This document shows positions 1 to 45,082 of a stretch of 45,082 nt of DNA, piece after piece (within the stretch, counting starts at the first letter, position 1; every line of letters begins with the position of its first letter). The stretch covers positions 1 through 45,082 of the forward strand of contig JAHECY010000025.1 of assembly GCA_024641505.1 (NCBI GenBank), read 5' to 3'. The position numbers and the translations under genes were made by a program. The notes below the pieces were generated by a model, which saw only the letters and a program-made list of their open reading frames with translations, had not been told where the DNA came from and did no database searches. This DNA comes from Gammaproteobacteria bacterium (lineage in GTDB: Bacteria > Pseudomonadota > Gammaproteobacteria > SG8-11).

Positions 1-697
1 CAACCACGGTACAATCCGCCGGCAATGCAGCACGCAGAAATGCGGTTCCCCGGATATCCATGAGAGTCTGCACCGGCTCCCGCTGCGCCAGACGATGGGC
101 GATTTCCACGATGGCGCGCTCGCCATTGCCATACACCAGCAAATCCACCTTGGCATCCGGGAGCATGGACTTGCGCACTTTATCCGACCAGTAGTCATAA
201 TGGGCAATGCGCCGCAGACTGGCTTCAATGCCGCCGATGATGATGGGCACGTCGCGGTACGCTTCGCGACACCGTTGCGCATAGACCAGGGTGGAACGAT
301 CGGGACGTCGACCGCCCTGCCCGTCCGGCGTGTAAGCGTCATCACTGCGGATCTTACGATCCGAGGTATAGCGGTTCACCATGGAATCCATATTGCCGGC
401 GGTCACCCCGAAAAACAGATTGGGGCGGCCCAGGGCGCTGAAATCCGCGGTGTCGGTCCAGTCCGGTTGGGCGATTATCCCCACACGGAAACCCTGGGAT
501 TCCAGCACACGACCGATTACTGCCATGCCAAAACTGGGGTGATCCACATAAGCATCACCGGTCACCAGGATGATGTCGCAGGAATCCCAGCCCAGATCAT
601 CCATTTCCCGGCGGGACATGGGCAGATAGGGGGCGACGCCAAAGCGTTGCGCCCAGTACTTGCGATAGGAAAAAATATTTTTGATTGGGGGTGACAT
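1..697 (-). CDS. ygiQ: YgiQ family radical SAM protein (N-terminal part, cut by window edge)
   Basis: The reverse strand from the ATG at 697 reads open to the window edge, about 232 residues. The start [20 protein letters not shown], then [32 protein letters not shown] and [18 protein letters not shown] are hallmark stretches of the YgiQ N-terminal domain, which precedes the radical SAM core. The CX3CX2C iron-sulfur motif lies beyond the edge and cannot be seen. The function of YgiQ in vivo is not established. The published family is about 700 residues, so roughly a third is present. The large open frame on the other strand over the same bases is its shadow. The family call is firm; completeness cannot be judged. 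Confidence 0.93.
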
Positions 698-1067
698 AAA
701 CCGACCGGAGACAAGGAGTGCGCGAATTATAGCAACCGGAAGGCCGGCTGGCTATTTTCCCGGCAGGCATTTGTGCCCGGGATCTTCCCATGTTCGGCGC
801 GTAACGGGGTAACCACACGCCTGCATTTGCAGTTGCAGTGCTGCTGCGGATTGGGTATCAACCACCGGCTTGTAGTGTGCAGCAGAAGTTTCAATGATAA
901 AGCCAAAGCCGGTAACGTGACTTCGTTATGGATTCCCCGCCTGCGGTAGCGGTGGGGGTGCCGTTGCCAGGACGTCAAGCGCCAGGGATGGGTTCGCGGA
1001 ATAGTTCTAAAGCATGCATACGTCAGGCTGGTTTTATTCGATGCCGGCACATATTAGAATGGGCATC
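698..1067. other. Intergenic region, ygiQ / sirB2-like gene
   Basis: This divergent intergenic stretch of about 370 bases should hold the promoters of both flanking genes. I see no convincing coding frame and no tRNA. The sequence cacatattagaatggg just before the sirB2-like start contains a TATTAG hexamer that could serve as a -10 element, but no clear -35 accompanies it. The short open frames here have no recognisable protein character. Confidence 0.5.
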
Positions 1068-1448
1068 ATGATCAAACTGCTGCACATCACCACCGCCTTG
1101 GTCAGCATCAGCCTGTTCTGTCTGCGCTTTTATTGGCTAATGACCGATGCCGCGCACTTGCGCCGCACGTGGGTGCGGGTGTTACCGCACATCAATGATA
1201 GCGTGCTGCTGGTGACCGCCGTTGTATTGGCCGTTCAATTGCAGCAATACCCGCTGGTGCAGCCCTGGCTGACGGTGAAACTGGCGGCACTGCTGGCTTA
1301 CATCGGATTTGGCTTCGGCGTATTCCGCCTGGCCAAAACTCGTGCCGTACAAATAATCTGTTTTACCGTTGCCGTGGCGCTTTTTATCTTTATTCTGGGC
1401 GTCGCCCGCAGTCACAACCCCTGGGGATTGCTGGCAGGAACAGGGTAG
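1068..1448 (+). CDS. SirB2 family inner-membrane protein
   Basis: This 126-residue, very hydrophobic protein has four predicted membrane helices (roughly residues 3-22, 43-60, 70-88 and 98-116). The pattern HITTALVSISLFCLRFYW near the N-terminus, LRVLPHINDSVLL-like spacing (here RVLPHINDSVLLVTAV), the VKLAALLAYIGFGFGVFRLA segment and a C-terminal VARSHNPWG match the SirB2 family. SirB2 was named as an invasion-gene regulator in Salmonella, but the biochemical role is unknown. I chose the ATG at 1068 because the upstream in-frame starts would add a hydrophilic leader absent from the family. There is no strong ribosome binding site (only gggc). It stands alone, convergent with the HDOD gene. 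Confidence 0.88.
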   Translation: MIKLLHITTALVSISLFCLRFYWLMTDAAHLRRTWVRVLPHINDSVLLVTAVVLAVQLQQYPLVQPWLTVKLAALLAYIGFGFGVFRLAKTRAVQIICFTVAVALFIFILGVARSHNPWGLLAGTG

Positions 1449-1458
1449 ACACCGCAGA

Positions 1459-2313
1459 CTAAGCGGACAGCAGCAGGGATTTCATCTCCGCGAAATTTTC
1501 CGTCACCGCCGGCAGCAGGGCGTCGATTTGCGCATCGGTGATATCGATCAATTGCCGCGCGGATTTACTGATGGGTGGCACCTGATCATGATCCGTGGTA
1601 TTCAGCTCCGCGAGTTGCGCCACCACATTGGCAACATTAATGATCGCTGCTTCGATTTTACACTCCGGCGCCTTGTCCGGCTGGTGGTGAAACTCCACTG
1701 CTTCCCGTACATTTGCCGGTAACCGCCAGACCTTGAGCAGCTCGCCTCCGACCTTTGCATGATCAAAACCGAGAATTTCCCGTTCCGCATCGGACATACC
1801 CAGGGATACCGTTGCGGTTTCCACCCGCTCCAACACCTTGCGAGACGTATCGGGCATGCGGAAGAAGATCACCAATTCCCCGATGTCATGCAGCAATCCG
1901 GACACAAACAGCGATTCCCGGGCTTTGGGTAAATATTCCTTGCCCAGAAGTTTGGCGGCAATGGCGCAAAGTAAACTATGACTCCAGAAGTTTTCCATTG
2001 TGACCAGATCATTGGCCAAACCCTTGAACGTTTTGGTAGCGGAGGTTGCCAGAATCATATCACGCAGTTGGTTGGTGCCAATTACCGTTAACGCCCTGTT
2101 GATGGTGTCAATTTTCGAGGTAAAGCCATAGAATGGGCTGTTAACTATTTTTAACAGTCTGGCGGCTAACCCCGGATCTTGTTCTATTACCTTGCCGATC
2201 GCCGCCATCGACGAATTGGGATCAGAAATCAACTCGCTAACCTTGATATACACCTCGGGTAGAGACACCAGAGTGGTAACATTACTAACGAGTTCATAAG
2301 GATTTGCCGGCAT
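1459..2313 (-). CDS. HDOD domain protein (single-domain signalling protein)
   Basis: The product has 284 residues and is essentially one HDOD domain, a degenerate relative of the HD-GYP/HD phosphohydrolases. It contains LPEVYIKVSELISDP, the IEQDPGLAARLLKIVNSPFY segment, INRALTVIGTNQLRDMIL and VSGLLHDIGELV. The last retains an HD pair, but the full set of metal ligands of catalytic HD enzymes is not evident. HDOD proteins usually act in signalling or stress responses, often as binding modules rather than enzymes. The ATG at 2313 is preferred to an upstream GTG because GGAG lies 6 bases before it. The gene follows the FKBP-type isomerase gene by 24 bases on the same strand, so the two are probably co-transcribed. 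Confidence 0.9.
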   Translation of the reverse strand: MPANPYELVSNVTTLVSLPEVYIKVSELISDPNSSMAAIGKVIEQDPGLAARLLKIVNSPFYGFTSKIDTINRALTVIGTNQLRDMILATSATKTFKGLANDLVTMENFWSHSLLCAIAAKLLGKEYLPKARESLFVSGLLHDIGELVIFFRMPDTSRKVLERVETATVSLGMSDAEREILGFDHAKVGGELLKVWRLPANVREAVEFHHQPDKAPECKIEAAIINVANVVAQLAELNTTDHDQVPPISKSARQLIDITDAQIDALLPAVTENFAEMKSLLLSA

Positions 2314-2337
2314 TATTAGCTCCACACTTGGGGGTTG

Positions 2338-2826
2338 CTACTGCAAAGGCGTGTCACTGTAGGTCATGGTTTCCCGGGTCGCGATTTCCTGTGCGGTGGC
2401 ATCACGCACACCAAGCACGTTCACCACAAAGGTAATCGTCTTACCTGCAAAAGGATGGTTACCATCTATCGTCACCATGCCATTCGCCACTTCCGTTACC
2501 ACCATTTCCTTGACGTCGCCCTGTTCATTCTGGAACTGTGGCCGGGCACCCACCATTCGGTACTGCGGTGGCACATGCTCGATATGTTGCTTGAGTATCA
2601 ACGACGGGTCCGAATGACCAAAGCCTTCCTCGGCAGTAAGACTGACTTCCACCGATTGCCCCACCTTCTTTCCCGTCAATGCCTGTTCCACCTTAGGCCA
2701 CATTTTTCCATCCACGCCATGAATGTAATCCAGGGGCAGATCCGATTGTTCCAACATGGAACCATCCGCCCCTTTTATGGCATATGTGAATGTAACGACA
2801 TCAAATTTCTTAATCTTTCGAGACAT
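2338..2826 (-). CDS. FKBP-type peptidyl-prolyl cis-trans isomerase, SlyD-like
   Basis: This 162-residue protein has the SlyD/FkpB layout: an FKBP half (FDVVTFTYAIKGADGSMLEQS, then YIHGVDGKMWPKVEQALTG), an inserted IF chaperone domain (SLTAEEGFGHSDPSLI through EMVVTEVANGMVTIDGNHP), and a closing FKBP strand GKTITFVVNVLGVRDAT. It is expected to isomerise prolyl bonds and act as a folding helper in the cytosol. The histidine/cysteine-rich metal-binding tail of E. coli SlyD is absent. The ATG at 2826 is used, since the longer frame would begin with TTG. The gene is divergent from rhlB and heads a likely two-gene operon with the HDOD gene. Confidence 0.88.
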   Translation of the reverse strand: MSRKIKKFDVVTFTYAIKGADGSMLEQSDLPLDYIHGVDGKMWPKVEQALTGKKVGQSVEVSLTAEEGFGHSDPSLILKQHIEHVPPQYRMVGARPQFQNEQGDVKEMVVTEVANGMVTIDGNHPFAGKTITFVVNVLGVRDATAQEIATRETMTYSDTPLQ

Positions 2827-2970
2827 TGGCTCCAACTCGTGTATATAATTGTTAAATCTTTATGGTTTGTCGGCTTATGCGCCTAACCGCCCATTGTACC
2901 ATAGGGGGACAAACCTCTATCGGGCACCGGAATTTTGGATTAAATGCATGCTATGGCAACCACTTACAGG

Positions 2971-2976
2971 TATACT
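2971..2976 (+). promoter_or_regulatory. Possible -10 element of rhlB
   Basis: TATACT lies 33 bases before the rhlB start in the 183-base region between the divergent FKBP and rhlB genes. No good -35 hexamer sits 16-18 bases upstream, so this is a weak promoter call resting on the -10 match alone. Confidence 0.3.
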
Positions 2977-3009
2977 AACGCCCTGAATGTTGTACTGAAT
3001 CTGGCTTGA

Positions 3010-4317
3010 ATGACTGATACCCATCTAACAAAAACGCGTTTCGACGGTTTTGACATGGCCCAGCCTGTAAAGGACGCCTTGGCGGAACTGGGATTCACCT
3101 ATTGCACGCCCATCCAGGAAAAAACACTGCCGTTCACCCTGGCGGGCAAGGATGTCTGTGGTCAGGCGCAAACCGGTACCGGTAAAACCGTGGCGTTCCT
3201 GGCCTCGGTATTCAATTTGCTGATAAACACCCGCGACAGCAACGACGTCAACGGTCACGGCCCATACAGTGTGATTCTGGCGCCGACACGCGAACTGGCG
3301 GTGCAGATCGCCAATGAGGCTGAAATTTTCGCACGCCATGCGGGTATGACCCAGATCGCGGTGTATGGCGGCACCGGCTACGAATCCCAGAAAAATGCTT
3401 TACAGGCCGGCGTGGATGTCGTCATCGGCACACCTGGCCGGATAATCGACTACCACGAACAAAAAGTATTTAACTTTCGTAAAATCAAGGCGCTGGTCAT
3501 TGACGAAGCGGATCGCATGTTTGATTTGGGCTTCATCAAGGACATCCGCTATGTGCTGCGTCGGGTACCGGCCAGGGAACAGCGATTGAGTATGTTGTTC
3601 TCCGCCACATTGTCGTATCGGGTAAAGGAACTGGCCTACGAACACATGAATAATCCGGAACATGTTACCGTGGAACCGGAACGGGTCACCGCGGAGCGTA
3701 TTAGTGAACATGTGTATTTCCCCGCCCAGAACGAAAAGATACCCTTACTGCTTGGTCTGCTAAGAGCGAATCCGGAAGGACAGATGCTGATTTTCGTCAA
3801 TACCAAGCATACTGCCGAAAAAGTAGTGAACTATATTCATGGTAATGATTTTACGGTTGCATTGCTGACCGGCGACATACCACAGAAAAAACGTATGCGC
3901 TTGCTTACCGAGTTTGCTGACGGCAGCCGGCGCGTGATGGTGGCCACGGATGTCGCTGCGCGTGGCCTGCATATTCCGGCGGTCAGTCATGTCATCAATT
4001 TTGATTTGCCACAGGATGCCGAAGATTATGTACACCGTATCGGGCGCACCGGCCGTGCCGGCGCCAGTGGCGCGGCAATCAGTTTCGCCTGTGAGAAATA
4101 TGCGTTCCATTTGCCGGAAATTGAGGCCTATATCGGCCACAAGCTGGAAAGTCTGCCGGTGACCGCGGACTTATTGATCGTGCCGGCACCGCCCAAGGAG
4201 CTTATCGCAAAAATACCGCGCCGGGATCATGGGCCTGGAAGCAAGAAAGGCGACCATGGCGCCAAACGCCAAGGCAGCGGTAGACACCGTTCCCAGCGTC
4301 GCAGCAAACCCGCCTAG
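3010..4317 (+). CDS. rhlB: ATP-dependent RNA helicase RhlB (DEAD-box)
   Basis: The product has 435 residues with the full DEAD-box motif set: Q motif region (F14 to PIQ), motif I AQTGTGKT at 53-60, PTRELA, TPGR, DEAD at 165-168, SAT at 198-200, ATDVAARGLHIP and HRIGRTGRAG at 342-351. The start MTDTHLTKTRFDGFD and the linker are typical of RhlB rather than RhlE or SrmB. RhlB unwinds RNA as part of the RNA degradosome with RNase E and PNPase. The basic C-terminal tail (KKGDHGAKRQGSGRHRSQRRSK) is expected to bind RNA. The gene is monocistronic, with no clear Shine-Dalgarno before the ATG. Confidence 0.94.
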   Translation: MTDTHLTKTRFDGFDMAQPVKDALAELGFTYCTPIQEKTLPFTLAGKDVCGQAQTGTGKTVAFLASVFNLLINTRDSNDVNGHGPYSVILAPTRELAVQIANEAEIFARHAGMTQIAVYGGTGYESQKNALQAGVDVVIGTPGRIIDYHEQKVFNFRKIKALVIDEADRMFDLGFIKDIRYVLRRVPAREQRLSMLFSATLSYRVKELAYEHMNNPEHVTVEPERVTAERISEHVYFPAQNEKIPLLLGLLRANPEGQMLIFVNTKHTAEKVVNYIHGNDFTVALLTGDIPQKKRMRLLTEFADGSRRVMVATDVAARGLHIPAVSHVINFDLPQDAEDYVHRIGRTGRAGASGAAISFACEKYAFHLPEIEAYIGHKLESLPVTADLLIVPAPPKELIAKIPRRDHGPGSKKGDHGAKRQGSGRHRSQRRSKPA

Positions 4318-4469
4318 TCATCATTACCGATCCATAAACGCAATTTCTTCCCAAGACACAAAGTCCGCAACCCAACAACCCCCTATCCTGGAGAAGGCTT
4401 TAGTAGCAGAACCACGGCACCATGGTCTTTGGAAATAAATCGTTGTCGCGATTTACGGGCGTACCGGCA

Positions 4470-5846
4470 CTAGCTCCCAGCAGCGGCCGTACGCATATCC
4501 AGAATACTGGCGTCATGTCGGGGTATCGCCTCCTGTCCTTCATTGGCGAAATCGACGATCACCATCCCGGCAAACTTTTTGCCATTATAAAATTCCACGC
4601 GGTATTTACTACCCTCGGCATCGAGCGAGTACTTCTTCATGAGGTCCTGGCGTGCTATCGTGGCGCCTGCATCGCCAGTGCGCTTGGAATGTCGATAACC
4701 GACCACACTGACCCGGTATGGTTTCAGGGATTTCACTGTGAAACGTTCCTTGACCCCAACCATTGCACCCATCGAAACGCGGCGTGCCTTGCCATCCGCG
4801 GTCACCGCTACGGAAGCGAGACTGTCGTCGAATTCCACGAACTGAGGTTGAATTTCCAGAATCGTACGGTTGCCATAGGTGACCTGGTACAGATTTTTCT
4901 TATGGGTCAGGGCTACCAGTGGATTGCTGGCGCTAAACGACGGTTTGGTGCCCTTGGGCATCGGAAAACGCGGCAGACTCTTCCTGGGATTCTCCAGGTT
5001 GAGAGTTACCCGCTGGTCATTAAGGGACAACCGCAGATTCTCACCCATTGCCTCCTTGACCGCAGCAATCGTCAGTCCAAAGTCACGTTCGAATTGTACG
5101 CCCACCGCAGCCATCAACGCTTCGACGGCTAGCAAATGATGCACCACACGCCAGGGTGTATCGAATGATTTCGTCGCTTCGACCGCCAGTGCCGGCGCAT
5201 GGTTGCGCACCGCAAAATAGGTGAGACTCTTGCTCATCTCTTCGTCGCCGGCCCAGGTACGGGTGTTTTTCACATGAAACTGGTGTGCCGGATCGGAGAT
5301 GGCAGTATTGGCCTGGACCACCGCCTGGTTGGCAATTTGCGCAAGATTCCCGAACGGGCTGCCGGCAACGGTGGCCTGGTCGATGATAATACTCTGCCCC
5401 CATTGTTCGGGGTTACGCTGTTTGTCCACGTATTCCGGTGCATACCAGCCACTGCCATCGTGCAGGTTCACAATCACATCGATGCGAAGATCCAGCAATA
5501 TCTTCTTGATGCGGGATACCGTTGCATATTCCGGATCCCGCGTTGTGAGATCACCGAATTTCCGGTTCATATCACCGTAGATGCCACGTGAGTTGCTCAC
5601 AATGGAAAGAAAATTGAGATTGGGGATGACCCACACGTTACCATGGGTTATGCGGTAGTGGGTTACCAGCAACGAAGCCGCGGTAAATCCCCCGGGCTCA
5701 TCACCCTGTATGCCCCCCAACACCAGCATCGTGGGGCCCGGCTGGTTGGAATTGAGCTCGTGCAGCGTAAAATTGAGGTTCGCCGAGCCCGCGTCCGCGG
5801 TCGAAATGAACAGCAGCAAGGCAAGCAACGCCAGCAGCCGGTTCAT
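4470..5846 (-). CDS. M99-family peptidoglycan carboxypeptidase, Csd4-like, secreted
   Basis: The product has 458 residues with an N-terminal signal peptide (MNRLLALLALLLFISTADAG). The carboxypeptidase core resembles M14-type zinc enzymes, but the usual HxxE is QGDE: Q47 and E50, with the third ligand H129 in NLHDGSG and a likely catalytic glutamate E223 in ALAVEATKSF. A glutamine zinc ligand is the hallmark of the M99 family (Helicobacter Csd4, Campylobacter Pgp1), which trims tripeptide to dipeptide stems in peptidoglycan and shapes helical cells. Beta-rich C-terminal domains follow, as in Csd4. The ATG at 5846 is used because it starts directly at the signal peptide. It lies 2 bases after the stop of the M15 peptidase gene, so the two are translationally linked. 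The substrate is inferred from the family. Confidence 0.82.
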   Translation of the reverse strand: MNRLLALLALLLFISTADAGSANLNFTLHELNSNQPGPTMLVLGGIQGDEPGGFTAASLLVTHYRITHGNVWVIPNLNFLSIVSNSRGIYGDMNRKFGDLTTRDPEYATVSRIKKILLDLRIDVIVNLHDGSGWYAPEYVDKQRNPEQWGQSIIIDQATVAGSPFGNLAQIANQAVVQANTAISDPAHQFHVKNTRTWAGDEEMSKSLTYFAVRNHAPALAVEATKSFDTPWRVVHHLLAVEALMAAVGVQFERDFGLTIAAVKEAMGENLRLSLNDQRVTLNLENPRKSLPRFPMPKGTKPSFSASNPLVALTHKKNLYQVTYGNRTILEIQPQFVEFDDSLASVAVTADGKARRVSMGAMVGVKERFTVKSLKPYRVSVVGYRHSKRTGDAGATIARQDLMKKYSLDAEGSKYRVEFYNGKKFAGMVIVDFANEGQEAIPRHDASILDMRTAAAGS

Positions 5847-5848
5847 GC

Positions 5849-6907
5849 CTATACCACCTTGACATGCCACGGTTCAAAACGCACGCCGAGAGCATTGTCA
5901 GGTTGATATCGGTTCTGTACATAATCCAACTCGTTGATCCGTTGGTAAACATCGGATTGAAGAAACTTAATCGTAAAATTTTCCACGCCGAGGCTTACCT
6001 GACCGACATCGAAATCGCCAATGCTGTGGTAGGAGTAGCCCGGCGGTGCGATGGAGCGGGAAGTCAATGAAAGATTGCCGCCGACCGCTACCGCGCGTTC
6101 CAGGAAAATACTGGCCTGCTTCACGACGCCGCGAATCCCGGAAGTTAGCGTGAGGTCAGCACCGATATCCCGTTGCATCTTGCGATACATTTTTAATGCG
6201 CTGCCATGATAAAGAAAATTACCATGGTTTCCCACTTTGACGATCTTGCTAATCGCCACGGCATGATCCAGCTGAGCGATTACACGCAGACCTTTGAATC
6301 CGAAATCCGCGGCATCGCGATAGAAAATTTCTTCCAGCAATGCAATTTCCCGTGGCGATATGTCGCCAATAGCACTATATTGCCTGCTGCAGGCCAGCGT
6401 CTGATCCAGACTCATGGTGTTGAAGTGACCGAAACCGATGGTATCACGTACCGCATTCAGCTTTTGACTCAGGGAATACGCCAGCTCAAGATCCGCCGGA
6501 GTCAGCATCACATCATCGACATAACTCTGATCAAAACGTTTCGGAATGAAGTCATGCTCCGTGACCGGTGGCCTGACAAGCGGTGCCGGTTCCGTTACTG
6601 CTGCCTGGTCCATGGGTGGCGAAGACGACACGAGCACGCGTGCCAGCACGCTGTTACTGGCAGTTCCCAAGAGTCCCGTACCCAACAGCGCTAAAAATCG
6701 ACGTCGACCTCCATGCACCCGGTCCTCGGGCACCGGCAGTGATGTTGCGGCAACAAGCTGCCCCAAGTCCGACCCGGAACGCTCTAGAGTTGCTGCCGTG
6801 GCATCAATGCCGTCGTCAGTGGACGCTATTTTTTCGGAAGCCGACAGCCTGGCATCGTTGCCCAGGAGTTCTGGCGTTTGGCTGTAAATATCTGTTATTC
6901 GGCGCAT
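5849..6907 (-). CDS. M15-family (VanY-like) D-alanyl-D-alanine carboxypeptidase with internal Tat motif
   Basis: The C-terminal half carries the M15 peptidase signature: LTLTSGIRG (arginine of the substrate pocket), SYHSIGDFDVG (the SxHxxGxxxD zinc motif) and RFEPWHVKV (ExWH, general base plus zinc histidine). Such enzymes remove C-terminal residues from peptidoglycan stem peptides in the periplasm. A Tat-type motif RRRFLALLGTGLLG occurs only about 67 residues in. Either the protein has an unusual N-terminal extension or translation starts at the GTG at 6718, which has GAGGA just upstream and would put the Tat signal at the N-terminus. I give the longest ATG version (352 residues). It is the first gene of an operon with the Csd4-like gene. 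Confidence 0.8.
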   Translation of the reverse strand: MRRITDIYSQTPELLGNDARLSASEKIASTDDGIDATAATLERSGSDLGQLVAATSLPVPEDRVHGGRRRFLALLGTGLLGTASNSVLARVLVSSSPPMDQAAVTEPAPLVRPPVTEHDFIPKRFDQSYVDDVMLTPADLELAYSLSQKLNAVRDTIGFGHFNTMSLDQTLACSRQYSAIGDISPREIALLEEIFYRDAADFGFKGLRVIAQLDHAVAISKIVKVGNHGNFLYHGSALKMYRKMQRDIGADLTLTSGIRGVVKQASIFLERAVAVGGNLSLTSRSIAPPGYSYHSIGDFDVGQVSLGVENFTIKFLQSDVYQRINELDYVQNRYQPDNALGVRFEPWHVKVV

Positions 6908-7056
6908 CTGCAACCATGAAACCGGTGACTCTTGTTAGAGTTCGTCCACAGTAGCCAGGATCTTTATCGAGGAATTTTACGAGGTAGCGTGCGAAAACCC
7001 TTAACTCCCTTATTAATTCATACACTTATATTTCTATATTATTTTTTTGTGCTTAT

Positions 7057-7626
7057 TTATACAAATAACCCTTTTAATTCCAAATGTAACATTTCCTCTT
7101 CCTGAAAATTTAAGGTATCCAGGGCCGTGAAATTGAAATGTCGGGCAATCAAAACGTCCGGAAATCGCGCGATTCTGGTATTAAATTGTGCCACCAGGTC
7201 ATTGTATTGCTCGCGACGATCACCAATCGTCAATTGTAATGCGGCCACCCGATCCTGCAGATAGCGAAAGCGCTCGTCATCGAGCAACAACTTGCCGTCA
7301 TTGGTCTCCTGGTAGAATACACCCAGAGCCTTACGTAAAGCGGTTTCCGCCGCACCCAAGGGCGCCACCGCACCAGCTTCGTGCGCTTGATAAACCTTGG
7401 TGACGCATTGTTGAATTTGGTCACATACTGGATGACAGTGCATTTTTTCCCTGCAATAATCTACGAGCTTGGGTAAATCTTCGTGACGTTGACCGATCAA
7501 AGCGTCCATATCTTGACGACTTGCATCGATATCGTGCTTCAGCAGCACCAGGTCGTTATAGCTTACGATCAGATATACGATCGCGAAGACGGCCAATGCG
7601 AGGAGCGAGAACACTGAAATAGCCAT
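7057..7626 (-). CDS. LemA family protein
   Basis: The 189-residue product has one N-terminal membrane helix (about residues 3-23) followed by a long helical domain with LemA features: YNDLVLLKHDIDASRQDMDAL, RHEDLPKLVDYCREKM, the REQYNDLVAQFNTRIARFPDVLIA segment and a closing FNFTALDTLNFQEEE. LemA proteins face outward from the inner membrane. Their molecular role is poorly defined, though envelope stress and partnership with proteases or TPM-domain proteins are reported. The gene stands upstream of the peptidoglycan peptidase pair on the same strand, with a gap of about 150 AT-rich bases that makes a single transcript uncertain. Confidence 0.88.
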   Translation of the reverse strand: MAISVFSLLALAVFAIVYLIVSYNDLVLLKHDIDASRQDMDALIGQRHEDLPKLVDYCREKMHCHPVCDQIQQCVTKVYQAHEAGAVAPLGAAETALRKALGVFYQETNDGKLLLDDERFRYLQDRVAALQLTIGDRREQYNDLVAQFNTRIARFPDVLIARHFNFTALDTLNFQEEEMLHLELKGLFV

Positions 7627-7865
7627 GATTTTCCTCTGCCGTTGAATTTCCTAATGGTTATCGTCAGATTGTTCCCGATATTTACCTTTAACTTGGCCAA
7701 ACTCTTCACATTTTCAGGTATTTGGACTATATATCCTCACAGTACTTGATTGGAGAAAACGCAGCAGTTAAGAGCCTAAGCAATAACCATCTGCCTGCTA
7801 CAGGAACATGTTGTCTTGCCGATACATCACAGTCGGTAACATTTATAAGCGAGGGAGAACCCAAT

Positions 7866-8207
7866 ATGACAGAGAAGAAAACGTCCAGCAGCAGTAAAAA
7901 AGGCGGCAGCGCCAGTAGCGGCCAAACTCAGGGCAACAAATCCAAACCAGGGGCTGAGACGAAATCCGCCGCAGGCAAAACGGCCCCGCAGAAAGGAAAT
8001 CACAAGGACAGTAGTCCCACAAAGAACACAAGCTCCGCTACCGGCCACGCAGTTCCCGCCAAACCTCGGGTCAGCAGCGAAGAATTGATGCATATGATTG
8101 CAGAACAAGCCTATTATCTGGCGGAAAAACGCGGGTTTAACGGCGGTGATCCCGTTGCGGATTGGTTGGCAGCGGAACAAAAGGTCAAAACCCAATTTGC
8201 TGCCTGA
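7866..8207 (+). CDS. DUF2934 domain protein with low-complexity N-terminal tail
   Basis: This 113-residue protein has a Ser/Lys/Gly/Thr-rich disordered N-terminal part (residues 1-68) and a short C-terminal DUF2934 domain: EELMHMIAEQAYYLAEKRGF, then GGDPVADWLAAEQKV. DUF2934 is a small helical module of unknown function, common in proteobacteria and often attached to such tails. The ATG at 7866 is chosen over an earlier in-frame ATG at 7722 because GAGGGAGAA lies just before it and the longer leader has no protein character. The gene is divergent from lemA and convergent with the hibernation factor gene. Confidence 0.82.
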   Translation: MTEKKTSSSSKKGGSASSGQTQGNKSKPGAETKSAAGKTAPQKGNHKDSSPTKNTSSATGHAVPAKPRVSSEELMHMIAEQAYYLAEKRGFNGGDPVADWLAAEQKVKTQFAA

Positions 8208-8247
8208 AAGCGGTAACCACGGCAGGTGTTACTCCGGCACCTACCAC

Positions 8248-8281
8248 AAAAAAAGGGTTGATTCCCTGGGAATCAACCCTT
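8248..8281 (-). terminator. Rho-independent terminator of the hpf-like gene
   Basis: The arms 8253-8266 and 8268-8281 are perfect inverse complements over 14 bases, so a stem of about 12 pairs with a small loop forms. On the minus strand the stem is followed by seven Ts (complement of the A run at 8248-8254). It lies about 40 bases after the minus-strand stop of the hibernation factor gene. It may also slow plus-strand transcription leaving the DUF2934 gene, but there is no T run in that direction. Confidence 0.85.
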
Positions 8282-8320
8282 GCTTACTGTTAAGATATCA
8301 ACGACCTAACCGACGGTGTG

Positions 8321-8887
8321 TCAGCTGGCCAGTTGCTGCTTGTTGAGCAATTGAACGGTGCTGGCCTGCGGGCCGTCATCGCCACTGCTTTCCACATACC
8401 GAACATCGCTGCCAATCGCCAATTTCTCGAATTTCTCGTTGACGATGCTGTTCTTGTGAAAGTAGATCTCACGACCATCGGTGGCACGAATCCGTCCATA
8501 CTCTTCCTCCGGTACCAGTTCAATGACCGTACCATGAGGGGCTTCTTCATGGAATTTTACCTCACCCCGTTGTTTGCGATTGAAACTTTCCAGTTGGCGT
8601 CGGGCCGCGTTAAATGCATCGCGAACGGCAACGTAGGCATCTTCGTGCTGGTGTTTGTCATTGGAAGTATGGCTCACCACCACTTCGCCTTCCGGCACAG
8701 TGATATCAATGTGCACCGCATAGATTTTTCCTTTGTGTTTATGACTATGGGGTGCTTCCAAGACAATTTTACAGGAAGTTATGCGTTCGTAGACTTGTTC
8801 GAGTTTTGCGACTTTTTCCCGGATGCGGGTTTCGAGGGCTTCAGAGTGCGGAATGTTACGGAATGTTATTTGTAGAGGTAATAGCAT
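8321..8887 (-). CDS. Ribosome hibernation promoting factor fused to a cold-shock-like domain
   Basis: The product has 188 residues. The first 100 or so form an HPF/RaiA domain (LPLQITFRNIPHSEALETRI, KLEQVYERITSCKIVLEAPH, IDITVPEGEVVVSHTS, AYVAVRDAFNAARRQLE). Residues about 118-182 resemble a cold-shock/OB fold: GTVIELVPEEEYGRI, then DGREIYFHKNSI and GPQASTVQLL. HPF domains bind the 30S decoding region and idle ribosomes under stress. The RNA-binding motif RNP1 (KGFGFI in CspA) is degenerate here (EEYGRI), whereas RNP2 is kept as IYFH. The C-terminal part is not the dimerisation tail of Firmicute long HPF. The ATG at 8887 is well spaced after AGGAG; a GTG two codons earlier is too close. Confidence 0.88.
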   Translation of the reverse strand: MLLPLQITFRNIPHSEALETRIREKVAKLEQVYERITSCKIVLEAPHSHKHKGKIYAVHIDITVPEGEVVVSHTSNDKHQHEDAYVAVRDAFNAARRQLESFNRKQRGEVKFHEEAPHGTVIELVPEEEYGRIRATDGREIYFHKNSIVNEKFEKLAIGSDVRYVESSGDDGPQASTVQLLNKQQLAS

Positions 8888-8945
8888 AGGCACTTTCTCC
8901 TACTGAATTATCACTGTGTGTACTCTCCCTTTGAATCAAGCATAG

Positions 8946-8959
8946 CGCAAGCGCTTGCG
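8946..8959. promoter_or_regulatory. Perfect 14-bp palindrome upstream of the hpf-like gene
   Basis: CGCAAGCGCTTGCG is a perfect inverted repeat with a central CG, 59 bases before the hpf-like ATG. This architecture matches operators of the LacI/PurR regulator family. No LacI-type gene is in the window, so the binding protein is unknown and the site is a prediction. Confidence 0.4.
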
Positions 8960-9138
8960 TCAGGTCCAATGTTTAAAAATGATTTTTTTATATTCTTGTT
9001 TGCAGGCGCAATGTGCTGCAAAAGTCCTATGGTTTCCATATCTTACGGCAACAAAGGGGGTTATAAAATCAATCCGGCGAAAATATACCGTAATATATTA
9101 CTGAATTAACACACAAAAGATATTCTACGCGAAAGCTA

Positions 9139-10026
9139 TTACATTACCATATTGGTCAGACTACCGATGCCCTCAATATCACACCTGACCTCATCACCGG
9201 CACGCAGAAATTCAGGTGGTGTACGCGCGAAGCCAACGCCGCTTGGAGTACCGGTAGCGATTACATCACCTGGCTCTAATCCCACTAAACGCGACAACAA
9301 AGAAACCACCCTGGCTACCGGAAAAATCTGGTGACAAGTGTTCGAATCCTGCTTCAATACATTGTTTACCCAGCATCGAAGCGCCAAATTCTGAGGATCG
9401 GGGATCTCATCACGGGTGACCAGCGCCGGCCCCATCGGGCAGGTACCGGGGAGACTTTTTCCCAGGAAAAATTGTTTATGCCGAGCCTGAAGATCCCGCG
9501 CCGAAATATCGTTTATCACCGTATAGCCGAAGACATAATGTAACGCATCGGCTTCACTCACCCCATAGGCGTGGCTGCCGATCACTACTCCCAGCTCAAC
9601 TTCCCAATCAAGCTGAGTGGTAACGTCTTGGTGGGCGGGCACCGCCGCGTGCGGGCCGATGACAGCGGTTGCAGCCTTGGTAAAAACCAGAGGATGCTCC
9701 GGCAGCTCCCCCTTGATATCCTTGGCATGCATGGATTCCTTAGCATGCTCCGCATAGTTCCAACCGAGACACATAATATTCTTCGGCGGTCGCAGCACCG
9801 GGGCAAGCAACTGAAATTCGCTTTCGGGCCGCCATTGAGCATCGGGAGCCACGGTCAGGCGGCGCAGTTGTTCCAACAATTGCGGACGCTGCGCGCTAGC
9901 CAACAGCGCCACGACATCCGCTAACGCGGGCCAATTCGGGAAGTACGCGGAGGGCAAACAAAGATTTCCGGCACGCGCGAGCACGAGCTCACTGCCACTG
10001 TCAGTTACAACTACCGCCAAATGCAT
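9139..10026 (-). CDS. Fumarylacetoacetate hydrolase (FAH) family protein
   Basis: The 295-residue protein has a variable N-terminal cap and an FAH fold C-terminal domain. Seen are CLGWNYAEHAKES, the metal-ligand pair E142 and E144 in LDWEVELGVVIG, D173 in INDISARDLQ, and the GDVIATGTPSGVGF loop. Family members cleave or decarboxylate beta-diketo acids, for example oxaloacetate, acylpyruvate or homoprotocatechuate ring-cleavage products, using Mg or Mn. The substrate cannot be told from sequence, and no aromatic catabolism genes lie nearby, so an acylpyruvase or oxaloacetate decarboxylase role is as likely as a degradative one. The gene is divergent from the small lipoprotein gene. Confidence 0.88.
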   Translation of the reverse strand: MHLAVVVTDSGSELVLARAGNLCLPSAYFPNWPALADVVALLASAQRPQLLEQLRRLTVAPDAQWRPESEFQLLAPVLRPPKNIMCLGWNYAEHAKESMHAKDIKGELPEHPLVFTKAATAVIGPHAAVPAHQDVTTQLDWEVELGVVIGSHAYGVSEADALHYVFGYTVINDISARDLQARHKQFFLGKSLPGTCPMGPALVTRDEIPDPQNLALRCWVNNVLKQDSNTCHQIFPVARVVSLLSRLVGLEPGDVIATGTPSGVGFARTPPEFLRAGDEVRCDIEGIGSLTNMVM

Positions 10027-10135
10027 GGTACAGTCCTATAATTGAATTGGGTTGGGATTGTCTAGCATAATCCGTCGCAACGAAAAACAGTAGCGGCGCT
10101 AAAAACAACGGTTTATCATGACGCTCCATGCTGTT

Positions 10136-10563
10136 AAGGAGTTTGTATGTCGTCGATTGTCCGGCTCTTGTCCCTGGTGAGCATCGCCTGCTCGCTCATC
10201 ATCGCCTGTGCGCAAAACGATACCACCGGTCCGGCGGCGCCGATTGGCGCAGTGGAAGCACTGGAACAACTTGCGACGGCTTATCGAAGCGTCGCACAGA
10301 CGTTGCCAGGCACTCCCCGCGATCTGCCACCACCGGTGAAACGCAAGTTCGTAGAGCAGGTTTTTCAACAAGCCGGATACGATTACTCCACCACCATCAT
10401 AACTTTAAGTCAGGCCGAACTTGATCCTTTCGACAGTCATCAACGCGACCTTGCGCAGCTACTGTTTCTACCGTTGGAACAACTTGCCCGCGAGAACTAC
10501 GATGACTATTACAGCGAGCCCGAACTCGCGGCAATCGATACCATAAAAAAGACTTTTAAGTGA
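10136..10563 (+). CDS. Small putative lipoprotein of unknown function (with its ribosome binding site)
   Basis: The coding part starts at ATG 10147 and gives 138 residues; AAGGAG at 10136-10141 is a strong Shine-Dalgarno. The N-terminus MSSIVRLLSLVSIACSLIIAC ends in a lipobox-like IIAC, predicting a lipid-anchored protein. The mature part is acidic and helical (AVEALEQLATAYRSVAQTLP, KFVEQVFQQAGYDYSTTI, LPLEQLARENYDDYYSEPEL) with no domain I recognise. It is a single gene divergent from the FAH-family gene. No function is proposed. The following 144 bases up to 10707 show no further gene. Confidence 0.72.
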
Positions 10564-10707
10564 GTAAGCGCGTCGCTGTCCAGCCACAACCAGCGCTGCC
10601 ACACCTCACTCACAAGCATCGCGGGCGCCAACTCACCTTCCCGTGAACCGCGCCCCAAGGCATGCCACGACGCAATCGGCAGTGCGCGGAATCACTTCGA
10701 CAGCCCC

Positions 10708-11085
10708 TCAGAACCAATCGCTCACGACATCACTGTTCCTGGAAACAACGGTGTTGGCATCGTGAGTTGACTTGGCAACCACGGTGATATAGATATTATC
10801 TTTGCCCCAAGCCTCATCCAATATTTCACACGGCACCAGGAAATGCCGCTTCAACGGCATATGCTCATGACTGCTTATGTGGTGCACGTCGTATGGCGGC
10901 TCGCCCAATGTCTTGTGGCGTAGCACATCATTCCCATACAGCACACACCCCACATCATAGGACTCTGCCGCAGAATACTCATTTTTTTCGGTGTGCAGGT
11001 AATAGCTATATTCCACCATGCAAGAATGTCCGGCAGGTGAGCTGGTACGCACTATACTGATCGTCACATATTCTATTGATGCCAT
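10708..11085 (-). CDS. Unrecognised small protein (125 residues)
   Basis: The frame begins at an ATG with AAGGAG 10 bases upstream. The protein alternates short beta-strand-like segments (MASIEYVTISIVRTSSPAG, CMVEYSYYLHTEKNEYS, IYITVVAKSTHDANTV) and looks like a small beta-sandwich, without signal peptide or membrane segment. I do not recognise a family. It follows the 94-residue gene by 42 bases and efpL further upstream, all on the same strand, so the three could form one transcript. It is AT-richer in codon choice than several neighbours, which could mean acquisition, but this is an impression and not a measurement. Confidence 0.65.
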   Translation of the reverse strand: MASIEYVTISIVRTSSPAGHSCMVEYSYYLHTEKNEYSAAESYDVGCVLYGNDVLRHKTLGEPPYDVHHISSHEHMPLKRHFLVPCEILDEAWGKDNIYITVVAKSTHDANTVVSRNSDVVSDWF

Positions 11086-11127
11086 ATTATTACAACTCCT
11101 TTCGACCTGGCGCCCGCATCGGTCAAA

Positions 11128-11412
11128 TCAATCCTTCGTCCACTTTTCGAGGATACTTATAATTTGCTTGGCCTGGTCTTTACTTGAAATGTTAAATTTT
11201 GACTTTTGTTTGTACTCTCCATAACGTTTCTGGTAGCGCCGGATAGAATATTTCTCCGGTCCATATTCGTTCTTCTGCCGATCCCAATCCTGATAGCGGT
11301 ACATTATCGTGGTCCATGCGCCTTTGGTAAGTACTTCTTTCTCCAATTCCTTGGTTACTTCGACGCCGTCTTCCATGTAGGTAATGGTAATATCATCAAT
11401 CGTTTCAGCCAT
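11128..11412 (-). CDS. Unrecognised small basic protein (94 residues)
   Basis: The frame starts at an ATG with AGGA about 9 bases upstream. The protein has a beta N-terminal part (IDDITITYMEDGVEVTKELEKEV), a central stretch rich in aromatic and charged residues (WTTIMYRYQDWDRQKNEYGPEKYSIRRYQKRYGEY) and a C-terminal amphipathic helix (SKDQAKQIISILEKWTKD). No signal peptide or membrane helix is present. I cannot assign a family. The composition suggests a nucleic-acid- or protein-binding module. It lies 89 bases after efpL on the same strand and 42 bases before the 125-residue gene. Confidence 0.68.
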   Translation of the reverse strand: MAETIDDITITYMEDGVEVTKELEKEVLTKGAWTTIMYRYQDWDRQKNEYGPEKYSIRRYQKRYGEYKQKSKFNISSKDQAKQIISILEKWTKD

Positions 11413-11501
11413 AGCTCAATCCTGCATTCATGCGTTAATTCGGAACACTGCCTTCTACAGGCAGCATTTATTATTGTGTCCGACATCCTCCCGGATCTCA
11501 A

Positions 11502-12068
11502 TCAGGCCCGGGACATGTATTTACCACTGGTGGTATTGATTTTGATATGCTCTCCCGTCACAAGATATTCCGGTACCTGCACCTCCAGACCCGTCGAAAC
11601 CACTGCGGTTTTCGTGCGCCCGGTCACCGACGCGCCTTTAATCGCCGGTGCGGTTTCCATAATTTCCAGCGCCACTGATGACGGTAGCTCTATGCCAATA
11701 ATGACACCGTCCACCAGTAATGCAACAATACCCTCCAAACTTTCGGTAAGGTACCAAAGCTGATTTTCAAGCACTTCCCGGTCAAGACCATATTGTTCGT
11801 AATTTTCCGTGTCCATAAAATAGTAGGTGGTATCTTCAATATAGGAAAACTGTACCGGCCGTTTGACAAGGTTAGCCTCCTCGACAATATCATCCCCTTT
11901 ATAGGTAACTTCAACTTTCTGACCGGTTTGCACACTGGCAAATTTCACCTTGTACAACGTCGATGCGCCGCGCGCGGAAGGGGATTTCACTTCGATATCA
12001 CGCACCAGGCACAATTGGCCGGAGACATTGACCGCCATCCCCTTCTTCAGATCGGCACCTTTAATCAT
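11502..12068 (-). CDS. efpL: Elongation factor P-like protein EfpL (YeiP)
   Basis: The 188-residue protein has the three beta-barrel domains of EF-P. The domain I loop SPSARGASTLYKVKF is the extended EfpL/YeiP loop and keeps R33 at its tip in place of the modified lysine or arginine of EF-P. Other matches are KGDDIVEEANLVKRPVQFSYI, YYFMDTENYEQYGLD, IELPSSVALEIMETAPAIKG and the end VPEYLVTGEHIKINTTSGKY. EfpL helps ribosomes stalled at proline and other difficult motifs and needs no post-translational modification. The gene lies downstream of a cold-shock gene and upstream of two unrecognised small genes on the same strand. The Shine-Dalgarno is weak. Confidence 0.94.
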   Translation of the reverse strand: MIKGADLKKGMAVNVSGQLCLVRDIEVKSPSARGASTLYKVKFASVQTGQKVEVTYKGDDIVEEANLVKRPVQFSYIEDTTYYFMDTENYEQYGLDREVLENQLWYLTESLEGIVALLVDGVIIGIELPSSVALEIMETAPAIKGASVTGRTKTAVVSTGLEVQVPEYLVTGEHIKINTTSGKYMSRA

Positions 12069-12210
12069 GAAAAATCTTGCTCCAAACAGATGAAAGTGCC
12101 AGCCCCAGACGGGGTGGCTACAAGGAGATATATTATAAGGATAATTTTACAAGAAAAAAGCTGAGCCCTGGTCGAATATTGGACCGGGAAACTGGTGACC
12201 TTCGGCACCG

Positions 12211-12234
12211 CGGTCGGTGGCGCCCCACCGACCG
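12211..12234 (-). terminator. GC-rich hairpin after the cold-shock gene, possible terminator
   Basis: The arms 12211-12220 and 12225-12234 pair perfectly over 10 bases with a CGCC loop, about 40 bases after the stop of the cold-shock gene on the minus strand. No T run follows in either direction, so it is not a classical intrinsic terminator. It could attenuate read-through to efpL or protect the csp mRNA 3' end. Confidence 0.4.
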
Positions 12235-12275
12235 TCTGTCTGTCACTGCTCCAATGAAGGAGTCAGCTCCGGGTC

Positions 12276-12518
12276 CTACTTGGGTACAACGTTCGTCGCG
12301 TGCAGACCCTTGGGACCGCGCATGATTTCGTACTCTACCGTCTGTCCTTCCGCCAGCGTTTTATATCCGTCAGATATGATCACGGAATAATGCACAAACA
12401 CGTCTTCACCACCACTTTCCGGTGCTATAAAACCGAACCCTTTGGTATTGTTAAACCATTTGACTTTTCCTAATGCTGATTGCCCCTCACTTACTTCTAC
12501 CACTTTAATGCCCCCCAT
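12276..12518 (-). CDS. Cold-shock protein, CspA family
   Basis: The 80-residue product contains the whole cold-shock domain: [16 protein letters not shown] (RNP1 KGFGFI intact), [11 protein letters not shown] (RNP2 VFVH) and [23 protein letters not shown]. It binds single-stranded RNA or DNA and loosens RNA secondary structure. An 11-residue leader before the domain is longer than in CspA (about 70 residues). A GTG a few codons in is an alternative start, so the exact N-terminus is uncertain. The promoter inferred at 12568-12596 implies a short leader, not the long thermosensing 5' UTR of E. coli cspA. Confidence 0.9.
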
Positions 12519-12538
12519 CTAGTCTTTACGAATCGTGC

Positions 12539-12566
12539 CGTCATCCCAATCATCGTGGGAATGACC
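12539..12566. repeat. Imperfect inverted repeat in the csp leader
   Basis: GTCATCCCA and TGGGAATGAC face each other around ATCATCG. The element sits between the predicted promoter and the csp start. Its sequence resembles the ends of dispersed small repeats in proteobacteria (GTCAT-CCC...GGG-ATGAC), but I found only this single copy here. Confidence 0.35.
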
Positions 12567-12567
12567 G

Positions 12568-12596
12568 AGTATATCTCTAGCACATTGCTATGAAAA
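12568..12596 (-). promoter_or_regulatory. Predicted sigma-70 promoter of the cold-shock gene
   Basis: On the minus strand TTTTCA (12596-12591) and TATACT (12573-12568) are separated by 17 bases. The -10 is a 5 of 6 match and the -35 a 4 of 6 match to consensus. It would start transcription near 12561, about 43 bases before the csp start codon. Confidence 0.45.
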
Positions 12597-12820
12597 GCGA
12601 TTTGTCAATAAATGCTCCACCGTATATTGGTAATCTTATCGCCCATTATTTAACAATATTTCCGCAATTGGACAGAGTGTGTACAATACTCCGGGTATAC
12701 CCGAGCAACCTGCTTAACATTGCGTCAGGCTGGCCTCTGTGACGTCCTTTATGTCAAACTAGCCGGCCCGTTGTATCGGCAACGGCGCATGTCCTCATAG
12801 CTGCCATCCCGGAGACTTTA
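12597..12820. other. Non-coding region between csp promoter and the darP operon
   Basis: The region is AT-rich at 12600-12680 and holds no supported gene. It should carry the plus-strand promoter of the darP operon, but no pair of hexamers stands out clearly. An inverted repeat CGGGTATACCCG lies at about 12692-12703 and may be a small operator. Confidence 0.4.
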
Positions 12821-13123
12821 ATGAATAATCCGCAGACCGAATTTGCCAACCTTCTGGAGCAGGCATTGATCGAATTGAGTGAATTACGAGCATCCATCGA
12901 ATATGACGAGGAATTCATGGAAGGCATCCCGGCGGTCATCGAGCCACTGGAACGCCAGGTAAGTAAGATTCTGACTGACGTTCAAAACGGCACTCATCGT
13001 TTTACGACCGGTGACCTGCCGTTCATGGATCTGGTTAAGCGGGTCAATAAGATGTATCTCCCCTTCAAACAATTGTTCGTGGACCTCAACAAGCTCCACA
13101 AATCAATGTCTGTGGATGCCTAG
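12821..13123 (+). CDS. Unrecognised helical protein co-transcribed with darP
   Basis: This 100-residue soluble protein starts at an ATG preceded by GGAG. It looks wholly helical and acidic (FANLLEQALIELSELRASIEY, IPAVIEPLERQVSKILTDVQ, LPFMDLVKRVNKMYLPFKQLF), with no signal peptide. I do not recognise the family. Its stop is 5 bases before the darP start, so the two genes are almost certainly one transcript and perhaps linked in function, for example in ribosome assembly. That link is inference from position only. Confidence 0.72.
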   Translation: MNNPQTEFANLLEQALIELSELRASIEYDEEFMEGIPAVIEPLERQVSKILTDVQNGTHRFTTGDLPFMDLVKRVNKMYLPFKQLFVDLNKLHKSMSVDA

Positions 13124-13128
13124 GACCT

Positions 13129-13698
13129 ATGAATGACATGGCGGATTTTGATGATGATTTCGCGGACGATTTCGATGCTGCAGAAACAATCGATACCGAT
13201 GACGGCGAAAATCTCGATGAAAAAAGCAAATCACAACTCAAACGGGAAGCCGACCATTTACAGCAGCAGGGAGAACGACTGATTCAGTTGACCCCGAATG
13301 TACTTGCCGAACTGGCGCTACCGGAAGTGCTGCGGGATGCGGTGTTGGCCGCTAAGAAGATCAAAGCCCGGAGCGCATGGAAACGACAAAGGCAATATAT
13401 CGGGCGTCTGATGCGCGAACTTGATGTTGAGCACGTGCTTGAACAACTCACGCAGATGGACCGCCACCATGCGCAATCAACGGATCATTTTCATAACTTG
13501 GAAAATTGGCGCGACCGTATTATTGCCGAAGGCGAACCGGCCATTGAGGAACTGCTGGCGATAAATCCCGACGCTGACCGACAGCGCTTACGGCAACTGT
13601 ACCGCCAGACGCTTAAGGAGCAATCGACATCCCAGGCACCGAAAGCCGCCCGTACTTTATTTCAATATCTTAAGGAAATCTTAGGAAACCGGGCATAG
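13129..13698 (+). CDS. darP: Ribosome-associated protein DarP (YjgA, DUF615)
   Basis: The product has 189 residues with an acidic N-terminal tail rich in Asp and Phe, then the DUF615 core beginning SKSQLKREADHLQQQGERL, with LPEVLRDAVLAAKKI, AWKRQRQYIGRLMREL, LENWRDRIIAEGEPAIEELL and a C-terminal KAARTLFQYLKEIL. In E. coli DarP helps late assembly of the 50S subunit and binds the peptidyl-transferase region of 23S rRNA. AGGA sits before the ATG at 13129; a second ATG three codons later is possible. It is the second gene of an operon with the preceding 100-residue gene. Confidence 0.93.
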   Translation: MNDMADFDDDFADDFDAAETIDTDDGENLDEKSKSQLKREADHLQQQGERLIQLTPNVLAELALPEVLRDAVLAAKKIKARSAWKRQRQYIGRLMRELDVEHVLEQLTQMDRHHAQSTDHFHNLENWRDRIIAEGEPAIEELLAINPDADRQRLRQLYRQTLKEQSTSQAPKAARTLFQYLKEILGNRA

Positions 13699-13866
13699 CA
13701 CTGCCAATTTGTCGTTAAGAAATTCAATTCCCGGACATTTGTCGCGTTTCCTGCACTATTCTGCGCCGCTCCCATATATCAATCCCTGGCCTTTATACGT
13801 ACACATTATTAATCAGGAACACATTCTCTCTATAAAATGCAAGCTGATGGGAAGTGTTTGCGGATC

Positions 13867-13896
13867 AACCACGTTATGCCAATAACTGTGGTTTTT
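13867..13896 (+). terminator. Hairpin with T run in the iorA leader
   Basis: AACCACGTTAT at 13867-13877 pairs with ATAAC-T-GTGGTT at 13882-13893 across a GCCA loop, with one bulged T, and the right arm runs into five Ts (13892-13896). It lies about 170 bases after darP and 90 before iorA. It could be the darP terminator or an attenuator of the iorAB operon. The 13699-13985 gap shows no gene. Confidence 0.45.
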
Positions 13897-13985
13897 CCAT
13901 AAAATAACAGCGTTTTTTCTTTACTGGCTTATGGTAAAGTTGATTTCAATAAACGAGCCTTAAGTCCGGTAAGTTAAAGGATTAT

Positions 13986-14456
13986 ATGATCAAGACTCTC
14001 AATATAAACAACACCCATTACGAAATCGAGGTAGACAGCCTCGACATTCCGTTACTGTGGGTGCTAAGAGATTTTGTTGGTTTGATGGGTACCAAATATG
14101 GTTGCGGCAGTGCGCTATGCGGCGCCTGTACCGTACATATCAACGGCCATGCGGTGCGCGCTTGTACTACACCCTTGTCACAAGCGCTCAATAACAAGAT
14201 CACGACGGTTGAAGGACTTTCGCCGGATAATTCACACCCGGTACAACGCGCATGGCTTGAAGAAGATGTGCCCCAATGCGGCTTCTGTCAATCCGGTCAG
14301 ATCATGTCCGCCGCCGCGCTATTGAACAATAATCCGCATCCCACGGATGACGAAATCACCGCCGCCATGTCCGGCAACCTTTGCCGTTGCGGCAGTTATC
14401 CGCAAATTTTCAACGCGGTAAAACGCGCGTCCGAACTCATCAACGACAAACCCTGA
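13986..14456 (+). CDS. 2Fe-2S subunit of a molybdenum hydroxylase (IorA-like)
   Basis: The 156-residue protein carries two [2Fe-2S] sites. The plant-ferredoxin-like N-terminal site uses C40, C45, C48 and C60 ([13 protein letters not shown]), and the C-terminal helical site uses C98, C101, C133 and C135 ([19 protein letters not shown]). This is the small subunit of the two-subunit isoquinoline 1-oxidoreductase/aldehyde oxidase type of xanthine oxidase family enzymes, passing electrons from the Mo centre. AAAGGA precedes the ATG. The large subunit gene starts 16 bases after the stop. Electrons usually leave to a cytochrome, since no FAD subunit is encoded. Confidence 0.92.
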
Positions 14457-14472
14457 AGCGCCTTCCGCCTCC

Positions 14473-16638
14473 ATGAAACGCAGAACTGTACTTAAACTGT
14501 TGGCGTTATCCGGAGGTGGCATTGCAGTGGGTATCTGGTGGCAACAAAGAACACCGGACGTCACTACGTTTCTGCGCAATGAACTGAAACGCGATCCAGG
14601 CAAAGCGCCTGACCCTGAACTGGCCTGGATCGCCGATGCCTGGGTTCGCCTTTATCCCGATGACACAACGGTACTGCAACTACCCAGTTCGGAAATGGGA
14701 CAGGGTGTGATGACCGCGTTACCCATGCTCATCGTCGAAGAACTGGATGCCAATTGGGCGCGGGTAATGGTCGATCCGGCGCCGGTCCATAAAGCCTATC
14801 GCAATCCCCTCAATAACCGGCAATCAACCGGGGGCAGTACCTCGATACGCGGTTTTTATCTGCCGCTGCGGATCGCTGGCGCCGCGATTCGCGAAGCACT
14901 GATCAAAAGCGCGGCACGGCGCTGGCACACCGATGCGAATTTCCTGGTGACCGAAAACAGCGTGATTACCCATATGAAAACCGGGCAACAGTTGCGTTAT
15001 GGCGAACTGTTGCAGGACGTTGCCAGTGTTCGACTCAACAACCGACCAAAGTTAAAGCAGCCTGCGCAATTCCGCCTGCTTACGCACAACACACCGCGCC
15101 TGGATACGGCCCAGAAAATAAACGGCAGCGCAGTGTTTGGCCAGGATGTGCGCATCCCGGAAATGCGTGTGGCTGTGATCGCGCGTTGCCCGGTGTTTCA
15201 GGGCAGCGTGGCCAACTTTGATGCTCATGAGGCAATGCTGGTGCCGGGTGTGGAAAACGTAATCCAGATAAGTTCCGGTATCGCCGTCATCGCAAAGCAC
15301 TTCTGGGCGGCTTTACAAGGCCGCAACAAACTCCTTGTTACCTGGAATGAGGGGTCCATGGCTACGCAGCATGACACAGCGATTCTTCATGTCATGCGTG
15401 ACAGTATCGACACCGGCAATATTATCGAAAGTTCCGGTGATGTGGCGTCCCACCTTACCGGCAGCGATCTGCTCAGCGCAGAGTACTTTACACCGTTTCT
15501 TGCCCATGCCTGCATGGAACCCATGAACTGCACCGCATGGGTGCAAGCGGACCGCTGCGATGTCTGGGCGCCTACTCAATCACAGGGCAGGACCCATGAC
15601 ACGGCGGTAACCATCACCGGTCTTGATCCCGAGCAAGTCTTCGTTCATACCACGCTGCTGGGCGGGGGTTTCGGCCGGCGCGGTGAACAGGACTTCGTCA
15701 TCGAAGCCGTGGAATTGGCGAAGAGGATCGGCAACCCCGTCAAGGTGATGTGGACTCGAGAAGACGATATACAACATGACTTTTACCGTCCCGCCACCTT
15801 GAATCGGCTATTCGCCCGTATCGACGCTAACGGCATGCCCATCGCATGGCGCCACCGTATCGCCGGTCCCTCCATTCTGAACCGCTTGGTACCCATGCCA
15901 GACCTCCTGCTACGCGGCAAAGATGCGACCTCGACCGATGGCGCGCTGGCCAACCAGTACCGTATTCCCAATGTCGAACTCACCTATGCCATGGTACACA
16001 CCGGAATTCCGGTCGGATTCTGGCGTTCCGTGGGTTATTCTCAAAACGTCTTTGTTACGGAGTGTTTTCTCGATGAAGTTGCTCGTGCCGGCAACCAGGA
16101 CCCCTATGAATTGCGTCGTAAATTGCTGCAGGACAATCCCCGCCTGTTACGGGTTCTGGAAGCCGCCGCCCGATTAGCGGATTGGCATGGAGACAAACCC
16201 GAAGGACACTTCATGGGAATCGCCGCCAGCGCTGGTTTTGGCAGTTATGTGGCTCAAGTCGCCGAGGTTTCCATTCAGCAAGTCAATGACACGCGCCAAG
16301 TTAAAGTGCATAGCGTGATTTGCGCAGTGGATTGTGGCGCCGTGGTTAATCCTCGCATCGTCTCCACGCAGATCACCAGCGGTATTTGTTTTGGCCTCAG
16401 TGCCGCCCTCCTGGGCAATATCTCGATCAAGGATGGCCGTGTGCAACAAAGTAATTTTCATGATTACCCGTGCTTACGCATGTCCAACATGCCATCGGTT
16501 ACCGTGCATATTATCGACAGCAATGAAAAACCCGGCGGCATTGGCGAAGTAGGTACACCCGCCGCGGCGCCCGCTGTTGCCAATGCGATATTCGCGGCCA
16601 CCGATGCGCCAGTGCGAAATTTACCTATCGTGATTTAA
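14473..16638 (+). CDS. Molybdopterin-binding large subunit of a molybdenum hydroxylase (IorB-like), Tat-exported
   Basis: The 721-residue product begins with a twin-arginine signal, MKRRTVLKLLALSGGGIAVG, so the enzyme probably works in the periplasm, with the small subunit exported alongside it. Mo-cofactor motifs include GGGFGRRGEQDFVIEA near residue 397 and the active-site segment GGIGEVGTPAAAPAV with a glutamate near 691. The arrangement matches IorB and the membrane-associated aldehyde dehydrogenase group, which bind molybdopterin cytosine dinucleotide. The substrate (N-heterocycle, aldehyde or other) cannot be read from sequence. The next gene, xdhC, follows within 10 bases. Confidence 0.92.
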   Translation: MKRRTVLKLLALSGGGIAVGIWWQQRTPDVTTFLRNELKRDPGKAPDPELAWIADAWVRLYPDDTTVLQLPSSEMGQGVMTALPMLIVEELDANWARVMVDPAPVHKAYRNPLNNRQSTGGSTSIRGFYLPLRIAGAAIREALIKSAARRWHTDANFLVTENSVITHMKTGQQLRYGELLQDVASVRLNNRPKLKQPAQFRLLTHNTPRLDTAQKINGSAVFGQDVRIPEMRVAVIARCPVFQGSVANFDAHEAMLVPGVENVIQISSGIAVIAKHFWAALQGRNKLLVTWNEGSMATQHDTAILHVMRDSIDTGNIIESSGDVASHLTGSDLLSAEYFTPFLAHACMEPMNCTAWVQADRCDVWAPTQSQGRTHDTAVTITGLDPEQVFVHTTLLGGGFGRRGEQDFVIEAVELAKRIGNPVKVMWTREDDIQHDFYRPATLNRLFARIDANGMPIAWRHRIAGPSILNRLVPMPDLLLRGKDATSTDGALANQYRIPNVELTYAMVHTGIPVGFWRSVGYSQNVFVTECFLDEVARAGNQDPYELRRKLLQDNPRLLRVLEAAARLADWHGDKPEGHFMGIAASAGFGSYVAQVAEVSIQQVNDTRQVKVHSVICAVDCGAVVNPRIVSTQITSGICFGLSAALLGNISIKDGRVQQSNFHDYPCLRMSNMPSVTVHIIDSNEKPGGIGEVGTPAAAPAVANAIFAATDAPVRNLPIVI

Positions 16639-16646
16639 TACTGGAT

Positions 16647-17663
16647 ATGATGCCCATCGTTAACGAATCTTTGTCCGACGCGGCCATCCTCTCTCAGGCA
16701 TTGACGTGGTTGAGTGCAACGCCACATCAGGAGGTGATGTTGATCACGGTTGTGGCGACATTTGGCAGCAGCCCAGCGCCACCAGGCAGTATTATGGTTT
16801 TCAATGGCAAGGACCGCATCGCCGGCTCAATTTCCGGTGGTTGTATCGAGCAGGATCTGTTGCCCAAGTTACGGCGTCTGAATTTCCAGTCGTCTACCCA
16901 CTTTTTCTTTGAATACGGTATCGATACCGCGCAAGCCCAGCGCACGGGACTGACCTGTGGGGGACAACTGAAGCTGCTGGCGGAAAGCCTGCGCACGCCA
17001 GCACAAGTGATACCGCTGCTGGACGCTATTAACAATCGAACCCTGATCCAACGGCGTCTCTGCCTGCGAACCGGGGAGGTGAGTTTACATCGTGCTACGC
17101 ATCCTGGCGTCGATTTACAATTAACCGGAGACGTTTGCGCCCGGTATTACGGCCCGCGCTGGCGATTGGTGCTTATCGGCACTAACCACCTGGCTTATGG
17201 TCTAGCCGCCATGGCGCATACTTTGGATTTCGAGATATTAATTTGCGATCCCCGATCGATCCTGACGCCGCCACCGCGCAGCTTCCCCCTGTTATTGTTG
17301 GCTGGCGAACCTGAAGAAGCGGTTCGAGATTACGCGCAAGATCAGCGTTGTGCGGTTATCGCTCTCAGCCACAACCCCAATCTCGACGATGCAGCCTTGG
17401 CGGAAGCGTTACAGGGTCCTGCCTTTTACGTAGGCGCGTTGGGATCAAAGCATTCCGCACAGAAACGCATCCAGCGTTTACTCGCTCTAGGCGTGGCACC
17501 AGAACGCATTTCAAGCCTGCACGCGCCGGTTGGCTTGGACATTGGCAGCCGGCAACCTCAAGAAATCGCCATTGCCATCGCCGCGCAACTCATCGCGCAA
17601 CGCAACAGGATGCGCGCCAGCCCCACAACCGAGCCTTCATTACCGTCTACAGCCCATGCCTAA
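16647..17663 (+). CDS. XdhC/CoxI family molybdoenzyme maturation factor
   Basis: The 338-residue product has an N-terminal XdhC/CoxI domain (VMLITVVATFGSSPAPPGSIMV, GSISGGCIEQDLL, GLTCGGQLKLL) and a C-terminal Rossmann domain (RLVLIGTNHLAYGLAAMA, FYVGALGSKHSAQKRIQRLL). Such proteins insert or sulfurate the molybdenum cofactor of xanthine-oxidase-family enzymes. The family glycine-rich GAGHVA is GTNHLA here, a mild divergence. The start may be 16647 or the next ATG. The last 8 bases overlap the mocA-like gene, showing tight coupling within the hydroxylase operon. Confidence 0.92.
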   Translation: MMPIVNESLSDAAILSQALTWLSATPHQEVMLITVVATFGSSPAPPGSIMVFNGKDRIAGSISGGCIEQDLLPKLRRLNFQSSTHFFFEYGIDTAQAQRTGLTCGGQLKLLAESLRTPAQVIPLLDAINNRTLIQRRLCLRTGEVSLHRATHPGVDLQLTGDVCARYYGPRWRLVLIGTNHLAYGLAAMAHTLDFEILICDPRSILTPPPRSFPLLLLAGEPEEAVRDYAQDQRCAVIALSHNPNLDDAALAEALQGPAFYVGALGSKHSAQKRIQRLLALGVAPERISSLHAPVGLDIGSRQPQEIAIAIAAQLIAQRNRMRASPTTEPSLPSTAHA

Positions 17664-18258
17664 CGCCCTGGAAACCGGCGATAACGGCGTGATCGGCATC
17701 TTGCTGGCTGCCGGTTTAAGCCGAAGATTCGGACCGGACAAGATCATGCAAAGCGTAACGGCAGACGGCATTCCCATGGTACTCGTGTGCGCTCATAAAT
17801 TGCAGGCGGTCAGCCCTGAAGTTCTGGTGGTCATTCGACCTGAACAGCAATCACTCCGGAAATTACTGCTGGCAAATGGTCTGACCCCGGTGCCCTGTAT
17901 TCTTGCCCACCTGGGGATGGGGCACAGTCTGTCCTGCGGCATTGCGGCCGCACCGGATGCACCGGGGTGGTTGATCGCCCTTGCGGACCAACCCCATATT
18001 GAAAAGCATGTATACCGTGACGTTTATTCCGCCTGGTGTCGCCACGGTGGAATTGTCAGGCCTACATTTCAGGGACAAATCGGTCATCCCGTCGCCATTA
18101 GCGCGGAATTTGGTCGCGACTTACGGGCTTGCCGAGGCGATCAAGGAGCCCGCCAATTCATTGAGGCCTTTCCACATCGGACGACCTTGCTCCCGGTTCA
18201 TACTCGCGGTGTGATAATAGACGTCGATAAACCCTCAGACATCCCAAACCATCCTTAA
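17656..18258 (+). CDS. MocA-type molybdenum cofactor cytidylyltransferase
   Basis: The 200-residue protein shows the nucleotidyltransferase motifs LLAAGLSRRFGPDKIM (nucleotide binding), GMGHSLSCGI and LIALADQPHI, and the late segment GQIGHPVAISAEFGRDLRACRGDQGARQF of the MobA-like group. Its likely reaction is transfer of CMP to molybdopterin, producing the cytosine dinucleotide cofactor that IorB-type subunits need. The ATG at 17656 is chosen because it overlaps the xdhC end and starts shortly before the first motif; longer in-frame readings run over xdhC. It is the last gene of the hydroxylase operon. Confidence 0.9.
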   Translation: MPNALETGDNGVIGILLAAGLSRRFGPDKIMQSVTADGIPMVLVCAHKLQAVSPEVLVVIRPEQQSLRKLLLANGLTPVPCILAHLGMGHSLSCGIAAAPDAPGWLIALADQPHIEKHVYRDVYSAWCRHGGIVRPTFQGQIGHPVAISAEFGRDLRACRGDQGARQFIEAFPHRTTLLPVHTRGVIIDVDKPSDIPNHP

Positions 18259-18338
18259 CAATCTCCAACAATCCCTCATGCATACAATGGCTTCGCACAT
18301 TCCCATTTAAAATTACATCTTAGACTTAGTATAATTAC

Positions 18339-18367
18339 TTGACAAATGTGCTATAGTGTATTGTAAA
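18339..18367 (+). promoter_or_regulatory. Predicted sigma-70 promoter of the rhodanese gene
   Basis: A perfect -35 TTGACA at 18339-18344 is followed after 17 bases by TGTAAA at 18362-18367, a 4 of 6 match to the -10. The surrounding region 18300-18420 is strongly AT-rich. The rhodanese start is about 60 bases downstream, so the gene has its own promoter apart from the upstream operon. Confidence 0.5.
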
Positions 18368-18427
18368 TCTACAGTCCAATCCTTATAATTCAGAAATCTC
18401 TAATATTCTAATCAAAGGATCATCCCT

Positions 18428-18775
18428 ATGATGTTCACCACTATTAATGAAATCGAGGCCCCGCAGCTTGCAGAACTTATGTCAAATAGAAATGATGACC
18501 TCGTGATTATCGATGTCCGGGAAATCGGCGAAATGGCACATGGCATCATACCTGGCGCCATCGCTATGCCACTGGCCACGGTCCCGGTACGCATGAATGA
18601 GCTTGACGGCAGCAAGAAAATTATCCTGGTGTGCCGAAGTGGTGCCCGTTCCGCCAATGCGTGTTACTTCCTGGCACAGCAAGGATTTGACAATACCTAT
18701 AATTTACGCGGCGGGATGATGGCCTGGCGTCAACATGGCTTCGATGCAACCTTGCCGTCGGTCGCCTACGCCTAA
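18428..18775 (+). CDS. Single-domain rhodanese (sulfurtransferase)
   Basis: The 115-residue protein is one rhodanese domain with IIDVREIGEMAHGIIPGAI and the active-site loop CRSGARS, then NLRGGMMAWRQHG. The catalytic cysteine would carry a persulfide. The six-residue loop starting CRSGAR is typical of GlpE/PspE-like thiosulfate:thiol sulfurtransferases. No signal peptide is present, so it is cytosolic. AAAGGA precedes the start; the second ATG is an alternative. It lies 169 bases after the molybdenum hydroxylase operon and might supply sulfur for the Mo=S ligand, but that is only suggested by proximity and it has its own promoter. Confidence 0.92.
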   Translation: MMFTTINEIEAPQLAELMSNRNDDLVIIDVREIGEMAHGIIPGAIAMPLATVPVRMNELDGSKKIILVCRSGARSANACYFLAQQGFDNTYNLRGGMMAWRQHGFDATLPSVAYA

Positions 18776-18970
18776 ATTGAACTTGCAATGAAATACATTG
18801 CCCCCATTATGTGGTGATCATGAAGCAAAGCCAGAGCAAAAAATATTTACCGGCCGCATGAACTTTAAAATATACAGATTGACTAATGCAGTTAACGAAA
18901 TATGGAAACCGGAGTGGGTTCCGGGTTCTTTTAACAGTACATCTCAGCTCCTGAATGCTTTAACCCCCTA
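18776..18970. other. Non-coding region after the rhodanese gene
   Basis: No gene is supported here. The sequence is AT-rich and leads into two successive hairpins ending in a T run at 19042. It could be the 3' UTR of the rhodanese mRNA or encode a small RNA. Confidence 0.4.
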
Positions 18971-18997
18971 GAGACGGTACTTACAACCCACCGTCTC
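18971..18997 (+). other. Hairpin upstream of the intrinsic terminator
   Basis: GAGACGGT at 18971-18978 pairs perfectly with ACCGTCTC at 18990-18997 around an 11-base loop. It immediately precedes the terminator hairpin, an arrangement common at the 3' ends of small RNAs. Confidence 0.5.
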
Positions 18998-19005
18998 ACC
19001 CTTAT

Positions 19006-19042
19006 GCGCGCAAGAATCCCTCCCTCCTGCGCGCTTTTTTTT
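19006..19042 (+). terminator. Rho-independent terminator
   Basis: GCGCGCA at 19006-19012 pairs with TGCGCGC at 19028-19034 and is followed by eight Ts (19035-19042). It ends plus-strand transcripts from the rhodanese gene or from an RNA starting between the two genes, before the ABC transporter operon. Confidence 0.85.
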
Positions 19043-19243
19043 GCCTAAATATCCTGCAATCTTCACCGACCCAATGAACTTTCAATAATTGTTAAGTCTA
19101 ATCCGTTCGATCGAGTAGCGACAACAAATGTGTGGTGAGTTGACAGGCGTCACGCACTATGAATAATGGCCCCCTGGTCACTCGTACCGTTGGTCGACTA
19201 ACAACAACAAACAGGCTTTACCACAAACCTAAGATGATGCCAC

Positions 19244-20203
19244 ATGATAGAAGTCAGTAACCTACGTAAAGAGTTTGGTAACTTCGTCGCCGTTGATGAT
19301 ATATCACTGAACGTGAACCAGGGTGAAGTGTTAGGCTTCCTGGGTCCCAATGGCGCCGGTAAATCCACCACGATGAAAATGATCACAGGATTCCTGGCTC
19401 CTACCGCCGGCACTATTAAAGTCTGTGGTCATGATGTCGCCGAAGATCCAATAGCCGCCAAAACCGTTATCGGCTATCTCCCTGAAGGCGCGCCGGCGTA
19501 TCCCGATATGAAACCGCTGGCATTTCTGAATTTCATCGCTGAAATCCGCGGATTTCGCGGCACTGACAAGCAACAACGCATCGACGCTGCCATCGATAAA
19601 ACAAATTTGGGCAGCGTTATCCACAAGCCTATCGACACCCTGTCCAAAGGCTTCAAACGCCGTGTCGGTATCGCCCAAGCCATTCTGCATGACCCCAAGG
19701 TTCTGGTGATGGATGAACCCACGGACGGTCTGGACCCCAACCAGAAACACGAGGTCCGCGAACTGATTCGCGCCATGGCCCAGGAAAAATCCATAATCAT
19801 CTCCACGCATATCCTTGAAGAGGTGCATGCGGTATGTAACCGGGCGATCATCATCGCCCAGGGCAGACTTCTGTTCAATGGTACTCCGGTGGAACTGGAA
19901 ACTCGATCCCGTTATCACAACGCCGTGAATATGGTGCTGGCAACGGCAAAACCGGGAGAGACGGCCAATGCCCTGCAAAGCATTGCCAATGTCAGTCAGG
20001 TCGAAATGCACACCTTGCCGGACGGGCTGGTCAGATACACCTTGCTGCCGGACAGCGGGAAATCCATTATCAAGGAAGCCAGCCGTTACGCCCTGGAACA
20101 TGGTCTGGACATCAAGGAATTAGGTCTGGAAGCCGGCCGTCTTGATGAGGTATTCCGTACCATCACTACTGCTACGGGTGACCAACGGGAGGCACTGACA
20201 TGA
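19244..20203 (+). CDS. ABC transporter ATP-binding protein, GldA type
   Basis: The 319-residue ATPase has Walker A GPNGAGKST at 34-42, a Q-loop region, signature LSKGFKRRVGIAQ near 132-145, Walker B VLVMDEPTDGLD near 150-162 and the H-loop IISTHILEE. A C-terminal domain of about 100 residues follows (SIANVSQVEMHTLPDGLVRY...). It is closest to the GldA/NatA class, which pairs with GldF permeases. It energises the transporter encoded by the next genes; its stop overlaps the permease start in ATGA. The substrate is unknown. These systems occur in many non-gliding bacteria, so a gliding role should not be assumed. Confidence 0.92.
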   Translation: MIEVSNLRKEFGNFVAVDDISLNVNQGEVLGFLGPNGAGKSTTMKMITGFLAPTAGTIKVCGHDVAEDPIAAKTVIGYLPEGAPAYPDMKPLAFLNFIAEIRGFRGTDKQQRIDAAIDKTNLGSVIHKPIDTLSKGFKRRVGIAQAILHDPKVLVMDEPTDGLDPNQKHEVRELIRAMAQEKSIIISTHILEEVHAVCNRAIIIAQGRLLFNGTPVELETRSRYHNAVNMVLATAKPGETANALQSIANVSQVEMHTLPDGLVRYTLLPDSGKSIIKEASRYALEHGLDIKELGLEAGRLDEVFRTITTATGDQREALT

Positions 20204-20952
20204 ACAATCAAATCAATATCCACAATATCTGGGCCATCGCCAAACGGGAGTTGATCAACTATTTCGCGACGCCGGTCGCCTATGTATTTCTCGTGATATA
20301 CCTGGCCTTGTCGGGAGTGTTTACCTTTTACCTTGGTGGCTTTTATGAGCGCGGTCAGGCCGACTTGCAGTCCTTTTTTAATTTTCATCCGTGGCTGTAT
20401 TTGCTATTGATCCCGGCACTGTCCATGCGCTTGTGGTCTGAAGAACGTAAAACGGGCACGATTGAATTGCTGATGACCCTGCCCATCTCCATCGTGGATG
20501 CGGTGGTGGGAAAATTTCTAGCCGCGTGGTGCTTTACCGGCGTGGCGCTGGTGCTCACCTTCCCAATCTGGATATCGGTCAACTATCTGGGTGATCCGGA
20601 TAATCTGGTGATCTTCGCCAGCTATATCGGCAGCTTTCTGATGGCTGGCTCCTATCTGGCGGTGGGATCCTGCATCTCCGCGGTCACCAAGAATCAGGTC
20701 ATTGCCTTCATCGTTGGCGTAGTGTTGTGTCTGGCATTCGTGCTTACCGGCTTCCCCATCGTGCTGGACTTTTTCAAAGGGTGGCTGCCGCACTTTATCG
20801 TCGACGCCATCAGTTATCTCAGTTTTCTCACCCACTTCAATGCCACCATGAAAGGCATCATGGATTTTCGTGACATTTTCTTCTTTATATCATTTATCGC
20901 TTGTTGGATGTTCGCCAATGCGGTACTCGTTGACATGAAAAAAGCGGATTGA
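20200..20952 (+). CDS. ABC transporter permease, GldF type
   Basis: The 250-residue inner-membrane protein has six predicted helices. The N-terminus IHNIWAIAKRELINYFATPVAY is the characteristic start of GldF/ABC-2 permeases, followed by a long first helix, the FNFHPWLYLLLIPALSMRLW segment, and SEERKTGTIELLMTLPIS, the typical cytoplasmic coupling loop. It starts within the stop codon of the ATPase gene and ends 3 bases before the GldG-like gene. With the ATPase it should form the membrane channel of the system. Confidence 0.92.
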   Translation: MNNQINIHNIWAIAKRELINYFATPVAYVFLVIYLALSGVFTFYLGGFYERGQADLQSFFNFHPWLYLLLIPALSMRLWSEERKTGTIELLMTLPISIVDAVVGKFLAAWCFTGVALVLTFPIWISVNYLGDPDNLVIFASYIGSFLMAGSYLAVGSCISAVTKNQVIAFIVGVVLCLAFVLTGFPIVLDFFKGWLPHFIVDAISYLSFLTHFNATMKGIMDFRDIFFFISFIACWMFANAVLVDMKKAD

Positions 20953-20955
20953 GAA

Positions 20956-22839
20956 ATGACCATGGACATGAAAAAGAAAAAGTTGTTCTCCACCACGGGA
21001 CTGATTATGGCCGCCGTTCTGTTGGTGGCGGTAAATGCCCTGAGCAATCTGATTTTTAAATCGGCACGCCTGGATTTCACGGAAAACAAGCTCTACACCC
21101 TATCCGAGGGTACGCGGAATATTTTATCCAGCCTGGAAGAACCGGTGACCCTGCGCTTCTATTTCTCCGAAAAACTGGGACTCAACATTCCGCCGTTGAT
21201 CAATTATGCCAATCGCGTACGCGATTTACTGGAAGAATACGCGACTTTATCGCACGGCAAGGTCGACCTGATGGTCTTGAATCCTGAACCATTCTCCGAC
21301 GAGGAAGATCAAGCGGTGCAATACCGGTTGCAAGGCGTCCCCGTGGACGCCGCGGGCACCCTCCTCTACTTTGGCCTGGTGGGTAGCAACGCCACGGACG
21401 AACAAGAGACCATTGCCTTTTTTCAGGAAGATAAGGAAGAATCCCTGGAATATGACTTGACCAAGCTCGTCTACAACCTGGCGCACCCCAAGAAGAAAAC
21501 GGTAGGACTGCTCTCCACCTTGCCCCTCGATGCGCCACCCATGAACCCTTTCATGCAGAGTCAAGCGACGCAGCCCTGGATGATCGTGGATGTCATCAAG
21601 CAAACTTTTCAATTGGTGGACATTCAACCTGACGCCGCCGCCATACCGGAGAATGTCGACATTCTAATGATTGTCCATCCCAAGAACCTGTCCGATGCCA
21701 TGCTTTACGCTATCGACCAGTTTGTACTGAATGGCGGCCGTTTGATAGCGTTTGTCGATCCCTACGCGGAAACTGATACCCCCGTACCCGACCCCCAGAA
21801 TCCGATGGCAGGACTCACGGCGCCGCGCAATTCAGATTTGAAGAAATTACTGGATCAGTGGGGAATCGAACTTACGGACCGCAAGTTCGCCGCCGATCGA
21901 CAGCACGCCGTACGGGTAACCGTGAGTGGTGGCATGCGTCCACAATCCATCGACTATGTGGCCTGGCTGTCATTGCGGGAAGACAGTCTGGCGTCTCAAG
22001 ACTTCGTCACCGGCGATTTGAAACAGATCACTATGGGTACTGCCGGTATTCTCACGTCGAAAAATATGGAAGGCATAACGGTAGCGCCGTTGATCGAGAC
22101 CAGCTCCCAGGCCATGCCCATGGACGTCAGCCAATTAATGATGCCCAATCCGGCCAACCTGCTCAGCAGTTATCAGGCAGGTTCTGAAAAGTTGATGCTT
22201 GCCGCCCGGGTCAGTGGCGCGGTGAAGAGCGCGTTTCCTGACGGTAAACCCGGTGACAATGCCGCGACCACTCTTAAAGCGTCAAAAGCACCTGTCAATA
22301 TCATCGTCGTCGCGGATACGGACCTTCTTGCCGACAAGTTCTGGGTCAATGTCCAAAACTTTTTTGGCCAACGCATCGCCGTGCCACGCGCCAACAACGG
22401 CACTTTCGTGGTCAACGCCCTGGACAATCTCAGTGGCAGTAATGATTTGATCAGTTTGCGTAGTCGTGGTCGCTCCAACCGGCCGTTTACCCGCGTGGAG
22501 CAACTGCAAAGTGAAGCCGAGAAACGTTTCCTCGATAAGGAAAAAGCGTTACAGGCCCGGCTGCAGGACACCGAACGCAAGATCAATGATCTACAAAGCA
22601 AGAAACAGGGCAATGACGCGTTGATTTTGAGTTCAGAACAGCAGCAGGAAATTGAGAAATTTCGCGAGGAGCAGGTCAAAACCCGCAAGGAATTGCGCGC
22701 AGTACAACATGAATTGCGGGGCAGCATCGAGTCCTTGGGTAGTACGCTCAAATTTATCAATATTGGACTCATCCCCATTCTCATTTTGCTGCTGGCCTTG
22801 GGCATGAGCCTGTACCGATACCGCCAACTGCGGACGTAA
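20956..22839 (+). CDS. GldG-like ABC transporter auxiliary protein
   Basis: The 627-residue protein has an N-terminal membrane helix (about residues 12-30), a large periplasmic part and a C-terminal helix (about 600-620). Family features include LDFTENKLYTLSEGTRNILSSLEEPVTLRFYFS, VRDLLEEYATLSHGKVDL, KKTVGLLSTLPLD and an ABC-associated GATase-like segment VDILMIVHPKNLSDAMLYAIDQFVLNGGRLIAFVDP. Residues about 510-590 form a coiled coil rich in Glu, Lys and Gln. GldG-like proteins are thought to be the outward-facing part of the transporter. It is the third gene of a tight operon. Confidence 0.9.
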   Translation: MTMDMKKKKLFSTTGLIMAAVLLVAVNALSNLIFKSARLDFTENKLYTLSEGTRNILSSLEEPVTLRFYFSEKLGLNIPPLINYANRVRDLLEEYATLSHGKVDLMVLNPEPFSDEEDQAVQYRLQGVPVDAAGTLLYFGLVGSNATDEQETIAFFQEDKEESLEYDLTKLVYNLAHPKKKTVGLLSTLPLDAPPMNPFMQSQATQPWMIVDVIKQTFQLVDIQPDAAAIPENVDILMIVHPKNLSDAMLYAIDQFVLNGGRLIAFVDPYAETDTPVPDPQNPMAGLTAPRNSDLKKLLDQWGIELTDRKFAADRQHAVRVTVSGGMRPQSIDYVAWLSLREDSLASQDFVTGDLKQITMGTAGILTSKNMEGITVAPLIETSSQAMPMDVSQLMMPNPANLLSSYQAGSEKLMLAARVSGAVKSAFPDGKPGDNAATTLKASKAPVNIIVVADTDLLADKFWVNVQNFFGQRIAVPRANNGTFVVNALDNLSGSNDLISLRSRGRSNRPFTRVEQLQSEAEKRFLDKEKALQARLQDTERKINDLQSKKQGNDALILSSEQQQEIEKFREEQVKTRKELRAVQHELRGSIESLGSTLKFINIGLIPILILLLALGMSLYRYRQLRT

Positions 22840-22877
22840 ACCCACGCTCGCTAAGTACGTAATGACGGAATGCTGAC

Positions 22878-24017
22878 ATGAAACAAAAAAATTTATTAAT
22901 TCTTGCAACCTTGACCGTAGTCATTGTCATTCTGGCCCTGATCATCGGCACCCTGCGGGATGCCGATGTCGCCAGTGATACGACGCCGCAACGTCTTTAT
23001 CAGGATCTGTTCGCCAAAATCAACAACATCAGCAGCGTTGAAGTACGTCAGGGCAGTACCACGATTACCTTGATGAAAAAAGACAACAATTGGCACGTTC
23101 AGGAAAAACAGGGCTACTACGCCAATCTCTCCAAGATCAAGGCGGCAATCGTCAGTATCGCTGACTTTACTTCGGTGGAAGCGAAAACCGCGAAACCCGA
23201 ACTGTACAGCAAACTCGGGGTAAGCGATGCCACCAGTGCCGACGCCCATAACACCCAAGTGACGCTCAAGGACGGCAACGGTACCGAACTGGCGGCTGTT
23301 ATTCTGGGTAACCGCCGTCCCGGCAGCAAGCCACAACAATATGTACGTAAGGTGGGCACGGAACAGTCGTGGCTGGTAAATGGTTATGTCGCCGCCGATA
23401 CCCAGATCAATAACTGGCTGGACAAATCCATTGTCGATGTCAAACGCGGCACTATCCGCAGCATCATCATCAATCACAAGAATGCCCTACAAATAAGCCG
23501 CGACCAAGCTTCGGTAACCGACTTTAGTGTGGCAAATCTACCCAAGAACAAAAAGTTGAAATCCCAGTCCGCGGTGAACGCCCTGGCGGCGGTGCTGGAG
23601 AACTTGAGTTTTGACGATGTCCTCGGCAGTACCGATTTCGATATGGCCGCGGCCAAACCGGTTAGCGCGGATTTCAGCACTTTCGATGGCCAGACTCTAC
23701 ATACCGAGGTCGCCGAACAAAATGGCAAATGGTATCTGCGCTTAACAGCGGAGTTTCAGCCGCCGGCGCCTGAGGCCTCCCCAGCCTCGACTCAAATCAC
23801 CATGAGCCCGGAAGCCGCAACGCCCGAAGTCCCGGTAGCTGCGAACAGCACTCCGAGCCCCCCACCACCACCACCGGTGGAAACTCCCCGTAGAACCCCG
23901 GACCAGGTAACAGCTGAGGTCGCTCGGATCAACGATCGTACCACGCACTGGATCTACGTCCTCCCTAAACCGAAGGCGGAAAACTTCGTTAAGTCACTTA
24001 ACGATTTGATCGAATAG
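22878..24017 (+). CDS. DUF4340 domain protein
   Basis: The 379-residue protein has an N-terminal membrane helix (LLILATLTVVIVILALIIG) followed by DUF4340 repeats: VEVRQGSTTITLMKKDNNWHV, SKIKAAIVSIADFTSVEAK, LYSKLGVSDA and an AAVILGNRRPGSKPQQYVRK stretch. Near residues 295-345 lies a low-complexity Ser/Ala/Pro linker with seven consecutive prolines. DUF4340 proteins regularly follow GldG-like genes and are presumed periplasmic partners of the transporter; the role is unknown. A 38-base gap separates it from the GldG-like gene. It closes the operon. Confidence 0.88.
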   Translation: MKQKNLLILATLTVVIVILALIIGTLRDADVASDTTPQRLYQDLFAKINNISSVEVRQGSTTITLMKKDNNWHVQEKQGYYANLSKIKAAIVSIADFTSVEAKTAKPELYSKLGVSDATSADAHNTQVTLKDGNGTELAAVILGNRRPGSKPQQYVRKVGTEQSWLVNGYVAADTQINNWLDKSIVDVKRGTIRSIIINHKNALQISRDQASVTDFSVANLPKNKKLKSQSAVNALAAVLENLSFDDVLGSTDFDMAAAKPVSADFSTFDGQTLHTEVAEQNGKWYLRLTAEFQPPAPEASPASTQITMSPEAATPEVPVAANSTPSPPPPPPVETPRRTPDQVTAEVARINDRTTHWIYVLPKPKAENFVKSLNDLIE

Positions 24018-24433
24018 TCGATGCTAAGCTTGATCCACCACACCGGAAACGTAGCTGGATAAGGTGGTGGCGTCCCCGCGCCGCAGTCTATTGCCGGCAG
24101 GTGGCATTTTCCACTCGTTACTGGTTGTAATTCGAGCGCTTAGTATTTTACTTCGCAATAAATTGGAATTGTTCTAATATGAGAGGCACCCACTGCAGTT
24201 GTTATCGGAAGAGTACCATGAATGGATCGCGGTGTTTTCCCGCAACGTGATCCCGGTACTGGACACCGCGCGATCCGTACCAGTATGAAGCATCCGCACA
24301 CCTTGGTGTTATACTGAGTCCACGATCGATAAGCAGTATTCGACGACTGACATGGCTAAAATTTTTACAGCAGGTTTCCGTCACTGCAAAACGCATATTG
24401 CCGTACCTGTCTGTCGCTTACGGAAACGAAACC
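24018..24433. other. Intergenic region between the transporter operon and the NUDIX gene
   Basis: No gene is supported in these 416 bases. An imperfect stem (24224-24235 with 24263-24276, two extra bases on the right arm) stands in the middle, with a 27-base loop and no T run. No clear promoter pair was found. Confidence 0.4.
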
Positions 24434-24997
24434 ATGAAATATTGCAGTCATTGCGGTGCCGGAGTGGAGCTGTGCATACCTGAGGGTGATACCCTTCCCC
24501 GGTTCGTGTGTAAGCAGTGCCATACCATTCATTATCTCAACCCAAAAGTGGTTACGGGTTGCATTCCTGTTTGGGAAGACAAAGTCTTGTTATGCCGCCG
24601 CGCCATAGAACCGCGCTATGGCCTGTGGACCCTGCCTGCGGGGTTCATGGAAAATGGTGAAACTTCCATGGCTGGCGCCGCGCGTGAGGCGCTGGAAGAA
24701 GCTCACGCCGTTGTCGACGACATGGTATTGTACGGCCTGTTCAACCTGCCCCATATCGATCAAATCTACATGATGTTTCGCGGCAATTTGCGACACGGCC
24801 ACGCCGCTCCCGGCATGGAAAGCCTGGAGGTTAACTTGTTTTATGAGCAGGAGATTCCATGGCAGGAACTGGCATTTCCTGTGGTCGCGGAATCGTTGCG
24901 GCTGTTTTTCAGCGACCGACGCAAGGGTAGTTATGCCGTACACTACGCGGATGTCATGCGCGGCGCCGACAACGAAGTTACTATTACCCGCTACTGA
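24434..24997 (+). CDS. NUDIX hydrolase with N-terminal zinc ribbon
   Basis: The 187-residue product starts with a four-cysteine zinc ribbon (CSHCG ... CKQCH), followed by the nudix fold: VTGCIPVWEDKVLLCRRAI, GLWTLPAGFMENGE, and the nudix box with E, REALEE in place. The last glycine of the consensus box is a histidine here. Such COG1051-type enzymes hydrolyse nucleoside diphosphate derivatives such as ADP-ribose or NADH; the substrate is unproven. The ATG at 24434 starts directly at the zinc ribbon; the longer frame adds a leader without family support. It is convergent with the small membrane protein gene, leaving 19 bases. Confidence 0.9.
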   Translation: MKYCSHCGAGVELCIPEGDTLPRFVCKQCHTIHYLNPKVVTGCIPVWEDKVLLCRRAIEPRYGLWTLPAGFMENGETSMAGAAREALEEAHAVVDDMVLYGLFNLPHIDQIYMMFRGNLRHGHAAPGMESLEVNLFYEQEIPWQELAFPVVAESLRLFFSDRRKGSYAVHYADVMRGADNEVTITRY

Positions 24998-25016
24998 CTG
25001 GCATCAAAGCGCGCAT

Positions 25017-25283
25017 CTAACCGGATTTTTGCAACCATTCCCGATTCGCGGTCTTATTACGCACGGTTTTGCGCAATCTCAGCCAGCGCGAAATCGCCAT
25101 AATCAATACACCTACGGCGCCTATCCAAAGAATAGAGATGACCCCCAGCAACACCAGAGAACCAGTTTGATTTACTACGGGCCACAGGATACTCAAAACT
25201 ACTGTAGCTGATCCTGCTAACAGCATGTTGTTGGACCATAGGTCCCGCATGCGAATATCGTCTTGAACATCTTCCGCTGTCAT
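25017..25283 (-). CDS. Small inner-membrane protein of unknown function
   Basis: The 88-residue protein has a charged N-terminus (MTAEDVQDDIRMRD), two hydrophobic helices at about 20-40 and 43-65, and a basic C-terminal tail (RWLRLRKTVRNKTANREW). By the positive-inside rule the C-terminus faces the cytosol. I recognise no family. It is transcribed alone or at the end of a unit; the upstream 166 bases are AT-rich, without a clear promoter call. Confidence 0.65.
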   Translation of the reverse strand: MTAEDVQDDIRMRDLWSNNMLLAGSATVVLSILWPVVNQTGSLVLLGVISILWIGAVGVLIMAISRWLRLRKTVRNKTANREWLQKSG

Positions 25284-25449
25284 ATTCCGTACCCCATAAA
25301 ATTTAATTGATTTTCCTATACAAATTAGCAGGAAAGGACATTACTATAGCCTGGCCAACAAACTTTGCAAGCACCATTAACCACTTAATTATGAAAGGAT
25401 CTTAAGGATTCAATTAGTAATAAAAATGAAGCTTTTAAAATTCTGAGAA

Positions 25450-26277
25450 TCAATTGAATTCGCTGCGATCGGTATCTTTATCCACCGCACGGTCGCGCAT
25501 AATTTCGTCGTAGGCCACTTTTATTTCCCGGGTTTTCTCCGTAGCCTCGCGCATTTCTGTTTCGGAGACACCGAGCGCCTCGAGTTTATCGGGATGATGT
25601 TGATTCATCAGGCGCCGGTAAGCAGCGGTAACCTCGCGATCGGTCGCATACTCCGCGACCCCTAACACCTCATAAGATCCGGACAGCGGCGTCGGCACTT
25701 TAAAAGAGGAGATTGCATATTCACCGCGCCCGCCTTGCGCATAGAACTGCTGCGCCTGTACCAGCTCAATTAAATAGTCGATATCAAAAATGCTGAATCC
25801 CAGGGATTTGCCGATGTATCTCAGTTCTTCGTATTCCGGCGCGACCATCTCGCCCTGGTGCACAACGACGGAAGTGATTTGAATTTCCAGAAACATATGA
25901 AGAAGATTGCGTCGGTGCCGACAGGTGTCGCGAAAATTTCCCAGCACTTCTTGTAACGAAAATTCCGGCTGTTGCCCGCGGACAAATAAATCCAAAGCGG
26001 CTTGTTGCCGGGTTCCGTCCAACTGCATTCGTTCCATGATTTGACCGGTTATATCCGTTTCTACATCCGCCCCCCGGGGATGGTTTCTTGCGAGATACCC
26101 CAGCACGGTAAAGGTAGCGGTGAAAAATGCCTGCTGAGCCAATGCCGTATCTTCACGCCCCAGGTATTCTCTGCCCAGGGATTCGATATGTTCGATGGCT
26201 GCACTGAACATGGCACCAAGGTGCCGACCATGCATGGTACTCATTTTGGTACCGAGTATTTTATCCCACCAATTCAC
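25450..26277 (-). CDS. djlA: DjlA-like co-chaperone (TerB-like plus J domain) without membrane anchor
   Basis: The product has 275 residues. A TerB-like helical domain comes first (ALAQQAFFTATFTVLGYLAR, ITGQIMERMQLDGTRQQAA, LHMFLEIQITSVVVHQGEM), and the C-terminus is a J domain with YEVLGVAEYATDREVTAAYRRLM and the HPD motif in NQHHPDKL. J domains stimulate DnaK ATPase. E. coli DjlA begins with a glycine-rich membrane helix that dimerises; here the start WWDKILGTKMSTMHGRHLG lacks one, so the protein is probably soluble. I choose the GTG at 26277, which has GGAGG upstream and overlaps the yheU stop as GTGA. An upstream GTG at 26304 is less likely. Confidence 0.85.
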   Translation of the reverse strand: MNWWDKILGTKMSTMHGRHLGAMFSAAIEHIESLGREYLGREDTALAQQAFFTATFTVLGYLARNHPRGADVETDITGQIMERMQLDGTRQQAALDLFVRGQQPEFSLQEVLGNFRDTCRHRRNLLHMFLEIQITSVVVHQGEMVAPEYEELRYIGKSLGFSIFDIDYLIELVQAQQFYAQGGRGEYAISSFKVPTPLSGSYEVLGVAEYATDREVTAAYRRLMNQHHPDKLEALGVSETEMREATEKTREIKVAYDEIMRDRAVDKDTDRSEFN

Positions 26278-26531
26278 GCTTTCCCTCCACCGCCCAAGTG
26301 CCACAGGCGTGCCTCGGTACTGGTGATGAGATTGCAGCTGTCACTTGCGGTATCGAATATCACAATGACCTGACCTGCACGCACCTGCTCCAGGACCTGT
26401 TCCGTTTTTATCTCCAATGATATTTCCTGACAACCATAGTCAGTACCATCACGACTCACAAATTCTTCCACCAGCTTACGCAGTGTCGTCGGTGCCAGTT
26501 TTTCGGGGGGTATCACTATCGGCGCGGTCAT
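26274..26531 (-). CDS. yheU: YheU family protein (UPF0270)
   Basis: The 85-residue protein matches UPF0270: IVIPPEKLAPTTLRKLVEEFVSRDGTDYG, then a GCQEISLEIKTEQVLEQVRAGQVIVIFD stretch in the order seen in E. coli YheU. Function is unknown; the small acidic fold may bind a partner. The C-terminus is slightly longer than in E. coli (LWHLGGGGKA). Its stop overlaps the djlA start, so the two are translationally coupled. It lies 90 bases after yceH, so one long transcript from mnmC to djlA is possible. Confidence 0.88.
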   Translation of the reverse strand: MTAPIVIPPEKLAPTTLRKLVEEFVSRDGTDYGCQEISLEIKTEQVLEQVRAGQVIVIFDTASDSCNLITSTEARLWHLGGGGKA

Positions 26532-26621
26532 TTACAAAAGTTCCATCTCAATATGGCCTGAACTGTAACGGTGCATGAAAATAAATTACACGCACTTGCC
26601 AGGCGCGTCCATCAATCCCTG

Positions 26622-27269
26622 CTAAGACGGAGTCTGCCCGATCAAGGTTTCGAGCTGCGCAACCCGCTGCTCTAGATCCGCCAAACGTTGTTCCAGACCG
26701 GCGGACGTCCGGGAGGTTGGACTGTTATTTGTCATAACCGCAACGTTCGCACTCTCCGGTGCCTGATCATCTCCCAGCAGATGCCGGAAGCGATTCTCGC
26801 GACGTCCGGGTTCGCGCGGCAATTCTTCCACATAGCTGACGCCATTCCGCTGGTGCAGCTGTGTCAAGAGCTCTAAGACTTCATCTAAATTCGCGAACGC
26901 ATGCATGCGCTGGGCGCGGCTTCGAAGTTCGCCGGCTGTTTGTGGCCCGCGCAACATCAATTCCGCCAAGATTGCCAGCTCACCCGCGGAAAAATCCATT
27001 TCCTGACTTAAGGTGCCGGTCAACCGGTGGCCAAATTTACGAACCCTGCCACCAATCCCCGTTTTGTCCATCACCAGGTGCTTGCTGATAAGTCGCCCCA
27101 AGGCATTTTGGGTATCCGCTTCACTCAGATTCAGCACCGGATCCCGATTCGATTTCTGATTGCAGGCGTTGGTTAATGCGTTTAGCGTCATGGGATAATA
27201 TTCCGGCGTCGTCATCGCTTTTTCGATAAGACAACCCAAAACCCGCAATTCCGTGGCGTCCAATTTCAT
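26622..27269 (-). CDS. yceH: YceH family protein (UPF0502, DUF480)
   Basis: The 215-residue protein has the tandem winged-helix build of DUF480: LDATELRVLGCLIEKAMTTP, YYPMTLNALTNACNQKSNR, then AGELAILAELMLRGPQTAGELRSRA. A variable region and a C-terminal coiled coil (LEQRLADLEQRVAQLETLIG) follow. It may act as a DNA-binding regulator, but no target is established. The start overlaps the mnmC stop in ATGA, so mnmC and yceH are coupled. Confidence 0.92.
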   Translation of the reverse strand: MKLDATELRVLGCLIEKAMTTPEYYPMTLNALTNACNQKSNRDPVLNLSEADTQNALGRLISKHLVMDKTGIGGRVRKFGHRLTGTLSQEMDFSAGELAILAELMLRGPQTAGELRSRAQRMHAFANLDEVLELLTQLHQRNGVSYVEELPREPGRRENRFRHLLGDDQAPESANVAVMTNNSPTSRTSAGLEQRLADLEQRVAQLETLIGQTPS

Positions 27270-29254
27270 ACATTCCCCTTGTGCGCCTGGTTATTGGCTG
27301 GATATTGTACCAGAGTCCCGCGTCTAGCAGCACGAATCAGAAAACGCCCCGGATGCAGCGCCGCAACCACATCGGACGGCAGACAACGGGGGGAATCGTC
27401 CAGATAATCAGCAAGCAAGGCCCCGGCAAGCACGCTGGAAACAATGCCCCGGGACCCATGACCTGAGCTGATAAACAGCCCTGGTTGATAGGTAGCCAAT
27501 GGATAGCAGTGTGGCGCCTTGCCATGGCGCAGATCCTGGTAATCAACTGCCCAGGTCTGCCAATCCGGCATCGGCCCCACCAGTGGCAAATGATCGAGCG
27601 TCGTGGCTCGAATGGCAGCTCGGCCTTGCCAGTGCTCGGGTGCGCCAAGAGGGCCTGAAAACAGCGTCTGTGCCTGCTGAAAATTCGCTTCATGATCACT
27701 GTTACGAAGCGTACACGTCAGGTCATCGGCGTGGTAGCTGGCGCCGATACAATACTCACCTCCCTGACCCGCCGGCGTAATATAGCCGTTGCCACATACG
27801 GGCAGGCGCAAAGACCCTGGTAATGCCCGCGCGGGTAAATAGCTTACCTGCCCGCGGCTTGCCGTTAAGGTACTGTAGTGCTGCGGCATAAAGTCGCCCG
27901 CACCAATACCGTTGGCCAGTACCACTACATCAGCCACATGGCATGCGCCATCGTGACATTGAACCGACCATTTACTGTTATCCCTGGTCAAATGGGATAC
28001 TCTTGCCTGGGTGCGCACGGTTATGCGTCCCGCCTGGTCATGTAATAAACATCGGCATAACGCTGCGGGATCCAGCCACCCTCCCGCCGGGTGCAACAAA
28101 CCGCCCGACGCCAACCCCAGACCCGCATGCTGACTGGCCGTGGCTTGGTCCAACTCACGCAGCAGGGAATCCGGTAACCCCAAGTTCAACAATGCCTGGG
28201 CCTGCGCTGACGGCAACATTTGCACCAAACCCGTGCCATGCCAGAGGAAATCCGCGTATTTATCCGCCAATGCCTGAAACTGATGTACCGCATGCAAAAA
28301 AGCCGACAGGTAGAAACGCGTTTCCAAACCACCATCCCGGCTGAGGCGCGGCATCACCAGTCCGGCCCGGTTGCCGGAGGCACCCGTGGCCAGCGTAGTT
28401 TCAGTATCCAGAAGCTGGACATGGCGACCACGCATCGCCAAGTGCCAAGCGGCGGACAAGCCGGCCACGCCCGCACCAATCACGATCACTGGCGCATCTA
28501 AAGGCACACGGGATGCCGCATAGTGAAACCAAGGCGCGCTACTATTGAATCGGGCGACTCGGGTAAACCTACCCGTGAGCATCTCACGCTTGTTGCCGAA
28601 GCCCGGTACTTTGGTTAATGCAAAGCCATGGGACGCCAAACACCGGCGTATCTTTCCCGCAACAGTAAACGATGCTAATGTCGTGTGTTCCCGGCTTAAC
28701 CGGGCCACTTGGGCCAGCACCGTGTCGTGCCATGCATCGGCATTGCGTTCCGGTGCAAAACCGTCCAGATACCAGGCATCGATACTCCCACGTAACGCGC
28801 TCAGACAATCAGCAGCCTCGCCATACGCCAAGGTCAAGATAACACGCCCCTGCCACAACTCCCGGCGGTGGAATCCATTGACGGGCTCAGGAAACCGGGC
28901 CAACCAATGTTCCATCACGTCACCGAGTTCGGGCCAGGGTAATAGCGTGGTCCGAACATCGGTGGGAGCGACCCGATATTTGTCAACACTGAAGTAGTGT
29001 AAAACCGCGTTTGGCGGTCCCTGACGCAACCACAAATCCACGGTTGCCAGAAAATTTAGACCTGTTCCGAATCCGATCTCGCCCACCGTAAACTGGTCGA
29101 CGCCTTGCCAGCGTTGCGGCAACCCATTGCACTGCAAGTAAATGTAACGGGTTTCCGCCAACCCATTGTGGTCGGAGAAATAGTGGTCGTCATACAATCG
29201 ATGGCGCGGCACGCCTTCACGCCACTCCAGAGGAGCCGTAGGGAGATTAAACAT
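27266..29254 (-). CDS. mnmC: Bifunctional tRNA 5-methylaminomethyl-2-thiouridine biosynthesis protein MnmC
   Basis: The 662-residue protein has an N-terminal SAM methyltransferase domain (DDHYFSDHNGLAETRYIYL, motif EIGFGTGLNFL near 59-69, AWYLDGFAPERNADAW) and a C-terminal FAD oxidoreductase (VIVIGAGVAGLSAAWHLAMR, GASGNRAGLVMPRLSRD, closing SSGHGSRGIVSSVLAG). The oxidase removes the carboxymethyl group and the transferase methylates to give mnm5s2U34 in tRNAs for Lys, Glu and Gln. The ATG at 29254 fits the family start; an upstream in-frame TTG would add 11 residues. It is coupled to yceH. Confidence 0.95.
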   Translation of the reverse strand: MFNLPTAPLEWREGVPRHRLYDDHYFSDHNGLAETRYIYLQCNGLPQRWQGVDQFTVGEIGFGTGLNFLATVDLWLRQGPPNAVLHYFSVDKYRVAPTDVRTTLLPWPELGDVMEHWLARFPEPVNGFHRRELWQGRVILTLAYGEAADCLSALRGSIDAWYLDGFAPERNADAWHDTVLAQVARLSREHTTLASFTVAGKIRRCLASHGFALTKVPGFGNKREMLTGRFTRVARFNSSAPWFHYAASRVPLDAPVIVIGAGVAGLSAAWHLAMRGRHVQLLDTETTLATGASGNRAGLVMPRLSRDGGLETRFYLSAFLHAVHQFQALADKYADFLWHGTGLVQMLPSAQAQALLNLGLPDSLLRELDQATASQHAGLGLASGGLLHPAGGWLDPAALCRCLLHDQAGRITVRTQARVSHLTRDNSKWSVQCHDGACHVADVVVLANGIGAGDFMPQHYSTLTASRGQVSYLPARALPGSLRLPVCGNGYITPAGQGGEYCIGASYHADDLTCTLRNSDHEANFQQAQTLFSGPLGAPEHWQGRAAIRATTLDHLPLVGPMPDWQTWAVDYQDLRHGKAPHCYPLATYQPGLFISSGHGSRGIVSSVLAGALLADYLDDSPRCLPSDVVAALHPGRFLIRAARRGTLVQYPANNQAHKGNV

Positions 29255-29584
29255 CGATAGATTGCCCAGTAAAACGCCAGTTGCCAATCAAAATCTCTTG
29301 ACACAAATTACCAAACTTGATCCGCATCTATTCACATGCTGAAGGCGAGTGTCACTCTTTGGACATAGAGGCGTCATATTTCCGATATACTTACTATATA
29401 ATACGCTATCTAACTGTTTTCTATAGCAAAATAAAAATGATGAATACGTAATCATTTTGACATAGAGCCAACAAGAACGCGGCGATAAGGACGTCTTAAG
29501 CAATTCGTCCACATAGTTATCCACAGCTTCTGGGGAAAACTTTTAACAAATGTAACGTACACCGTTCGCTCGTGAGTACGTTTT
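29255..29584. other. AT-rich intergenic region, ycgL / mnmC, with DnaA-box-like sites
   Basis: This 330-base stretch holds no supported gene. Bases 29380-29460 are highly AT-rich. The promoter of the mnmC operon should lie here, but no strong hexamer pair is visible. It carries one perfect and one degenerate DnaA box (listed separately). Confidence 0.45.
29505..29525 (+). promoter_or_regulatory. DnaA box (TTATCCACA) with an adjacent degenerate copy
   Basis: TTATCCACA at 29517-29525 is a perfect consensus DnaA box. A weaker match TCGTCCACA (7 of 9) lies at 29505-29513 in the same orientation, 12 bases apart start to start. A third, CGTGGATAA (reverse strand, 8 of 9), is at 29889-29897 beyond ycgL. 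A role in binding DnaA is plausible; an origin is not indicated, as dnaA, dnaN, gidA and rpmH are absent. Confidence 0.4.
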
Positions 29585-29830
29585 TCAATCAGGCTGATAA
29601 TCCCGTGGTGGCATTTGCAAGTAAAAACCCTGGGCATGAACCTGCGCCAGGACCACTGACACATCCGCTTGCGCGAGCTTTCTTTCCGGGGCCAACTCAA
29701 GGTCCATGACTTTCTCCATGGCCCCCAACAATTCCAGTAATTTTTCCGGCAAGGTTTCCGGATCTTTTTGGGCATCCAGATACAGATAATACCCCTGTTT
29801 TTTTAAACTTTTATATACAACACACTGCAT
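29585..29830 (-). CDS. ycgL: YcgL family protein (UPF0745)
   Basis: The 81-residue protein matches the YcgL domain: MQCVVYKSLKKQGYYLYLD, LPEKLLELLGAMEKVMDLEL, ERKLAQADVSVVLAQVHAQG and the end FYLQMPPRDY. The function is unknown. It is a compact single-domain protein, often encoded near rnd or minC in other species; neither is here. The ATG at 29830 matches the family start; an in-frame GTG 15 bases upstream would add five residues. No clear Shine-Dalgarno precedes either. Confidence 0.9.
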   Translation of the reverse strand: MQCVVYKSLKKQGYYLYLDAQKDPETLPEKLLELLGAMEKVMDLELAPERKLAQADVSVVLAQVHAQGFYLQMPPRDYQPD

Positions 29831-30225
29831 AGGTTTTATAGTCACATTTTGCCCATGTCACGCAAGATTTTCCCGAAAACTCCGATAACGTGGATAACTC
29901 GGGGCACCGATGAACCAACGTCGAAGTTTAGCACAAGGCGAAATCGCGGGCTGATTTCAAATGCTAATTCTCGCTACATTTGCAGCCCCACGCTATGCGC
30001 ACACCCATGCCGGCAGCACGACATTATGACGGTATATTTTTCCATGGCAGTAAGCAGCTCATACGGTTCAACGAAGATGAAAATTCACGTTCTTGGATTT
30101 GTGTTACCGGTAACTGAATGCGACAATAGCCGCCTGAAAATGCCAATGCGTGGCTCCAGATCAAACCGGTATAGAGAAGCGCCCGGGGGTAGCCATGGAA
30201 CCTGGAGAAAGATAAAGGAAAAGGT
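29831..30225. other. Intergenic region, ycgL / secreted protein gene
   Basis: Nothing coding is supported in these 395 bases; the small frames on both strands lack protein character. CGTGGATAA at 29889-29897 is a one-mismatch DnaA box. AAAGGAAAAGG just before 30226 is the ribosome binding site of the next gene. Confidence 0.4.
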
Positions 30226-30735
30226 ATGTTCTTGAGAACTGTCACGATCATGTTGCTGGGATTAGTTGTCTGCAACGCCCATGCGATCGATAAAACCGAA
30301 CTGGTGCAGCTGGAAAAAACCTATCGTGACCTTATCATTGCGATCCACAACAAGGATCTGGATAAAATCCTCTCTTATGTCCACCCTGATGGCCTGGGGG
30401 GCGCGGATACCAGTACGCCTAAGGCACAAATTGAACAGGATCTGCGCGATCCCAGCAGTTATTTAACGACCGCCCTGTTTGACAACAGCTTCGAAATGGC
30501 CGAGGAGTTGTGCGACGACCAGGGTCGTGCGCCGCTCAGCCCATATGCCTTTTATGAGAAGTTCGGGGATAAATTCAAAGTCACTACCTCGGTGCTTAAA
30601 GAAGGTGAATACTATTCCGTGGCCTCAATGGCGAAGAATGCCGATGATAAACGCGCCTGCCAATACTTCCTCTTTGGCCTGACCTTCTCCAAGACGAAAG
30701 ATGGCAAGTTTCTGTTGATCTCCAACTTCCGCTAA
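30226..30735 (+). CDS. Secreted protein of unknown function
   Basis: The 169-residue product starts with a clear signal peptide (MFLRTVTIMLLGLVVCNAHA, cleavage after AHA), so it is periplasmic or secreted. The mature part begins with a helix (ELVQLEKTYRDLIIAIHNKDLDKI) followed by mixed alpha/beta segments such as YAFYEKFGDKFKVTTSVL and YFLFGLTFSKTKDGKFLL. The layout is reminiscent of NTF2-like or SnoaL-like folds, but the match is too weak to assign. Two cysteines in the mature part (EELCDD and RACQYF) could form a disulfide. AAAGG precedes the ATG. The gene is monocistronic. Confidence 0.75.
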   Translation: MFLRTVTIMLLGLVVCNAHAIDKTELVQLEKTYRDLIIAIHNKDLDKILSYVHPDGLGGADTSTPKAQIEQDLRDPSSYLTTALFDNSFEMAEELCDDQGRAPLSPYAFYEKFGDKFKVTTSVLKEGEYYSVASMAKNADDKRACQYFLFGLTFSKTKDGKFLLISNFR

Positions 30736-30767
30736 TCAATGTAACATATTACCCGTCATACGCACTA

Positions 30768-31150
30768 ATGCAGCTGATACTCAGCGGCAATGTGCTATAC
30801 AGCGACGCGACTACCGGCACTCTCCTTACGGTGACTACGCCAGTAACGATAATTTGTATTTTCCCGTGGCACACCACGATCCGCGCTTCCATCCGAAAGA
30901 GGTCATCATCGGCGTACGCATTGGCTCCATCACCAAAGCCTATCCCTTGGTTGAACTGGCCAAAGCAGGTACTCCCGTTGTCGACCGACTCGGCACGCGC
31001 ACTCTGACCGTGGTCTATGACGCCCACGCCCATGCGGCCCGCATCCTTGACAGTCTCGGCAAAGAGTTCCCCAGTATCACAGGCTATTGGTTCGCTTGGA
31101 TGGCGTTCCACCCGCAAAGCCTGGTCTATCGTGCCCCTTCCGGTCACTAG
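30768..31150 (+). pseudogene. 5'-truncated, frameshifted remnant of a DUF3179 gene
   Basis: The frame ending at 31150 reads DYRHSPYGDYASNDNLYFPV, then AHHDPRFHPKEVIIGVRIG, KAYPLVELAKAGTPVVDRLG, LTVVYDAHAHAARI and YWFAWMAFHPQSLVYRAP, which is the C-terminal third of the DUF3179 family. The preceding family segment seems to continue in another frame from 30768 (ILSGNVLYSD), implying a frameshift near 30805. The first two thirds of a usual protein of about 300 or more residues are missing, since the upstream gene ends at 30735. The remnant has no good start or ribosome binding site. It probably marks a past deletion. Confidence 0.7.
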
Positions 31151-31398
31151 TACGCGTCCGGTGATAACCATTTTTCCCTCACTGAGACGCCAAGCGACGA
31201 CGCCGTGGAACTCAGCGCAAGAGCATGATATTACCCTGCATGCTTCGCGTCCCGGCTAAAGCTAAGGATTGGGTTTGTAACAGGATACCCAGTAGCGGCC
31301 CGTGACCTCTCGCCCACGAGGCGGTTGACGCTTACCGGTGTGATGAATACGTGATATCTTGGCGCTAATATTTCATTAAATTAGCGAGTTATACCCTG
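31151..31398. other. Leader region of the two-component operon with a small inverted repeat
   Basis: CGCTAAT at 31363-31369 and ATTAGCG at 31380-31386 form a perfect 7-bp inverted repeat ending 12 bases before the response regulator ATG. It could be an autoregulatory operator or a leader hairpin near the start codon. No Shine-Dalgarno is obvious before the ATG. Otherwise I see no gene here. Confidence 0.4.
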
Positions 31399-32106
31399 AT
31401 GTCCACGCATATTCTTATCATCGAAGACAATTTGGATCTGGCCAAATTACTGGAAATGCACCTGGCGGACCTGGGGCATCGCAGCACCCTGGTCCTGGAC
31501 GGCATCAAGGGCCTGCAGGCCGCCAGTGAAACGAAATACGATTTGGTGATCCTCGACATCATGCTGCCCGGCCTGGACGGTCTGGAAATCTGCAAGCGCA
31601 TTCGCGCCCGGGATGCCTATACCCCAATACTGATGCTGACGTCAAAATCTTCGGAACTGGATCGGGTGCTGGGTCTGGAACTGGGCGCCGATGACTACGT
31701 CACCAAGCCGTTTAGCATCAAGGAGCTGATGGCGCGTATCAAGGCAATTCTGCGGCGCGCGGAAAACCTCGGGACCGAGAAGGAGCGCAATGAGGAAATC
31801 CTAAAAATCGGCGGCTTGCACATCGATACCCAGAAACGCCTGGTGCAGATCGACGCCAAGCCCGTGGAGCTGACCGCCAAGGAATTTGATCTTCTCTATT
31901 ATTTCGCCCGGCATCCGGGGCGGGTATTCTCACGTACGCAACTACTGGATCAGGTATGGGGTTATGGCCACGACGGTTATGAACATACCGTCAACTCCCA
32001 TATCAATCGCCTGCGGGCAAAAATCGAGGCCGACCCCGCGAATCCGCGCTACGTACTGACGGTATGGGGCGTGGGCTACAAATTCAACGATGAACTGATG
32101 GGCTGA
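31399..32106 (+). CDS. OmpR/PhoB family response regulator
   Basis: The 235-residue protein has an N-terminal receiver with acidic E9 and D10, phosphoacceptor D53 (VILDIMLPGLDG), T81 and K103 (DDYVTKPF). The C-terminal winged helix (LTAKEFDLLYYFARHPGRVFSRTQLLDQVWG, then TVNSHINRLRAKIE, YVLTVWGVGYKF) is of the OmpR type. It is expected to bind DNA when phosphorylated by the sensor encoded 4 bases downstream. Target genes are unknown; the Ig-repeat genes further downstream are candidates by position only. Confidence 0.94.
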   Translation: MSTHILIIEDNLDLAKLLEMHLADLGHRSTLVLDGIKGLQAASETKYDLVILDIMLPGLDGLEICKRIRARDAYTPILMLTSKSSELDRVLGLELGADDYVTKPFSIKELMARIKAILRRAENLGTEKERNEEILKIGGLHIDTQKRLVQIDAKPVELTAKEFDLLYYFARHPGRVFSRTQLLDQVWGYGHDGYEHTVNSHINRLRAKIEADPANPRYVLTVWGVGYKFNDELMG

Positions 32107-32110
32107 TATC

Positions 32111-33592
32111 ATGCTGCGCTCCCTATACACTAAACTCGCCCTGGTGCTGCTGGCTTTGTTTCTGCTCGTGGCAATCTTCATGGTGTTCGTCACTCGTTAC
32201 GCGACCACCATGTACCAGCAGGAAGTCAACCAAAAACTCAATTTCGATGTAGCCAAACACGTCGTCGCTGATCTGGATCTGATGCGCAATAACACCATCA
32301 ACCAGGATGCCCTGAAAAACGCATTTCATCAGCTCATGGTGTTCAATCCCAGTATCGAAATCTATTTGCTCGATACCCAAGGCGAGATCCTGTCCTACTC
32401 CGCCGAACCGGGCAAGGTAAAGCGCCCGCATGTCAGCCTGGCGCCCATCAAGCGTTTCCTGGCGGCGAAGCCCCACGGTCCCTTATTGGGGGACGATCCT
32501 CGGGACCGCGCCCGTAAAAAAGTGTTTACCGTGCACCCGATCACCGACGGCGATAAACTGCAGGGCTATCTCTATGTGATTCTGGGTGGGGAAGAATACG
32601 ACAATGTCATCGACATGCTCGCCACCAGCTATATCCTGAACCTGACCACCTGGCTGATCGTCGCCGGTTCCCTGTTTTCCCTGGCGGCGGGCTTGCTGGT
32701 ATTCGCCTGGCTGACCGGACGGCTGCGTCAATTGTCCAATGCCATGGCCTTGTTCCGGCAAGGCGCTTCCCTGGAACGGCTTACCGCTCAGGTGCCGTAT
32801 CGCTCCCATCCCGGCGATGAAATCGATCAGCTCAACAATACCTTTCTTGAAATGGCAAAGCGTATCGACAGCTACATTCAGGAACTGCGTCGCGTCGACA
32901 CCTTGCGCCGTGATCTGGTGGCCAATGTGTCCCATGACTTGCGCACGCCACTGGCGACCTTGCAGGGATATGTGGAGACCTTGTTGCTGAAAAAACAACA
33001 GCTCAACGAATCGGAACAGCAGCATTACCTGCATATCGCCCTGCAACATTGTTTGCGTTTGAATAAACTGGTTCAGGAATTGTTTGAACTGGCCAAATTG
33101 GACGCCAAAGAAACCATGATCAAAACCGAACCGTTCAATCTACCGGAACTGATTCAGGATGTGGTGCAGAAATTTCACCTGCGCGCCACCGAAAAAGGCA
33201 TCGCGCTGCGCAGTCAGGTGCCGGAGAAAATGCCGTTTATCAAGGGCGATATCGCCATGATCGAACGCGTACTGGAAAATCTCATCGAAAACGCCCTGCG
33301 CCACACGCCCCAAGGCGGTAACATCGAGGTCAAGGTCCGGCCCCAGGGCAGCGTGATCGCCGTGGAACTCAGCGATACCGGTATCGGCATTCCGCAGGAG
33401 GAATTACCTTATATCTTTGACCGCTTTTACAAGGGCGACAAGAGTCGCACCCAGGAATCCGCCTCCTCGGGGCTGGGTCTGGCGATCACCAAACGCATGC
33501 TGGAGCTTCACGACAGCAATATCGAAGTCAAAAGCGACCTCAACCAAGGCACCACCTTCTCCTTCGAACTGCCGATCTATACCCCGGCGTGA
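32111..33592 (+). CDS. Sensor histidine kinase (HAMP, HisKA, HATPase)
   Basis: The 493-residue kinase has two membrane helices (about 8-30 and 178-200) flanking a periplasmic sensor of about 145 residues, a HAMP linker, the dimerisation domain with H275 in NVSHDLRTPLATLQGYVE, and the ATPase domain with N box ENLIENALRHTP, G1 DTGIGIPQEELPYIFDRFYKG and G2 GLGLAITKRMLELH. The signal sensed is unknown. It forms a two-gene operon with the response regulator (4-base gap). A stem of 7 pairs at 33635-33659 follows, without a T run. Confidence 0.94.
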   Translation: MLRSLYTKLALVLLALFLLVAIFMVFVTRYATTMYQQEVNQKLNFDVAKHVVADLDLMRNNTINQDALKNAFHQLMVFNPSIEIYLLDTQGEILSYSAEPGKVKRPHVSLAPIKRFLAAKPHGPLLGDDPRDRARKKVFTVHPITDGDKLQGYLYVILGGEEYDNVIDMLATSYILNLTTWLIVAGSLFSLAAGLLVFAWLTGRLRQLSNAMALFRQGASLERLTAQVPYRSHPGDEIDQLNNTFLEMAKRIDSYIQELRRVDTLRRDLVANVSHDLRTPLATLQGYVETLLLKKQQLNESEQQHYLHIALQHCLRLNKLVQELFELAKLDAKETMIKTEPFNLPELIQDVVQKFHLRATEKGIALRSQVPEKMPFIKGDIAMIERVLENLIENALRHTPQGGNIEVKVRPQGSVIAVELSDTGIGIPQEELPYIFDRFYKGDKSRTQESASSGLGLAITKRMLELHDSNIEVKSDLNQGTTFSFELPIYTPA

Positions 33593-34028
33593 GGCCGGAG
33601 CACGCACCTTCCGTCGTGGAATCGATGGTGATTACGCAACGTGTGCCGACACCGTTGCGCTAACCGGTGGCCAGGTATACCACGGTGCCTCCGCTTCGCC
33701 CGCAGCTTTAGACGGGCTCCAAACATGCTCACACTGGCCACCCCCTATTTCAATCATTAAAAGTGCGTAAGTTAACCGCGGTCTGTCCGAGACTGTGCGG
33801 ATTTCCGCGCACTCACCATCAAGAGTAACCTCCCCCTTAAGATTTGGTTATTCACAACCGCCGCATCAGATACATTCTGGTTGATTATCTTTTTCTGGCC
33901 TATAATTTTCACCGTTACCATTGCGATACTGGAAAACTTAAATAAAAATAGCAGATATCACACCACTATTTTAAATCCGAACCAGACCACACACGGAAGT
34001 TTCGACTCGATACACAGGGAGGAAGATC
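33593..34028. other. Intergenic region before the Ig-repeat genes
   Basis: No gene is supported in these 436 bases. CGCAACG at 33635-33641 pairs with CGTTGCG at 33653-33659, a possible weak end of the kinase operon. The second half is AT-rich and likely promoter territory for the Ig-repeat genes; AGGGAGGAAG before 34029 is a strong ribosome binding site. Confidence 0.4.
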
Positions 34029-36392
34029 ATGCGGTATTTGGCAGTTGGGGGATTGATCATGATGACGGTTGCCTGCAGCAACGCGCTCGATAAACTGGCG
34101 TCGGCTATCCCGTCGGGCACGGCGTCCGGCCTCGCCTACGACAGTTTGATCGTCAATGGCGAAGTTGCCGTCTATTCCTTTAGCGGCGACACCGGACGCT
34201 TACTGGGTGAGGGTGTCACCGATGCCGCCGGCTATTACACCATCGCGTTATTCAACGCGGACCAACCGGTAATCATCGAGGTCACCGGTGGCCAGTACCT
34301 GGAAGAAGCCAGCGGCAGTACCGTGCCCTTGCAGGCGGGACAGAAACTGCGGGCGGTAAGCAACTACATCGCCGGCCAGACCATCACCGTTCATGCCACC
34401 TACTGGACCACGGTCGCCGCCGGCCTGGCGGAATATAAATTGAGGACCGGCGCTGCGCCAATGCAGGCGGTGACCGCGGCCAATGCAGAAATCAGCGCCT
34501 TGCTCGGCTTGGACATCACCACGACCACGCCGGTGAATCCTACCGACATTCTCGGACGTAACTTCTACCTCGGTCCCGGCCTCGAATACGGTTTTTTCGC
34601 CGCGGGGTTGTCAGCGTGGACTGCGATGGCAAGTACGATTAACCAATCCAGGATTCATGAAAAATTTTCATCAATCGCCTTTGCCCAATTAGCCTATGAC
34701 GATATCCGCCACGATGGCATGCTCGACGGTCAGGGGGAATCGGGTGCTTTGGCCTTTGGCAGCATCGCCCTGTCACCGGAGATATACCGCCATGCTCTGG
34801 CGGTGAGCGTGTTGCAGATGGCGCATTCCACGCGCAACGTCAGCGGCATCATTCCGGAACGGCTGCTGCAAACCGCCAGACGCTTAAACGATTCCGAGGC
34901 TGCCGTGTTCGGTGACGCGGCAACCACCCCGATCGATGAGACCGGCCCCATGTTAACGGTGCTGCGCCCCGAAGATGCAGTCACGGTATTCGGCAAATTC
35001 CCGGCCAGCGCCGACGTCACCGACATCGTGGGCGTCGCGTCCGTGGAATTTCTGGTCGATAGCGTTTCCCTGGGGATGGCAACCGATAGCGGCGCGCCGG
35101 CCATGGTCATAGACAGTACCAAGCTGACGGACGGCAGGCATGTTCTGAGTTTTCGCGCCACCAACTTTGCCGGTTCCAGCAAAGTGGCGAACCGGGCCAT
35201 TCTTGTTGCCAACCGGTCCACCGTGATTGCGGATGTCCGACCCGGCGACCGAAGCCTGGTGCGAGGCACGATCACGGCGGCGGCAACGGTCACCGACGCC
35301 GCCGGATTGACACACGTCGATTTCAGTGTCGACGGGCAACATCTCGGCACGGCGGACGATGTAACCGCACCGCAAATGAGTTTCGACAGCAACAACTATG
35401 ACGACGGCGACCATACCCTGCGCATCGCCGCAACCAATACCGTGGATTATCAACTGACCACGGACATCATTATGACTGTCGATAATACACCGCCGATCGT
35501 CGGCAATCTGACGCCGTTGGCGGATGCTTTTCTTGCCGGCACGTTTAGCGCCGCGGCGGTGGTGACCGATGCCCATTTGACGGCGGTTGAATATTTTCTC
35601 GACGGCGTTTCGCTGGGTTTTGCGGCCGATCTCTCCCAGGCAAACCTGGACATCAATTCCACTCTGGTTACCGACGGTCCGTACACGCTGGGGATCAAGG
35701 GTGAAGACGGCGCCGGCAATGTGACACTGGCAACCCATCCGATACACATCGATAACACACCCCCGGTGATCAGCAATGTGCTGCCCAATCCCGGTACCTG
35801 GACCACTTACAGTCTGGAGGTGCGGGCCGCGGTTACCGATTTGTCACCTGTGACCCTGCGGTTCTCGGCCGAAAACGGCGTTACCCTTTATAATGTGGTG
35901 ACCAGCAGCAATCCCAATGTCATCACCGGCACCGCCGGTCTGCAAAATGACGGTGAACATACCATCAGCATCGTGGCCACCGATGCACCGGGCAACACCA
36001 GCACCCACAGCGTGACGGTGATGCTCGATGCCACTCCCCCGAGCACCAGCGCCACTCTCGTCCCCAACCTGGACCCGCCTACCTGCGCCACCTGTCAGTC
36101 GCTGGTGCGAAGCTGCACCGTCAACGGCATTTCCACCGATCAAGGCGTTGGGCTGGCGGCGGTGTATATCGATGGTTCGTTGGTCGCCAGTGATCCTATT
36201 GTCGCCTGGTCGTTTACCTCACCTCGGCCGACGTCAACCAATAACACGCCGTTACCGGCATGTGATAACCCGGTAATCTCCCCTTCGAACACACAGGCAG
36301 CCAGCGACAAACTGGGTAACACCGCATGGCGCACCCTGGTCTGGTGCACCGCGCCCAGTATCGGCGTGACCTGTGAATTGCGAACGCATTGA
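34029..36392 (+). CDS. Putative lipoprotein with bacterial Ig-like repeats (paralogue 1)
   Basis: The 787-residue protein has a short hydrophobic leader ending in a lipobox-like TVAC (C16). A first domain of about 300 residues (VAVYSFSGDTGRLLGEGVTD, then YWTTVAAGLAEYKL, and YDDIRHDGMLDGQGESGALA) is shared with the next gene. Then come at least four Ig-like repeats of about 85-95 residues with the pattern VxFxVDxxSLG ... DGxHxLxxxATN ... VDNTPPxVxNLxP. The last 110 residues contain seven cysteines, unlike the repeats. AGGGAGGAAG precedes the ATG. It is probably exposed at the cell surface or outer membrane; adhesion or binding is inferred. No enzyme motif is seen. Confidence 0.8.
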   Translation: MRYLAVGGLIMMTVACSNALDKLASAIPSGTASGLAYDSLIVNGEVAVYSFSGDTGRLLGEGVTDAAGYYTIALFNADQPVIIEVTGGQYLEEASGSTVPLQAGQKLRAVSNYIAGQTITVHATYWTTVAAGLAEYKLRTGAAPMQAVTAANAEISALLGLDITTTTPVNPTDILGRNFYLGPGLEYGFFAAGLSAWTAMASTINQSRIHEKFSSIAFAQLAYDDIRHDGMLDGQGESGALAFGSIALSPEIYRHALAVSVLQMAHSTRNVSGIIPERLLQTARRLNDSEAAVFGDAATTPIDETGPMLTVLRPEDAVTVFGKFPASADVTDIVGVASVEFLVDSVSLGMATDSGAPAMVIDSTKLTDGRHVLSFRATNFAGSSKVANRAILVANRSTVIADVRPGDRSLVRGTITAAATVTDAAGLTHVDFSVDGQHLGTADDVTAPQMSFDSNNYDDGDHTLRIAATNTVDYQLTTDIIMTVDNTPPIVGNLTPLADAFLAGTFSAAAVVTDAHLTAVEYFLDGVSLGFAADLSQANLDINSTLVTDGPYTLGIKGEDGAGNVTLATHPIHIDNTPPVISNVLPNPGTWTTYSLEVRAAVTDLSPVTLRFSAENGVTLYNVVTSSNPNVITGTAGLQNDGEHTISIVATDAPGNTSTHSVTVMLDATPPSTSATLVPNLDPPTCATCQSLVRSCTVNGISTDQGVGLAAVYIDGSLVASDPIVAWSFTSPRPTSTNNTPLPACDNPVISPSNTQAASDKLGNTAWRTLVWCTAPSIGVTCELRTH

Positions 36393-36405
36393 CGGACCCA
36401 CCGTG

Positions 36406-38415
36406 ATGCAGGCGTTATTACCGATCATCATTCTCATTACCCTGACGGTGGGCTGCGGAACGCAGAGCGGAGAACACGCGGCCGCGACGGCGGCACCCGG
36501 CGGCAATGTGTCCGGGGTGATCGATCTTGGCCCATCGCGCAACGCCAGCCTCAGGGTATTCCGGTTTACCGGCGCCGAGGGCGAGGGCGAGTTACTCGCC
36601 ATCGGTCACAGTGACGCCCAGGGCAGATACAGCATCAATCTGTACACGCCCTCGGGACCGATCATGGTCGAGGCCGGGGAAGGCAGCTATATCGAAGAGG
36701 TCGATGGCGCCAATGTCGCCATGCCGCGCGATCAACCGCTGTTTGCCGTAATCAACTATATGGAAGGCACCAACAATACAGCGCACCTGACCCACTGGAC
36801 GACACTGGCCACCGCGCTGGCGCATTACTTGTCCCGTACCGGCAGCACCGCCTCCCAGGCCCTGCAGGAGGCTAACCGTGAAATTGACGCCATCGTTGGC
36901 CTGCCCGTCGTCACCTCCAGGCCGGAGAGTCCGGGATTCACCAATGGCGCCACCGGCACCACCCTCTCCACCGAGAAGACCCATGGTTTGCTGGTGGCTG
37001 CCGTTTCACAACTGACAACGACGTTGAATTCCGGGCGCAGCGATCCCGGGCAGCTCGTTTCTTCCCTGGCGTTCACCCGTTACGCCTATGACGATCTGCA
37101 ATTCGATGGGGTGCTGAATGGCAGGGGTTCATCGACAACAATACTTCCGGACGGCATTACCGTTTCCACGGACCTGTACCGTCATGGACTCGCGGTGAGT
37201 CTGCTCAAGTATGCGCAAAGTAATGCCAATCATTCCGGAATCGATGCCGCGATGCTGGTGACCCTGGCATTGCGGCTGAACAACTCCGGCTCCCCGATTT
37301 ATGGCAATGCGACCCTCATAGCCCTCGATGAGAACGGACCGGTGATCACGCAACTGTCACCCGCAGCGGACACCACCATCTATGGACAATACCGGTGCGC
37401 GGTAACGGTTAACGATGTCATCGGGCTGGCATCCGTGGATTTTCTAGTGGATGAATCGTATGCGGGAAGCGCCGCGAATCCCTCCGCCGCTACTTTTACC
37501 CTCGATGCCGACAGCTATGCGGAGGGCCCGCATACGCTGACCGCGCGCGCCACCAATCTGGTGGGAACGACGGTTCAGGTAACCCACGGTATTGTAATTA
37601 CCAGCAGCGCCACGGCCTTGAGTATCACCCAACCGGCGCCGGATAGTTTTCTGGGCGGCAGCGTTACCGTCAGCACGGTCGCATCGGGCGTGCCCCCGCT
37701 GCGCTCGGTCGAATTATATGTCGATAATACGCGGGTCGCCGGCACCGCGGGTAACGCCACCGCGCAATTCACTTTCGACAGTACGCGCTTTCCCGACGGC
37801 CGGCACCGTTTGTGGGTCACCGGCACCAATGCCGCCGACCGAACATTTAGCGCGGAAATTCCCATGACCCTGGACAATACCGCCCCGGAACTCACCGCCA
37901 CCGCGCCTGCGCCGGGCTCCTATCACGGGGGCATGCTCACCGTCAGCGCCACGGCATCCGATGTCAATTTGGACCGAATTCTGTTTGGCATCGACGATCT
38001 GCCACCCCGACCCGCGGGCGATGTCGCCAACGCCGCCCGGGTCATCGACACCGCGACTTTCAACGACGGCGCCCACCGCATCGCCGTTGAGGTGGTCGAT
38101 AAGGCGGGAAACTCCCGCAACGGACAATTTTCCCTGTATTTCGATAACACCGCCCCACGCATCAGCAACATCTTTCCGCCGGACGGCACCGTGGTGGGTA
38201 CCGAACAATTCACGGTAATGGCAACCATCGAGGAATTGTCGTTGGCTAGTGTAGAATTTTGGCTTGACGGGAATTTTTATATCAATGGTGGGTTACAAGC
38301 ACAAACCTTTATTGTCGGCAGCCGTCTCTCTCCGGGCACGCACATCATCACCGTCCTGGCCACCGACAGCGTCGGTAATTTCAGCGCTCGGGATTCCAGC
38401 GTCGTACGCCGATAG
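36406..38415 (+). CDS. Putative lipoprotein with bacterial Ig-like repeats (paralogue 2)
   Basis: The 669-residue protein starts MQALLPIIILITLTVGCG, with a lipobox-like C17, and shares the whole layout of the preceding gene: the same N-terminal domain (LRVFRFTGAEGEGELLAIGHSD, THWTTLATALAHYLSRTG, YDDLQFDGVLNGRGS) and about four Ig-like repeats (VDFLVDESYAGSA, VELYVDNTRVAGTA, LDNTAPELTATAPAPGSYHGG). It lacks the cysteine-rich C-terminal part and ends in a repeat. The ATG at 36406 fits the signal sequence; earlier GTG starts would add a hydrophilic leader. It is 13 bases after the first gene, so the two form an operon of tandem duplicates that have diverged strongly. Confidence 0.8.
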   Translation: MQALLPIIILITLTVGCGTQSGEHAAATAAPGGNVSGVIDLGPSRNASLRVFRFTGAEGEGELLAIGHSDAQGRYSINLYTPSGPIMVEAGEGSYIEEVDGANVAMPRDQPLFAVINYMEGTNNTAHLTHWTTLATALAHYLSRTGSTASQALQEANREIDAIVGLPVVTSRPESPGFTNGATGTTLSTEKTHGLLVAAVSQLTTTLNSGRSDPGQLVSSLAFTRYAYDDLQFDGVLNGRGSSTTILPDGITVSTDLYRHGLAVSLLKYAQSNANHSGIDAAMLVTLALRLNNSGSPIYGNATLIALDENGPVITQLSPAADTTIYGQYRCAVTVNDVIGLASVDFLVDESYAGSAANPSAATFTLDADSYAEGPHTLTARATNLVGTTVQVTHGIVITSSATALSITQPAPDSFLGGSVTVSTVASGVPPLRSVELYVDNTRVAGTAGNATAQFTFDSTRFPDGRHRLWVTGTNAADRTFSAEIPMTLDNTAPELTATAPAPGSYHGGMLTVSATASDVNLDRILFGIDDLPPRPAGDVANAARVIDTATFNDGAHRIAVEVVDKAGNSRNGQFSLYFDNTAPRISNIFPPDGTVVGTEQFTVMATIEELSLASVEFWLDGNFYINGGLQAQTFIVGSRLSPGTHIITVLATDSVGNFSARDSSVVRR

Positions 38416-39010
38416 ACAGTGACCCGCATGTTTTTCTGTTACGCGGGAAAAATCGGATTTTGCCTGTATCCGCACACCTATTGCGTACAAATCCGCTTAC
38501 GGCGAAACGCCACCCACCACGCAAACACCCCGCCAGTCCCGCGAAATATCATCACAATGCCAACGCGTACCATTGCCTTCACGCAGGGTCAATGCCCATT
38601 GCCCTGCCAGTGCCATGGAACGACGCCGTTGAGTCAGTATCCGGTTTTCGTTGCCCGGTCCTTGACTCCGGAAACTGCCGCGTTCCTAGAGGTCATTTAG
38701 CGGGCGAAACCGCTGTTTGACGGCTCTGTTTCCCGGTTGCAATGCCGCTATCGTGATGATGCTCAGTTACGCCGCGGACTGGCGCGTGCTTTCTTTCTCA
38801 ATCGGCGTCACGCCAAAACCTGCAGGCAAAATATCGCGCATACGATCCAATGGCACACCCCGCGCTTCTGAAAGTACCGCAAATCGTGTCAGGGGACGGC
38901 CCAGGTCCCGAGCAGCCGCATGGACACGGGCAAAATGCCGTGATTTTTGCTACTATTACCAATGATGCATATCGAAATACACAAATTTCACAATAATGGA
39001 GAACCATCCA
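38416..39010. other. Gene-poor stretch with protein-like remnants
   Basis: No intact gene is supported in these 595 bases. On the minus strand two start-less open frames look like real protein pieces: 38767-38949 (below), and one between about 38510 and 38695 that reads ILTQRRRSMALAGQWALTLR. This suggests decayed genes. The ribosome binding site GGAG at 38998-39001 belongs to the next gene. Confidence 0.45.
38767..38949 (-). pseudogene. Start-less open frame, possible gene remnant
   Basis: The minus-strand frame is bounded by TAG at 38950-38952 and TAA at 38767-38769 and reads SRHFARVHAAARDLGRPLTR, FAVLSEARGVPLDRMRDILP and AGFGVTPIEKESTRQSAA. The residue pattern is convincingly protein-like, but no start codon opens it and I do not recognise the family. 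It may be the end of a deleted gene. Confidence 0.3.
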
Positions 39011-39511
39011 ATGGCTGCAAAGAAGAAAACCGTATCCCTGGTAAAAAGCGCTATCGCGCATAAAACCATCGAACAATCAATTGCCAATGTAGCGTCTGTG
39101 ACCGGCCACTTGAACAAGGCGGTGGATACCACCAGCAAGACCGCGAAGCAACTGGCCACGGAAAGCAAACGGCTGGGCAAGAAACGGGGCTCATTGCTGA
39201 AAAAGAAAAAGATTGCAAGCAATAAAGTAAAGAAGGAAGGTGGCGCCGCACACAAAAAAGCGTTGCGTGATATCGAGAAAGAGCTGGTAGGCGTCAAAAA
39301 GTCGGTGGCCAAGACCTCCTCGGAAAAATCCGCCATCAATGAAGAACTGACGGAATTGAAGAAATTGCAGAAAAGGGCCAGCGCTTATATTAAAGCGATT
39401 ACCGGCATTGAAAAGGCTCTGAACAAACCGGCCAAAAAAAGGCGCAAAAAAATGTCGGCGAAAAGTAAAGCTAAGGCCGCAGCCACAAGTCAACCCCAGG
39501 TGGCGGCCTAG
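39011..39511 (+). CDS. Lysine/alanine-rich, coiled-coil, histone-H1-like protein
   Basis: The 166-residue protein is extremely basic, with Lys and Ala dominating. The N-terminus MAAKKKTVSLVKSAIAHKTI leads into a helical, coiled-coil-prone middle (NKAVDTTSKTAKQLATESKRL, LRDIEKELVGVKKSVAKTSS, INEELTELKKLQKRASAYI) and a C-terminal tail NKPAKKRRKKMSAKSKAKAAA resembling histone-H1 tails. No signal or membrane segment is present. A nucleoid- or RNA-binding role is inferred from composition only. GGAG is well placed before the ATG at 39011. It stands alone and shares a terminator with the convergent cytochrome gene. Confidence 0.75.
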   Translation: MAAKKKTVSLVKSAIAHKTIEQSIANVASVTGHLNKAVDTTSKTAKQLATESKRLGKKRGSLLKKKKIASNKVKKEGGAAHKKALRDIEKELVGVKKSVAKTSSEKSAINEELTELKKLQKRASAYIKAITGIEKALNKPAKKRRKKMSAKSKAKAAATSQPQVAA

Positions 39512-39516
39512 TACCA

Positions 39517-39551
39517 AAACGCTCACCCACGGTGTTACTGGGTGAGCGTTT
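39517..39551. terminator. Bidirectional terminator between convergent genes
   Basis: AAACGCTCACCCA at 39517-39529 and its perfect complement at 39539-39551 form a 13-bp stem with a 9-base loop. It is placed 6 bases after the histone-like gene and 12 after the end of the cytochrome gene. Short T runs follow on the plus strand and on the minus strand (complement of AAAA at 39516-39519), so it can act both ways. Confidence 0.8.
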
Positions 39552-39562
39552 CCGTTCAACAA

Positions 39563-40636
39563 TTACCAAGCCACACTCGAGACCCGATGACAGCCAGACC
39601 GCCCGCAGTCCTGATTGATGGCAACCGGCTGGTTCTTGTGCGCTATGGCTGACTGTATATAGGTTGCTGCATGACAGCCTGCGCAGCTGGGGGCAAAGCT
39701 TGGTGCCGTATAGGCAACCGCTGTACTGTTGTTGAGATGACACGTGGCGCATGGCATATAAAGCCGATGATTCCCAGGGTAATTGCTGGTCTGATGTACA
39801 TAAGTGACCGATAACCAAGCCGCAGTTATATGGCAGGCATTACAGTCCTGCGCAACAACAAAGTGACCTGGCGGCTTGCCGGAAGCGTTAGTTCCGTTGT
39901 GACATGTACCACAGAGGCCGGTAACACCGGTGTGGTCCATTCGTGCCGGCAACCACGCGGTCGTGACATGGCAAAGCAAGCACTGTTCAGATGTAGGTAT
40001 ATGCGTGGGTCCTTTTCCGGTTGCGCCAATGCCATCATGGCAACCGTTTTGAGCGCACGACATGGAAAACTGCGTGTGATCCAGTACCACCGCATCGGTT
40101 GTGGCAGTGACCGGGTCACTCGGGCGGCTTTCACCCGCGTCGTTGGTTGCTGTTACCACGTAGTAATAGGTTACGTTGGGTGTCACATTGCCATCGAGGT
40201 AAAAGGTAGTTTCCGTATCCGCGACCTTATTGGCCGCAGTCGGCGCCACGTCGGGTTGCAGAGCGCGGTAAACAGAATAGAGATTCGTCCCCACACCTTG
40301 CCCCCATTGCAGCAAGACGTGATATTGAGAACCCAGAGCGCTAACAGCCGCTGGTCGGTCGGGCATCAAGCCTTGCGCCGTTTCCTGGATTTCTACTGTT
40401 ATGACATCGCCGGCATTCACCACAAGCCCCGCCTGTTCGCAATTCCATTCTCCATTCATGGTGGGTACAACAGTGACTCTTTTATTTAATGTTACGTTTC
40501 TACATCTTATTCTACTAATAGATTGAAATCCCGAAAGACTGCCGCTCACCGGTGCGGCTTGAAGGTCTGTGGTAGCGACCAAGCATAGGACCAACATTGG
40601 GACTATGGTTGCAATCCGTTGAAATCGTTTAGACAT
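39563..40636 (-). CDS. Secreted multiheme cytochrome c with fibronectin type III domain
   Basis: The 357-residue product has a signal peptide (to about residue 28, ending LQAAPV), a beta-rich region, an FN3 domain at about 96-182 (VLLQWGQGVGTNLYSVYRAL, YYYVVTATNDAGESRPSDPV) and a C-terminal multiheme part. Five CXXCH sites start at C219, C242, C265, C296 and C318, and two CX4CH sites start at C194 (CAQNGCH) and C344 (CGRSGCH), so up to seven c-type hemes. Similar proteins carry electrons across the periplasm or at the outer surface. AGGAG lies 8 bases before the ATG. The ECF sigma and anti-sigma genes are directly upstream on the same strand. Confidence 0.88.
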   Translation of the reverse strand: MSKRFQRIATIVPMLVLCLVATTDLQAAPVSGSLSGFQSISRIRCRNVTLNKRVTVVPTMNGEWNCEQAGLVVNAGDVITVEIQETAQGLMPDRPAAVSALGSQYHVLLQWGQGVGTNLYSVYRALQPDVAPTAANKVADTETTFYLDGNVTPNVTYYYVVTATNDAGESRPSDPVTATTDAVVLDHTQFSMSCAQNGCHDGIGATGKGPTHIPTSEQCLLCHVTTAWLPARMDHTGVTGLCGTCHNGTNASGKPPGHFVVAQDCNACHITAAWLSVTYVHQTSNYPGNHRLYMPCATCHLNNSTAVAYTAPSFAPSCAGCHAATYIQSAIAHKNQPVAINQDCGRSGCHRVSSVAW

Positions 40637-40698
40637 TTTTTTTCTCCTGGATATTCATCAATAATTAACCTCTAGAGGAGGCGCAGCACTACGGAAGT

Positions 40699-40725
40699 AA
40701 TACGAAGCGCAAAGAAAAATATTCC
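40699..40725 (-). promoter_or_regulatory. Candidate ECF-sigma promoter of the cytochrome gene
   Basis: On the minus strand GGAAT (40725-40721) is separated by 16 bases from CGTATT (40704-40699). A GGAA-type -35 with a CGT-containing -10 is the usual form of ECF promoters. It would place the start about 55 bases before the cytochrome ATG. The same pair was not found before the sigma gene. Confidence 0.35.
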
Positions 40726-40810
40726 TTCCGATGGAAAATTTGCTGCAGAGAAAAAAATATATCTAGAGGTGAAAAATGTATCCTTGGTCAATCTAACAAT
40801 ACCATGCACA

Positions 40811-41635
40811 CTATTTATGCATTAGCTTGGCGGTAAACTGAGCGATGGATTCTAAATGGGTGTTATCGGGAGGACCGATTAAAAAGTAGAGCAATTTCTC
40901 GCCCTGCCACGTACAGATGGGTCCTTGTGGATAGTCCAATTTGCATTGTGGTGCGAGATACCTGTGACTACCTTCGTTCAGCCGTATATAAAGCGTAAGC
41001 CGCCGATCTTGAGCATCGCCATACATATACAACGCGGCATGTTTTCCGGCCGACGGCAGCAATCTACCGCCAATGAATGTATAGCCGACGCTTTCAAGTT
41101 CTGGTGGTCCGATCTCGGCAGACAGGCGTTCGGATAACCATTTCATCATATGTTCCTTGTCGCTCGCTGGCACCTCCACGGCATGCCGCTTTTCACGCGC
41201 ATAAATCAGATGCGCGTCCAGGGCCAGCGACTCGATCTGTGCGTAGAAACCCGGCGCGTGCGGCACCATACCGACGAATTTCAAGGATATGAAGAAGCTT
41301 AATGACAGACTCAGGAAAGTGATGACGGCATAAATCGCCACATGGGGCATATCAAAGTATTTTTTGGCGTTACACCAGGCACCCACCTTTTTAACGAGCG
41401 AGGGATCGGGATAAGAATTTACCGCACGCACGAGCCGGTCGGACACAGGCACCCGCAGTCGATCACCAAAAGTCATACGCAAGTCCATATTCAGCTTCTC
41501 GAACTGCTCGATCTCAACCTGAGCCTCGGGCTGAGATGCCAGCCATGCAGCATATTTCTTGCGCGTTTGTTCATCAAGCCGCCGATCAACATAGGCGTTC
41601 AGCAAGGCGTCAAGTTTTTGCTCTTGATCGCTCAT
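40811..41635 (-). CDS. Membrane anti-sigma factor
   Basis: The 274-residue protein has a cytoplasmic N-terminal helical part (residues 1-97: LDALLNAYVDRRLDEQTRKKY, AAWLASQPEAQVEIEQFEKLN) resembling the anti-sigma fold, one membrane helix at about 98-120 (YAVITFLSLSLSFFISLKFVG) and a periplasmic domain of about 150 residues. The zinc-binding HxxxCxxC motif of many anti-sigma factors is absent. It should hold the ECF sigma factor inactive until a periplasmic signal releases it. Its start overlaps the sigma stop in ATGA. The periplasmic domain has two cysteines (QCKLDYP and ICTWQ) that could sense redox state; this is a guess. Confidence 0.85.
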   Translation of the reverse strand: MSDQEQKLDALLNAYVDRRLDEQTRKKYAAWLASQPEAQVEIEQFEKLNMDLRMTFGDRLRVPVSDRLVRAVNSYPDPSLVKKVGAWCNAKKYFDMPHVAIYAVITFLSLSLSFFISLKFVGMVPHAPGFYAQIESLALDAHLIYAREKRHAVEVPASDKEHMMKWLSERLSAEIGPPELESVGYTFIGGRLLPSAGKHAALYMYGDAQDRRLTLYIRLNEGSHRYLAPQCKLDYPQGPICTWQGEKLLYFLIGPPDNTHLESIAQFTAKLMHK

Positions 41636-42141
41636 ATACCGGACTTCTCTGTCGTTACGGGAGACTCAGGATTCATACGAAGACTGAGTTGTTTGCGAGC
41701 GCGATGTAACCGTGACATAACCGTACCCACCGGAACATCGATGATATTGCTGATCTCCTTGTAGCCCAGCCCTTCGAGCGAAACCATCAACAATATTTCT
41801 CTTTGCTCAGGCGCTAATTCCGCAAGCTGACGGCACAAATCCCGTATCGCCAACAAATCCGACTGACTTGGCGCAATGGCACGGAGGATTTCATCCGCGT
41901 CCACATTGACAATAGGGGAACCGCTGCGCCGGCGGTGATCATCCACGAAGGCGTTATGTAAAATGGTAAACAACCAGGGTTTCATCGCCCTGCTGTGATC
42001 CCACTGATCGCTCTTGTGGAGCGCACGTTCCAGGCAATCCTGAACCAGATCTTCCGCACTACTATAATTTCCCAACAACGCAATCGCGTAGCGCATAAGG
42101 CCGGGAATATGCTCTACCAGTAGTTGTTTAAATTCTTGCAT
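41632..42141 (-). CDS. ECF-type RNA polymerase sigma factor
   Basis: The 169-residue protein has region 2 (LLGNYSSAEDLVQDCLERAL, RAMKPWLFTILHNAFVDDHRR) and region 4 (LAPEQREILLMVSLEGLGYKEISNIIDVPVGTVMSRLHRARKQL) joined by a short linker, the minimal ECF layout. It directs RNA polymerase to stress or envelope genes, probably including the adjacent cytochrome. It overlaps the anti-sigma gene by 4 bases, a standard regulatory pair. No matching ECF promoter was seen just upstream, so self-activation is not shown. Confidence 0.95.
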   Translation of the reverse strand: MQEFKQLLVEHIPGLMRYAIALLGNYSSAEDLVQDCLERALHKSDQWDHSRAMKPWLFTILHNAFVDDHRRRSGSPIVNVDADEILRAIAPSQSDLLAIRDLCRQLAELAPEQREILLMVSLEGLGYKEISNIIDVPVGTVMSRLHRARKQLSLRMNPESPVTTEKSGI

Positions 42142-42552
42142 TGAAGGGCTGGTATATCACTGTCGGGGGGTCGAATGTGAACAGTATTGTCGATATCAGA
42201 TTTATGGATCACCGATGCATGCGTCATGGACGCGAGATGTTTCCATGTGGCCACAATATTTCCGAAAACAACGTATCATAACAGATATATACCCCCGGTT
42301 GCACGAATCGCACATTAGCACTTTCCCCGCTAACATCAAGCAACCGTTTTTTACCAGACCTTCCCGTTTTGGCACGCGAGTTCCGCTGCGCCATAACGAG
42401 CAAATTTTATTGCATCCACACCGCGGAATCGTCACAATCGATGCTGTTTAAGATGAATTGACTCACGAAGTATTGGAATGGTGCAGACCTGCTGGTTGCG
42501 CCGCGGGTAATCAAGAGTTTGCGTTGATACCAACGGATGGGCCACATGGACC
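42142..42552. other. Intergenic region between the sigma gene and the cre locus
   Basis: These 411 bases separate divergent genes. Short frames on both strands (about 42202-42451) overlap one another and have no protein character, so I call no gene. Promoters for the sigma operon and creBC should lie here; none is convincing by eye. Confidence 0.4.
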
Positions 42553-42687
42553 ATGAGTCGCTACAACTATTCGGCATCGGCGGGAGACTTGGAATATACC
42601 AGCCAGTCGCAGTTCATGGAGCACGTCACACAGGTCTGTGACGCCACCCCGGACGACCAATCCCGGTTGTCAAGGACTCCGCTATGA
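42553..42687 (+). CDS. Possible 44-codon ORF coupled to creB
   Basis: An ATG at 42553 opens a frame of 44 codons (MSRYNYSASAGDLEYTSQSQ..., ending SRLSRTPL) whose TGA overlaps the creB ATG as ATGA. This exact overlap suggests translational coupling, but the peptide has no recognised motif and no clear Shine-Dalgarno precedes it. It may be a leader peptide or chance. Confidence 0.3.
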   Translation: MSRYNYSASAGDLEYTSQSQFMEHVTQVCDATPDDQSRLSRTPL

Positions 42688-43400
42688 CGAGAATTTTATT
42701 AGTTGAAGACGAGGCTGCAATAGCCGACACGGTGGTGTACGCACTGGAGGCCGACGGCTTTGCGGTGCAGTGGCACCGGTTGGGCCAGGAGGCGTTGGCG
42801 TATCTTCAAAAGGCCGGTGATGTGGCGCTGGTGATTTTGGATGTGGGTTTACCCGACGCTAGTGGTTTTGAGATATGTAAGGCGATTCGGCGTTTTTCCG
42901 AGGTACCGATCATTTTTCTTACCGCTCGGGGAGAGGAATTAGACCGAATCATCGGCCTGGAAATCGGTGGTGATGATTATGTAACCAAACCCTTCAGTCC
43001 ACGCGAACTGGTATCGCGGGTCAGGGCAATTTTAAGGCGGATTCGGGAACCTGTCGTGCAAGTATCGGAAACAATGTCCGCTGGCACGACAACTACAGTT
43101 TTTGACTTTACCGTGGATGAGCAACGGGCCACTATTACATTACATGGCCATCTCCTGGATCTCACACGCTACGAATACCTGATTCTGCAGTACCTGTTGA
43201 GCCAACCGGAACGGGTTTTCACGCGGGATCAAATCATGAATACGGTATGGACCCAACCGGAAACCAGCCTTGACCGGGCGGTAGATACGCACATCAAGTC
43301 CTTGCGCAGCAAACTGCGCAAGGTGCAGCCAAGTCGAGAGTATATCAAGACCCATCGCGGCCTTGGATACAGCATAGGCAACGCTTTTCATGAGCCTTAG
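42684..43400 (+). CDS. creB: Response regulator CreB
   Basis: The 238-residue OmpR-type regulator has acidic E8 and D9, phosphoacceptor D53 (VILDVGLPDASGFE), T80 and K102, then a winged helix (LTRYEYLILQYLLSQPERVFTRDQIMNTVW, RAVDTHIKSLRSKLRK, YIKTHRGLGYSI). The spacing and the neighbouring kinase identify it as CreB. In E. coli CreBC responds to growth in minimal media and penicillin-binding-protein inhibition, and activates creD. Its last 11 bases overlap creC. creA is not adjacent. Confidence 0.92.
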   Translation: MTRILLVEDEAAIADTVVYALEADGFAVQWHRLGQEALAYLQKAGDVALVILDVGLPDASGFEICKAIRRFSEVPIIFLTARGEELDRIIGLEIGGDDYVTKPFSPRELVSRVRAILRRIREPVVQVSETMSAGTTTTVFDFTVDEQRATITLHGHLLDLTRYEYLILQYLLSQPERVFTRDQIMNTVWTQPETSLDRAVDTHIKSLRSKLRKVQPSREYIKTHRGLGYSIGNAFHEP

Positions 43401-44832
43401 CCTGCGGCTTTTTATCGCCTATTTTTTGCTTATGGGATTGTCCATCTGGTTTATTCTGCAAGCAGTTACCACGGAGCTGATTCCGGGCATGCGCCAGTCC
43501 CTGGAAGAGGTTTTGGTGGATACGGCGAATCTGTTGGCGGAAATCGTGGAACAGGAAGTTTCCGCCGACACGCTCAACACGGGACGATTCAGCTCCAGCA
43601 TGATGGCATTCCACAACCGGCGCCTGGAGGCACGTATATATTCCCTGCAAAGAACCAGCAGCAATCTGGAAGTTTATATCACCGATGCCAACGGCATCGT
43701 AGTCTATGATTCGACCGGCAGGCATGTGGGCGCGGATTACTCTCAATGGAACGATGTGTATCTTACCCTGAGCGGGAAATACGGCGCTCGGACCACGCGC
43801 ACCGATCCCTTGGACGACACCAGTAGCGTGATGCATGTGGCAGCGCCGATCAAGGCGCAGCAAAAAATCATCGGGGTTCTCACCGTGGCCAAACCGAGCG
43901 CCAGCGTGCAACCGTTCTTCGAGCAATCCGTGCGGACAATTAAATATAATATTTGGTTGCTATTGACCGTGTCATTTGGTCTATTGATCCTCATTGTCTA
44001 CTGGCTCACCTTGTCCATCCGTAAATTAACCCGGTACGCGCAGGCTGTGCGCATGGGAAAACGAGTCGCCGTACCCCGCCTGCGTGAGAAGGAACTGGCG
44101 CAATTGGCTGTAGCGATGGACGAAATGCGTGATGCCCTGGAAGGTAAGGACTATGTCGAAAACTACCTGCACGCCCTCACCCATGAACTGAAAAGCCCGC
44201 TGGCGGCGATTCAGGGCGCAGCGGAACTGCTGGATGGCGACATGCCTGAACAGTCACGGTTGCGGTTTGTCAATAATATCGCCAATGAAGCACAGCGCTT
44301 GCGGCAGATCGTCGAAAAACTGCTACAGCTGGCGGAACTGGAAAAAAGGCAGAAATTGACCACTGTCGTGCCGGTGGCTACGGCACCGTTGATCCAACAA
44401 CTGTGCGACGACAAAAGCCCGTTGCAGCAACAGCGCCAAGTGGTACTGCGCATCACCGCGCTGACAAATGCGAAAATCGAAGCGGAGCGCTTTCTGGTGC
44501 AACAGGCAATCAGTAACCTGCTGGACAATGCCCTGGCCTTCAGTTTACCCAAGGGGGTGATTACGGTCAGCGATGCCGTGGATGAGCAGCATTGGCACCT
44601 GACCATACGTGACCACGGACCCGGAATACCAGATTATGCGCTGAGTCGCGTGTTTGAACGATTTTATTCTCTGCCCCGGCCGGACACTGGCAACAAAAGC
44701 ACCGGCTTGGGTTTGAGTCTAGTACAAGAGGTCGCCCAGTTACACGGTGGCACTATCCAGCTATCAAACCATCCCCAAGGGGGAGCTGAAGCGCATTTCT
44801 GCTTGCCACTACGGCAAAATCCCGGTGTCTGA
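43390..44832 (+). CDS. creC: Sensor histidine kinase CreC
   Basis: The 480-residue kinase closely follows E. coli CreC in order: LRLFIAYFLLMGLSIWFIL (first membrane helix), a periplasmic domain with VYITDANGIVVYDSTGRHVG, DYSQWNDVYLTLSGKYGAR and SSVMHVAAPI, a second membrane helix, the H265 box ALTHELKSPLAAIQGAAELL, N box LLDNALAF, and GPGIPDYALSRVFERFYSLPRP with GLGLSLVQEVAQLHGG. It senses cell-wall or metabolic stress and phosphorylates CreB. The gene overlaps creB, and creD follows after 132 bases. Confidence 0.94.
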   Translation: MSLSLRLFIAYFLLMGLSIWFILQAVTTELIPGMRQSLEEVLVDTANLLAEIVEQEVSADTLNTGRFSSSMMAFHNRRLEARIYSLQRTSSNLEVYITDANGIVVYDSTGRHVGADYSQWNDVYLTLSGKYGARTTRTDPLDDTSSVMHVAAPIKAQQKIIGVLTVAKPSASVQPFFEQSVRTIKYNIWLLLTVSFGLLILIVYWLTLSIRKLTRYAQAVRMGKRVAVPRLREKELAQLAVAMDEMRDALEGKDYVENYLHALTHELKSPLAAIQGAAELLDGDMPEQSRLRFVNNIANEAQRLRQIVEKLLQLAELEKRQKLTTVVPVATAPLIQQLCDDKSPLQQQRQVVLRITALTNAKIEAERFLVQQAISNLLDNALAFSLPKGVITVSDAVDEQHWHLTIRDHGPGIPDYALSRVFERFYSLPRPDTGNKSTGLGLSLVQEVAQLHGGTIQLSNHPQGGAEAHFCLPLRQNPGV

Positions 44833-44964
44833 GCGTTCCCCGGCGAGCGCCGAAGCCAGTTTCAGTTAAATATCTTAAACAACACACAAAGCACACCCAA
44901 TCCACATCCAGCCCCCACAGGCATGCCCTAGGCTGTCCTCATATTTCACAGGTGAGGAAAAACG

Positions 44965-45082
44965 ATGAACAGACAATTTACGATCAAGATCGGCGTAATC
45001 CTGCTATTGGCGATTATGTTAATGATTCCCCTGTCCATGATCGAAGACGTGGTCATGGAACGCAGCACTTATCGCGACCAGG
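44965..45082 (+). CDS. creD: CreD inner-membrane protein (N-terminal part, cut by window edge)
   Basis: The frame opens at ATG 44965 after GTGAGGAAAA and runs off the edge, giving 39 residues: IKIGVILLLAIMLMIPLSMI (membrane helix), then EDVVMERSTYRDQ. This matches the start of CreD (cell envelope integrity protein), where a helix is followed by VxxR.xYR. The position behind creBC supports it. One CreB half-site TTCAC occurs at 44945-44949; the second TTCAC expected after 6 bases is missing. Confidence 0.85.
   Translation, partial: MNRQFTIKIGVILLLAIMLMIPLSMIEDVVMERSTYRDQ

Follow-up and report, generated by a model that had tools for sequence, protein, structure and literature searches.

Three genes in a 45,082-nucleotide stretch of gammaproteobacterial DNA, analysed here as a whole and called the window, raise the question of whether an ECF sigma/anti-sigma pair governs an electron carrier outside the cytoplasm. 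An ECF sigma factor, an anti-sigma factor and a secreted FN3-like multiheme cytochrome are encoded in that order on the minus strand (Table 1), the single-strand row that a preliminary description of this DNA had reported. The end of the sigma gene and the start of the anti-sigma gene share 4 bases (ATGA), and 174 nt separate the anti-sigma stop from the start of the cytochrome gene. Elsewhere in the window, two response regulator/histidine kinase pairs are present on the plus strand (42684-44832 and 31399-33592), the first of them divergent from the sigma operon with ~540 bp between. Positions 34029-36392 and 36373-38415 (+) hold tandem, overlapping genes for two paralogous proteins that resemble lipoproteins and carry Big_7/Big_13 Ig-like repeats, and a 171-aa lysine/alanine-rich protein, for which no family match exceeded the cut-off, is encoded convergently with the cytochrome (38996-39511, +).

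Table 1. Features of the sigma factor/anti-sigma factor/cytochrome locus, in window positions
Feature	Position	Strand	Basis
ECF26-type sigma factor, 169 aa	41632..42141	-	Pfam Sigma70_r2 (2.3e-14) and Sigma70_r4_2 (6.9e-17)
EcfR (ECF26)-type membrane anti-sigma factor, 274 aa	40811..41635	-	32% identity to EcfR1; ATGA overlap; family alignment
Anti-sigma cysteine pair C231...C241, periplasmic	40913..40945	-	Conserved exclusively among the three cassette anti-sigma factors
Predicted ECF26 promoter of the cytochrome, GGAATA-N15-CGT	40702..40725	-	Perfect match to the published pattern
Secreted cytochrome, 357 aa, seven c-heme sites	39563..40636	-	Sequence reading, Pfam, heme-site count
Cytochrome heme domain, residues about 185-350, 5 CXXCH and 2 CX4CH	39587..40084	-	Heme-site count; repeat as in giant cytochromes

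Judged by similarity to characterised members, the pair is of the ECF26 type. It was filed there because the sigma factor resembles RpoE1 of Sinorhizobium meliloti (36% identity, E = 3e-35) and the anti-sigma factor resembles EcfR1 (32% identity, E = 5e-26); RpoE1, RpoE3, RpoE4 and RpoE6 of S. meliloti are ECF26 sigma factors (PMC3511301). The further marks of the class are likewise present, with regions 2 and 4 as the only sigma domains, as in the ECF type (Pfam), a COG5662/EcfR-type anti-sigma gene adjacent downstream, and a GGAATA/GT promoter element. The anti-sigma factor itself matched no family in Pfam or NCBIfam, and a PDB profile search with its family returned nothing significant (best E = 0.22; the known anti-sigma factor CnrY at 0.72). 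Its matches in public plasmids are annotated 'anti-sigma factor' and adjoin sigma genes, and its N-terminal part, membrane helix and C-terminal domain all align with the family. Sequence reading predicts a cytosolic N-terminal part, one membrane helix (~97-119) and a periplasmic C-terminal domain, with cysteines at residue 88, just before the helix, and at 231 and 241 behind it. The protein contains neither HxxxCxxC nor any cysteine ahead of residue 88 and so falls outside the ZAS group, in agreement with the earlier account of an overlapping membrane anti-sigma factor without the zinc motif.

Among the loci compared, L130 contains the published 39-base SMc01418-rpoE1-ecfR1 promoter, identical in every letter, and was therefore taken as the RpoE1-EcfR1 locus (PMC6180224). 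The record concerned, CP090106.1, is labelled S. meliloti pSymB (3.72 Mb), yet it carries this promoter. In Rm1021 the rpoE1-ecfR1 promoter is chromosomal (SMc genes); the label of CP090106.1 may be wrong, or the replicon may be a fusion. A second ECF26-type pair is encoded in the window's genome (G000, contig C143, locus L026) and in its sister genome (G001, contig C177, locus L028); its anti-sigma factor has no cysteines, and it adjoins DUF1501, DUF1800 and transglutaminase-like proteins in an arrangement conserved between the two genomes.

Evidence for control of the cytochrome comes from the intergenic gap. The published ECF26 pattern has GGAATA at -35 and GT at -10, and the listed S. meliloti targets mostly conform to GGAATA-N15/16-CGT (PMC6180224), the form that was fixed ahead of our search. 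The window contains a single minus-strand match (40725-40702), which lies between the anti-sigma and cytochrome genes with its -35 element starting 89 nt before the cytochrome start codon. Perfect matches occupy the same place in all three loci with this gene order (the window, L027 and L029), and their spacers are wholly unlike (TTTTTCTTTGCGCTT, AAGCCGGCCGCCCCGG, TTCCGCCCGCCTCCTG), so that the motif is conspicuous within sequence that has otherwise diverged. Going by the pattern's frequency in the genome, a match would be expected in 0.0009-0.0015 of gaps of this size; the product of the three expectations is 1.4e-9, a figure that assumes an independence absent in related loci. Compared with other loci, the three cassette gaps gave a Fisher p of about 4e-4, a match just behind the anti-sigma gene being found in 2 of ~50 other anti-sigma loci (L109, L126). 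The leader, which runs from the predicted promoter to the start codon of the cytochrome, holds a palindrome, CCTCTAGAGG, at window 40668-40682 (-).

Upstream of the pair the pattern is less uniform, with no perfect match ahead of the window's own sigma gene and one ahead of the sigma gene in each of L027 and L029. Autoregulatory promoters before ECF26 sigma operons are common but not universal, rpoE3 being without one (PMC6180224). Genome-wide, GGAATA-N15/16-CGT is mildly enriched (85 matches vs 59 for the reversed pattern), and on these counts a wider regulon drawn from perfect matches was dropped. None of the other multiheme cytochromes listed among the genome's matches to the window cytochrome has a perfect copy of the pattern in promoter position, and sigma-70-type promoters and terminators in the region occurred at chance level. 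The second ECF26-type pair, on contig C143, could be an alternative reader of the gap promoter.

Recurrence of the arrangement was followed in five genomes of the window's order, all from one family. Window-type anti-sigma factors are present in three of these, representing two genera, and each is preceded by a sigma gene and followed on the same strand by an FN3 multiheme cytochrome with 5-6 CXXCH. A scan of the genome contigs with a single sequence gave no relative; a three-row alignment retrieved three loci of Ruegeria along with both cassette contigs. L027, identical to DKAS01000124 of Proteobacteria bacterium UBA6920 and from the same genus as the window, encodes a 643-aa lipoprotein with an FN3 domain, three Big_2 domains and six CXXCH, which starts 99 nt past the anti-sigma stop. 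L029 (JACQEQ010000262), from a groundwater MAG of a genus other than the window's, encodes an FN3/Big_2/six-CXXCH cytochrome (L029:932-2715, -) with a frame broken near the start, the lipobox and FN3 start lying in one frame and the Big_2 and heme part in another, as a result of misassembly or of a genuine frameshift. The L027 and L029 cytochromes are 46% identical orthologues (residues 131-635) with three Big_2 domains. No full-length counterpart of theirs was found in the window genome, and the window cytochrome was rejected as their orthologue on that ground. The cytochromes thus differ by descent, and what the slot keeps is therefore an FN3 multiheme cytochrome, not one fixed gene.

Phylogenetic analysis placed the three cassette anti-sigma factors in one clade (support 100/99), in which the window protein is the outlier despite L027 sharing the window's genus. 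The three sigma factors group without firm support (51/38), and long branches lead to the window pair. These sigma values come from the tree obtained after removal of long branches; the first sigma tree had placed the window sigma with a long-branch row, a grouping that vanished on their removal and was rejected. Since the three loci share ancestry, co-occurrence counts among them are not independent. Read from motif and gene order, sigma control of the cytochrome is a well-supported prediction, and the recurrent order and the ECF26 promoter in 3/3 gaps support the earlier proposal that envelope signalling may control an extracytoplasmic electron carrier.

The cytochrome itself comprises a signal peptide (cleavage at about residue 27/28, by sequence reading), a unique N-terminal domain, an FN3-like domain and a heme domain, with CX4CH sites at 194 and 344 and CXXCH sites at 219, 242, 265, 296 and 318. 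These positions confirm exactly the five CXXCH and two CX4CH counted in the preliminary description, and the secreted cytochrome with an FN3 domain that it described stands in the form of an FN3-like domain (fn3 E = 0.0013, below the Pfam cut-off). Cytochrome_C7 scored above the cut-off and Cytochrom_c3_2 just below it. Given seven sites, the Cytochrome_C7 match and predicted export, the protein is probably a multiheme c-type cytochrome (class III/c7-like), presumably heme-loaded. Its heme domain found 194 matches in G000, where heme repeats are far above chance, and the window, L027 and L029 cytochromes all use the heme repeat of the giant cytochromes of that genome. Giant repeat-type multiheme cytochromes are abundant in G000, including those on contigs C131 (a 3306-aa open frame), C216 (2074 and 1469 aa), C45, C125, C84, C53, C52 and others, and they resemble PCC3 conduits in style (PMC5566968). 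Compared by description, PCC3 cytochromes (He et al. 2017, PMC5566968) share heme-dense repeats with the window protein (about 22-39 residues per heme, and about 24 in the window), but they carry tens of hemes and accompany a large porin and an inner-membrane protein, whereas the window cytochrome combines an FN3 domain with 7 hemes and adjoins a sigma pair. No large porin/cytochrome cluster occurs among the neighbours in window 29,000-45,082.

A single copy of the cytochrome's N-terminal and FN3 part is present in the window genome, and G001, the sister genome, has one as well (L051, 54%). This one-to-one orthologue has a divergent, unrelated gene upstream, with neither a sigma pair nor an ECF26 motif on that side, and its contig ends 205 bp downstream. 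A comparison of homologue neighbourhoods, which the preliminary description had proposed as a check, was consequently mixed: the orthologue lacks an upstream pair, and other FN3 multiheme cytochromes fill the slot elsewhere. Plasmids searched with the cytochrome gave no match, and a mobile or plasmid origin was rejected. The cytochrome might simply have landed downstream of an unrelated sigma pair that does not control it, as its orthologue is not beside such a pair on the readable side, a genome rich in multiheme cytochromes makes such neighbours likelier than usual, and a 174-nt gap intervenes. The same order in all three family loci and a perfect ECF26 promoter in each gap, at an expectation of about 0.001 per gap, speak against a chance neighbourhood, which we regard as very improbable.

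The C-terminal cysteines distinguish the cassette anti-sigma factors further. Our survey covered ~44 full-length class relatives with a GGRLLP-type element and 30 phylum relatives, about 70 of the ECF26 type, and only the three cassette proteins carried two C-terminal cysteines (segments QCKLDYPQGPICTW, DCHAQGDLGVCVW and QCETRAALNVCVW), the others having F/Y/W or similar residues there. None of the other sampled ECF26-type relatives had a neighbour with at least three CXXCH directly downstream on the same strand; at L116, genes with at least three CXXCH lie 2 kb away. Cysteine pair and multiheme neighbour coincide in one clade and therefore represent one event, not three. Two C-terminal cysteines also occur in the remote anti-sigma factors of L122, L126 and L127 and in one in L109, and those of L122 are spaced like the window's, with no heme neighbour. 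The L122 protein (L122:5648-7639, -), 664 aa long and anti-sigma-like, carries a long acidic insert rich in repeats in addition to its C-terminal cysteine pair. An AlphaFold model of the window anti-sigma factor (5 sequences) had a mean pLDDT of 47, with the cysteine region below 50. Redox sensing through C231 and C241, suggested earlier for the two periplasmic cysteines, is plausible from this distribution, and a thiol-disulfide change at these residues is the most specific hypothesis for the signal, with sulfite as the best precedent.

The same distribution invites a reading in which the cytochrome is an input too: the anti-sigma cysteines would be set by the redox state of the cytochrome or of a partner, giving a feedback loop that gauges electron flow across the envelope. 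Cysteine pair and multiheme cytochrome do occur together in 3/3 loci and neither at the ~70 sampled ECF26-type relatives, and an ECF pair is often regulated with the help of genes transcribed together with it, a precedent stated for SMc01418 (PMC3511301). However, the loci number three and are related, the anti-sigma model is of low pLDDT, a cysteine pair of similar spacing occurs at L122 away from any heme gene, and the different cytochromes in the slot fit an output at least as well, so that we hold the loop to be doubtful.

Comparison with characterised systems bears on both the output and the signal. In S. meliloti, RpoE4 drives an adjoining sulfite dehydrogenase/cytochrome c/pseudoazurin operon, sorT-sorU(cytochrome c)-azu2 (PMC3511301, PMC6180224). 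The window locus shares with RpoE1-EcfR1 and RpoE4-EcfR4 an overlapping sigma/membrane anti-sigma operon, homologous proteins and a GGAATA/GT promoter, and, like RpoE4-EcfR4, its predicted target is periplasmic redox gene(s) directly downstream. It departs from these systems in its target, a multiheme FN3 cytochrome instead of a sulfite dehydrogenase operon, in the C-terminal cysteine pair, which EcfR1 lacks, and in the absence of a perfect autoregulatory promoter. Metabolism that generates sulfite elicits a response from RpoE1 and RpoE4, which activate genes for periplasmic redox proteins (PMC3511301, PMC6527743), and the signal here might similarly be sulfite or another reactive small molecule, the cytochrome serving oxidation or detoxification and the cysteines being structural. 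In addition to these closest studied relatives, a Massilia plasmid locus (L131), with a related pair near a sulfite oxidase and a cytochrome c, is consistent with this signal, but none of the genes flanking the pair in the window, in L027 or in L029 was recognised as encoding a sulfite-oxidizing enzyme, and we consider this signal unlikely.

Cytochrome P460 provides a second comparison, its gene adjoining an ECF26-type pair in 15 sampled loci, mostly directly upstream of the sigma gene. Loci of this kind include L032 (Pfam PF16694, E = 9.5e-38), L035, L040, L100, L101, L105, L110, L111, L114, L117, L118 and L121, and in L118 and L121 an ECF26 motif lies about 67 nt ahead of the P460 gene. These loci likewise couple the same sigma/anti-sigma type to a secreted heme protein, but one with a single heme, another fold and a mostly upstream position, and their pairs lack the cysteines. 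Because of the P460 loci and the sorT-cytochrome c operon, secreted heme or electron-carrier proteins appear as a recurring ECF26 partner. Our literature search found no paper on an ECF26-type pair with cytochrome P460 and none in which a multiheme cytochrome is linked to an ECF sigma/anti-sigma pair. Koga and colleagues reportedly tied an ECF sigma factor of Shewanella to c-type cytochrome maturation and extracellular electron transfer in 2020 (cited in PMC8314016).

The preliminary description had known of no standard precedent for such a cassette, a view that does not hold for the general arrangement, as ECF26 pairs drive sorT, cytochrome c and azurin genes (PMC3511301, PMC6180224) and often adjoin P460. 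Since known pairs drive sulfite dehydrogenase/cytochrome c operons and many adjoin P460, the coupling principle is not new. What is new is the FN3 multiheme cytochrome after the pair in 3/3 loci, the gap promoter retained in 3/3 though the window's cytochrome is not orthologous to the other two, and the cysteine pair. The locus is the same switch as in known ECF26 systems, with a new output and extra cysteines.

Overall, we favour, with a probability of roughly 0.7, an ECF26-type switch with the adjacent secreted multiheme cytochrome as its main local output. The membrane anti-sigma factor would keep the sigma factor in the cytosol, presumably by binding it, until its periplasmic domain senses an envelope signal and releases it. 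Freed sigma factor would then fire the GGAATA-N15-CGT promoter in the gap, and the resulting cytochrome would be exported, loaded with heme and serve as an electron carrier in the periplasm or at the cell surface. More tentatively, a redox-dependent disulfide between C231 and C241 may form part of the signal. We count in favour of the switch the homology to RpoE1/EcfR1, the recurrent order, a gap promoter kept despite different cytochromes and the RpoE4 precedent, and against it L051 without pair or motif, the lack of a promoter before the window sigma gene and the 51/38 sigma tree. As a wider and somewhat unlikely extension, an ECF26 subclass might use a redox-sensing cysteine pair to adjust an exchangeable multiheme conduit under a conserved promoter, which would amount to a one-component redox thermostat for extracellular electron transfer.

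Little is understood of how bacteria match their multiheme conduits to redox conditions beyond the inner membrane, and this small cassette predicts one promoter and two cysteines for which a heterologous host suffices, culture of the source organism being unneeded. Because an ECF26 promoter match precedes the cytochrome gene in three related bacteria, the window's among them, an envelope signal, possibly redox in nature, probably makes these cells switch on the electron carrier. Ultimately, the repeated attachment of ECF26 pairs to secreted heme proteins, whether P460, the sulfite dehydrogenase cytochrome or a multiheme cytochrome, suggests a common theme in a poorly characterised group.
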